The position numbers and the translations under genes were made by a program. Shown one piece after another: positions 1 through 64,000 of a DNA stretch of 64,000 nucleotides (positions are counted from its first letter, which is position 1; each line of letters starts with the position of its first letter). The stretch spans positions 8,747,375 through 8,811,374 of the forward strand of contig CAIIXF020000005.1 in NCBI GenBank assembly GCA_903813345.2. Direction: 5' to 3'. The notes beneath the pieces were generated by a model. It saw nothing but the letters and a program-made list of their open reading frames with translations, was not told the DNA's origin and did not search any database. The stretch is from Owenia fusiformis. Its lineage: Eukaryota > Annelida > Polychaeta > Sabellida > Oweniidae.

Positions 1-880
1 GTTTAAATCACTTTGGCTTATATTGTAGTCTTACCCAATGTTATGAAAGTGTGATATGTGAAACTTTTTTTTTAAATTTCAAAAAGTGGTTTTTGAAAGA
101 CTTTTTATTCCAAAATTTGTGAATTTATTTAAAACCAACTTTTAGAGGTCACTCATATCTTCTAATTAGCCACAATTCATACCAATGCATAGCATTCATC
201 CTCCCATGTTTTTTGCCGAAAAAATCAAGAAAATCGGTTGATAAACAAGCGAGAAATGAACTTATCAGTGCATGAAAATGGTTCTGAGAAAAATGCATTT
301 CAAAATTTTAGTTCTCATAGAAACCAATGGTACGATGATATCTAAAACATAATTTATTCTTCCTTTTAACCTGGTTAGACAATCAACATTGGTTTTTTAT
401 GGAAGTCTAGCATATTTAGAAAAGATTGACATCGAAAAAAAAAATTCAATTTTTTTCAAAAAGTTTTTGTTACCTTAGTGACATCACTAATGTTTCAAAA
501 TATTTTTGATAAGCTAAAACATTGAAGTGGCCCATTAAGTATGACATTTTATTATTGAAATAGTGTGTCTTTTGTTCAATCTTTGCATTGGTGTTAAAAA
601 GATAATCTTTTTTGAAATGCATTAAGAAATATTTGATGATTAAGAAATTTCAACTTTTTTTGAAAAATGGCGGGAAATTTGAATATTTGAGAAATGAAAT
701 GCTCACAACTTTTTTTTCAAAAAAATTTTTTTGTTCAAAAATCTCTAAAATCACTTTTTAAGTCCTGACAAATAGTAAATGAATGATAAAAAAATATTTT
801 CAAACTTTAGACGGGGACTTTAATAATAGAGGCATTTTAAAAATGTTGGCCTATTTCCCTGCCTTCTGGAGCTCACAAAC

Positions 881-1062
881 GTAGCTTGTATTCGCGAATA
901 CAACTAACGGCTAGCGGCTATCGGATTAATCTGCTATTATATGACAAACTCATTTAAATATGAATGGAATAGCGACAGGTCATATTTAAATGAGTTGCCC
1001 ATAAAATAGTAGGTTAATCTGGTAGCCGACAGGCGTTAGTTGCATTCTCGAATAAAGCTTAC
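881..1062. mobile_element. Foldback MITE-like inverted repeat, about 180 bp
   Basis: The arm starting GTAGCTTGTATTCGCGAATA at 881 continues through a CAACTAACGGC segment to CTCATTTAAATATGA. It reappears, diverged, as the reverse complement ending GAATAAAGCTTAC at 1062. Arms are about 80 bp with a short loop near 970. No coding capacity. Confidence 0.7.
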
Positions 1063-1344
1063 TCATATATTCAACACGCCTAATCTTCTGTGAGAGACGA
1101 AATACGTTGGCATCTACATCCATGGCCATTTTGATCAATCAAGGTATTCCAAATGACTACGGCTTACACTGATTTGACAGCATGCCCCATGTCACTCAGT
1201 TCTCGTTGATTGCTAAATATAAATACTAGCATCCTGCTACTCCAGGAATCCTGGAGTAGGTCATATAATTGCAGTTAACTTGCCTATCATCTTGATCGTT
1301 TCTTGTTGTGAATAAGATTTCGTTTTAAGAAAGACCCCGAAACG

Positions 1345-1643
1345 ACATTTCTTAATTTAACACCAAACAAACATTACTTAATTTAACACCAACCAAACAT
1401 TTCTTAATTTAACACCAAACAAACATTTCTTAATTTAACACCAAACAAACATTTCTTAATTTAACACCAACCAAACATTTCTTAATTCAACACCAAACAA
1501 AAATTTCTTAATTTAACACCAAACAAATATTTCTTAATTTAACACCAAACAAACATTTCTTAATTTAACACCAAACAAACATTTCTTAATTTAACACCAA
1601 ACAAACATTTCTTAATGTATCACCAAACAAATATTTCTTAATT
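1345..1643 (+). repeat. 26 bp tandem array, about 11.5 copies
   Basis: The unit ACATTTCTTAATTTAACACC plus AAACAA repeats with few substitutions (AAACAA/CAACCAA, TTTAAC/TTCAAC). It ends about 45 bp before the splice acceptor of the first visible CLCA exon. Confidence 0.92.
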
Positions 1644-1688
1644 CTATTTATGAAGGACAGTGTATGTACTGTTATTGTCTTGGTTTAG

Positions 1689-4600
1689 GTCGAGTTGTGG
1701 TCCATGAGTTTGCTCATATTCGCTATGGAGTATTTGATGAATATGGAGAAGACAGTGATAGTGAGCATCCCTTCTTTTACATCAACGAGAAGGGCCGACC
1801 TGCGTCAACTGGGTGTACCAAAGATGTCACCGGTAAGTTGCAAAGACACTGAGACGTCGTACGTCAAGCTATATGTCCCCCTTGATCCTTGAATAGAGAA
1901 ACGGGTCACACATACACAGTATTTAGTTCATTTTAACAATACCACTTGACCCATAGACCTGGTTTTTTATGACACCAATGATTTAACAACACTTGTACTT
2001 TTATGGTATTGTTTTTTACTGTCCTTGTGTTTTATGCATAAATTACAATTTCAAAGTCGTCTAAATATAAGCCGTAAATCAAATACCATTTCGTATCACC
2101 TATATTTCAATAATCAGTCTAGTTGATGTATTGCAGGATGGTCATTAAATAGGTTCACCTACCAGAGATGTCAACGGAATAGAACATCCGGGCTTCCCGA
2201 GAATGATTGCCGATTCTTTCCTGACTTGTCTGCCTCTCAACCCGCAAAGGCATCAATCATGCACATGCAGTTTTTAGATCCAGTAAGCTGATATTAAAAT
2301 ATAGGCGTGTTTATAGTCTAGCAACAAGCCGTTGTGACCCCCTTCCCCTTCGCCCAAGTCCCCCGACACGATCACGTCTTCACAAGCCGGTGGTGAAGTG
2401 GAGTAATTGAGAGCGGTCTAGAGATTTGAAACAATACTATCGTGTTCAGCCTTCCACCCAAATACCAAAAATAAGAAAGCACAAAAGAGAGTTCGTTAAT
2501 AAGACGTGAAAAGTATATTGATGGGCTTCTCTTGATAAATCACATATTAGGGACAGGGACGATATCAGGGATGATATCGGAATTAGAGGGATGATATCAG
2601 GGTTTGATATTGATATCATCCCGGGTAAATTCAAAAATTTTAAATTTTCCCCCAAAAAATCATTTTTTCATTTTTCTAAAATTTTTCATTTTTTCAATGT
2701 TTTCATTTTTCAAAAAATCATTTTTGCTCGTGACCATGGTATAAGGTCGTTATTAAAGGGGCAACAAGGACTGTAGAGAGAAAATTCAAAAATTTATATT
2801 TTTTCTGAGCTATCAGGTCAATATTTGGCTTAACATCTTCTTTGACATACCTATTTTCTTAAAATATATGGATAAACTATCAATTTTAGCATTAGGACGT
2901 GTAAATTCAATTCAAAGCTTCTATAGAGGGAGTCCCACTTATAGATTTTTAAGATCCAACACATTTCAAGAGAAATATCAGCTGAAATAATGTTCATCCA
3001 GGGGGTTTCTTTGCAGATAATGAAAATATATGTTAGTCTTGATGAAATATCCAAACTTAAGTATATTTTGACACTGGTCGACGATCGTTGAATGGCCCCC
3101 CTGTACTAGTTGTTGCACCTTTAAACTGTCGGAATGTCACTGCGTTCCCTCGGGAAATATTGATATCATCCTTGTGCTATTCTCCATATCAAATCGCTCC
3201 TGGTGAATAACTACTTTATATCGTTGATCCCTAGAGCTCTCACTCACGTGTGCTTGCAACGAAAATGTGAGACAGACATATTAATATTTATTTATTGTAC
3301 CAATAATCCCTTTAAGGGCAAATGTATTTGCAACGTGAACGTGTTTGTGACCAATAACTGTATATTATGCGTTTATTTTAAGGTTCGTGGATTTTGTGAG
3401 AGCAGTAACACTGATGAAGAATTGTCTCACAATATTCTCGCACCAAACAAACATAACAAGATGTGCTCTCTGCAAGGGACGTGGGACGTAATATCTCAAA
3501 ACGAGGACTTCCAACCAGGGAATAATGAACCACGTGACATTGCTGATGTCACACCTAACATCCGGGTGCTCTACAGACGATACCGAGGGTCTGGGGGTGG
3601 TGATATTACACCCCCATGTAAAAGAATTGCTTTGGTTTTTGACGTATCACAAAGTATGATTGTTCCGGTAATGATAATGCTTTGGGCCTACCTAAGTCAA
3701 TTATGAATTTATCGTAAAACCTGTCTTAGTGAACACCTCTCACTAGTGAACACCTCTCACTAGTGAACACCTGTGTAGACCCTTCCTCCGTACATACTCT
3801 TCTGGCTTCTGTATATATTACCCTCTCTATAGAACACCTACCAATATCGAACGTTTTTTTCGACAAAAAATGTTCAATATGGTTTTTCTGTAATTCAGTT
3901 ATCGAAATAAAATAAAAATGTAAAAATAAAAATAAAATACTTTTTAAATGATGAAAATTGTGAAAGAATTATTTGACCACCACCGCTGCACGGCAACCCT
4001 TGATATTTCAGAAAAACCGTATGTTTCCTCTAAGACAAGCGACGTACAAGTTTATCCAAAATACTCTTCCCGAGGGCACTGAGATTGGTCTAGTTACATT
4101 CTCTACAACTGCTCAGATAGTGCAGGATATGATGCGCATAGAAGGCCAGGAAGATCGGGACTTTTTCTCCTCTAAACTCCCAACATGGCCGGTTGGATTG
4201 ACTGCCATCGGGCAAGGACTTGAACTTGGAATGCAGGTACATGTAAATGGTGTCAGTAAATATAGTCATTTAGCCGTTCAAAAATATCAAAATCACCTTG
4301 GCTTACTTAAAGAGATGGTGCGTTTATTTAAAATACATTATAAATTGCGATTCAAGATACATCTTAAAATTAATTAATGGAATGTTCGATTGTCAAAAGT
4401 TGTGGAAGCGAAGTTAATTTTTTGGGGAAAAATTCGACTGAAAGGCAGATCAACATTTTTAGATTTTGTCACGTGTGGGGAGGGGGGTTTCACATTAATG
4501 TAATTAATTTCGTTTCTTTTCAACCGTTGACAATTGAACACCATCCTCTTTGTTCAACCTAAATACACATTTGATCCTAAAATACCAAACAGTTACTAGA

Positions 4601-7600
4601 GGAAGGTGATACAACAGATGCCACCCTTATCCTTATGACTGATGGTGTGGAGAACCAGCAACCGACAATTAGTGAGCTGCTTAGTCAGGGAAGGTTCCAG
4701 AACAAAGGGGTCCGCATCAATGCCATCGCCTACAGTGACCAGGCTGATATCGACCTTGAACGACTGGTGGAGGAAACTGGTAAATGGAAACGAATAAGAA
4801 AGCGAGAGAAACTTAAAGAAAGGACCGCGGGTTGTTTTTAGAATAAATCGGGGGAGTTTTTGAGAAATTATTGGCGTACATAAAACTTATTTTAAACAGC
4901 ATTTGTATTATTCAAATGCGTTCGTAATCAATGATTCCCAGCCCTCTGAAATTTGAAAAATAAGAATACATGGGTATTAATCCATAGATAATCCTCGAAA
5001 ATTAGAAATATTGTTTGGATTATATGGTGCAATATTATAGTCAGTAAAATGTTTTAAAGTGTATTGATGTTTTTAGATGAAAAACACAACCGAAATGCAT
5101 GAAAAAACGATTCATTTTACAAACAACTCGTGGTCCTTTATCCGTTATCCATATTAAGCCAGCAATCCATTTTATGACTGAACAATACGCTGGTAAAGTA
5201 GTATGTTGGTTGTATAGCCTATAACATTTTAAAGTTTATATTTTCTTCATTTCAAATTTAATTTAAAAAAAACATAATGTATAGGGCCTTCGGGGAATCG
5301 CTGAATAGCTATTTGTGTCACAATTCTTGACTAAACATTTTGAGTTGTTGTTTTTCAGATGGGATGTTTTACTACTACTCTGAGGAACAGACCTCAGTCG
5401 CATTGGACGATGCATTTGCTAGATCTGTAATGGAGACACGAACTTGTGCCGCAGAAGGGGAACCAATTGAGGTAGGGATGGACTCTTTCATTTTGGCTAT
5501 TATACCTCTGCCCATACATAAATGTTTTATCCTCACTTTGGGCCAAATATGAGACATCTTGGCCATGCATATTTTATATTTAACGGCGTTTAAATGTTAT
5601 AGTCCTGATTTGCATTTTTTATTTAGTTACCTAACTTATATTTCTTCGTGGCCAGTAAGAGTAATATAGAAGGGATCTTTAATCTTTTGAGAACCATGAT
5701 ATGTTGGACATCGCAATATGCATATGTTATAACTTGTCTCGTTCTAGCTTCATAGTTGCAAAGAACTAGTGATGGACGGCCTTGACCCAAAGATGAATGG
5801 CGTCGGTATTGACGAGACCGTTGGGGAGAAAACCTCTTTCATTTTCTCATATTCTGTTGCAGATTCTATTGAGGTAAGCAAATCCATATGCAAATATAAG
5901 CCTATACCTTAAAACAATTCACGTCTCATAAAAGTTACATTAGCCCTTGTTGGGTTCTGTAACCATTTTTGGTATTTTCCCGTTAGCACTTGCGTTTATA
6001 GCCTTGCCCAAGTCGGTCTCTTTTACTTATCTTGATTTCTATTATGGTAATAATTCAAGATCAGATTAGTAAAAAAATACCGACTTTGGCAAGGCTATTG
6101 CGTTTACATATTTACCGTATTCATACTCCGAAAGTGCATAAAGGCACTTGATAATTGCAATTGTAATGAAAGAATGAATATGTTCATCCTATGTGATGAA
6201 GAACACGTACAATACATGTGTTATAAGATTTGTTCATCAAAACTCACCATTTATATAATGTAGGTGGAGGTAATGGGTCCAAATGGTGAAGTTTTTGACA
6301 AAACAAGTCCTTATTACCAAGATGACAAGGAATTCAAGATCATAACGTTTACCTTTCCGCGTACAGATGTAAGTTTTTTAACTTTTTATCAGCTTTCTCA
6401 AAATGAACCGGTGAAATAAAATGAAAAGACTATTAATTTTGTGGACGCTAACGATAAGTAGTTTTAAGGAGATAAGATTAAGATTGGTCTAAATGTGGTC
6501 AATTGATTCAAAGATCCATAATTCGTTTCCTTCAGCCTGGTATTTGGATCTGGAGGATCACTCGGTTAGACGGTGGTGTTCACTTTATCGGAGTTAATGT
6601 CAAATCTCACGCAGCACCAAACATCGAGGCAGTGACCGCAATAGCTTGGATGAACGACGTCCAACTGACATTCCCGCGGACAGGGATTATCTACGCTGAT
6701 GTAAGGCAAGGCTATGCACCAGTAATCAGAGCAAAGGTTGTCGCAACTGTTGAGCGACCAGAAGGTGACCCTGTTGATGTGCTGCTGTACGATACAGGAG
6801 TAGGTAGGTAAAGATTTGTGCTTTGCACAGATTATATATATTTGTGCTTTGTCATAGATTGCTTACAGCAAATGAAACAATGAGTGATTACAAGTTTTAT
6901 CAACAAGCAGCGATATTTGAAAATAAGAAACGAGCAATCTAAACAGCAATAAATCAAACCCCTGTAACAAACAATCAATTATACAAGATAAACACGACTA
7001 AATCACAGTGTCATTGAAATACCACAAGATACAATCAAAACAATACATAATCAAATGTCTCACATTATTTTCTGGATAAAACATAAGGTACGGTTTTATA
7101 TTCTTCTTATCAGGTGGCGACACAACAGCAGACGATGGGATCTATTCGGCTTATTTCACGCAGTACACTGTAGATGGAAGATACTCTATCTATGTGGAGG
7201 TGTCAAATCCTGATGGCAATGCGGTCATTAAAGCTGCAGGAACAACTAGTGGAGGAGCGTACAGTCTATGGCAAAGTAAGAAAAAATTATGACTAGTTTC
7301 TTTGACTATGATAATAGCAAATAAAAAAGACTTTGATACATGCCTTGAAATACTGTATACACACTTTCGAGAAAGAATAATGTTTGAGTGATATCGATTT
7401 AATGAACAAATTAGCAAAACAACTGCATCAATTTCAAGATTGTGTAATATTCCATTAGTTTCATATTTTAGATTTCACGACGAGTAGCGTAGAGAACCCG
7501 GTTCCTTATCTCAACCGCCATAGTTCTGCCGGTGCCATAAGCGTTCACGATGTGATGGATATAGATATGATGCCGCCATCTAGGGTCACCGACCTGAGAG

Positions 7601-9820
7601 TAATGGCCCATTCGGAAGAACATGGCACCGTAACGCTGCAGTGGACCGAAACGGGCGACGACTATGACTATGGAACGGGTAAGATCATTTGAGCGATGGT
7701 CGAACATTTTAGTTTTGCATTTTATGCTTTCATGAATGATATCAAGTTAAAAATAAAAACTGAGACCATTATGTTTTTTAGTAGGCTATCCTTCTCAAAA
7801 GAGAAAACAAACGTTTACAATCCATTTAAGGTTTACCAACATTGACATTTTCTTTCTTTCAGTGACTGCTTTTACAATTTACATGCACGAGGATTTCGAT
7901 CAGTTACGAGACAATCCGAAAGAGGGCACACCTATCACAATGGCATACGTTGTTGACGGGCACTTAAATTCATTAGCTGCTTCACAGAAACATAGAATAA
8001 CTATCAAGACCCCCAGGAGTGGCTCGGATGCAGTGTATGCATTTGTAATGAGATCATGGGATGAGGCACTTAACTACAGTCCCTACTCAAATTATGTTAC
8101 TGTGCTGATGGAAGGATCTACAAATATAATCGTCACACAAGAACCTAACCCAAGCACAGCTGAGCGCGCTCCAGAAAAGTTTACATGGCCAACAGAAAAA
8201 CCAAGTACAAGGGCAGCAGAAATTCCCACGGTATCGAAATTAACATCTCTAGTTCCCGAGGAAATTCCAGTTGAAAAAGCAACCTCAACGCCAAGTAAAC
8301 CCACGATGTTCCCAAAAAGTACCCAAGTGCCTCCTGATGAGATTACCAATAAACCCAATGAAACTCCCATTACACCATCGTCTTCAGAGAGATCCAAAAG
8401 ACCGCCTGACCATACGTTGCTACCGACAATTAGAGAGCACCCAAAGAGCACAAAATTGGTGAGAGAAACAACAGATGCTTTGAAAACTACCATTGGAGAG
8501 CAACGTCGTAGCACGAAGATGCCTCGAGAATCGACTGTAGTACAACGATCTACTCTTGGAACTCACAGGACAAGCAAACAGAATGATGCTATTGATGTAA
8601 AAACGTCAACTTTACAAACTGACAACGAAAACGCCCAGAGTACAACGCCACATTATTCTCATACAAATGATCCAAACACTGTTATTGGCGTGAGGTCAAC
8701 AATACAAGACGACAACGGAAGAGAGAGAAGCTCTACACGAAGATATTCTCGTACGAATGATCCAAACGATATAATTGGTGTAAAGTCGACATCACAAGAC
8801 GACAATGGAAGAGAGAGAAGCACTACACGAAGATATTCTGGTACGAATGATCCAAACGATATAATTGGAGTGAAGTCAACAACTTCACAGTACGGCAATG
8901 GAGGAGAGCGAAGCACTACACGACGATATTCTGGTACGAATGATCCAAACGATATAATTGGAGTGAAGTCAACAACTTCACAGTACGCCAATGGAAGAGA
9001 GAGAAGCTCTACACGAAGATATTCTGGAACGAATGATCCAAACGATATAATTGGAGTGAAGTCAACAACTTCACAGTACGGCAATGGAGGAGAGCGAAGC
9101 ACTACACGACGATATTCTGGTACGAATGATCCAAACGATATAATTGGTGTAAAGTCGACATCAAAAGACGACAATGGAAGAGATCAAAGAACCACAAGAC
9201 GATACACTGGTACACTTGATACAAGTGACGTGATCAGCGCTGAATCGACAACTCCAGAAATTAACAACGAAGTGGACGAAAGTAGTACTCGAAAACATGC
9301 TGTAACAAAATCGCCCATCAGTAGAAGAACAACTACGTTGGTGAAAGGCAGCGAAGATAGTGACGAGTTTCCACTAGATAGAAGAACAACGGAACCAACA
9401 GATGGTACTCATGGCAAGAAAACAACTATATCGACGGACAATGAACAAACCAAACAAACAACTAGAGATAATCCAGCTACAAAGATACAAACTGATGAGC
9501 CAAGCAGGAGAACTACCACTTTAGTAATCAATAATGATCGCGGTGACAAGAGAACAACGACGTCGAAAGAACAACGCAGGACAACTGGTTCGGCTGGTGA
9601 AACGAACAGAGAGACAACACCAATAACCCGAGATAATGAACAGCACCAGAGCGATTCAAATCCTAGCTCCAATCAACTTGACGAACCAATGTTAATCAGT
9701 TCCCTGGTCGGGGCATTGGCTGGCAGTATAATTGGAACATTGTTGGTTGCTATTCTCGTGATAGCTTGCCTAGCATTTTCAAAGAGACGTGGTGAAAATA
9801 AGGATTATAGCAAAATCTAA
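1689..9820 (+). CDS. CLCA-family protein (calcium-activated chloride channel regulator-like), 5' partial
   Basis: Twelve exons join in frame: 1689-1832, 2137-2282, 3383-3667, 4012-4236, 4593-4779, 5359-5471, 5748-5873, 6264-6368, 6536-6803, 7114-7275, 7472-7678, 7863-9820, giving 1307 residues to the TAA. The N-terminus lies upstream of the window. The first exon carries HEFAHIRYGVFDEYGE, the CLCA zinc-protease signature (HExxH plus a downstream Glu). The exon 3/4 join gives the VWA domain start with MIDAS residues DVSQS, and LILMTDGVEN follows in exon 5. Exon 11 has the family's VTDL...LQWTETGDDYDYGT fibronectin-like segment. The last exon ends in a hydrophobic helix (roughly LVGALAGSIIGTLLVAILVI) followed by basic residues and a short tail, so a type I membrane protein is expected. 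Known CLCAs are about 900 residues, self-cleaving, and modulate chloride currents and mucus; function here is inferred. The last exon adds a long Ser/Thr/Arg-rich stalk not usual in the family. Confidence 0.93.
3714..3857 (+). repeat. Dispersed repeat copy with GTGAACACC motifs
   Basis: It begins GTAAAACCTGTCTTAGTGAA and has three close GTGAACACCT motifs. Related copies lie at 42707-42897 and 63677-63828, where the far end is the inverted TTCACTGT...AGGTTTTACT. This copy appears to have lost or degraded its right end. It lies in a CLCA intron. Confidence 0.6.
5998..6101. mobile_element. Short foldback MITE in a CLCA intron
   Basis: TATAGCCTTGCCCAAGTCGG at the left is matched by ACCGACTTTGGCAAGGCTAT at the right as an inverted repeat, with CTTTTACTTA/TTAGTAAAA also pairing. 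About 104 bp, no ORF. Confidence 0.7.
8640..9285 (+). repeat. Coding minisatellite: seven 30-31-residue repeats in the CLCA stalk
   Basis: Inside the last CLCA exon a 90-93 bp unit is repeated seven times. The protein core is RYSGTNDPNDIIGVKST, followed by a variable Q/D/N-rich part and RSTTR or RSSTR. Units 3 and 5 are almost identical and unit 4 differs slightly, which suggests a two-unit duplication; the first and last units are diverged. The region is rich in Ser, Thr and Asn, as in mucin-like O-glycosylated stalks. Confidence 0.9.
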
Positions 9821-10028
9821 CTCTAGACAATGCTTGCCTGCTGATTCACAACATAGATATATACGCAACACAACATATTCACAACATTAGGATATATATT
9901 TAATCATCAGTTATTATAATGATTCGATTACGAATCTACTTTACTTTGGACTGTTGAGATCCATTAAATTCCAAATGAACCGTTTGATTCATATCCTATT
10001 GTTCCTATTCTTATTTTTATCAAATTCG

Positions 10029-10034
10029 AATAAA
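10029..10034 (+). other. Probable CLCA polyadenylation signal
   Basis: AATAAA about 210 bp after the CLCA stop codon, the first canonical hexamer downstream. It would give a short 3' UTR. Confidence 0.45.
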
Positions 10035-10845
10035 ATATTGATAATTTCAAAAGATGATTTCCAACTATTAAATGTGTGCACAATATGAATATTTAGGAAT
10101 TGTGAAAAGTCGAGCTTCTCTTCGTATAAGTCATTCTCTTATGCAATAGAGAGTGGCTTTGTGTATCAGAGGGAATGGAAGAAATAATTTAGGTTTTCAT
10201 AAGGATTACACTATTTTATTGCCTGTACGATAAAGTTCAGGTTCACATTTCTGGTGACCTTGTTCGTGGACATACAGGGATTAGTTCTACTCTTAGCAGA
10301 ATAATATTTACTTGTTCGATTGTGAAGAAAGGTATGAGGTTGTGATTATTTCCCTGGGAACACCAATTGAGAATTGGACAATACAATTTCCCTTAAAACG
10401 TTTAACTTAACTCCTAGATTCGGAAACTCGAAGAGAGGTGCAATCATTATAACTGGCCGGGGTTCGCCGTCTGTAAGAAATGGTAGGTGGTGACATTTTG
10501 CATGTTTATGCCATGTCGAAAAAAGATCATGGCAGAAATTCCCTCAATTACATATAAATCTTTCTGAGAAAAAACCGTTAATCATTCAACTTAAAAAATA
10601 CATGTGCAAAAGCATACGATTCTAGTACCAGATCTGCGATTAGGTCATCTGGGCATGTTAGGTAAATTGAATGTTCATTGACAACCATTTTGCTCTTCTT
10701 ATTGCGATATTTTTCACTGATTGTCTGTTCCGTGTGATATTGTACTGTTCTGTGATTGCTGAATTTTTTCTGGGTTGAATGACGCACAATCCCCTCCCTC
10801 CAAAAAATTGAATGTCTAACTTTTTCACACGCCGCTCGACCTTAA

Positions 10846-10903
10846 GCTAAGTTCACACCAACGGCGCTTTGTTGGCGCTTTAAAGCGGCGTGCAAAGTGG
10901 CAA
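10846..10903. mobile_element. Single arm of the GCTAAGTTCACACC MITE family
   Basis: GCTAAGTTCACACCAACGGC followed by GCTTTGTTGGCGCTTTAAAG matches the left arm of the complete 80 bp palindrome at 17512-17591. The matching right end is not seen nearby. Confidence 0.6.
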
Positions 10904-11305
10904 ATTCTTTCTTGGCCCACCCTAGAACAGGACCCGGGACCCATGCCCCCCCCCCCCATGGATCCGCCAGTCCACGTGACAACTTTAATGAAATCACTTT
11001 GAGTGAGAATCGGACATATCAGGTTCACGTTCGGACATTTGACGCACATTCAAACTACGAACTAAATTTCTCTCGTTCGTATTATTGCTACAGAATTTTA
11101 CGTCGCCAAATATTTCTCTTCGAACATTTGAATAAGATAAATATTTTGAATGTTTCACTCTTATCATCCTAGAATCAAGTAATTAAAAGTACAAATATAT
11201 ACCTAAGACCACTACTGCAACAAAAAATCTTAAATAAATGACATTTCTAATGCCCCATGTAACCACACTTTGAAGTTTCTAGGGGGAAGTTCAAAAAGTT
11301 TGAAA

Positions 11306-14300
11306 ATGGAAGAAAAATCAAAATTTGATCAACTTCCAACGCATCTTTTGATCCAAAGGCAGCTAGAAGATGTTATACGGACCCAGCAGACTGCGTGTGA
11401 TGCATTGAAAGAAACAGTAAGTCAATATTAAATCGATATAGTAACTAGTTGACTAGATATCAAAGAATTTAGGCTATCTCACAGTCTTGAACTCTTTAAG
11501 TTGGTGTCAGCAGGGTGTCTACCTTTGACTGAAAGTTCTTTGATTTGACTTTTAAATCAAATCATAAACTCTGCCGATCCAAGATGAGACATGTTCAAAT
11601 ACAGTCAATATAACACCAGGATATAAGAGAGGGGGCAGTGAGGTCGCAGTGAGGTCGCTTTTGTCACTTTAAAATTTCCACAGATATCAGAATTTTTATT
11701 AGGAAATACCTCCTACTACTTTTTTCAAGGCCTGACTGCGTCGCTAACATGCTAAATATAAGAGTTAGCTGACGTTTGGGAGTCTGACTTACCTTCTAAA
11801 GGTAAGAACCCGAATCTTAATGAAACCATATCACCTTTGTTCCGTCAACCATGGAGCATTTGCCACAACATCCAAGAGGTAAATCATGGATCGAGAAAAT
11901 GAATGATTTCCTTGTAAGTTCCGGAAGTTTCAATACAAAAAATTACCGAAAATATGTGAAAACCGAATATTTGTTCGTTGTTTTCACGATTTACAGGTTC
12001 GTTTGTTCTTCAATGTTTTGGTCTAAATTATAAAGCATCACCAACAGGTCTTACTCTATTAATCGACTAATACAGCAGACGGGTCATATTTCTACGTAGC
12101 ATTTCATTCAGACCAATAGTGGGAGTGTAGATCACGCAGTTTCGTTCGTTGCGTACTTCACTTGAAATTGGTAATTTTAAATATTGACTACTTCACTTAG
12201 CTTGGCGGATGTAGAACATTGCTTAATATTCTTTTAATTTTCACACCAGACATGCTTGGTTGACACGTCAACAAAGTAAAGTTCAAGGGTCAATGCGTTA
12301 TTTCGTGATAACTACAACGCCTTCCCGGAAGTCAACATTGATGAAAAATGAAAAAGTCGGAAAAGCATTTACGCTAATTTCTATCAAATGCTATGCTATG
12401 CATCATCATCGACGCAACAAAGGTGATATGGTTTCATTAAGATTCGGGTTCTAACCTTTAGAAGGTAAGTCAGACTCCCAAACGTCAGCTAACTCTTATA
12501 TTTAGCATGTTAGCGACGCAGTCAGGCCTTGAAAAAAGTAGTAAACAAAGGGAAAGTGAGGTATTAGCTTAGGCTTCTTGAAAAAATTGATATAATTTCA
12601 TTTCCAGTTTTTGAAAGTCTGATATCTCTACTATCATATATACTGATGCTCCCTATGAAACCTGCACCATTGTTTCCTGTGGTCTTTTTATAACAAAATT
12701 AACTTCATTCTTAGTCATAATTGAGCCTCGTGATAGTGAATAAACAGCAAAATGTTCGAAAAATTTACTTGTTCCACTAGAATTGAGATGACATACTGTC
12801 CTGATTGGTCCAGATATGTTAACATAGATTAAAACATCACAACGACATGTTATATTCAAAAACTAACTGGTGAAAATTTGCGCAAACGGAGGTGGTACGC
12901 AATAGACGCAATTCCCTCCATGCGCAGTGATAGATCTCGAGGGTTACACTCTCCCGAGAAATTACGATAGGCAGTGTCTATTTCAAAACACTCGTCAGTC
13001 AAATAAATGTACAAAATTGTCACCTGCAAGCATTTATTTGTCACATTTGTTCGTTTTTATATATCCCACAGTCCCATTTAGTCACATTATTAGAGGCCAT
13101 GTCACCTTATCACAAACCCTTGGAGCTATAAGGCCAGGGTGCATGTTCGGAATTTTGTTGCATTCCACAATTGAGGCACATGTTATTTTTAAACAGTAAT
13201 TACTCCTAGTTACATAGTCTACATCTTCCAGTTTTTCACAAAGAGTGCACTTGTGCACCTAGAAGACTGGTGAGAAGATTGGAAAATGTATAAAAAGCGA
13301 GAAAATTGAGTGAAAAGGTTTTCTGAAAAATTTCTGAATTTTTTCACTGAATTTACTTGTTTTTTATTATACATTTTATAAAAAACATTCTTCTCTACAT
13401 CCTTTTCTAGGCACATTAGCGCACTGGTTGCGCAAAAGTGAGAGATGTAGACATTGTGGGGAAGGAGTGCTTCAAATTTGAAAAATAACATGTGACCCTA
13501 TTGAGGGTTGCAGCAAAATTCCGAACATGCACCCTGACCATAACACTGTCTGATACAACAGTGACAAAGAACATTTATCATTATGTTAAATAATGTAACA
13601 TTGTCTGGTAAAACAGTGACAATGTCAAATAATGTAACTTTGTATGGTTCAACTGTGACAATGTAAAACTTACATGTAGTAATGCTTCCTGTCACAACAT
13701 CACAACGTCACGGTTGTTGACATTGCCCCAGTTGTACCAGACAGGACTCGTGCATTTGATCATATATGTCCAAGACTTATTTATTGATTATAAATAATAT
13801 AGAAATACCTCTGCAGACTACAGAAAAAGGAAGATTAGGTGCATATGTTTTTTCCATATAATGTTGCAATGGTGTTCCTTCAATTGCTTATTCCTTAGAT
13901 ATTTGTGATTTTGGTTGTAACATTTTGTCATCAAAATCTAAATACTGATTCTTAATAGCAAGCACCCCCTCCCCCAGATCTACCTGAACATTAAGTAAGG
14001 TGATACATGTAGCATGCAGTTAGATGTTTTTACTTATGAATTGTATTGTACATTTGCAGAGTGTCATAAAGGAAGAGATGGTACCAAGGAGTGCATATGA
14101 TGATGTTCTGAGAGAGCTTGAGGTACTTTCATTATAATGATTAACAGATTAGAAGAACAGATTATGGAAGTGTAACAAACCAAATACAGACTTGAAACAG
14201 AGTGATATGAATTCAATGCCCTTATTGGAATCGAGCACATGACCCTCAGGTTCAAAGTCTGATGCTCTACACTGAGCCAAATGGCTTGAGCAGCCATAGC

Positions 14301-15885
14301 TGAGCTGTAGATAACTCAGTGCTATTTAGGGTTGTTACAGTTCTTTTAGATAATTATTTAGGTTATTTTGAGCAAATAACTCAGCCTGATTGAATGAGTT
14401 TTCCGATCTCTTATGTTTAAGATCCACTAATATGATTTTATAAAGAAATTGGAGATGTATATTGTTATCCAAAATATTCTACAAACCTTGTATAAGTATA
14501 CATATCAAATACAAATGATGATATGAAAATGATGAACTATTGTTGATTCCTCTTAAAAACAACTTTCTTGACTGTAGTACTTTTATTTCAATCTTAGTCA
14601 GATCCATATAAATTATGCCTTGCTCAAACATTGACATTAGAAATAATTTTATTTCAAGACAGAGAAGATGGCCCATGCTAACACCAATGCACGACTCATG
14701 GAGACTCAGGATAGACTGGAGTTTGCCTTGGGTGAAATAGAAATCCTTTCTAAACAACTTGAGAGAGAAAAGCAACAATTCTCAAAAACGTAAGCTGTTT
14801 ACTGTTATTTTTCTAAGATGAATGTCCTCTGTGTATGGCGATGAGGGTTTCCCAGTCTAGCTGTAGCTTAAGTTTATACATATGTAAGTGTCTACTAGAT
14901 AACCCACTGAATGTGAGATCAAATGCTGTTACATTGACTGGTCAATAATATATTGAAAATATTTGTCACAGCTTTGCTTTGATTGTTCTTTACAGGGATG
15001 CTAGATAGGCTATTTGATTCTAAATTGTTTTACCAATCTCAGTTGTAACTGCTCAGATCCTTTAAAATTTCCAATTTTGCCAAGTTCGCCAAAATCATGA
15101 AAATAAATAGCTCTAAATTGAGCAGAGTAACTGTGTACATGTACATAATATTAGAGCTTCATTGTCTTTGCAGATTCGGCCTGTTGAAGACAAAGGCGTT
15201 AAAAGAAACAACTAAAAACATAAAGCTAGTCAACAAATGCACAGGTACTGTATCCCCCACCTTTTCCATTATTCTTTATTTTAAATGAGAAATGATTTTA
15301 AATAGTCCTGTCACCATTGCCCCAAGATGCATTTCTCCCCCAGACAATCAGTGACTGATGTCCCATTATAATTGCTTATATAATATCTTACATAAGAAGA
15401 TTTATCTTGAGAACAACTTGTGCGTACAGTAGTGATGATTTATTGAGTTAATTGACAATACAACCAACTGTCAGAATTGAACTCAGTTTGATCAAAGGGA
15501 ATTCTCAGGTGATCCTGGACTGGAGGACACAGGAAATTAAATCTCCTGATGCAAAAATATCAAGGGATACTCTAATTGTGCTTCTTTTAGACTGCCTTTT
15601 TAAAGTTCCAAAATTAGGCTATATGAAAATAATCTTTTCATGAATTTTGCAGTTATTGAACAACAATGTGAAAAACAGGAGGATGTCATAACTGATAAAC
15701 AAGACGAACTCCAAAAACTTTCAAAAAAATTAAAGGACCAAGAAGAAATCCACAAAAAAACAATAAATGAGTTAGAAGTCCAAAGACAACAAGAACTTTA
15801 TATATCAAGGATGCTAGAAGGATCAAATGACTCTAAAACATCAAAACGAAAAAATAATTTAAAGGCAAAACCAAAGAATAGCTAG
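11306..15885 (+). CDS. SPATA24: Spermatogenesis-associated protein 24 homologue (coiled coil)
   Basis: Five coding exons, 11306-11416, 14060-14122, 14659-14789, 15174-15244 and 15653-15885, join in frame to 202 residues, close to the roughly 205 of the vertebrate protein. The diagnostic segment is LEFALGEIEILSKQLEREK in exon 3, which parallels the SPATA24 core; exon 5 has the family's QRQQELYISRMLE near the C-terminus, followed by a Lys-rich tail. Most of the chain is Glu/Lys/Gln-rich heptads, so a coiled coil is expected. The start is the ATG opening MEEKSKFDQL, which leads straight into the conserved first exon. Intron 1 is long (2.6 kb) and hosts two transposon-like elements. Vertebrate SPATA24 is testis-enriched and has been linked to nuclear and transcriptional partners; its role in this animal is unknown. 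Confidence 0.85.
11716..12541. mobile_element. Non-autonomous TIR transposon, 826 bp, TA target site
   Basis: Near-perfect terminal inverted repeats of about 126 bp (11716-11841 and 12416-12541) begin CTACTTTTTTCAAGGCCTGA. Each end is flanked by TA (11714-11715 and 12542-12543), as in Tc1/mariner-type insertion. The 570 bp interior has no transposase ORF. It lies in SPATA24 intron 1. Confidence 0.85.
13135..13536. mobile_element. Diverged foldback element, about 400 bp
   Basis: CAGGGTGCATGTTCGGAATT at 13135 is mirrored by the complement ending GAACATGCACCCTG at 13536. Homology between the arms extends over roughly 130 bp with indels, including ACATGTTATTTTT and GTAGACAT/GTCTACAT blocks. No target-site duplication is obvious. 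Confidence 0.75.
13543..13672 (+). repeat. Degenerate tandem repeat of ACAGTGACAATGT type
   Basis: Three imperfect copies of a unit containing TTGTCTGGTAAAACAGTGAC and AAATAATGTAAC, about 50-60 bp each, directly after the foldback element. Confidence 0.55.
14216..14292 (-). other. tRNA-like sequence, probably a SINE head
   Basis: Read on the minus strand, TGGCTCAGTGTAGAGC resembles a D arm with A box, then TCAGACTTTGAACCTGA resembles an anticodon arm (TTG in the anticodon position), then TGCTCGATTCC resembles a B box. The acceptor stem does not pair well, so a functional tRNA is unlikely. It lies in SPATA24 intron 2. Confidence 0.4.
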
Positions 15886-16245
15886 CTATCATATTAAACA
15901 AGCCTGATGAAAATGCTGATATAAACTGAACAATAATATAAAAAAGTGTACCGTTTACTCTAACTGTATGTAATTCCAGATAATAACGCATTTGCACTGG
16001 ATTCAAATTCTAAAAATAACATCAACCACAATACATTTGATGTTGTGCAAAGTAATGTAGTAATGGGGAACTGAATAATGGATGGACAAATCCATTATTC
16101 ATCATTGTTGAGAATTATGATTCTTGAGATTCTCTTGTCGTAGTAACATCATGTCTTGCCATAGTGACATGAGACAATTAAATTTCAGGAATCATGATCG
16201 ACTGTTTTGAAAACAATTGTATGTGATAAAGATAACAATTAAAGC

Positions 16246-16251
16246 AATAAA
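16246..16251 (+). other. Probable SPATA24 polyadenylation signal
   Basis: AATAAA, about 360 bp downstream of the SPATA24 stop codon. Confidence 0.4.
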
Positions 16252-16462
16252 AACATATTTATTTGTAACATATTTCAATTTTTATTGAATAAATATATCA
16301 AACAAAACAAAACAAGTACATATCAGATTGCCAACAAGATAGTCTTACTAAAATTAAATTGCCCTTTTGTTTGTGGTCTAATCATGGACCCACTATCTAT
16401 ATTTTCTATTACAAGGTCTATTCATTCATGTCATTCTATAGTAAATGAATCATTAGAATTTT

Positions 16463-16622
16463 TATGTCACCACCACAAGTGGTAACACATTGTTATTATG
16501 TCACCGCCACAAGTGGTGACATATTGCTTCAACTTTTTTGTGGATTGTGGTTGGTGTTCGGTGGTTGGCGTTTGCATCTAACAAATGGCAGGTGGTGACA
16601 TTTTGCAGGTATATGCCTTGTT
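16463..16622 (-). repeat. Dispersed GTCACCACC repeat, complete copy
   Basis: One end is a GTCACCACCACAAGTGGT palindrome, the other GGTGGTGACATTTTGCAGGT...GCCTTGTT; between them is GGTTGGTGTTCGGTGGTTGG. The same layout recurs at 24511-26165, 61143-61264 and 61384-61525, so this is an interspersed family. Confidence 0.75.
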
Positions 16623-17511
16623 ATTTAAGTTGCTATTTGGTATGGTCAAAGATCAAAAGCCCAACCCTTTGGCAGCAGAATCCCTCTTAAAAATAAAAAT
16701 CAATGTCGCAAATGTGATCCTCCCCTCTCCCAAATTGAAATCCTACAGTGACTGGCCGGCTGTACCACTTCTCAGATCTACACATAACATATTACACATT
16801 CACTTCAAGGGTAAATTTTAAACTTAACACTGTTAATGTAGTATACTGATCTCACAGGATTAGATAAATACCAGTAAACGTTAAGTCACAAAATACCATA
16901 CAATGATGATACTGACAGCACATCGTGTTTAAAACCAGTCATATATGGTATGCTATCTAAGAATGCACCACAAAGCAAAAAATATATACAGGTAAATGAA
17001 AATATAAAAATATCTGATATGAATGACTATACATAATCTTTTTAAGTTTACAATCTCCTCTTATTGAGATAATCCAAAATGCATTCCTTAATAACTCATT
17101 TACATTTCATCTTAATCTACAGACCTCATTTATGGAGATAAAAATTTAACATTTGTGCACAGTAAACAAATGTAAAGTCATATCTTTACTGTTCACATTG
17201 TCTTAATAAACTCAAATGCTAGCATGCAAAGATAAGAGAACATTATTGTACATTGTTCTTCTACTTTTATAAAATGACAGATTCTTTTTTAAGCTTCCGT
17301 GTGTATCTCATCCACATCTGGCTCAAAATATGTGCTTCAGATTACAGATTTTCAGCTTCTTGGGAGGAATTTTTTGCATTCAGCATTACATAAATCAAAA
17401 GAAAAATTATGCTTCTGCAACTCAGATAATTCACTGTGATTTCTATGTCACTTATCAACTTTGTTTGACACTAACAAAGAGTAATGAAAAACAGATTTTA
17501 GTTTGTTAAAG

Positions 17512-17591
17512 CTAAGTTCACACTAACGGCACTTTGATAGCGCTTTAAAGCGCCGTGCAAACCATCAAAGCGCCGTTGGTGTGAACTTAGC
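17512..17591. mobile_element. 80 bp palindromic MITE
   Basis: GCTAAGTTCACACTAACGGC at the left pairs with GCCGTTGGTGTGAACTTAGC at the right, with CTTTGATAGCGCTTTAAAGC in the centre. Only a few mismatches interrupt the hairpin. A half copy is at 10846. Confidence 0.85.
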
Positions 17592-19061
17592 ATAATGCAA
17601 ATAATAATGTTCAATATAAAAAATAGACTTTGAAAAATTACATTGGCAGATTGGACTTTTGACCATCTGTTTACATTTCCTTCATATTCATCGGTTTACT
17701 GGCACCAGCATATAAGAAATTATACAGTGATAGGGCTCTCACCAGGAAATATTTAGGGTGCGAAGAAAACATCTTTAGCTGAACCGTTGAATCATGATAA
17801 ATTATATTTATGTTATATTTTATCCTTTTCACATACTATTTTTGTGTATTTGGTCAAGTTTAGACTGTGGAAACAATTGTGATTTGCCAAGTGGTGGGAG
17901 CTAAATAGAGTGTGGTGCTGTGCCACAGTCTAAAAGCCTAGCAAGAGCCCTAAGTGACATTGACTATATTTATTTTATTTATGAGACTCATCTATTGCAC
18001 TTATGAATTATACTCTATACTTACAGATTTGCTTACATATTGGTACACATAGTATATTAACTTATTTTCAGTTACAGTGTGTGTTTAAGCTCAACTTTTA
18101 TCTCAATCTCATGTCTATGGGACCACATATTAAGCCTCATTTCACACAAAATTAAGCATAAGTTATTCCAAACCGTATCTGAGACTATATATATTATTAA
18201 CTGTTCCCTAACTACTACATGACAATGTAGGAACTGCTTATAAGGTCTGTAAGATTTCTCAATTTAAAACTCATTATAAGTTAAGTTGCGGATTATAATT
18301 TGGGTTGAATTTAGAGAATAGTCATTAAAGAATATACACACAGTTGGGAATTTGATTTTTATAAGAAGCCGCAATTCATATATTTAGTCCCTTGCTTATA
18401 CCACGTCAAAGTAAGATTGGTAATATTCTAGACTTTCATCAATGTAACAAAGCGAAGAACATAAATGAAATGCAACCAAACGAGAATATATTCTGTAACA
18501 TTGAGCCAAACCATCGTCGCTTTCCACTGGGCTGAGAGACCCTGTGGCATGTTTCTCCCATTCATATGTGGCCCTGTGTTAAGACCACGGACCCAATCAG
18601 AACACTCTGCTTTGTCACATGACAAAATATTAAAAATGTCTATAACGACTGAATAAGCCATCTCACAAACCTGCGGGCAACTGCCAGGAGGAGAAATATT
18701 GAGCTGGGTTTATTTACTCAGTGGTCGTTTAAATCGGGCAGATTTATCAAGGTGAGGTAGGAACAATCAAAACCTTGTGAATCAAGATGGAGCCAAACTG
18801 TAATCTGCAACTTGAAATATAAGGAGGCTTAATTCAAGAAAAATCGTATAAAACACAAACAAGGCATTATAAGGAACAGTGGTTATTATCATAATCTTAC
18901 TTAGGTCAGTGATCTCCCACAGATTTTTTCTCAACAGTGTGTTATAAATCCTAATCTTGTTTTGGTAAAAAACAAGATTTCACCTTTTTGGCAGGGCACT
19001 TTTAGATTTACAAGGTCGACCATAATTTTCAGATTTTCAACATTGTCCAGCATCCAGTTGC

Positions 19062-19067
19062 TTTATT
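19062..19067 (-). other. Possible polyadenylation signal of the PH-PDZ gene
   Basis: TTTATT on the plus strand (AATAAA on the minus strand), about 215 bp beyond the stop codon. Confidence 0.35.
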
Positions 19068-19281
19068 GCAGAAAGATAACTCTATGTATGGTTTATATTA
19101 TAAATATCAATCAAATTCATCAATTTGAATTTGACATTTGTAAGCCAAGAGAGAGAGAGTTTAAGTACCAGGCCCAATGTACTTGCATATACTATGCAGC
19201 AAACCCTTATCAAAATTACCCTTTAGTCTGTCCAATAAGGTTAATTCATAATATCACTACATCCAGATCCCAAGAAAGTCA

Positions 19282-22200
19282 TCACTGCACTAAGAAATCT
19301 TTGTAATTCTTTAGTTTCTTCAACTGCTTCTTCAACATGGCAACAAAGTCTATTGGCTGGAGCACTAAGGAAATGTCCTTGCCTACTGCATTCAGTCTAT
19401 ACTCAATCTAAAATCAAAAAAAAATATGAGCATGTACTCGAAACTGGAGTTATGAATCATGCCCTTGTCATCTCCTCCCTTCCATACTATATCTCACCTT
19501 CACTGGATTGAAGTTGGGGGGGGGGGGGGTAAGAATAGAACCTTGGTTGATAAATACAGGTTAGCTTGCACTGTAAGTTTGCTCCATTGGTAATGCACTG
19601 AAATGTCATCTTAAATTCCAACACTGAATAAATTCTGAATGTATTGTTTTAGTTGCACGACCAATTAAAAAAATTTCTGATACTAGATAAAGTATTTTAA
19701 TAAAATACTGATTAGTACATGTAGGAAACAAAGGTTCATGCAATGTAATTCTGTTTTTGTTTTGTTTTTCAATAAGAACATCTGTACTTGACTACATGTA
19801 CTTGTATTTCTTTGGTGTGTTGTGTCTCACTGCACACAACCTGTTTTCAAAAGTTCATCTATGTGTATATTTTCAAGTCCAATAGAAAATATAAACCACT
19901 TTGATTTATAATTGGTAGTCATTGAAAAATCAACTTTGAAATCTGTTTCCATGTAATATGTTTCCTTTACCTCACTTTCCTTGAAGAAGAGGTTAAGTGG
20001 CCTCATGTTAATCTCAGTGAGGCACCAGTTCACCAAAGAGCTCTTATCAACGCTTGTAGCTCTTAAGGGGACTCCCACCTTTGCCGCCAATCCTTGAGGG
20101 TCGACCAATAATATCTGAAACAATAATACAATGTGAAAGTCAAAACAAATACTGTACTCCCGGTTAATTTCGCGGATTTTAAGAAAACATAGTTTTACAG
20201 CTATTAAATTTCGCGAATTCCACTAAGTTCATCTACTACTATGTCATCTTGGTCAAAAACACACCGAATAACCTCTATTACATCGTCATTTTTTGGTTTA
20301 TTTGATCTAATGAGCCACTGTAACAAACATTGTTGCTTAGAATCCCATTTATCAGCTTATAACACTTGACCAACATTTTACAAAACATGAAATGAATTGG
20401 AGTCCCATCTAATAAAATATTTCACAAATCCCGGGAATTTAATTGACAATTTCGCGAAGATTAATTTTAATTTTGCCTCTCGTGATGGCTCAAACTTATC
20501 TGAATCATACCTCAGATGTTCCTCCTTCTCGTTTAATCCCGAGACTTTGTCCTTCGGCCGAGCGTTTTATGGCATATGCCTTGGCGTATGGTGCCCTATA
20601 TGCTATAAATGTTAATTTTTCACCAGCAGGGGAGTGCTTGATGATTTTCTGTGCATCTACGGAAGACTCTATAACATGTCCCCCTATACTAACAATACGG
20701 TCCCCTATGTGGAAAGCATTATGAAGATGTGGCTTCTCAAGCTGATTCCAACCTGCAACCCTACAATTATAACACAAGAAAAACTTACTTGTAACACTAT
20801 ACAGGGCTACAAAAACTGTTTGGGTGTTTCACTAGAATTTCTCACAACAGGCTAAATAAATGAAAACAAAGGGCAAAATTAATGGAAATCATAAATTTAA
20901 CATGGGAAAAACATCTGTTTATCAACTGGTCAAAATGAATCAGTTGGAATTAACTGTTTTGGAATGCCAAATTAAATTCTAGCTAATCTCAAGATCATGT
21001 GACACTGGAGGAACATTTCGTATTGTACCACTGGCGTACCGTCATACATGCATAAAATGCCATGCATGCTCTCAAAATTGAGAGAAAAGTTGAATTTTTA
21101 TATTGAAATTGCCCTATACACTTTAAAAATACTGGATATTCTGATCATACATGTTAATCCTTTGTGCAATTTGGCCAATAATTTACATTTTATTAGTCCA
21201 TATTAGTCAGAATTTCGTATTTTAAAATGGCCCATAACGCTTCAAATTTTCTTGGGTGGAGAACACCCAAAAGCCCTCCCCGAAAGTTTGTTTGCTTCGC
21301 TCACTGGAGGCGTACACTCACAAAATACCCATGCTACATCACTGTGTACAATCTATTGCTATTGAAACTTTAATTTTTAATGTTGCACATGTACAGAAAC
21401 ATTGGTCTTCCCTCTTTCTATTTCTGTAATGCCTAAATTAACTAAGCTTGAGGAAATGGAATGTGTGTTGAGATACACTGCATGGAGATGATGCAAAGTT
21501 ATGACAGGAAACTATTTAAATGTAAATTGAGACTTAAAAAAACTTATCAAGGAGACTAACCACACTGCATCGTATGCATCCACCAGTGCTATGCCACGAT
21601 AACAATCAGACTGCCTCAGCATTATCTTGACACCTCCAGGGTGCTCTATCTCCCTATTCAGGTTCTCTACAAGTGTCTGCGTCAGGGACCGTCCAGTCTT
21701 AGCATTACCTACATACACCTTTGGCTTATTAGGAGTGGAGACAGGAATCGGGGTTCTGGGGGAGTAAGGGGGAAGAGGAGGAGGTTCCTCTGAGTAAGGG
21801 GGTGGGGAGACCGGGAGTACACCTTGGGTTGTATGGGCACGTTGTAAAGGCGGATGGGCATGTGGGGTGGTTCCTGGGTTGGAAGATTCATTCACGCTAG
21901 GAGATCTTTGAGCTAGCTGAGCGCCACCTGGGGATCTCCGTAATGGCACAGGTGGTGCAAAGTTCAACTCTGCAACTGGAGATTTCGGAACAGTTTCATC
22001 TGTTGTGTTACCATGGAAGAATGACAAAGATCGAGAATTCTGTCGTTCAATGTTACGGTGGATAGGCTCCTCACCAAGTTGAGTTGCACCTTGAACAATT
22101 CCAACAGACCTTGAGCCTTGTCTAGCTAACACTGCATGATTATTCATTGATTGCGTAGGATCATCAGGAGTTGCATACTCATTACTTGTTGGCCTATTCT

Positions 22201-25200
22201 CATTGTTTGCCACTTTTGTTTCACTAAACTGTCTTTCTAGACGCTCATTTCTCTCATTAATTAGGTCATCCGCTTCCATGAAATCAAATAAATTTTTCCC
22301 ATCTTGGATGAGTGGAGATTTTGTAAAATCATCTGGATCAGAAATTGTTTTATTTGTTGGAGTTCCTAAGCCTAAATCCGGGGGTAGAGCAACTCGTAAT
22401 GGGGACACAGCATAGTGATTCTCTTCAGATTTTTTGGTGCTGACTAAATTATTGCCTTTCTTCAAATCATCAGATTTTCCGCCTTTTTCCGGGGGTTCGG
22501 GTAAGGGAGAAGTTGGGTCACGAGGATTTTTCCGATTATCCTGTTGGCTTAGTCCCATTGGTAATCTTTCAAGGTCATAATCATTTGTCACTATCTGGAA
22601 ACAGAATAAACAATATTTACTCAACTTTAAAATGGGAAGATCCTCATAAAACATAAGTGCTGCTCAAGATCTTTAACACAGACCCCCTTCCCTGCTGGTT
22701 AAATATTACTAAAGAAACAACATGAATGTACTTGAAAGCCCGTGGTTGAAGTAACAATAATCCCCACTCTCATATTATAACACTTACCTTTATTATACCC
22801 ATTTCTTTTAATTTAGCATTCAGTGCAGCAATCCACTCTTCCATTTCCATCCTGAAAATAAACCCATTTCATAACTTTAAAATGGATACATGCTATTTTG
22901 TTGTTTATAACTTAAAAAGGTAAAACTTTAAAACAACTCAAACTAATTAATTTCAACCTTAAATTACAACAGTATTTTTGAATTCCTGTATGGAGTAATT
23001 TATAAAACCTCATATTTTACACTAAATTCACAAAACATTGGTACATACATGTATATGAGAATATACTTAAAAGGCTCTCTTTTATACTCGGATGCACAAT
23101 ATATTTCACAGCAATAACATTATTTTTGCTGATATTTTGACATCTTACATAAACTATAGCCTTCTCTTTTGAAGACATGTAGGTTGATTTCGGTTATTTG
23201 AAAAAGTCCTTGATCTTCACCTAATCTAATGTACTAGGCCCTGACTCCTAATGTAACTATAGCCTGGCAGGCCAGCTTATGTCAAGGGGGGTTCACTTGT
23301 CAGAAAAATTCAAGGGGGTTCACTTTGACAATTTAGCCCAAAATCACATCACTGCATGCTTTTGAAAGAATCTTTGGCTAAGGGGGCTAGCAATCAATAT
23401 TCCTAATAGGCCTAACAGGAATATCTCATGAAACATAAACTGCCTTATTCACTATGATATCTAGGCAGTGATGAACATATTTATTTATTTATTTATTTAT
23501 TCATTTATTTAAGTGTCACCTATCTAAGATAGCCAGCCCTACCTGGGCTTATGAGACACATTTTACATAAGTTACATAATAATAATACATAATAATTTTA
23601 ACAATACAAATATAAAATTAGTGCATTTCAGCTCAACATCATTATTGATTTTGATTTTTAAATATAACTCTTTTCCTTATATAGAATATTTTTTGCAAAT
23701 ACTTTCCAAAGCATTTAATATATTTTTTTTTCAAAGATATCTTTAAAGGAATTGTCTTTGATTTCTTGAAGGAAAGATTTTCGAGCTTCTGAATAATACG
23801 AACACTCAAATACAAAATGCATTTCATTTTCAATTTCATTTGAGTTACAAATTTGGCACTGTCTTTGGTTTACTGGAGTTTTATAGAGCAGGAATTGAAG
23901 CATATCTATGAACGCCCATAAATGCACGTATGGCACGTATATGGCACGTGGAACATATATAAACCTTGCCTTGAGCTTTAAATTAGAATTTTCCTAAAAG
24001 AAAATTCTTGGTATTAAGAATAGTATGTCAAACAAACTTGTATTTCTTATAACAAATTAACGTAAACGTTAAAATTAGTAAGATCCTGTCTAGTAAGTGG
24101 GTTCTCAGTAATAAGGAACAAATTAATGATAACCTCACATTAAAAGTTGAGTTTTAAATGTCAATGATGCTAGAAAAGATAAGATTAACAAGAAAACAAA
24201 TGACTCATATTAACTTACCGTATTCTCTGTAATAGGCACATATATTCCAATAAATGCACACCCGACTTTTCCATGAAATGCTCCACTTTTACAGAGGAAA
24301 ATTATGAAATACCCTATTATAGCCCATATATATTCATCTTTCAAAAATCACCAGGAATTTTGTCATTTGAGACATCTCCTGAGAATTTGGGAGCCGCACT
24401 GCGCGTTTATTAGAGAGAGTATGGTATGTGCTTTAACTCTAAATGCTGCCTTTTTCACAAAATAGATATTGTTTTCTAATTTTAAGACATACAATGTGAG
24501 GCACAATTGGGAACAAGGCATTAACATGACAAAATGTCACCACCTAGTTGCTCACAATATTATGAGTTCAAACTTAAGTCAGATTTGAATTTCTGAGAAC
24601 TTGTAAAGTCAAATTTGAACTTCTGAAAAGATGTAGATGTAGATGATTTTGAAAAAAAAATTTGGTCAATTTGAAGCAAGTTGAAAAAAGACCTTTTTGA
24701 CCTTTTTTGACTTTGAGAAGGTCATTGAAGGTCAAATGTCAAATCTTAAGTCAAATCTAAAGTCAGATTTGAATTTCTGAGAACACGTAGATGATTTTGA
24801 AATTTTTTTTAGTCAATTTGAAGCAAGTTAAAAACAGACCTTTTTGACCTTTTTTGACCTTGAGAAGGTCATTGAAGGTCAAATGTCACATCTAAAGTCA
24901 GATTTGAATTTCTGAGAACATGTAGATGATTTTGAAAAAAAAATTTAGTCAATTTGAAGCAAGTTGAAAAAAGACCTTTTTGACCTTTTTTGACTTTGAG
25001 AAGGTCATTGAAGGTCAAATGTCAAATCTTAAGTCAAATCTAAAGTCAGATTTGAATTTCTGAGAACACGTAGATGATTTTGAAAAAAAAATTTAGTCAA
25101 TTTGAAGCAAGTTGAAAACAGACCTTTTTGACCTTTTTTGACCTTGAGAAGGTCAAATGTCAAATCTTAAGTCAGATTTGAATTTCTGAGAACATGTAGA

Positions 25201-27619
25201 TGATTTTGAAAAAAAAATTTAGTCAATTTGAAGCAAGTTGAAAACAGACCTTTTTGACCTTTTTTGACCTTGAGAAGGTCATTGAAGGTCAAATGTCAAA
25301 TCTAAAGTCAGATTTGAATTTCTGAGAACATGTAGATGATTTTGAAAAAAAAATTTAGTCAATTTGAAGCAAGTTGAAAAAAGACCTTTTTGACCTTTTT
25401 TGACTTTGAGAAGGTCATTGAAGGTCAAATGTCAAATCTTAAGTCAAATCTAAAGTCAGATTTGAATTTCTGAGAACACGTAGATGATTTTGAAAATTTT
25501 TTTTAGTCAATTTGAAGCAAGTTGAAAACAGACCTTTTTGACCTTTTTTGACCTTGAGAAGGTCATTGAAGGTCTAATGTCAAATCTTAAGTCAGATTTG
25601 AATTTCTGAGAACACGTAGATGATTTTGAAAATTTTTTTTAGTCAATTTGAAGCAAGTTGAAAACAGACCTTTTTGACCTTTTTTGACCTTGAGAAGGTC
25701 ATTGAAGGTCAAATGTCAAATCTAAAGTCAGATTTGAAGGTCAAATGTCAAATCTAAAGTCAGATTTGAATTTCTGAGAACATGTAGATGATTTTGAAAA
25801 TTTTTTTTAGTCAATTTGAAGCAAGTTGAAAACAGACCTTTTTGACCTTTTTTGACCTTGAGAAGGTCATTGAAGGTCAAATGTCAAATCTTAAGTCAGA
25901 TTTGAATTTCTGAGAACACATATCTGATTTTGAAAAAAAAATGTAGTCAATTTGAAGCAAGTTGAAAACAGACCTTTTTGACCTTTTTTGACCTTGAGAA
26001 GGTCATTGAAGGTCAAATGTCAAATCTAAAGTCAGATTTGAAGGTCAAATGTCAAATCTAAAGTCAGATTTGAATTTCTGAGAACCGCCGGACGCCAACC
26101 GCCGTCGCAAAAAAAACGGAGACCATAACAATATGTCACCACTTTTGGTGGTGACATAATAAATATGGACTGAACTTGATAAATTCTTATAGCTTCCATA
26201 TTTGAGATATGTCCAATATTTTGTAGTTTCGCAGAATGTTATCATGTGATATGGTTTAAAAACCGAACTCGAAAAATATCTGCAAGGTATTTTATGACAT
26301 GATGAGATGTTAATTGCAGTATAACATCAAGGGGAGGTCATAGCAACCTAACATTTAAACAACTAATTGAGTATTGTTCAGATTCAAGACATAGCTGATT
26401 ATGCAGGAATCGACTGATTGATTTTAAATATCCATATAATTGATTTGAAAATTGCTTAGGCCTAAGTGAGACTCTTAGATAAGTGCATTTAAAGGTTGGC
26501 TGTGTTTAATCAGAGACATGTCTCTGGTTTGAGAGATACATTGAATCAAAATACAAGCCACAGACTTGAGAAGAATCAAAGTCCATGTTATAATTAAGAA
26601 AACAAGGAAGAGTTAATAGATAAACTCACACTAGTACTTAATTTCTCATTTGAACTCCCTAAACAATTGTTTTCACATGAGCCTATTTTGCTTCCTACTT
26701 TTTAATTAAGTTATTTCAACTACATTAGCTATTGTTCTAACACAAGTTACATGAGCTACCAACTTTTCTTTTCTACTCAAGCTACAGTGTACCTAATCAG
26801 GCCCATAGCCAGGATTTTGCAAAGGGGGTTCACTTTTGGAAAAATAACAGCGGGGGTTCACTTTTGACAATTTTGGTCCAAAAATGGCCAAAATCACTTA
26901 AAAAGTGCTCAGCATGGTGAAAAACTGCATGATTTTGAAAGAATTTTTGGCCAGGGAGGTTTGCCCGAACCCATTGCTACGGGCCTGCTAATGTTTTCAC
27001 TCAAGCTACATTAACTACATACTATTCTCACACATCTTTTACCTACTACTAATTTAACATTTTAACTACACTAATTATTCTTACTCAAGCTACTTGCTAG
27101 TACTACAGTTTTATTACTCACCTAGAATTTGCAACTAGATGAAGTACCCGATCTTCTAAAGTTATTGTAAATGTGTTCTGGTGTTTAAGCTCCATCAGAT
27201 TTTGCAGTATGTGTTGACAATTTGCAAGAAGGATTGTGTTGATAGGCTCGTGCTTCAGAACACTATCCTCATTTTCATAGTATTCCAAATAAGGAAGATA
27301 GTCTGTTTTCACGCAAAAAACGAACCAGCGTTTTTCCCATTTCTGAAAATGAAATTCATAAACTGAGGTTTCATTACAAAGCTCAATCTGGTAAATTCAT
27401 TAAAGGATAGTTTAAACAATACATAGGATTTATGATGGAGTGGTTCCTACATGTATATAGTTATCACATAAAAGAGTACTCCCAGTACCATACCTTGAAT
27501 GATGCCCCAAACTTATTTGCATTTGGCGCCTTCTTCAGGTATCCCTGTTTGATAACTGTAGCCTGAGAAGTTTCCATGTTTATGGCACTATGTCGTGTTA
27601 CACTCTTACGATACGACAT
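19282..27619 (-). CDS. PH domain and tandem PDZ-like adaptor protein
   Basis: Seven coding exons on the minus strand: 27494-27619, 27122-27342, 22788-22851, 21561-22594, 20511-20760, 19971-20114, 19282-19407. They join in frame to 654 residues. The N-terminus is a complete PH domain (about residues 22-140): IKQGYLKKAP opens it, KKWEKRWFVF follows, and MEEWIAALNAKLKEMG is the C-terminal helix. Exon 4 is a low-complexity acidic and proline-rich linker with PPVPLRRSP and a PPPYSEEPPPLPPYSP stretch, candidate SH3 and WW ligands. The end of exon 4 to exon 7 gives two PDZ-like modules: one around HIGDRIVSIGGHVI, another starting QSLGIKREGG. The C-terminus is KNYKDFLVQ. The domain layout suggests a membrane-recruited scaffold. 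I do not recognise a named orthologue. The start ATG is supported by an in-frame stop in the predicted upstream exon. Confidence 0.82.
23262..23405. repeat. Dispersed GGGGTTCACTT repeat, degraded copy
   Basis: It shares GGGGGTTCACTTTGACAATT and CATGCTTTTGAAAGAAT with copies at 26799-26986 and 34312-34512 (the last in opposite orientation). It lies in intron 3 of the PH-PDZ gene's 22852-27121 interval. Confidence 0.6.
23481..23940 (-). mobile_element. Non-LTR retrotransposon 3' fragment (LINE remnant)
   Basis: On the minus strand, 23936-23715 encodes a 73-residue open frame with CQICNSNEIENEMHFVFEC, the Cys/His cluster typical of the C-terminus of LINE ORF2 proteins, followed by SEARKSFLQEI. 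An untranslated stretch follows, ending in a tail of about six AAAT units at 23481-23510. The 5' part with endonuclease and reverse transcriptase is absent, as expected for a 5'-truncated insertion. Confidence 0.7.
24511..26165 (+). repeat. Dispersed GTCACCACC repeat split by a satellite array
   Basis: The left part (GAACAAGGCATTAACATGAC...GTCACCACCTA, 24511-24546) and the right part (GCCGGACGCCAACCGCC...GTCACCAC...GTGGTGACATAATAA, about 26085-26165) match the two ends of the repeat at 61384-61525 and 16463-16622. The interior is replaced by the 24.56-26.08 kb tandem array. Confidence 0.65.
24556..26084 (+). repeat. Satellite-like tandem array, about ten units of 130-170 bp
   Basis: Ten GATGATTTTGAAA landmarks (the last as CTGATTTTGAAA) mark the units, at about 24637, 24789, 24924, 25072, 25200, 25333, 25483, 25619, 25789 and 25926. 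Each unit contains TGACCTTTTTTGACCT, AGAAGGTCATTGAAGGTCA and GTCAGATTTGAATTTCTGAG. Length varies because the GTCAAATCTAAAGTCAGATT segment is duplicated in some units. It lies in an intron of the PH-PDZ gene. Confidence 0.92.
26799..26986. repeat. Dispersed repeat with AGGCCC(G)TAGC inverted ends, complete copy
   Basis: It runs from CAGGCCCATAGCCAGG to GCTACGGGCCTG, an inverted pair about 188 bp apart, with GGGGGTTCACTTTTGG and TGATTTTGAAAGAATTTTTG inside. It matches 34312-34512 in reverse orientation. No ORF; a MITE-like family. Confidence 0.7.
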
Positions 27620-27768
27620 CTTGCCAATCAACAAATCTGAAAAAAGAAAACAATGTTTATAGTACCGTAATGCAAATCAACAATTAAAAATTCATCAACC
27701 TACGTACCACAGTTTAGGGAGTTGAAGCTTCCTCCGTGGTTCTCTTTGGCTAAAGAGTAGGATTCTTC

Positions 27769-28543
27769 GGGTTTGTGTAAAAAACTGGGTGACCGGGTTC
27801 CTAACATTCCTAGCAGGGTTACCAACTTTCAAAGTTCCACATTTCCCCCGATATATAGTAGTTCTTAGCACATCGAGGCAACGTAAACATGAGACATCTA
27901 TTGATGGTATAAAAAGAATGTTGTTGTAACGTGTCTGTAAAGTTCTTTAGTGTGGAAAACATAACAAACAGGAATGTTTGATTTTTTACTAAATTGGTCC
28001 ATATGTGACGTAACTCAAACGTTAAAATTCAACGTTGTCAAAACAGGCTTTTAATATCAAAATATTTGTTGGTGGAAAAAACATGACAAAAACTTTGTGT
28101 TCTCACTAAGTCGGTTCAATTCCGACGTATTGTTAACGTTAAAATTTAACGTTGTCAAAACATTTTTTCGATTTAAAATAACCTCAAAAGGTGACGTCAA
28201 TAATGACGTTCATGGACCGTATTGATCTGACGTTATTTAAATATTCAGCAAAACGTCGATGGATGTTTGAATTTCAACATTGTGGAAATGGCTTCAGAAT
28301 ATTTGTGTGTTAAGGAAACGTTACAAAGACGTCAATATGTTCTCACTAAATTGGTTCATTACCGACGTTATTTTAACGTTAAAAGTTAACGTTGTCAAAA
28401 CGTTCTTGCGATGTGAAATAACCTCAAAACGTGACGTCAAAAATAACGTACATGTATCGTCCAGATCCAACGTTATAAATAAAAAATTCCTAACCCTGCT
28501 AGGAACGTTAAGTACCCGGTCACCCGGTTTTTTACACAAACCC
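27769..28543. mobile_element. Non-autonomous TIR element, 775 bp, 9 bp target duplication
   Basis: GGGTTTGTGTAAAAAACTGG at the left is mirrored by the right end CACAAACCC; TIRs are about 55 bp and include TTCCTAGCAGGGTTA. Both flanks carry GGATTCTTC (27760-27768 and 28544-28552). The interior has a roughly 240 bp duplication rich in AACGTTAAAA and GACGTCA motifs and no transposase ORF. A 9 bp duplication is typical of Mutator-like elements. It lies between the 5' end of the PH-PDZ CDS and the promoter region. Confidence 0.85.
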
Positions 28544-28725
28544 GGATTCTTCTGGTGCTCAGAAGCAGCTGCTCAGTAAGTATGGCCTTAGCCGCTTTAC
28601 CATGACATCAATTTAAACATTTACCAAAATCTAGCATTGGCACATCTGTCTTTGTACATGTACATGTACATCTATCTAGGTTTCTCATCAGGTCTAATGT
28701 CTGATGGTTTTAAAATACAGTTCGG

Positions 28726-29233
28726 TTTATCGCATCCTACGACCCCTTTATATTGTGGTCGTACGCCCGATTCATTGGTAAGCCTGTCTTTCTACAATGT
28801 CAGAGAATTTTAGAATTCTTTTTATGTTGTTAGATCGCCAATTGTATGGGTTTATCGGCAGAACGAAGATATTTTCATTTTTGATAGCAATATTTGTGTG
28901 TAATATTTAACTTATTTCAACCGTCAAATTCCTCCATTCAGTTCCCGGCATGCACCAGTCATAAGGGAAATCCCTGGGGAATTCCCCTTCCAACATTTTG
29001 AAAATTGCTGACATATTTCCGATGTAAAAACTAAAATCTCTTTGTTCTGCCGATAAACCCATACAATTAGCGATCTAACAACATAAAAAGAATTCTAAAA
29101 TACTCTGGAATGTATCGAGGTAGGTCATTCAATAGTGCAATGCGTAGTTCATTCTCCGACATTGTAGAAAGACAGGCTTACCAATGAATCGGGCGTACGA
29201 CCACAATCTAAAGTGGTCGGTAGGATACGATAA
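28726..29233. mobile_element. Non-autonomous TIR element, 508 bp, 8 bp target duplication
   Basis: TTTATCGCATCCTACGACC at the left is mirrored by GGTCGGTAGGATACGATAA at the right. Homologous arms extend for about 180 bp, including GATTCATTGGTAAGCCTGTC. Both flanks carry CAGTTCGG (28718-28725 and 29234-29241). Eight-base duplications are typical of hAT elements. No ORF. Confidence 0.88.
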
Positions 29234-29631
29234 CAGTTCGGTATTTGAATCCCTCAGTCGTTGGTTCAGTTACTCAGTTCTTATCGCACTATTATGCTAT
29301 TGTCATGAGAATGTAAAACAAAACTACACTGGACTCAGATGAAGTATAAGTTGTCGATCTCGTTACTTTTTGAGACAGAATTTCCCTACTCATCACCCAA
29401 ATTTCCTGATATTGAGAGAATATTTTGAGAAACAACAAAAGGTCAGTGAGGCAAATTAGAAAGTGGTGTTAAATTACTATAGAAGTTAATTTTGAACTGT
29501 AAAGTGGAGGCAGACTTCCAATTCCAATCACCAAATGCAAGTGCGACAATTGACAATTCTACATTTCCAAGTCTCTTCAAAAATGGAATGTTCTAGCACA
29601 ATGAGTTTCGAAAATTATTAAAAGTACTTAC

Positions 29632-29812
29632 GCTTTTACTAATTGAGAAATGATGACTGACTGCCTAGGATTACATAATCGTGATAAATATAAAAAGTTG
29701 AAAAGTTTTTGAAAAATATTTTTCACTTCCGGATTCTAGTCCAGATCGAGGCTCTGAAAACGGAAACGAGGCCCGTAAAGTTTTTAGAAATCAAAGTGCG
29801 CACTTATTTGAA
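29632..29812. promoter_or_regulatory. Candidate bidirectional promoter for the PH-PDZ gene (-) and OAT (+)
   Basis: Two consensus splice donors point away from each other: on the minus strand AGTAAAAGC|gtaagt with exon edge at 29632, and on the plus strand TTTGAATT|gtaagt with exon edge near 29812. Between them lies CACTTCCGG, an ETS-type site on the minus strand (CCGGAAGTG), and sequence less AT-rich than its surroundings. Both genes have a splice acceptor just upstream of their start codon (27636 and 31581), so both need a non-coding first exon; this is a parsimonious place. No TATA box is evident. Confidence 0.4.
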
Positions 29813-31654
29813 TTGTAAGTCTATTTTAACGTTTAATTATTAACCTTTTGGCAACTTACATGATGTTAAAGTAATCACGTTTGATTGTGTCAAGTTTTAA
29901 TACTGCATTGTGTTGGTTTACTTGAGGTTTTTATAGATTTGTTTTTTAGGAACATTTCAACTTGTAATCAAGACAGTCAGCGCCACCTATCTTCTATATA
30001 ATACTAAACGTGTACAAGCATCCATAAAATTATATTATATTCACCACATATCCACTTACCAGTATTGAGTATGCAAAAGTTCCTTTGTCGCCCTGATGTC
30101 CGAATCCCAATGGTCCAAATCCCATTGGTCAGAATGCCAATTGTCTGGATCCCATTCATCCGAACAGTGAGCATAAAATCTTGGCAAAATCATCTCAATT
30201 CTCCAATTCATCTGAGACATTTACGTGAACATTTACCAAGAACCTGTATGAGATGATAATATATATTACGGACGCGTAACATGAAACGTTAATTGCTGTT
30301 TTTATATGTCAATGTACAATACAACGTTAGTTGCTTGATTTATTGCCTGATTGATTGACAGAATATTGATGTTTGTTTTGCCGATTGGTTTACTGGTAGA
30401 TTAGTTGGTTGCTTGGTTGGTTGTTAGCTTGATTGACTGGTTAGGTACATCATGGGCTCTACCACCTGATAGAGCCCATGGGTACATTGAGTTGGAGGTC
30501 AGTTGGGAGTTTTGAAAAAGTTACAATCTTAACCCTGGTAGGAATGTAGGTACCCGGTCACCTGGATTTTTACACAAACCCTGATTTTTAGGAGATTTGA
30601 TTTTCTAAAAACATTGATATTTTGTTTCAGACATCAATGCGGTAATCTGTTTGTTTTTCAAGTCTCAGACACATGAAAGTTACATGTACTCATAACAATT
30701 CTATTTTGGGCAGAGGTTTTATTCATTGTAAATATGCAGTAAAGGAAAAAATAAAAGATATTCATTGAATGAAGGTTGTCTAAAATGTTGACATTTTTGG
30801 AAATTTGAGAATTTTACACGCTGCCGCACTGTTCATTAATAAATTCCCTGGTATGCACTTTTTTAGAAATTGTCAGTTTTGTTGTTTTTTCAGTCTATGT
30901 CGCTCATATGTCAAAGGTCAAAGCCTCACTTTGATATTGAGAAAATTAAAATAAATAGAAGTGCAATTCTCAATGTTATAATGCGTTTATGGTGATTCCA
31001 AGGGTATTTATTGAAGCGTCTCTTGAAAGCCCATGTTTAAAGGTAGTGTAGCTGTGAATCCAAGACAGTAAAGCTTGATGAATATGAAAAATAAACACCG
31101 ATATATCACTTTTTTCAACTTCCAAGATCACCTGTGAAATCATCAAGTTAAACTTCCCGCTGCTCCTTTATTCATCTGCCCCTTGATCTCATTTAAATAA
31201 AATATGTACTTACATTTAAGATAATGAAATTTATAGATTAAAGGTAACTCAGGGTCAAAAGATTTAGGTTTATATTGTGAAATATATTGAATACTTCATT
31301 GTTCATTGAAACCCATGTTTAAGTTAAATATACAATTGTAAAGGAAAAAGTAAAAGATATTCATTGAAGGTAGGTTGGCTTGTTGACATTTTGGAAGATC
31401 CAGATTTACATGATTTAGATTTTGAGATAAGTGGCTATTTGTAAGTGAAAGGCACCTGCAGTGCATATCTCCTGTTTGGCTGTACCACTGTATAGTATAT
31501 AGGGTGCCAGCATTTAAACACATTTATGTAGATTATTGATCACTTAATATTATTTTTGAGCACTTGAATTTACCTTTCAGATACAGTGTAGCATAATACC
31601 AACTGTATACTCATCAAACAGACATAGTAACAAACTTTAAGGATCAACTGAAGT

Positions 31655-34600
31655 ATGCTTTCAAGGCTTGCAAATCCACTACGAAATGTCGTCAAAACTG
31701 TGACAAGGAAACAACATACTAAACCAATCAAACTTGGATCACCCTCGCAAGCTGTTTTTGATCGAGAAAGTAAATATGGGGCTCACAACTATGGTCCACT
31801 TCCAGTAGCTTTATCTAGAGGAGAAGGTAAGTGCCTATATCCTTTAAGAGACGGATTGATAGATTCTAATAATCCTGAGAACCAGGAGTTACTCGAGTCT
31901 CTAGCCAATTCTTGGCTAGAGGTAATTTCATCTGGAATACTGTGAACTCCATTTGAAAAAAACTGGCCGGCGTGTCATAAATTTATTGAATATTTTAAAA
32001 ATCGCCAGATGAATAAATCATTAATTAAAATGGGACCAGTTCTGCTCCTTGATGAGATATTGCATGATTTCGTCTAAAATTAAAACAAAATGGCTCCAAG
32101 AAAAGTGGCGATATTCCAAAACTGGACGAACTGTCATTAATATTTGACATTAGTAACTGGCTGTAAATTCTAAGTTAGCGATCCAGAAGATGTGAACCAA
32201 TACATTGATCACTTTGTGTGTGTTTTGGAATTTTTGGTGAGGTGATAAGACCAAAACTCACAATTCAAATTGTGATGTGGAAAAATGGCGGACATATGAT
32301 TTCAAATTTTATGATTACGACATGACCAGTTATACATGCAGGAGTTTATCTTTAGATGAAGGCCACGATACAGTGGCCTTAGAAGAAGGTAAACCAGGAG
32401 GGTTACATTCATAAAAATGTTCATAATCTATGTGGCTCTCAAGGAATGAAGGATTTGAAAAGGTTTCTTAATTCATTTTATTAATAGGATTCATTGAAAT
32501 GATTAATCAGCTCAAAGAATTTTAGAGAAATGGCATTGTTTTTGAATAAATGTGAATAAATACATGAAACACAGACGGTTATCATTTTATAAGCTTTAAA
32601 CACATGTACCAACTACCATATATTTAATATAATTCAATCTGTCCTTTATACAACCTTTCTACAGCTGCTTAAAAAACAGTTCATTGTTATTTTGAATAGG
32701 ATTTTATTTAACGGTATCTCAGCATGTTCTTTTGACTTTCATTTAAACTTGTGTTTCTTCAACCATCTGTATGATATTTGATAAAACGCCACATCACTGA
32801 TTATAAAACACGTGTAATATCATGCACTAACTATCAACATTGAATAGGATGACAGATATTAGTAAAAATTGATTAATTCTAATAAGTTTAGTGGTTATCA
32901 ACCTAATGAAACATTTCATGATCTATGTGTCTGAATGTTATCATAAATTATATATATTTTAAAGACACCCTATGCAGACAGAGCCTGTGGGAAATATTGG
33001 GTGGGGAGCAAATGAGCGGAGGGTGCGGAGCTAACGGTCATTTTTGAATTTAAATTTGGGATATTTCTGAAACTAAGCCGTTTTGGGACTTCAAATATAC
33101 CAAGATATGTGTATTTGACACCAAACATCAATACAATTGTGAAAATAGTAGCGCAATTCATTCTATAGCGACGCAGTGTGCCTTAAACCTTTCCCAGACC
33201 TATATATTTTGAAATTATTCCTTTAATACTGAGTCCCCAGCATTCATAAAAAATGGTGTTCAAGGTACACTATCTATACAAATTATTTTTGCATCTTGGA
33301 AGCCAGGCAGTATCTGTGTGATTTTATAAAAATTCGGAAATGTTTTTCAGATATGAGCCCCTCTAAATATTGGGTGCGGAGGAGCTCCATAAACGTACCT
33401 CCGCACCCAATATTTAGAGGGGCTCATATCTGAAGAACATTTCCGAATTTTTATAAAATCACACAGATACTGCCTGGCTTCCAAGATGCAAAAATAATTT
33501 GCATGGGTAGTGTATCTTGAACACCATTTTTTATGAATGCTGGGGACGCAGTATTAAAAGGATACAGTAGTCTCAAAATATATAGGTCTGGGAAATGTTT
33601 AAGGCATACTGCGTCGCTATAAAATGAATTGCACTACTATTTTCACAATTTTATTGATATTTGGTGTCAAATACACATATCTTGGTATATTTGAAGTCCC
33701 AAAACGGCTTAGTTTCAGAAATATCCCAAATTTAAATTCAAAAATGACCGTTAGCTCCGCACCCTCCGCTCATTTGCTCCCCACCCAATATTTCCCACAG
33801 GCTCTGTCTGCATAGGGTGAAAGAGCTAGGTGCAAAATAAAGATAATTTTGTAATACCCTTATGTTATTAGTAAAAGTCAAGAGTAGTCAGTGTTCTTTA
33901 CACCCACTTTGATAAAAGTTACTCCACTCCAAGTTTAATTGTACACTACCTACCTCCTTTTCTAAAATTCATTATTTTACATGGGCACACTGAATTTATC
34001 ACTTGGTTTTGATTGTGGTGCTAATCAAAAAATTTGATTATCACTTTATTTAACATAATTTGAATAATGTTTGAAGAACAATAGTTGTTTTTATTAAGAG
34101 AAAGGGCATGTGAGTCATTTGCCATCTGAAATATTTCATAAACACATGTAAAAGATTTTAAATATTTTTTGTTCAATTCTTGAAGTGGTGTTAAGTGTTA
34201 ACAAGTGTTTCTCTTATATGAGACTTCAGTGACATTGAGTGCATATTTATTCATAAGTGCTCAAATAATATGCATTATATACACTATATATTCATGGGCT
34301 TTCAAGATATCAAGCCCATAGCCAGAGGGTTCGCCCCCCCCCCCCCCCCTGGCCAAAAATTCTTTCAAAATCATGCAGTTTTTCACCATTTTAGCACTTC
34401 TCAAGTAATTTTAGCCACATTTGGGCCAAATTTGTCAAATGTGAACCCCCCCCTGGAAATTTTTGAAAACTGAACCCCCCCCCCCCCCTTGGCAAATCCT
34501 AGCTACGGGCCTGCATATAATGCACTATAGTGTATATTATATCAGTGCTCTTCCCACATATTTGGTCCCTCTATAGAACCAATGAATAATTCACTTTGAA

Positions 34601-37600
34601 TGGCTAAAACTATGGGTAGTTTATATTGAAGTGTCCAATCCAAATATATCGAATTCATAAACCTTGCTTTCTAGAGTAAGTCATGAGAGTTCAAGGAAAA
34701 TCTCTAGGATTTTAATGTGTAATGTAAGACACGTAATCTAAGCTGAATATGTTAGACAGTAAGACATCAGAGACCACATTTCCAGTGCAGAGGATGGTGA
34801 TCTCTGTAATTGTGTTGCCTGTATATAGATTTAAAAAATTGATGTATTACAAACAGGAAATAAAATCATAGAGTTTATGATGGCAGTTTCCAGCTGCTGC
34901 TAATTATTTCATTGAAATCAATACACTTTAACTGAAGATGGTTCAAATTATGTTGAAATTTCACTGAACAGTTAAATGAAAACATTTTCCCAAAATAGGA
35001 TTGTAAAAATATTACTTGATTTACAGAATTATGTGACCTCCAAAGTTTTATGGGTTTTGTAAGGTTACCTCTTACCTCATATTAAGAGTAAATAAGAATC
35101 TAGTTTTGAAGATTAGACATTTCTTTGTTGGATTAGTTAAAAAAAAGTATTTTGCATCCAGACAAAAATCCTGGAAGGACATTGGCATTGTGTTTTATAC
35201 ATAAGCATTGTTGTATTCCTATTTGTCTGTCCGTCTGTCCATCCATCCACCCATCCGTCCCTTCGTCCGTCTGGCTGTCTCCTCCAAGATTATTGAGTCC
35301 AGGGTCATCAAACTTGGTACAATTACCCCCTCGCCTGGGGGGATAGACTGACGCTGTCATATTGCTAATAATTCATTAAATATTTAGAATCGGTGTTTAG
35401 AAGGTCAAGGTCACATTTAGGTTGAGGTCATCTGGAAGACAAAATTCAATAAATACAAATGCATATTATAAGTCCATAACAACACATTTAACCATTTTAG
35501 TATAAAGGTCACTTAAAGTCAAGGTCACATCTAAAAGGTCAAAAGTTCACTTATGAAATTGTGAATTCAGTCACACTGTATACTGTATATTTAATCTTTA
35601 TTGCTGATTTCAGGTGTGTTTGTATGGGATGTTGAAGGTAACAGATATTATGACTTTCTCAGTGCCTACAGTGCTGTCAACCAAGGCCATTGTCACCCTA
35701 AGATCATCAAGGCATTAAAGGACCAAGCAGATACCCTGACCCTTGCCTCTAGGGCATTCTATACAGACTGTCTAGGGGAATATGCAGAATATGTCACAGA
35801 ACTATTTGGATATGATAAAGTCTTGCCCATGAATACAGGTAAAGTGCACACCATAACTTCATAAAATTTGTTTGTTTGAAAACTCAATGCATCACAAAAT
35901 TTCTGTACTGATGTTCCGTACATGTGTTTGACTGGATTACCTCAAGCTGATTAGAATTTTATGTCACTACAAAGAAGTTTTAGTCCTTGTTTCTTATGTG
36001 GTTAGCATTTGCAATAAATAACAGATCATGACATCATGTTTTATGGTTTGAGATGTGCTTTATTGATTTTAGGTAAAGATTTAGCAATGTAGCATATATT
36101 ACACAGCATATTGAGCAATTGTTTGCCATGTGTCCAAAGGTAGAAAATTTCTGGTCATAGTTTCCAGATTTACAGCTCATCAGTGAGTCATATGTCCAAT
36201 GTCCATTGAGTACAGTACAGTAAACAAATCTCAGATGATTTGTTCACTGTACTGCCTTACTTGAATCAGTAATTAGATAACATTATTTGATTGGTTAAAC
36301 TTAAGTCTGAAATCAACAAAGTTCATTGACATATGGGTAATTCAAATTTGGATAATTATTAAAAATTGTCTTCACATCCAGTTCATTTTTGAGAGGAATG
36401 TCCTCCTACAAATGTTTCAATTTTCGACTTAATATCTAAAATGATATCAATTACATTTATCTGAAATATTTACAAGGTGATAACAAATACTTGATATATT
36501 TAAAACAATTCATGACCTTTCACTATAATTATGAAGAAACACTTGTATGAAGGTGTATTGTATCCTTCATCATCAACCAATCAGTAAGGAGAATTTCTAA
36601 CACTCCCACCATCCACTGCCTGCTGTGAAAATATGTTGTTTTCTCTGCACAATGATTTACCAACTATTCTCTAATTGAAATATGAATATTTATCCCATGG
36701 TTGCAAGGATATAGATCGAATATCACATGAAGATATATTTGATATGTGGATCAAGATATCATATTTTAGCAAAAAAATCATAAACCATCGAATATCACTT
36801 TTAAACTATCGAATATCACGTCTTAAAAAGTGATATTCGATGGTTTGAAAAGTGATATTCGATGGTTTCGAATTTTTTCAAAAAATTCTTTTTACGTTTT
36901 TTAATTATTTTCAAAAATATTAAGATAAAAAAATTAAAAATTTCAAACACAATTTTTACAATTATTTTTTCAACTTTTTTCTCAAATTATATTTTTCAAC
37001 TTTTTTCGCTGATGATGATTTCCCATGGGATAAACGGACAATCCTATGGTTTTTGAAAAATATCAAGCTGCGCTCACTCATGAAGATATCAATATCCACT
37101 CATGGATATAAATGATATTTTTTCAAAACCATAGGATATTCCTATAGTATTTTGCCATGAATTTTAGATTTTCTATAGTCGGAATCAAGTGCATATTATC
37201 TGGTATTAGACCTTTATATCAACCCCCCCCCCCAAAATTTCAATTCATAATTCAGATATTAGTGAACTGATTTCCTTTTTATTTGTTAGAGAGTTGTTTT
37301 CAGCAAAATTCTGGGAATGGTTTGGAATAGCTTCCCCTCTAGTATTTGCAATAAAAACCAGCAAATGGTTTTTGATTTATGTCATGTCAGGAATGTCAAT
37401 TTAATGCTTTCCGATCATCATTGTTTTACTCCAGTAATATTACCCCAGTTATTGTTTCAAAATTGTACTAAAAATGAAATAACGTGGAAATAAAGCTTAC
37501 ACACACACACCCTTGTAAAGAATCAATTTCGCTTTGTAGCCCTATAAACTACATGTATCTCTATTTGTAGGTGTTGAAGGAGGAGAAACAGCCAACAAAC

Positions 37601-40600
37601 TTGCAAGAAAATGGGGATATGAAGTAAAGGGAATCCCTAAAAACCAGGCAAAGATAATATTTGCTGAGGGGAACTTCTGGGGTAGAACACTTGCTGCAAT
37701 CTCAACCTCCACTGACCCAAGCAGTTATGAGGGGTAAGAACTCATACCAGGAAGTGGTCTTCCCAGCAAGAAAGAAAGGTGGCATTAGACTACATGAGAT
37801 TGACCACTTGAGATTTGTGAAAATGAGAATTTTTGCAAGTTGGGAAATAAATCTAGGGAGAGCACGATTCTGGTTTACCTCATTTTTCAACTAACCTCAA
37901 AAAACGAATAGCAGAAATAACATATGTACATGTACATTGATACATTTTTGAAAATAGTAATCAATAATGATGATATTTTCTTGATTTTTCTTCTGTGTTC
38001 AGTGGAGTTAACAGTCATGTACTCATATAGTAGCAATCAATTCGAGACTACTCGGGCAACTCAACAAACCTAAAAAGGTTGTTTCATCAGCCAATCAGAC
38101 TAGGGGGAACAGGTGTTAACGCTCAAACCCACCAGAGGTAACATTCATACACACATCCACATGCACAATTAGCTCGACTAGTTACTCAAAAATATGGACT
38201 TTGAAGTATTGGTCAAAAAGCAAATCAATATGGATATTTATTGTATGATCTGTAAAATGAAGCCCTCTGATTGGTCAGTTCTTGTGCTGTACCAATCTGT
38301 ATTGCTGCTACTGAGATTGTTCCCTTTGATCATCTCCGTCGCAATACAGAAAATATTGATACGGAAGGGACAATCTCAGTAGCAATACAGAGGATCACAC
38401 GATAAAAACGTTATTGAATGATTTGAAGTGCAATACAGGATATATTCTGTCTCAATATTCTGTATTGGCACTCTACTTCGTCTCGTTCCAATACAGAATT
38501 TCTCGACCAGAATATATCCTGTATTGCACTTCAAATCATTCAATAACTTATAATCTTGCGATATATCAAAGGCACTTGCATATTCAGTGAATGTTATTGA
38601 TGGGACAGTTAATATTTTTCCATTGACTCCTGATAAAGCTTGATTAGTGAAATCTGTTGTATATTTTCATATGCCTGTAAATTAATTAGCTTTGACGTTT
38701 CATGTATAAAACATGCTAGTCTAAACAAATCTAGACTGGATTTTACTTTCCATGTACTGTAGTTGTTACAGTGTGATTCAAAATTACTGCTACTTTTTAG
38801 GTTTTATCCTTTTTGGGTCACCCTGTACATACATTTTCACCTTTTACCTTAATTTTTGCAATTTATAATTTGGTCACCATTATATTATTTGCTCGTGTAT
38901 GTATATAGTACAACATTTTCATCTATGTTTCATCAAGTTAAAAAATATTTTATCAGTACTATTTTGTTTTAGATTTGGACCATTTATGCCTGGGTATGAG
39001 GTGATCCCATATAATGATCTCAATGCTCTTGAGGTAAGCATGAATGGTGCATAAACCAATTGAAACTAGATTTAATTTTGGTTTAGCTTGAAAATCTTAT
39101 TTTGGTGGCAAAAGGCAAAAATGAGAAGAAAAATTAAATCAGTCTGGATATCACTGATGATACAAATGATTGAAGTAGAATCTTAAAATCCCAAAATGAC
39201 TTATTTAATATTTTTGCCTTTTTCTTTTCATCCTGATATTGTTATATTATAAGACAAAATTAAACTATCAAATGAAGGTATTGATGCAAGCCCAGAAATT
39301 GATGACTTCTTAAGTATACAGAAAATGTATTTATGAGTAATATCATAGACCGATACCTCATATCATATTCTTTAGTATATTCTGATTGTGAATCAAGATA
39401 AATATGATTAAGAGGGTTGTGGTTAAAATGTTATTATATGGTTGTCTTGGTATTTCAGAAAGCTTGCCAGGACCCCAACGTCTGTGGATTCATGGTGGAA
39501 CCCATACAAGGGGAGGCAGGAGTAGTTGTACCACATGATGGCTACCTTAAAGGCATCAGGGAGATTTGTGACACGCACAATGTACTATGGATGGCCGATG
39601 AAGTACAAACTGGACTCTGCAGAACTGGAAGGTGAGTTGATAATGAATGAGTGATACAACATTGTAAAATATCACAACAAGTCTCTTCCCTTATGAAATG
39701 TGGGGGGGGGCTAAGTCAACACTCTTAAATCTGAAGGTTTTCACAAATTAATGTTAAGTTACACTGTGAAGACCTAGAGAGACCATTGATTTGTATCTCT
39801 GTAAATGCGTCAGTGTAAAGGAAATTCGTACTTTTCATAAAGGTATGATAGCCACTTAGAGCTTAAGTGCTTAGTTTCTTAAGCCCAGCTTACACAAAAA
39901 ATGGGCTGCATGTCCCTTTCGAGTCCAATGGTTCCTTAGATTTCATTTTCCCCAATGAGATTCCACAGGCTCTTGGGTGTATGTTCGCTTTGATTATAGT
40001 TGAATCCATGGTTTGTATTTTCAGGTGGCTTGCTGTTGACCATGAGGATGTAAGACCTGATATTGTCATTCTGGGGAAAGCCTTATCAGGAGGAGTTCTT
40101 CCAGTGAGTTACTTGCTAATTTGGGAAGGATTCACATGATGTAAATCACCACATTTTTTGGGTCTGGCTACTTAAAGATTATTTTAGAAGTTTTTCTATA
40201 AATCTTGCCATTCCACGAAAAAAAATTTACATATTGTTGATGAACTTTTGAGTGGCCATGTATTCTGGCAGCCATAATGAAAGATTTTTGATAAATATTG
40301 TCGTAATTTCAGGAAAACCGCTTGTAAGGCAACTATCTTTTAATGTCTTAACTGATTTCAATTTTTTTGTATTAAGGTGTCTGCTATTCTTGCTGATGAT
40401 GAGATAATGCTTACAATAAAACCTGGTGAACATGGCTCAACATATGGTGGTAACCCATTGGCCTGTAAAGTAGCCATAGCAGCACTTGAGGTATAGTAAC
40501 ATATATTTACATGCACTTTGAAATCATCAATGGCTCAACATATGGTGGTAACCCATTGGCCTGTAAAGTAGCTATAGCAGCACTTGAGGTATAGTAACAT

Positions 40601-43306
40601 ATATTTACATGCACTTTGAAATCATCAATGGCTCAACATATGGTGGTAACCCATTGGCCTGTAAAGTAGCCATAGCAGCGCTTGAGGTATAGTAAAATGT
40701 TTACATGCACTTTCAAATCATCAATGGCTCAACATATGGTGGTAACCCATTGGCCTGTAAAGGAGCCATAGCAGCGCTTGAGGTATAGTAACATATGTTT
40801 ACATGTACAGTAATCATCAATGGCTCAACATATGGTGGTAGCCCATTGGCCTGTAAAGTAGCCATAGCAGCACTTGAGGTATAGTAAAATGTTTACATGT
40901 ACTTTGAAATCATCAATGGCTCAACATATGGTGGTAACCCATTGGCCTGTAAAGTAGCCATAGCAGCGCTTGAGGTATAGTAACATATGTTTACATGCAC
41001 TTTGAAATCATCAATGGCTCAACATATGGTGGTAACCCATTGGCCTGTAAAGTAGCCATAGCAGCACTTGAGGTATAGTAACATATGTTTACATGTACAG
41101 TAATCATCAATGGCTCAACATATGGTGGTAGCCCATTGGCCTGTAAAGTAGCCATAGCAGCACTTGAGGTATAGTAAAATGTTTACATGTACTTTGAAAT
41201 CATCAATGGCTCAACATATGGTGGTAGCCCATTGGCCTGTAAAGTAGCCATAGCAGCACTTGAGGTATAGTAAAATGTTTACATGTACTTTGAAATCATC
41301 AATGGCTCAACATATGGTGGTAACCCATTGGCTTGTAAAGTAGCCATAGCAGCACTTGAGGTATAGTAACATATGTTTACATGCACTTTGAAATCATCAA
41401 TGGCTCAACATATGGTGGTAACCCATTGGCCTGTAAAGTAGCCATAGCAGCGCTTGAGGTATAGTAACATATGTTTACATGTACAGTAATCATCAATGGC
41501 TCAACATATGGTGGTAGCCCATTGGCCTGTAAAGTAGCCATAGCAGCACTTGAGGTATAGTAACATATGTTTACATGCACTTTGAAATCATCAATGGCTC
41601 AACATATGGTGGTAACCCATTGGCCTGTAAAGTAGCCATAGCAGCGCTTGAGGTATAGTAACATATGTTTACATGCACTTTGAAATCATCAATGGCTCAA
41701 CATATGGTGGTAACCCATTGGCTTGTAAAGTAGCCATAGCAGCGCTTGAGGTATAGTAACATATGTTTACATGCACTTTGAAATCATCAATGGCTCAACA
41801 TATGGTGGTAACCCATTGGCCTGTAAAGTAGCCATAGCAGCACTTGAGGTATAGTAACATATGTTTACATGCACTTTGAAATCATCAATGGCTCAACATA
41901 TGGTGGCAACCCATTGACCTGTAAAGTAGCCATAGCAGCGCTTGAGGTATAGTAACATATGTTTACATGCACTTTGAAATCATCAATGGCTCAACATATG
42001 GTGGTAACCCATTGGCCTGTAAAGTAGCCATAGCAGCACTTGAGGTACCGTAACACATGTCTTCATGCACTTTGAAATCATGCTCTTCAAGCTACCTTAT
42101 GCCTGAGTCACATCTGCTCTGATTCACCGGCTGGCACCTGGCCGTTTGAGTATTTTGTTCAGAATTGTATTCAGTTTTGAACAAAATACTCAAACTCCTG
42201 GGTGCCGGCTGTTGAATTGGAGCAAGTGCGACTCGGGCATCAAAGAGGTATGGACAGTTAGTGGGGCAGTTTTTCTACCCTTTGATAATTTTTACATTGG
42301 GATATGTGATTCACATTTATTTATCGGTATATAAACTCTTCTGTTAAGGTTATCATTTCAATGACAAAGTTAATGCTTTGCTGGGTGGTGAAAAATGTTG
42401 ATTTAGAGGCTGTAATATTGATTTATTCAACAAATTCAAGAAATAAATTATAGCTATACTCTTGTATATTCTAGTGCATGTTGGAAGAGAAGATGGCTGA
42501 AAATGCTCAATACCTTGGTGAGATTCTACGAAATGAACTCTCAAAGTTGCCAAAAGATGTTGTGTCCATTGTGCGCGGGAAGGGCCTTCTTAATGCGATT
42601 GTCATCAATGAAAGTAAGTTATAACTTTCACCACTTATTTTCCAATAGGAGTTCCTTTTATGACCTTCTTCTAGTATTCAACTTACATTTCAAACCCAAT
42701 TATGTACAGTAAAATCTGTCTTAGTGAACACCACTCTCTTGTGAACACCTGTGTGTAATGAACACCTCTTCTCTGCACATACTCCACTTAGACTAACTGA
42801 GTTTTGTTTAGAATTGCCTCTGTAGTGAACACCTACTTATCGTGAACTCATTTTTGTGGCTCCATTTGTGTTCACTGTACACAGGTTTTACTATATTTAC
42901 AAAATAATCCTACAATATAGTGTAAAAAAACATGCCATTAAGATTATAGAAATTAGATCTGAATGATTAATACGGTAAATGTATGTAGATATATGTCTGA
43001 AAGGCATTAATTGGACCTGATATACAAAGAAACTTCGGACAATGCTATAGTTAGGTATAAATGTAAGTAAAGAAAAATGTATTTCAAGTGCAGTAATTAA
43101 ACTCAAATAAACCCAAAGTGAATGAATGTTTCACAATTTCAGAGTTTGATGCATGGAAGGTTTGTGTTCGGCTCCAGGAGAATGGCCTGCTCGCTAAACC
43201 CACACATGGTGATATTATCCGCTTTGCACCTCCTTTAACAATGACTGAAGATCAACTGAGAGAATGCATTGAAATTATCTCACGGGTGGTTATGTCGTTC
43301 CAATGA
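31655..43306 (+). CDS. OAT: Ornithine aminotransferase, mitochondrial
   Basis: Nine coding exons, 31655-31826, 35614-35838, 37571-37733, 38973-39033, 39459-39631, 40025-40103, 40377-40490, 42475-42613 and 43143-43306, join in frame to 429 residues (human about 439). The enzyme transfers the delta-amino group of ornithine to 2-oxoglutarate, giving glutamate semialdehyde, in the mitochondrial matrix. The basic, Ser/Thr-containing N-terminus ([20 protein letters not shown]) fits an import signal. [33 protein letters not shown] and ADEVQTGL are class III aminotransferase motifs; Lys283 in ILGKALSGG is the PLP lysine. [20 protein letters not shown] and [19 protein letters not shown] are OAT-specific. 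A TGA two codons before the ATG fixes the start. A splice acceptor at 31580 implies an upstream non-coding exon. Intron 1 carries a large foldback; the intron after 40490 is full of exon-derived repeats. Confidence 0.96.
32966..33819. mobile_element. Foldback element with 420 bp near-identical arms, 5 bp target duplication
   Basis: CACCCTATGCAGACAGAGCC at 32966 is mirrored by GGCTCTGTCTGCATAGGGTG ending 33819. The two arms are almost perfect reverse complements across their whole length, with a small loop around 33390. Flanks are AAAGA on both sides (32961-32965 and 33820-33824). The same 63-residue open frame (starting MNC.TIFTI) occurs once in each arm, as expected for a palindrome. It lies in OAT intron 1. 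Confidence 0.92.
34312..34512. repeat. Dispersed repeat with AGGCCCGTAGC ends, second complete copy
   Basis: Opposite in orientation to the copy at 26799-26986, with C-runs of 14-18 bases replacing the GGGGG tracts. It contains CAAAATCATGCAGTTTTTCA and ends CTAGCTACGGGCCTG. Confidence 0.7.
35150..35540 (+). repeat. Interspersed repeat with CCATCCATCC tract and AGGTCAAGGTCA motifs
   Basis: A GTCTGTCCGTCTGTCC/CATCCATCCACCC microsatellite is followed by GTCATCAAACTTGGTACAAT and then AAGGTCAAGGTCACATTTAG. This arrangement is common in dispersed repeats of marine invertebrates; I recognise the style, not a named family. It abuts OAT exon 2. Confidence 0.5.
36690..37140. repeat. Nested inverted repeats with GATATTCGATGG motif
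   Basis: AAACCATCGAATATCACTTT at 36780 is inverted as AAAGTGATATTCGATGGTTT (twice) by 36870, and ATCCTATGGTTTTTGAAAAA near 37040 is inverted as TTTTTTCAAAACCATAGGAT near 37115-37135. ATCCCATGG and CCATGGGAT also pair across the element. OAT intron 2. Confidence 0.6.
38265..38550. repeat. Two adjacent hairpins with CAATACAG motif
   Basis: Hairpin one (38292-38393) pairs CAATCTGTATTGCTGCTACT with AGTAGCAATACAGAGG. Hairpin two (38411-38546) pairs TTATTGAATGATTTGAAGTG with CACTTCAAATCATTCAATAA. Both share GCAATACAGGATAT-type sequence. OAT intron 3. Confidence 0.7.
40433..42066 (+). repeat. Tandem array of OAT exon-7 end plus splice donor, 17 copies counting the exon
   Basis: The unit (95-99 bp) starts ATGGCTCAACATATGGTGG, covers the last 58 bases of the OAT exon that ends at 40490, then its donor GAG|gtatag and about 35 bp of intron. 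Copies start at about 40433 (the real exon), 40529, 40628, 40723, 40819, 40915, 41013, 41109, 41205, 41301, 41400, 41495, 41593, 41691, 41789, 41888 and 41986. The splice acceptor of the exon is not copied. The final copy has gtaccg at the donor. Confidence 0.97.
42707..42897. repeat. Complete copy of the GTAAAACCTGT/GTGAACACC repeat
   Basis: It begins ACAGTAAAATCTGTCTTAGT and ends GTACACAGGTTTTACTAT, an inverted pair, with several GTGAACACC motifs between. About 190 bp, no ORF; in an OAT intron. Related copies: 3714-3857 and 63677-63828. Confidence 0.65.
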
Positions 43307-45428
43307 ACACAACCAGTAAATAGAATCCAGGTGTGATGGTACATGTAGACTCCTCAAGATTCCTTATCCACTGTGTGCAAAAACTTTACAAACACTGACT
43401 AAAAATTGCCAAAACTTAACAAGTATGATTATGACATCTATTTGATTTTCTACGATTTTGGTGAAAATACAGTCAAATGTCATGGAGTAATAATGTAAAC
43501 AGGTTATTGATGGCACTGAAATTGGCATGGTTGTATAGAATTAGTGAATTGCCACACACTAAGAGAACCTAACCTGATTTATAGTAAAATTAGTATGAAC
43601 AATATGGCCCTATGTGGTGGGGACATATAAAGGGGAGTTATTTTATTTTTGAAAACCTCACAAATTACCACTGGAAAAAGTGATATCTTTATGAATTTAG
43701 CTTAACTACATGTATGAGTGTATGCTATTTAAATTATTTGCACTTATGCTTGGAAAGTGATACAATGGCTCATTTCTATCAACGTTATAGAATCATAACA
43801 AGAGTAAAATCAGACGTAGGATTTAACCTTGGTTTCTGTTGTATGTAGTTAAGCTTCTTAGAGAAATGAATCTCAAATCACCTATTTAGTTGCTCAACTT
43901 TCCTAGATGTGTTTGTCTGAGGCGAGTCCAATTTGGAAATAATGTATATCGAAATTGAGATTATCTTTGAAATTTTAGAGGAAGAATTTTAGAAGATTTT
44001 AAGAAGGTGGTTGATATTGTGAAAATATTTCAATATGTTGTTCTATCCATGGTTCTTTATTTAAGGAAATATTTGTTGAGTTCTTTTATGTGTTCCCTTT
44101 GCTCAGGGTTGACCAAGAGGAATTTACTCTAAAGACTTGCAGTGTAATGTTTTACTGATACTGGAAACGGTACATAAAGATACCTTTATTGTAATACTGT
44201 GTCTATTGTATGCAACTACCATGCATGAACACATTGTATGTAACTTCTTTACTGATATTGTATGTCTGATATGCTTGTAGCATATTGGTTGCCCAGCTAA
44301 AAACTTCACACAATTTGACCTTAGTCATCAAGACTAAAAATGCATTGAACACTTTAACATTTATATTCAATATTTGAATATTAACCATGTCTTAATAATT
44401 CCAACATTTGGAAGCATTCATAATTCCAACATTTGGAAGTAACTTGCTTACTAATATGTTCGTTAATATGAAAAATCAAGTTGCGTAATCATGAATGAAA
44501 TTTTGAGAGTTCACCTTTTGGATTAGTCAATTTTTTTTTAAATATTCCAATCCTAAAATGCTTCTATTTATATACAGGGTGTCCCAGGACTCTGAGAAGT
44601 TTTTGATAGAGATATAAGGCATTGATGATTTTTCTTAAAATTTGGTGCACTTATTAAACATACATTGAGAAATAACTGACATATCATTAATATTTACGAT
44701 TTTATTGACATTTGCATTCTACATCGGCACAAACCCCAGAATAGACATTCTGTATATTAGATAATGCTTGATTGAGTTGTCAGCTAATTTGAAATATGTG
44801 ATCCATGATGAAATGCTAAATTATTAATTAATTGCTTAATTAAATTGCTTTATATTTTCAAAACTTTCCATGATTTCTGGATCAAAAGCTTCCCCATTTA
44901 TTTGAATGTAAAAAAAACACATTGGTTAGTCAAGTGTTATTTTTACCTCCAAATATCTCCGATTCCTACTAGTTAACTTTTATTTTAATTTTATTTCTTG
45001 CTTATTATCTTCTACATTGCATTAATATTATTATGAAATATGTGATATTTTATCTAAATTAAAAGCCTTTAAGACTGAATTGTGTGAGGGAAATGATGTC
45101 AATACAGCGCATGTCTCACTAGGATTTTTTTCCTGCAGTTAATAAGTGATGAATTGTTGTTTTTAGATTTCAATGTAATAAGATTTTTGAATTTTTCAGA
45201 TAATTGGATTATTATATAGTGTGACATTATCATTGCTATTATTACATATCGGTTCCTTTGATTTACTTCTGTTTTGTTGTTTGTTAAAAAATATGTTTGA
45301 AATTGCTTGTTTTTGTTATTTGCCATTTTACATTTCTGAATACGAAATAAACAAATTAATACAATTTTATGTGTTATGTTTTGGTGCAGTGGCCATTGTT
45401 TATAATCTGATGTTTGGTGAAAGCTGTA

Positions 45429-45434
45429 AATAAA
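45429..45434 (+). other. Possible distal polyadenylation signal of OAT
   Basis: AATAAA in GTAAATAAAAGCAC about 2.1 kb after the OAT stop codon. No canonical hexamer is obvious closer in, so the 3' UTR may be long; this is uncertain. Confidence 0.25.
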
Positions 45435-47194
45435 AGCACACCATACTAGCATAGTTACAGAATTGAAAAATACAGGGTGTCCAGTAATTGTGTCACCACA
45501 AGTGGTATATCTGCAATTTGGCAATAAAGGTTATCATTCATTTTATGTACATTTTATGCACGCAGGGTATGAATGGTCATCACTTATACCATTCATACTA
45601 TTGTCATGAGCCATTAAAGAGTATAAAAACAGACTATTTGGGCCTGAAGCGTTGCATATTCTATAAATAAATTTTTGATCGTTTCAATTAGTTCGATCGT
45701 TTCAATGCTTTCATCATTACCCACGTTTCAATGCTTGTGTCATTTTGAGCATTTCAATCGATTCGCCTTTGAAATGAATTCAAAATTTCGTAATTGTCAT
45801 TGTTGTAGTAAATTTTAATTCTGGTTGTAAACAGCAAAAACACGTTTTTCATCTGCAACTCTTTTATTTGAATTACAGAAATAACATTGTCATTTTTCAC
45901 ATTATGATATCTTCTTTACAAGTATGAAGCATCTCTGTCGCCCTACTAAGTTCCTGTCCATTCATGTTGGTGCCCTATTTTCATATAATTATACTTTAAA
46001 AAACTAAAACAATTCCATTTTGCTTGATTATGGTACAGTAGTAATAATATTTTATTTACTAGTATATCTATAATAATCTACCTGTTGAAACCATATTGTG
46101 ATCAGAGACATATTCTGTTATGATTCAGGATTCTTCGACAAAACTGCCGATTGAAATACCACTAAAATCTCTTTTGGTGAACACAATTTAGGTTAAAAAG
46201 TTCAAAAATCAATGAATATTGAATATTCGTGAATGGTTTGAAAAGTCATTTTTGCTAGAAATCTATTTTAACTGAGAAATGAAAGATAGGAATTGGTCAC
46301 TTTTAGCCAGAAATCAATTTTTAAATTGTGTTAGAGAGTGGCAAGATCAGCTTGACATTTCTGATTTTGTACATGCTGTCAATTTCACTTTCCAAATATG
46401 GAAGGTGTAAAAATAGACATGTCAATCAAATCTGGAATTGAACAAGAGAATTAAAGTGAAGCTTGATGCCGGTTTTGCCTTTCTGTCATATGTTGAAAGA
46501 TATAAGTATAGTGGAAAACATTTGCAGGAAATTAAAATTTAATTGAATACAATTGATGAATTTATAAATGTTTTTGTGACCAAGTGTGACCGTTGAATTC
46601 TATTTTCAAAGTGTGAATATGCAAGAAAATGGATAGAAATGTAACAGAATCAGCAGGGATTTGTATGTTCACATTGGGAGTCTTTAAAATGTTGTTTTTT
46701 GTTAATTTTGATAATTCAAAGAATGGCTTTGTTACATGAAATTCAAAGGTATTGAATAGTAGATCACAAATCCTTTTTAAAAGTGCATTGGGAAATTCAA
46801 AATGTTTTCTTTGATTTGGGAATTTGAGGAGAATGCAATTTCAAATTGGACGATGAGGTAGCGGTAGCATCTTATATCGTCTGTGGTTCATTGGATGAGA
46901 TGCTTACATCGACCTTGGGGAAGATGGTTTGCACTCATCTAACGTAGTCGTATAAAGTGTGTTTTATATATTGTATATATTTTTATTCTATGTTCATTTA
47001 ACATTAATGTTATATCAGCATTATTTTCATTGTACACTGTATACATGTATCTCCTTTTCATAAAGGGCAATAAAGATATACATACAATAGCTTTTTCATG
47101 GAAATTTTGATGTGAAATGAATGCTGGCAATTTAGCCCGGGGGGTTCACTATATATTAACCTTGACGGGGATCCTCGGCGCATGTGGGGTACCT

Positions 47195-47355
47195 TTTTCA
47201 ACGTTTGGTATGGCAATGGACCCATATTTTAGGATTTGGTATGGGAATGCCCAGAAATTTCTGACTTCTGAGGTATGGCAATGGTCGGACTTTTGCACTT
47301 CTGGTATGAAAATGGTCGTTGTAGATACGTTACCTAACATTCGTGGTATGGCATT
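47195..47355 (+). repeat. Degenerate repeats of GGTATGGCAATGG type
   Basis: GGTATGGCAATGG, GGTATGGGAATG, GGTATGGCAATGG, GGTATGAAAATGG and GGTATGGCATTGG occur at irregular 30-50 bp spacing. The sequence is open in one plus frame (47117-47380), but there is no recognisable protein; probably a repeat. Confidence 0.5.
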
Positions 47356-47572
47356 GGTCCAGGACAATTTAGTTCAGTGATTGTTTTCGAATACATTGGA
47401 TATAAGTTTGAACAAATAATTATTTGTAATTTAAAGAGTGATAACCGAAATTCACGAGGATCTGAGACTAACATACTCTAAACTTTTATGTTAGTCTCAG
47501 AGGGAATATAGAGATCGGCTCCATTTGTTCCTACGTACGTATGTCCGTCCATTCGGCCAATAACTCAAACAA

Positions 47573-47618
47573 TGTTTGTTTGTTTGTTTGTTTGTTTGTT
47601 TGTTTGTTTGTTTGTTTG
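47573..47618 (+). repeat. (TGTT)n microsatellite
   Basis: About eleven perfect TGTT units. Confidence 0.95.
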
Positions 47619-49017
47619 CGACTTTGTTGAAATTTTAAAGGTGGGTACTTAGAAGCCTACGGTGTATCATGCGTATGTGTACATATTTTTTATGTGTATT
47701 ATCTTTATCTGAGACATCAGAACATCTTCTGCTGGTATCTCCCGGTTAACTTCCACGATGGGACAACAAGTTTGCATGCAGAATAAAAGCATGGTGGAAG
47801 TGAGACTGTAGATTTATGTGACTACCATGCAGCAATGGTTCACAACAATATTCATTTGAAACTATTCTTCGCCACTGCTCCAATTTACATAGTCGCTCAC
47901 GTATCTTCCGTAAACGACATTCCAAGGGATTTCAGCATCTTAGTCACCGACTTTCCAGTATATCACTCGCATCCTTCTTCCACCGGGAAGTTTTGGGCCG
48001 TTCTACCTCACCTCTGGGGCAATGTACTCATATTTTGTTTTTGTTTACCATCAACAAGAATAATGAAAATGAAAAAGTTACATTAACAAACAACTTCTCA
48101 AAATGCATACTAGTATATGGGTTGTCAAGACAACTGTATGTGAACCATTGCTACTAAAAGTAAAAATATATAAAATAAAAATAAATTCCTTGTCAATTTA
48201 AATTTTAGAAAATAATTATTATCACACACGAGAGAATCTTTGTAACTGAATGCAAATGTCGGATTTTCATTTATTGGCCCATAAAACAGAAAAGTCATAT
48301 ATACTGTATAAAATAAGTCAGCTTAGAAATAAATAGAATCACATATCAGGGTATGAATCAGAACGAGGACCTCGATGACATTTCGTATTGTACGTTATAA
48401 TTGATGCAATGGCATCAAGTGATTTATACTTTTTTTTGTATATTGAGTTAAATTGACAATGCAACTTTTTCTCAATCGTTGTGGTCCTTCTCAGATCATC
48501 CAATTGTTTGTGTCTTAGCTATCTGAATTGAGTAAGAAATGGAGCATAACCCAACTTGTATTCGATGTCATTATTTCTTGTCAGTGATGGATGATTAAGA
48601 CAGCTTTAACTTGTTTTCTCCAATGGTATATCACTTTTGACAGTTGATACCCATCCAACGGTTTTCACTGCAGGGATGACAGGGTCGTCGTCTTGCATCA
48701 AATCTAGAACGCCCCCCCCCCTCCACTTTACCGCCCCTTCTACATAAATAGACCTCAGTAAATATTTGCAAGAACGGTTGCTTACATATTGTCTCCGACT
48801 GGTTTTCACTTTTGTAAGGGTACCTAGATTAATTAACTGATGTCTTATGAAGGAGTTGAAGCCATATTGCGACACATATTGATAGGTAATGTAAAATAAC
48901 AAAACAAGATGAATTACAAAACATAATCCTGGATTAAAAAATGTAAATAGACTCTCTCTTGTAACCAGTTTTGATTTTCACATTTCATGCAATTTAATTA
49001 AAAAAGCAATATTATAC

Positions 49018-49112
49018 AATTCAATGCAATGCAATACAATACAATACAATGCAATACAATACAATACAATACAATACAATACAATACAATAAAATACAAT
49101 GCAATACAATAT
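49018..49112 (+). repeat. (ACAAT)n microsatellite
   Basis: About 18 units of ACAAT with GCAAT and AAAAT variants. Confidence 0.93.
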
Positions 49113-52100
49113 GATATAATGTAATGTTATGTAATACGATACAAAATACTTTATAATGTTCGCCTAATAAATCACTATTCAAAATTTTGCTATACTTCAG
49201 AATTATGCATATTTCTAGCGCTTTTTTTTAACTTTTACTCAGTGAAAACAAATCTTAAACTGCATTTTTCTTGTAATTAATAATAATAATTATCAAATTA
49301 ATTTGATCACATTTAGTTGACACAATCATCAAGCAAATAAACACTCAATTATTTAATTATGATTATTTAAATGAGACAATAGAGCATTGACTGCGAGTGG
49401 ATTATATCAATTTTCTCCCTGGGAGGGCGGAGTGCGACCTGCTAGCGTCTACCCGCAAAGTCACCAGAACAAAAAACTACCACCGAGTTAACTTTCTAAA
49501 CTTAAAAAGATTAAATATTGGTGAAGTACTTAATGAATGGGTTGAATAAATGTCAAAATAACACTCCGAGTTAGCAGAAATGCAAGAAATAATACGTCTT
49601 ATTTTACAGGTTTAAGAGTTATTCTGTAAATTAGCTTGATTTGAGGTGTACTTTCTATAAGAACACCCCCAGGTGGAAGATTATGTCTGATCAGCCTGAA
49701 ACCAAACCCATCCTGGTAGAGGTGCCGTCTTGATTAAATTCTACGTTTTTTGTCCAGTTATTAGACATGGTAAACAAGGGATATCAACCGTTCTTGGGAA
49801 GATGTTCAGAACATATTTAAAGAATCGTAAGACATGTGTTGTTTTAAAGGAATAAGCAAGTACAGAGAGTCAAAAAAATATTCAAAGATTTTTTAAAAAA
49901 TACAAACCTATTTCTTGTAAAAAAGAATCGGGATATCTTATGCAATATAGAAGTTATTGAAGATTAAAGGCGAAGAAATGTCCAAGACATGAAAAGGGGA
50001 ATACGCTTCAAAATAGAAGAATTGTGCCAAAATAAAATCAGAACTTTCGGACTTTTTATCATATAAAAATTGTAAAATTGTGATGTTTTTCGAAACTTAC
50101 TCTCATCTCTTCACTATCCATTCTAATTTCTACATCTGACTGTCAAGAGATGAAAACTTAAAACGGTGATGGCCGTAATACATTTTCTCCTAGACTCACT
50201 TTTAAATGTAAAATGGTAAAATGACGAAGAATAGAAGAATATTAACGTACCTGAAATATTGGAAAATTTCTAAATTTCAACATAGAAATATCGAACCATT
50301 TTAAATAATTTAATTCATGATGTAAGATGTTTCAAGAATAAAAAATGAACTTGAAACGTAGATGGTATTGGTATTGGTAGGAAAACTGAGTTTCTTTATT
50401 TCTATATTTATTCATTGAAGTTCAAATTTAATTGTGACATAAGCAAAGTTTTTGACTATGTTCAACTTTTGTTTTTAAAAGTATCGTATCAACTCCGTTG
50501 TTTCCCTCTTTGCTTCCAATGTATCGCGTTTCGTCTACGTTTGTATCAATTATATCCTCATGTGAATGTGGAGAGAAAAACAACAAACTCGCGTGGCGTT
50601 TGTAAAATTGAAACACGATTTTCTTGACAGCGAGAAAAACAATCAGATAATTTTAGTATCAATTACTGAAACAAAAAATGAAGGCAATACCTCATGTGAT
50701 GTTCAATTGACTTGTGTAATCTACGTTTGACTGTAAATAAACACTTCAGAATTAAAAATAGGATATTGAGACAATATAGTACAAACATTAAGTGTATTAA
50801 TAGATGTTTTGCGAATTTGCCACCACCCTCGATGATTTAAAATGTTAAGCCCTGAAGACCATATTTTAGGGGATATTTCCAATATACGAAATTAGAGTTA
50901 CCCATTTTTTGTAAAATCGTATAGAGTCAATTTTTGTGAACTCTGACTTGCAAAGAATGGAAATATAGTTAACCCACTGACCTTGTGACTAGAAAATTTG
51001 AACTCTTTAACTACGGATCCTGAACTATTCATTCAGAAAATCGGACCAATGCTTTAAATTGATAAAACAACAGTTAGCGTTTATTTATGTTGGATTTCTA
51101 TATCCTTTCCAACACACGACTGCCTCTTTGTACCACCTTTTAAACAGTTTTCTATAATTAGGGGGCATAGTCTATTCAACCAGAAATGCTCAAGATTGTG
51201 CCCAAGAAATCATAAAGCAGAGAATATGTTTGGAGACTTTAAGGGCCTGATTAAGCCTGTAAAATTCTGCCAAAGGCGCACTTGAGTTGACCCTTCATCT
51301 TTCAGTTGATAACAATATAGGAGGTGTATTGAATATAATGAGAGTGGATTTTAGTAATTAATAAGACCAAATACCTAATTACATTTCAGAGAATCTCATT
51401 ATGTTTCCAAAATTTATTTTACCTGAATAACTTCCATGCTTGTGTTTTCAAGCTGTTGCCAAATATGATAATCTATTTCATTAGCTCATGGTGAATTGTT
51501 AGCTATTGTATCGATGTCGTTCTGATTTTGGTAATCCCTCGTAGATCACATTCAAAATTCAATTTGAGTTATTTCAATAAATTGTTTAATTATATATTAA
51601 ATTGTTATAATGGTCGTATTGATTATGAGTCTTTAGAAAAATCAGAAATTCAACTCCAGTCCTGTAATCTTATCTCAATTCAATACAAACCATGACAAAA
51701 TGATAATTTTCAAATTTGATGATTGAGGAATTGAGACGTAAGATTGACAAGAGATGTTTCAGGGTGAATAAAGCTTATTAGTGTCTTAATTAATACTCGT
51801 AGTTATTAATGTTCCAAAGTTTCTCTTCCAACCGCAAGTGAGCGCTAGCCGAACTTCAACAATCTAGGGGGTATTATCAAAAGTGAAGATTTTCAGAGGA
51901 GATCGAGAGCTGTAAAACGATCGAGATGCGGCTAACGATTAAAAACTCTTTTATCGCCACAGGTATCCATGTGAGTGAAAAAATATTGCAAGTGTTTATG
52001 TAGCCCCCGGGATGTAGCCATTACTGAATGTGTTATTGCATTTTGAATCAATTCAAATATAAGACAATATGTCTCCTTATCTTATAATACTGGAATATTG

Positions 52101-52557
52101 AGTGTCACCTTTACCAAATTCATTTGGTGGGCGGGACATGGGCACTAGGCTTGGCACGCGACCATACATAGGCTTAAAGTATCACTTCTTCCTCATGAAG
52201 TCTCATTTTATCACATTGCAACTTGTTTGACTTCAAATTAGACATTTCTGATTAGTCCCAGCGACAGATTCCTTAAAAGTGCCCAAGAAAAACAGATTGA
52301 AATTCATCCCTTTATTACAACCTACTTAGCATTTACGATGTGATTGGATCCCGGGGATTGGATACTTATAAGATGGTTACAACTAGGAGGAATCGGTGAT
52401 ACGAAGTTGCAGGATTTCCCATTTATTTGATTGTTAACTATTTTCTCTGGTTGGGTGTACTTGAGACGATGTTGCAGAAGACGTAAAAGAATCCAACATC
52501 ATTATACCTGGAGTCAAGACATACAAATAACAGAATCTAATTAGTAACCGGAAAAAG

Positions 52558-55500
52558 ATGACCAGCGAAATGAGGTACTAGTTTGGAACGCATTGTATAT
52601 ATAGTTAAAATCATAATAAAATAACAAAAAAACTTGATTGATATCTATTCTTAATGTAATAATTTTTTTATCACAAAGTTTATTCATAAGGATAGGTCAA
52701 ACGATGTACCATATGAAGTTTACAATTCGAAGATACTTTTAAAACTTTAAAATGATTATTTAGGTCTACAGATTATGAGTCGCACCAGGCTGTCGGATGC
52801 GAGGATGTCTGGAGGGAAGACGAACGACCCCTGGTGGAGAACGATTATTCTCGCACAGCTGACATCGGGGTGGGGACTAATTTTCCTCCACTGTGCCCCC
52901 TCGAATTGGACTCACTGTCAAATTTTTACCCCATAGGACCATGTACGCCTAATTATAAGTGAGTTACATAAGTTATGTATATTAATCTTCAATTTTCTTT
53001 TGTAAACTTTTGCCGTTTTTATATTATTTCAATTCATGTTCTTTTTGCGTTTTATCTACTTTAAACTAAGCTGCAATTTAAAAACCGAGATTGTGTTTTG
53101 TTTCTTGGAATAGCTGCCAACTTTAAGGTCTCTATCTCCATACCATCGGGTGCATTGGATTTATTCCGGTTACACCAAACATGTTGCATTGCTTATTTTA
53201 TTCTTCGACTATGGTTTTAGGAGATCATACCCAAACAAAAAGAGTTTGTATATTACATAAACTATTTTTCATGGGTCTCAGACGCTGTTCGCTCAACTTA
53301 CAATTCCAAATAAAATATTTGTTAATATTATGTCAAAGAGTGGTTTGGAATTTGAAAAAACAATATTGAACATGTGTAACAAATAATATTTGTTGTTAGT
53401 ATCAACTGGGAACGAATTCCGTGTCAGTATTCTATGTTCAGATTTCACACTCGTTTGATCTCCTTAAAAATGAACAAATCGGGGAATTCTTTATAAGCTT
53501 TAAATAGGGTATTAATTGATTTATCGAAGATGATGCGGCGTTACATCTTTATAGATAACTTTTTTATGTTCTTGGTGAACGCGCGGACGCCAAAGAAAAA
53601 GTTTGTGTGTATAAGGAATTTTAGCGTAAAATTTTATGCCGCAAACTTTCCATTTGATTAACTGAATTAAATTAAATGTACATTAAGTGATTATCTTTTT
53701 ATTTTGTCAGTAAATCGTAGAATCAAGTATTCTATGCTTAACATCAAGTGTTTTGTGTTTGTGAATGGTTACTTTAGTTCTTTTCACACTGGAAGTGAAT
53801 AACTTCTACTTCTTTCTCGTTAATTTAGCATCAAGAGTATATTGTAACAGTAGCACAACTAAACACCATTTACAGACTAAAGCAAACCACTCAATTAAAG
53901 GAATTAGGATTGCAAAAAATCAATGACTATTTAAGCGATTGGACATAGCTCAGCTCCTCAAAAATAGGTAATAGATTTTACTAAGTATAATTGCTTTTAA
54001 TATAAAAAGAGAAAGAATAACAATTTGTCTTGGAGATTTTTGTCTTTGTTTTAGCAAAAAAGAAAAGTCAAAATGCGTTTATTGTTCAATATTCATAAAA
54101 CAAAATTAATTATTTTTTGTACTCAAATTGCAAGCATTGACATTTGCATTTCAAGAATAGACGCTCATTACTATTTACAAACCGTTATGGCAAAAAGTAA
54201 ATATATCTTATAATTTATTTGTGTGCCTATAATTATTAAAAAGAAGAAACATTTTTCTAGTACTGAATCCAAAGAAACAAAAGTTCATCATCGTGTTGGG
54301 CAGGGTGTGTTGGGTGAGTGTGCAAGTGCCGTAGCTACGTGTACGCAAAATACGCACATGCGTAAATGACCACCACTCAATTAATTGTTTAAGAGAAAAA
54401 TATAATTATGTTTGTAAAGTATGCATAAATAAAATCGATCTTCAATGAATTAAGGTTTTATGTATTTTCAATATTATTACACATTCGATTTCGAGCGATT
54501 TTTTTGTGAATAAGTACATTAGATTAATAATTACTGAACGGCTAAAATATGTTTGATTTCTCAAAATTAAGCATGAATGACCGTCGTTCAACAGACTCGG
54601 ATTAAAGTATATAGGAATGAGATTACGGTAAAGAAGTACTTGCATACGTTTCTTCATTTTTTCATCGAGGTCTGTTATATTTTTCAACAAAGCTTTCCAG
54701 GTTGAAGTCCTTCTGGTTTCACGTGCAATGATAATTTGAAATCAAGCACGCCTATACAGTGTATTACAACACACATACCACGAGGCAGTTACCTTCCCGG
54801 GATTACCTTGCCCAAATCAAATCTAAAAATGTTCGCGTGTAGACGTTTGCAAGTGCGAGACGATTGTCGTTGTTTTGTTAATGGTTATTCGAATATAATT
54901 GAGAAATGGATTTACTAGTCATGTTCATGTTTCATTCATGTAAAATATTAGAACAAATTGTACATTTTTGACTAGTTGTGAGTGTTGACACCTAAGCAGT
55001 CTAGTCTCGTGTGTTAGGCTGTGGTCGAGTGTGCGGAGGGATATGGAGGTCCCGCGTTCGAGTCCCAGGTATTACATTGTAAATAATAACACTCGGTCCG
55101 AAGGTCCAACCGGATGCCGGCCCTTGGCTTGGACGGATCCTCTTTTGCCTGGAGACAGATTGTGAGACTGTAGGTTGGTTCCTCCACTGACGGGGTATAG
55201 GAGACGCCGGGAGTCATAAATGGCTTTTCACAAGTTACTATTTTCAGACTGCGATTCAAATATAACTAGATAGGGTATTAACGAGAAGAACTTTCTTCAA
55301 TAAATTCGAATGACTTTTGACTTCATGCAATGATGAATTACTGAATATCTCAACAATTATAAATTGAAAGCTTTTTTAACATATAAATCATGATTTGTAG
55401 AATGATTTGGCAATTCAAAAGATTTGTGTATTGAATAATTGTGTACACCCCTCAAAATAACATAGAAAATATATTCCTCGTCGACTCACGTTTTAAAACC

Positions 55501-56703
55501 GTACTTTAACTGAAATTAACAAATACATGTCAAATAGCCTGACCATTGAACTTACAGAACTATATTGTATGTGGCCTTTATATTTACCATTGGGATTTTA
55601 TTTGTTTCAGAGACTTCACTATATTTAAGGAGAAGGGACCACACGATATCGCAGACGCATTGCTTTCCCTCAAGCACGCTGTCGTTCATCCCTCAATGAC
55701 CGGTCAATTATCCCCCATCTCACCGGGTCTACCCTACCCCCAGACTACACCAACAACCGGGGGATTCCACCACACAGCAGGATCTGGCCCTAACATGCAG
55801 GCATGCGGCGCCTGGTCCTCCAGTCCCGGTGGGTACGGTCAGTACATTGACCAAGCAGTCCCTCATCATCAGCCTCAACCGGGGATGTTTCCTTCCATGA
55901 GCGTCAATCTGTCGATGAGCATGAACGTTGGTATGCCCCATGGTCTTGCGCCCCAGTACAACGTTGGAACTCAAGAACAATGGTGCCCTCCACCCGTTCC
56001 GCCCCTCGATAACATTCAGCAACAACCACAATATAATAACAACAACAACAACAACAACACATATCAACAGACCCAATATACTTATAATCCAAATAGCAAC
56101 ACATATAGCGCTTCATATTCGTTCTCCCATCATCACGATATGACGGAGAACATGCGCACAGTGTACCGAACGAACGAGCGATTCAAGGACATCACAAAGA
56201 TGTACGCATCCAGTACGTTGAAGCGATCCCGTTTGCACCCGAAAGGTCAAATGCGAGGGACATTCGGAGAGAACGGAAAGGTGAATATGTGTAGGATATG
56301 CGGAAAGATGTACGCGCGGCCGAGTACCTTGAAGACGCACATGAGAACGCACTCGGGGGAAAAACCCTACCGATGTGGAACCTGCCATAAATCCTTCTCA
56401 CAGGCCGCCAATCTTACTGCACATTCCCGCACTCATAGCGGTGAAAAGCCATTCCGGTGTCCGATGTGCAATCGACGGTTCTCACAAAGCTCATCCGTCA
56501 CGACACACATGCGGACACATTCTGGGGAGCGTCCCTACCGATGTCGCCTCTGTAAGAAGGCTTTCTCCGACAGCTCGACGCTTACCAAGCATCTCCGGAT
56601 TCACAGTGGAGAGAAGCCATACCAATGTAAACTCTGTCTTTTGCGGTTCTCACAGTCCGGCAATCTCAATAGGCACATGAGAGTACACACGAATAACAAT
56701 TGA
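52558..56703 (+). CDS. gl: Glass-like transcription factor with five C2H2 zinc fingers
   Basis: Three coding exons are proposed: 52558-52574 (six residues, tentative), 52764-52958 and 55611-56703; they join in frame to 434 residues. The last exon encodes five adjacent C2H2 fingers from [20 protein letters not shown] to [18 protein letters not shown], joined by H(S/T)GE(K/R)P linkers. The finger order and contacts ([45 protein letters not shown]) match Drosophila Glass essentially finger by finger. Glass is the zinc-finger factor needed for photoreceptor differentiation in flies; a role in photoreceptors here is inferred. Ahead of the fingers is a Pro/Gln/Met-rich region with a run of eight Asn. 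Exon 2 carries acidic residues and CPLEFDSL... -type sequence that in frame leads to DFTIFKEKG. The start and exon 1 are the weakest part: ATG ACC AGC then donor at 52575. Confidence 0.88.
55008..55220 (+). mobile_element. tRNA-derived SINE
   Basis: GCTGTGGTCGAGTGTGCGGA resembles a tRNA A box (TGGTCGAGTG) and, 30 bp on, CGTTCGAGTCCC is a strong B box. A GC-richer body follows (GGATGCCGGCCCTTGGCTTG, GACGGGGTATAGGAGACGCC), unlike the AT-rich surroundings. It lies in the intron before the zinc-finger exon. Confidence 0.65.
56035..56061 (+). repeat. AAC trinucleotide run encoding polyasparagine
   Basis: AATAACAACAACAACAACAA codes for eight consecutive Asn in the linker of the Glass-like protein; a likely length-polymorphic site. 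Confidence 0.85.
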
Positions 56704-56863
56704 ACACCATAACTCGTCTGGACTCGCTTCACTGAACTCTATCAATTACAATGCACTCGTGCCTTCATGACTATTATGTCCAATTTTCTGTTTTTACAGG
56801 ATCCTTGTACCGTTTCTCTTAGAATGATACACCAATGACATGTATTAGATGATTCACCATACC

Positions 56864-56869
56864 AATAAA
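56864..56869 (+). other. Probable polyadenylation signal of the glass-like gene
   Basis: AATAAA about 160 bp after the stop codon. Confidence 0.55.
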
Positions 56870-57789
56870 GTTGTGATATTCAAGATGGAATAATATGTTA
56901 ACATATTTAAAACTATGCCCCTAACTCAGTGTTTTTCATAGAATTGAGACTATTTATGATATTTACAAAAATTGCCAATTTTGTTTACAGTTACCTAAGG
57001 TACGACATCACTGTATCCATGGTTTTTAGAAATTCTTAACTTTACATGTTTTTGTTCATGACCCTGTTCCACTAATTCAATTGCTTCAACAAAATGTCAT
57101 TTCAAATTGTTTCAATGACATGTAATTGAAAATATATTATACAAGCGAGGGCAAGAAATATTTTTTAATAGTATACTGTCAAAGATACTGCCAAAGATAC
57201 TGTCAACTCTGAAGAAACAGCAACACTGTACAAAAATAGTATTAATACATTAAAAATCAAATTATAATAGGCCTATGAAAAATGTTTTTGTTTAATGTGA
57301 AATAAATGTGGTAATTTGTCCTAATATACAATTTTAAAGGTGAGAATGTCAGCTACATGACCTGCTGGTTACAAAATTGTATTATTATCCATTTCTTAAT
57401 TATTTTTTGGATAAATTCAAGCTAGTGAGAATTAAACCAACCAAGTCAATGTATCATAGGTTCTTTGATTTACCAAAAGGTGGCATGTCAAAAATGAGAC
57501 AAATTCTTTTGAGACTAGTTTTCTCAATAATAAAAGCATCTACTACAGACCATTAATATTTATGACACTTTACATAGATGGATATAACATAAATAGTGAA
57601 AATATCCAAATACAGAAAAATAAAAAAATTAAATAACAGGAAATATTTTTTAAATTCATTAATCATAATATCATATTATATTTTAAAAAAATTATATTTC
57701 ATTTCTCATCTCTATATAATACAAAAACAATTAGATTTACTAATATACTTGTATATTGCTTCTCAGTTCTCATCCAAATACACTAGATA

Positions 57790-58199
57790 CACGCGGTCCT
57801 AACTTCGACCGTTAATTTGAATTTTTGACCTACCAGATGCTCGAAAATCAAAGATTGCAAGTCTCATACTGCACCGTTTTTCTTCAATATATTATACCAT
57901 TAAAAGCAAAACAAAATTGCCTTTCTGTCGGTGCATTACTTTATTGTAAAGAGTCCCTCGTTCTAGCAGCGTTTTGGCCCCCAGCTGTTAGAAGGCCTTC
58001 CTACAGCTGGGGACCAAAATGCCGCTGGAAGTAGGGACTCTGTTTAAGAGAATAATGTACCAACAGAAAGGAATTTTTGTTATGCTTTGAATGCAACAAG
58101 TTTGAAGACAAACGGTGCAGTATGAGACTCGTAATCCTTGATTTTCAAACATCCAGTAGATCAAAAATTCAAATTAACGGTCGAAGTTAGTACCGCGTG
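57790..58199. mobile_element. Foldback element, 410 bp, 5 bp target duplication
   Basis: CACGCGGTCCTAACTTCGAC at 57790 is mirrored by GTCGAAGTTAGTACCGCGTG ending 58199. Complementary arms extend almost to the centre near 57993, where CAGCTGTTAGAAGG meets CCTTCCTACAGCTG. AGATA flanks both sides (57785-57789 and 58200-58204). No ORF. Confidence 0.88.
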
Positions 58200-58208
58200 A
58201 GATAATAC

Positions 58209-58259
58209 TTATCGATTCCTACGACCACTTTAGAAACATAATGGGGGCCGTAGGATAAG
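58209..58259. mobile_element. Short element with hAT-like TTATCG ends
   Basis: CTTATCGATTCCTACGACCA at the left resembles the terminus of the 508 bp element at 28726-29233, and CCGTAGGATAAG at the right is its rough inverse. Only about 50 bp; a relic or a very short derivative. Confidence 0.45.
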
Positions 58260-58638
58260 ACAAGGTAATACAATTTCATCAAAAATTTCTAACAAACACT
58301 AATCTAATTATAAGAATATATTTTTGTTAATTTCACCATCTAAATAACAAAGAAAATGCTGATTGAATTGTCAATTATGCATATTGCAAATTAATAATTT
58401 TACTTTTGATATCAATAGGTGATACCAAAGTTCTAAAACATTCCTCAAAAAGCAAAATACTGATGGACTTGTTGCCAGTAAAAATAATCTAAATTTTCAT
58501 GGCATTGTCTGAAACTTGATTGACAGCGACTTCAATTGATTTACATGTTAGGGTTGCCATATTAAGTATTATGTAATGCATACTATTGACAAATGATAAG
58601 ACCCATATTCTTCATACATGGTTCAATTAATAAATGTA

Positions 58639-58982
58639 CAGGGTGCCAAATTTTGTTAGTACCTCAGCGTAAATACTCGCATCTGATTGGTCAATTAGCG
58701 GTCAACATTTTTGCCTGTACCCCACCTGTGCATCATGGGATGACCGAATGGAGAGGTCAACAATTGTATGATGCTCTCCCCCTGTAACTTTAACATCCAC
58801 ATAATGTTGCATAACTTTTTTGTCTGCAAGATATCTGAGTTGATCTTTACCACATTTAAACTAGGCTTCATGGAGCAACTCTACAAGAAGTTTCAGATGA
58901 CTAGCTCAACTAGATGTAATTCTATGCTCAAAATTTCATACCCTTGAAATTAAGGGCGAGAACATGTTTATTTGACACCCTG
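58639..58982. mobile_element. TIR element with CAGGGTGCC/GACACCCTG ends and TA flanks
   Basis: TACAGGGTGCCAAATTTTG at the left and GTTTATTTGACACCCTGTA at the right form short inverted ends about 345 bp apart, both bordered by TA. No transposase ORF. Confidence 0.55.
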
Positions 58983-59616
58983 TACATGTACAATTGTATT
59001 GTAGAAAGGAATGTGCTGAATACAACAGCAGTTCCTGCATACTCGCAAATATTAGTGCCTGCAATAGCTACCCTAAATTACCCTGCTTGGTCCATGGCCC
59101 AAGGTCAATCTTTGGTTGAGTATAAAAGATTGTTATCAAAATAAATGTCTTTGTGAACCCCCTTTCCTTCCATTGAGATCTCATGAAATCACATAGTTTC
59201 ATTCTGTATATGTGCGTATGTTCTTTGTGCAATAATTGTACCCTTTATTTACTTATTTATATATTTAATGATTATATCTATCGGGGCTCGAAATCAAATT
59301 TCCGTAACCATATTACTCCTAAACCATATGCCCAAATAAAGTGTTATATGCACAAAAATATATGATTTGTATTGCATGTGTGGTAAAGAGAGGCTCTAAA
59401 TCACGTTTCTAATACCACAGTATTCCTTAACAATGAGTCTACATAATTATGAATGTGCATCACTGGCTATGTGTATAAAATAGCCCATGCAAAAATATGT
59501 TCAATTATAAGTACTTTTGATCAGCCTGAGTAAATGACTAAAAATCCTTATTGTTTTATAACCACGTGTTAGTCAACTAATATATCACTAAGAAGACCAC
59601 TACTTTATTACATGTA

Positions 59617-59696
59617 CAGGGTGTTCCTAAAGTAAGATGGAAACTACTGTAAATATATATGAATCTAGCTATTCATCTTACTTTATGATCACCCTG
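59617..59696. mobile_element. 80 bp hairpin MITE with CAGGGTGT ends and TA flanks
   Basis: CAGGGTGTTCCTAAAGTAAG pairs with CTTACTTTATGATCACCCTG. TA lies on both sides. Related single ends occur at 44573, 45472, 58637 and 60408. Confidence 0.75.
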
Positions 59697-59769
59697 TATA
59701 TTTCAATGATCATTGTCTTGAAATTATCGCTGTTACAAACACTGGAAGGGTCCCATTTCATAATTGTAT

Positions 59770-62700
59770 TCATACTTTGTTTAAATAATTAGCTTTGAGG
59801 AAGCGACGTAATATTTTCCCGCTTGCTGACTTTGGTATTTCACTGACTATTTCTACTCCCCCTCTCAGTTTCTTAGTTGGTGCCACTTTTTCTGAAATCA
59901 AATAAACCTGAATTATTCAGAATAAATAACAAAAGATGTTGTTATTCAGTATAGTTTTGGAAATATCTGGCATACAATGCAAATGCATGTATGGTAAAAA
60001 AATATTTCTTAACAATGTAAAATATCATTTGGAGATATTCATCCTACCGAGATATCTGACTCAAATGTTTGATTTGTACATGTACAGGTGTACATGTACA
60101 AATGTACAGTACTGTCAGTACAGTACAAATCTGTACAGGTGTACATGTACAGATTTGTACAGGTGTTTGAGGCACAGATGAATTTTATGTTAATGCAGAG
60201 GGACAACTTTCGGAACTGTTCAACTTACTAAAACGCTTAATTAGCTTCAATTTGCAAAAAGTTCAACTTGAAACTAGCTCTTTGATTTACTGTATACTAT
60301 TAACTTATATCATTTACAAATATACAATATGATACAGTGTACTGTATATAGATTATGGGGTCATGTGATCTAAGTTTGGCTGTGGAGGGGACACAGTCAT
60401 TATGAGACACCCTGTACATGTACTTACGTTCTATATAACTGGCGACTTCATCAGGGTCCATATCCTGTCCTGGGTTGAGCACTACATAAGCTCTAGGGAG
60501 TTCTCCAGCTCGCTCATCTGGGATACCAATCACTGCAGCATCAGCAATACTGGGGTGTTTCACTAGCAAGTCCTCTAGCTCAGCAGGAGCCACCTAAAAT
60601 AGGAAATCATATGACATTCAACAAGTCCAATCCATATAGGAGAGACAGACTCTATTGTAGTAGAAATGATGATGAGCTGAGAGATCATCTCAACACTGAA
60701 TCTTCTAATTTAAGGCTGAAGAATTCTATGAGATGGATTTGTATTGAACTCAATGTGAATTCTGGCTGCTTTCTTACAACAGGCTAAATAAATTAAAACA
60801 AAAAGCAAAATTATTGGAAATCATAAATTTAGTATGGAAAAATTGAAAAGTCCCTCAAAACAACAGGCGTTTTTGTGAAAAAAACTGGTGAAAACCGCCT
60901 GTTGCCTGCTGCTAATAAAACCCATGGTGTGTGACATATTTTTGGGATATTGTGGATTTGTTCACATTATGACCTGATGTGCTTTATGGGTTTCTTATTT
61001 TCACTGTGTTGTAATGTCTTTTGGTCTTTTCCATTTTGGCAAACATGTTTCAAATAATCCATCTAGTTCACACATATTATCTTGTGGTCTAATTATCAAT
61101 GAGAGGAACTGGTGAGTTAAAAAGAATATAACATCCTATGAACAAGGTATTAACGTGAATGTGCCATTTGTTACAGATGCCAACTCCAAACACCTACCAC
61201 TAAATGCCAACCGGCACCAATAAGGATAATATGTCATCACTTGTGTTGGTGGTGGACATAATAAGCACATCACTAAGGTCATATCTTACCTGAAACCCTT
61301 TGTATTTGATGAGCTCCTTAAGTCTGTCTACGATGTAGGTATGGCCATCATCTGCAAACCTGGCAATGTCTCCTGTAACATATAACAAGGCATTAACATA
61401 CAAAATGCCACCATCTGCCATTTGTTACAGACACTGACCACCAAACACCAATCCCTGAGCCCCAACTACTGAACACTGTCCACGAAAAGTTGCAAACTAT
61501 AACAATATGTCACCACTTGTTGAGTTTAGTGATATGAACCACATCCAAGATGAGATTCAATTCGACAAATAAAACTGTAAATCTGTATTTTTTTTTAAAT
61601 GACATGTATGCTCACCAGTATGTAGCCATCCATCGATGATGGTTTTGTCAGTTGCCTCTTTATTCTTTAAGTACCCTTTCATGACCTGAGGTCCTCGGAC
61701 ACAAAGCTCACCATCTTGGTTAGGTCCCAGTTTCTCACCAGTCTCTACATCCACAATCTACAATAATCAAGTGTATGATCTACAATAATTGAGTGTATGA
61801 TCTACAATAATTGAATGTATGATCTACAATAATGTTTGAGTGTTTGTCTACAATATCTAAGTGTTTGATCAACAATATTCGAAATATTATTTTCATTAAA
61901 TATACAGATTCAAGAAAATCAAGCATGATTTTTCATTTTGTTATTTTATTTTTTATCCATATGATTTATTGAGACATTACAAAACACTAGTAGCAGCTTT
62001 GTATTGCAGCTGAGGTCCAACATAAATTGTTTGAATTATTGAGTTAATGAAAGCTTTGTTCCATTAAATCATTTAGCAAAGCATTCAATTATTGTAAAAT
62101 ATATATACAATAAGATCCATAATTGTAATCACATACATGATTCTACAATACATCATACAATCAGATCCCTAATTCTACAATACACATACAATCAGATCCA
62201 AAAATTGTATATCATACATCCAAACAGATCCATCATCCTACTATACACTTACAGCCAAATACTCTCAGATCAATTATTCAATATCATACTTCAATCAGAT
62301 TCAAATCAGTTATCCAACAAGACACAACCAATCAAATCTACAACAGACAACATATATCCTGTTTTGTTTAATACTGCAAAGTGATAATCAAAACTGTCAT
62401 GTCATGCTTTTTCTCATTTATTGCAAAGTGCAAATATAAAAAGTGTGTACTTATTTGCCTGCCCAGTTAACTAGCCATGTTCATGACATAGTATCGCTCA
62501 TATATATAGATCCAAATGAGGAAATACAGTAGCAGGATGTACACAACTAATCCAAACAGTGTTATTTTGTAACATATTTGCTAATTTATCAACCACATTT
62601 TTAAACTATTAAAGAACTACTTTAGTATGTTAGTATGTTTTAGTTTTATTCACTTTATCCAATGGTTTACTGAACAAAGTCTGAGAAATCTTGGTCTCAA

Positions 62701-62837
62701 GCATTTCAGCGTGGTATTTATCAGAACCCAACCCACCTTAGCATCTGTGTTAGGCACAGGCACCCCAATGGAGGATATTACCCAGTTTTCCTTGGGGTTG
62801 CAATGAGTAACAGGACTAGTTTCGGTCAAGCCATAGC
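59770..62837 (-). CDS. 4-coumarate-CoA ligase/luciferase-like acyl-CoA synthetase, 5' partial
   Basis: The last five exons on the minus strand, 62737-62837, 61616-61757, 61290-61372, 60428-60593 and 59770-59891, join in frame and end at a TGA. Motifs of the ANL adenylating family appear in order: [12 protein letters not shown] (acyl and AMP site), [15 protein letters not shown], then DGWLHTGDIARF (the HTGD aspartate binds ribose), [14 protein letters not shown] (hinge to the C-terminal domain), APAELE, and [12 protein letters not shown] with the catalytic lysine. The enzyme should activate a carboxylic acid with ATP and load it onto CoA. The substrate cannot be told; the N-terminal half lies beyond 64000. 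The C-terminus LNKV is not a peroxisomal SKL-type signal, unlike many luciferase-like relatives. Confidence 0.9.
60073..60166. repeat. GTACA-rich palindromic cluster
   Basis: TGTACATGTACAGGTGTACA and its reverse complement alternate, and CAAATCTGTACAGG pairs with CAGATTTGTAC. It lies in the last intron of the synthetase gene. Confidence 0.7.
61143..61264 (+). repeat. Dispersed GTCACCACC repeat copy
   Basis: It runs from CAAGGTATTAACGTGAATG to TGTCATCACTTGTGTTGGTG and GTGGACATAATAAG, a diverged copy ending about 25 bp from a synthetase exon. Confidence 0.6.
61384..61525 (+). repeat. Dispersed GTCACCACC repeat copy
   Basis: It runs from AACAAGGCATTAACATACAA through CTGCCATTTGTTACAGACAC to CAATATGTCACCACTTGTTG. 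It starts about 11 bp from the 5' edge (minus strand) of the 61290-61372 exon. Confidence 0.7.
61758..61872 (-). repeat. 22 bp tandem repeat containing the splice acceptor of the synthetase exon
   Basis: About five units of CAATAATTGAGTGTATGATC+TA (plus strand) abut the exon edge at 61757. On the minus strand each of the nearer units carries ATTATTGTAG|AT, the same sequence as the real acceptor. Confidence 0.8.
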
Positions 62838-64000
62838 CTAAAGTGTGATGAAGCATATTATAGGTAAATTGAAATTGTTATATGCAGTTTTAAGACAATA
62901 AAACGAAATGGTGCCACATTTATTACCTGATGAAGAATCATATTACGGTTCAGTTAAATAATTGTTTTAAGGTTCAATTGCTGAGAATATGTCCATTGTT
63001 GAAAATCTAAAGATGAAATTATGGGTTGCTACTGTTGGCTTCCTCTTTTTATCTAACTTGGTAGATGAATTCTATTTGGATTCCCGAAAGCAATAAATGT
63101 GACAGCATTAAAATATAGGGTGCATGCGTATATGGGGGAAATTCTGAATATTACAGTGTCAACAGTGAGCATCATACTCAAAAAGCAAAATATATGCATT
63201 CACCCTACTTATAAATCGCACACTGAATAAAGTTGGTTAAAAACAGTTCAATTTACAAATGTATTCTAGCGCTACTTTAAATATTACTCTAATTGTTTTT
63301 TCTAATCAAAATGGCGTAAATGGTTAGTAATAAAAAAGAGTAAAAACATAAGAAGCAGAAAGACCAAGATGTCACCGCAATGAAAGCATATGTCAAATTC
63401 AATTCAAGCTTTTTATTTTGCATTTCAAGTTAACAACTAGTAAAAGATATAAAGTTTCAATGCAGCTATACCAATAATTGCAAATTCAGAACATATCAAG
63501 AATCTTTGAATTTGTCACAGTTCTGCTTAAGATATTCTAAAAAGCAACAGAAAATATTTTTTTGGAGGAAGAAAGATCTCTATAAGATAAGGGGGATTGA
63601 AGGTATGTAATACTATGCCCTTATTCTGAAGCATTGCTATTCAAGCTTTTGTTGTGCATTTTAAAAAAGGATGTACAGCAAAACCTGTATATAGTGAACA
63701 CCAATGGTGCACAAAAGTGTTCACTGCTCTCTACAGAGAGTCTCTGTAAAATGTGTCCTGGAGTGGTATTCACTAACACAGGTGTTCACTAGAGAGAGGT
63801 TTTCACCATGACAGGTTTTACTGTGTATCTATATTCTAAGCTCTCTGGAGACCTGGAAAGAATTAGGAGAGAAGTGGATGGTTAAAAGTAATTTCCGATC
63901 CCCTGCAAGCCCATTTTTCTTGAAATAGTAGCTAAAACCATTTATATACAGATACATATAAAACTGTCCATATTTAGCAAAGCATTGGGAAATGTTTTGA
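62838..64000. other. Intron sequence upstream of the first visible synthetase exon
   Basis: The exon at 62837 starts inside a codon, so this is intron. It includes a GTAAAACCTGT/GTGAACACC repeat copy (63677-63828). I found no further exon. Confidence 0.5.
63677..63828. repeat. Copy of the GTAAAACCTGT/GTGAACACC repeat
   Basis: GCAAAACCTGTATATAGTGA at the left and GACAGGTTTTACTGTG at the right are inverted ends about 150 bp apart, with GTGTTCACT motifs between. Confidence 0.65.

Follow-up and report, generated by a model that had tools for sequence, protein, structure and literature searches.

The OAT gene of the annelid Owenia fusiformis raises the question of what a long row of near-identical splice donors behind a coding exon does, and whether such a row is selected or tolerated. 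The exon concerned, exon F (40377-40490, forward strand; acceptor ttaag, donor GAG|gtatag), is phase-compatible with exons E and G and lies on contig CAIIXF020000005.1, within a window of 64,000 nucleotides. Between it and exon G (42475-42613, forward strand; acceptor ttctag), 16 further copies of its own end are found, as the initial annotation had proposed. Tandem Repeats Finder calls the array at 40432-42081 on the forward strand (period 98, 17.0 copies, 95% matches), the starts of the 17 units are spaced by 96 or 98 bases, and searching the assembly with the unit gave a list of 17 hits, none of them outside the OAT locus. An array of such length is not a chance pattern.

Each unit combines 59 bases of exon origin (40432-40490 in copy 1) with the donor and as many as 39 bases of intron; the initial annotation had counted 58 and about 35, respectively. 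Copy 1 (40432-40529, forward strand) holds the genuine exon end and donor (40490|40491). The intronic copies 2-16 (40530-41985, forward strand) share with it the donor 9-mer GAGGTATAG (GAG|gtatag) in 15 of 15 cases. Copy 17 (41986-42081, forward strand) has an exon part equal to that of copy 1, an intron part with five substitutions relative to the majority and the donor GAGGTACCG (gtaccg). With GT in all 17 copies, the anatomy of a row of extra donors after exon F is established.

The identity of the gene is well supported. Exon F matches the solved OAT chain 2byj at 32 of 37 aligned residues, and the eight OAT exons found join to 371 residues, of which 1-370 align with OAT chain 1gbn over its residues 31-402. 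All eight matches listed for the protein in the assembly are exons of this locus, in a type of search that weak copies can escape.

The consequence of using a later donor can be read directly from the frame. Transcripts were joined through donors 1, 2, 9 and 17, and translation of those using donors 2, 9 and 17 reads GAG GTA TAG, with the stop right behind ...AALEV, exactly as had been predicted. This in-frame TAG (40494-40496, forward strand) lies within the intronic bases of copy 1, and therefore the remaining later donors also lead to it. Under the exon-junction rule, mRNA carrying such a premature stop is expected to decay. These properties invite a regulatory explanation, in which the first donor has to compete with the extra ones, a copy-number-dependent share of transcripts gains the TAG and is degraded, and copy number thereby sets OAT output. 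We consider this improbable. In its favour are the immediate stop, which the MDH and zinc-finger exons described below share, and the few consensus matches of the exon F donor, 5 of 9, fewer than at any of the other six OAT donors (6-8). By U1 pairing energy, however, the same donor is not the weakest but middling (-8.0, within a range of -5.6 to -10.7), the donor of copy 17 is weaker (-5.8), and in one MDH copy the GT is gone. Predicted folding also argues against a difference in accessibility: unpaired probabilities across the 17 donors lie between 0.0007 and 0.0122, with 0.0061 for the first, and give no contrast between copy 1 and later copies that would indicate masking of the latter by RNA structure.

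A low count of consensus matches at the first donor would also fit a helping role, in which many weak downstream U1 sites help the exon to be recognised or curb premature polyadenylation, and the array does supply 16 more U1-pairing sites, 96-98 bases apart. We regard such help as very doubtful, the MDH and zinc-finger arrays being located behind GTAAGT donors that should need none, and conservation of the OAT copies not being significant.

The copies might, alternatively, act as exons of their own. According to the initial annotation the acceptor is never copied, which holds for the genuine acceptor of exon F, absent from the repeat unit, but not for acceptor-like sites, since copies 4, 7 and 11 contain a weak TACAG (40806-40810, forward strand, in copy 4; ending at 41100 in copy 7 and at 41486 in copy 11). 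Located nine bases upstream of the exon part and opening a segment with an in-frame TAA at its start, this site could create 68-base poison exons, and at -2.01 it outscores the acceptor of exon G, the weakest genuine one (-2.85 in a model built without it). The model is nevertheless built from only eight acceptors, and the three sites rank 958-960 among the 3340 AGs of the 64-kb window; a 68-base mini-exon in copies 4, 7 and 11 is unlikely by this measure. A variant of the same idea takes GAG|GTA as a ratchet site, which as an acceptor scores -4.22, about the median of window AGs. Between them, the poison-exon and ratchet versions are extremely unlikely to explain the array. The GAG|GTA of copy 2 was examined as a candidate recursive (ratchet) splice site and rejected, its score of -4.22 falling short of the pyrimidine tract and acceptor expected before such a site.

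A further acceptor-like site is found in the neighbourhood of the array. A palindromic MITE-like element of about 142 bp (42099-42240, without assigned strand) begins 17 bases past the array end and contains a TTCAG (42162) that scores above the genuine acceptor of exon G. The element has at least 60 matches in the genome, with hits on the two strands coinciding at many loci, in a search in which 40 of 872 first-look candidates were scored. Among six loci of the palindromic element, OAT included, tandem arrays are present at three, one of them of a 135-bp kind.

Whether the copies are under selection can be addressed by comparing them with one another. Strong conservation of the exon part and donor had been reported; it is real in absolute terms, but not significant when set against the remainder of the unit, as the comparison of exon- and intron-derived substitution patterns recommended by the initial annotation reveals. 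Counting substitutions only, with gap columns left out, copies 1-16 vary at 7 of the 59 exon columns and at 6 of the 39 columns in the intron part (Fisher P 0.76), as compared with 7/59 and 10/39 among all 17 copies (P 0.10). Counting gaps raises the intron figure for copies 1-16 by four and leaves the exon figure unchanged, giving 7/59 versus 10/39 as well. Shuffling of columns gives P 0.18 (copies 1-16) and P 0.07 (all 17) for the lower diversity of the exon part, and P 0.26 and 0.48, respectively, for the invariant donor 9-mer. The exon variants, four synonymous and three residue-changing, do not depart significantly from randomness (P 0.10), and the residue changes include the N of YGGN, altered in four copies. 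When the inner copies of the three donor arrays are pooled, variable columns number 13/173 in exon parts and 13/104 in intron parts (P 0.20; substitutions). Across column counts, shuffles, synonymous share and three-array pooling, no sign of selection on the decoys reaches significance at 0.05 (lowest P 0.07), although these tests leave room for mild constraint on the OAT copies.

One observation points the other way. Copy 17 shows no changes in its 59 exon bases and five in its 37 intron bases (P 0.007; post hoc), a contrast that may be explained as an array-end effect. It carries little weight against neutrality, having been noticed before it was tested and concerning an array end, where homogenisation is least. 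Comparison among the copies yields no significant selective conservation of the type expected of an NMD switch, and competition between donors as a means of setting OAT output is confronted with donors and exon parts that lack significant constraint. The proposal that the array tunes OAT output is unsupported by sequence because there is no significant excess conservation, some copies carry amino-acid changes and similar arrays occur elsewhere in the genome.

The array also retains traces of its origin. The junction ATCATCA|ATGG, which carries two extra bases, CA, between intron and exon, recurs unchanged in all 16 later copies and therefore points to a single founding duplication. Eight of 28 informative site pairs show all four combinations, and therefore sequence has been exchanged between copies; in addition, copies 5, 8 and 9 are identical, as are copies 6 and 13, so that non-adjacent copies match in the manner expected of homogenisation by exchange. 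Such shuffled variants point to unequal exchange or conversion, of which they are the usual signature. The same pattern bears on the possibility of an assembly error, with a true genome holding one copy or a very different number. The array is known from assembled sequence only; nevertheless, its copies differ by combinations of substitutions and by 2-base gaps in an ordered mosaic, and similar arrays exist at independent places, so that an error of this sort is very unlikely.

The OAT array is, in our judgement, probably a neutral minisatellite begun by accident across an exon edge, tolerated and not selected, and the initial suggestion of a neutral minisatellite that happens to include an exon edge fits the data better than tuning. 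It would have begun with one tandem duplication that placed exon base 40432 behind intron base +37, with two bases added between them, as suggested by the common junction and the end of copy 17, and unequal exchange and conversion would then have expanded it to 17 copies, in keeping with the mosaic of variants. The pre-mRNA would present 17 donors, 16 of them identical, of which the first, closing an exon of normal size together with the true acceptor, would serve functional OAT. Use of the first donor is inferred from the intact gene, and the array would be tolerated because of it; occasional use of a later donor would lead to GAG GTA TAG and probably to mRNA decay.

The neutral explanation gains from the recurrence of such arrays elsewhere in the genome. 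Sampling covered 25 pieces of 10 kb at round coordinates (250 kb), ten pieces first and fifteen more once an array in one of them, L010, had been noticed. Arrays were counted when their period was at least 40 and their copy number at least 3.5; merging five rows for L009 and two for L027, and keeping two for L019, left 13 arrays. Two of these are donor-side and supported by homology, one is probably acceptor-side and ten are of other kinds or unassigned; among the nine arrays of the fifteen pieces added later, one is donor-side.

In the first donor-side case (L030:1398-2163, G000 C12:20.0M, minus strand; 14 copies of 55 bp), the exon encodes malate dehydrogenase (MDH; E 2.5e-22 to 4wle, mitochondrial). 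Its last codons read HIETK, the donor is gtaagt, and 13 copies of the final 28 exon bases come after it, of which 12 carry gtaaat and one, copy 13, is without GT; the next exon (...QVKGYVGSDQ...) is readable in phase. In the second case, identified by homology as a C2H2 zinc-finger gene (L010:4717-5761, G000 C3:20.0M, minus strand; 9 copies of 119 bp), the exon ends in FKCQK with the donor gtaagt, eight copies of its last 86 bases follow with gtaagt, and the next exon restores CQKCSYEA. Read-through past either exon end meets an immediate stop. The probable acceptor-side counterpart (L012:3356-3597, minus strand) repeats an acceptor, together with the beginning of a CBM_14 (chitin-binding) exon, about 3.5 times, with AG lost in some copies. 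Another sampled array (L023:1153-2460) contains six 225-bp units whose consensus includes AACAG|GTTGCTAGAACCATTGGAGAG|GTATGT, possibly a micro-exon of 21 bases repeated with the unit; AG is missing from its last copy.

Since like arrays occur in two other genes, the OAT array looks like a recurring neutral repeat. Two donor-side arrays per 250 kb would correspond to about 4,000 genome-wide, an estimate that two cases can make only roughly (95% range about 480-14,400). With exon edges assumed at 0.5-1.5 per kb, the probability of finding two donor arrays among 13 by chance is 0.03-0.24, and that of three edge arrays among 13 is 0.01-0.27. Chance capture of exon edges in a minisatellite-rich genome is therefore possible, and the frequency of exon-edge arrays may lie slightly above chance.

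Repeats across exon edges are known from human genes. CBS and OAT are both pyridoxal phosphate enzymes, and the CBS repeat reportedly lies at the exon 13/intron 13 edge and yields alternative donors. This VNTR, c.1444_1467+7(16_21), has a unit of 31 bp, for which the coordinate name gives 24 exon and 7 intron bases (PMC2630376). CBS and OAT are alike in their tandem coding-exon 3′ ends with a donor, repeated 16-21 times in CBS (PMC2630376), and the OAT array shares the head-to-tail arrangement, a unit of about 10-100 bp, high identity, and an exon 3′ end with a GT donor in all 17 copies. They differ in unit length (31 bp versus 96-98 bp), and the CBS repeat is human and known to be polymorphic. 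Internal tandem repeats at exon-intron boundaries, able to alter splicing, have also been described in human segmental duplications (PMC2812944). These minisatellites span boundaries as the OAT array does, but they average four units of about 30 bp and belong to recently duplicated primate genes, whereas the OAT unit is longer, its copies are more numerous and the gene is found at one locus. On the features compared, the OAT array appears to work like these boundary repeats.

Other systems are more distant. Intron gain can proceed through tandem duplication of AGGT-containing sequence (PMC4974935), and AG|GT is likewise part of the duplicated OAT segment; unlike the process outlined there, the OAT array needs no new intron, and its GAG|GTA is poor as an acceptor. 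In CBS 844ins68, a duplicated intron 7/exon 8 junction of which one copy is strongly preferred (PMC2630376), the resemblance lies in the duplication of a splice junction with a single favoured copy, and the difference in that one intron-exon junction is duplicated there as opposed to an array of exon ends. Intronic minisatellites of C. elegans (PMC4039745) are arranged differently from the OAT array. A non-exhaustive literature search, which is no proof of absence, turned up no nearer case than CBS and the survey of segmental duplications.

The most interesting aspect of these arrays is their recurrence in one genome, with 17, 14 and 9 copies across three genes. Choice between equal donors is usually studied in engineered minigenes with two or three sites, and the downstream of two equal donors is favoured in vitro; given this preference, first-donor use at OAT needs explaining. 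Here, natural genes offer 17, 13 and 9 serial GT donors (OAT, MDH and zinc finger, respectively) at near-fixed spacing, with the OAT and zinc-finger copies matching the genuine donor, and exon-end arrays thus constitute a natural test of how the cell chooses among near-identical splice sites. If the sampled rate holds, they are common in this genome, and annotation and expression studies must allow for them. A bolder and, in our view, unlikely extension is that exon-end arrays form a large class, of hundreds to thousands by rough count, in which the first of several near-equal donors must win, so that either an unusually strong first-donor or exon-length rule operates or copy number is a widespread, fast-mutating dial of mRNA decay.

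Several other repeats were encountered in the window and the sampled pieces. Tandem repeats of 135-148 bp at 24637-26085 and in L002, L013 and L026 perhaps form one dispersed family, judged by period and look only, and 145-bp repeats at L009:1-4567 and L009:8307-9852 contain a stretch resembling part of a tRNA gene (CAGGAATCGAACC). At 7757-9817, an open frame of 687 amino acids contains in-frame, S/T-rich repeats of 93 bp (31 amino acids) at 8654-9183 and a hydrophobic stretch near its end; it looks like a mucin-like membrane protein, although its one Pfam match is sub-threshold.
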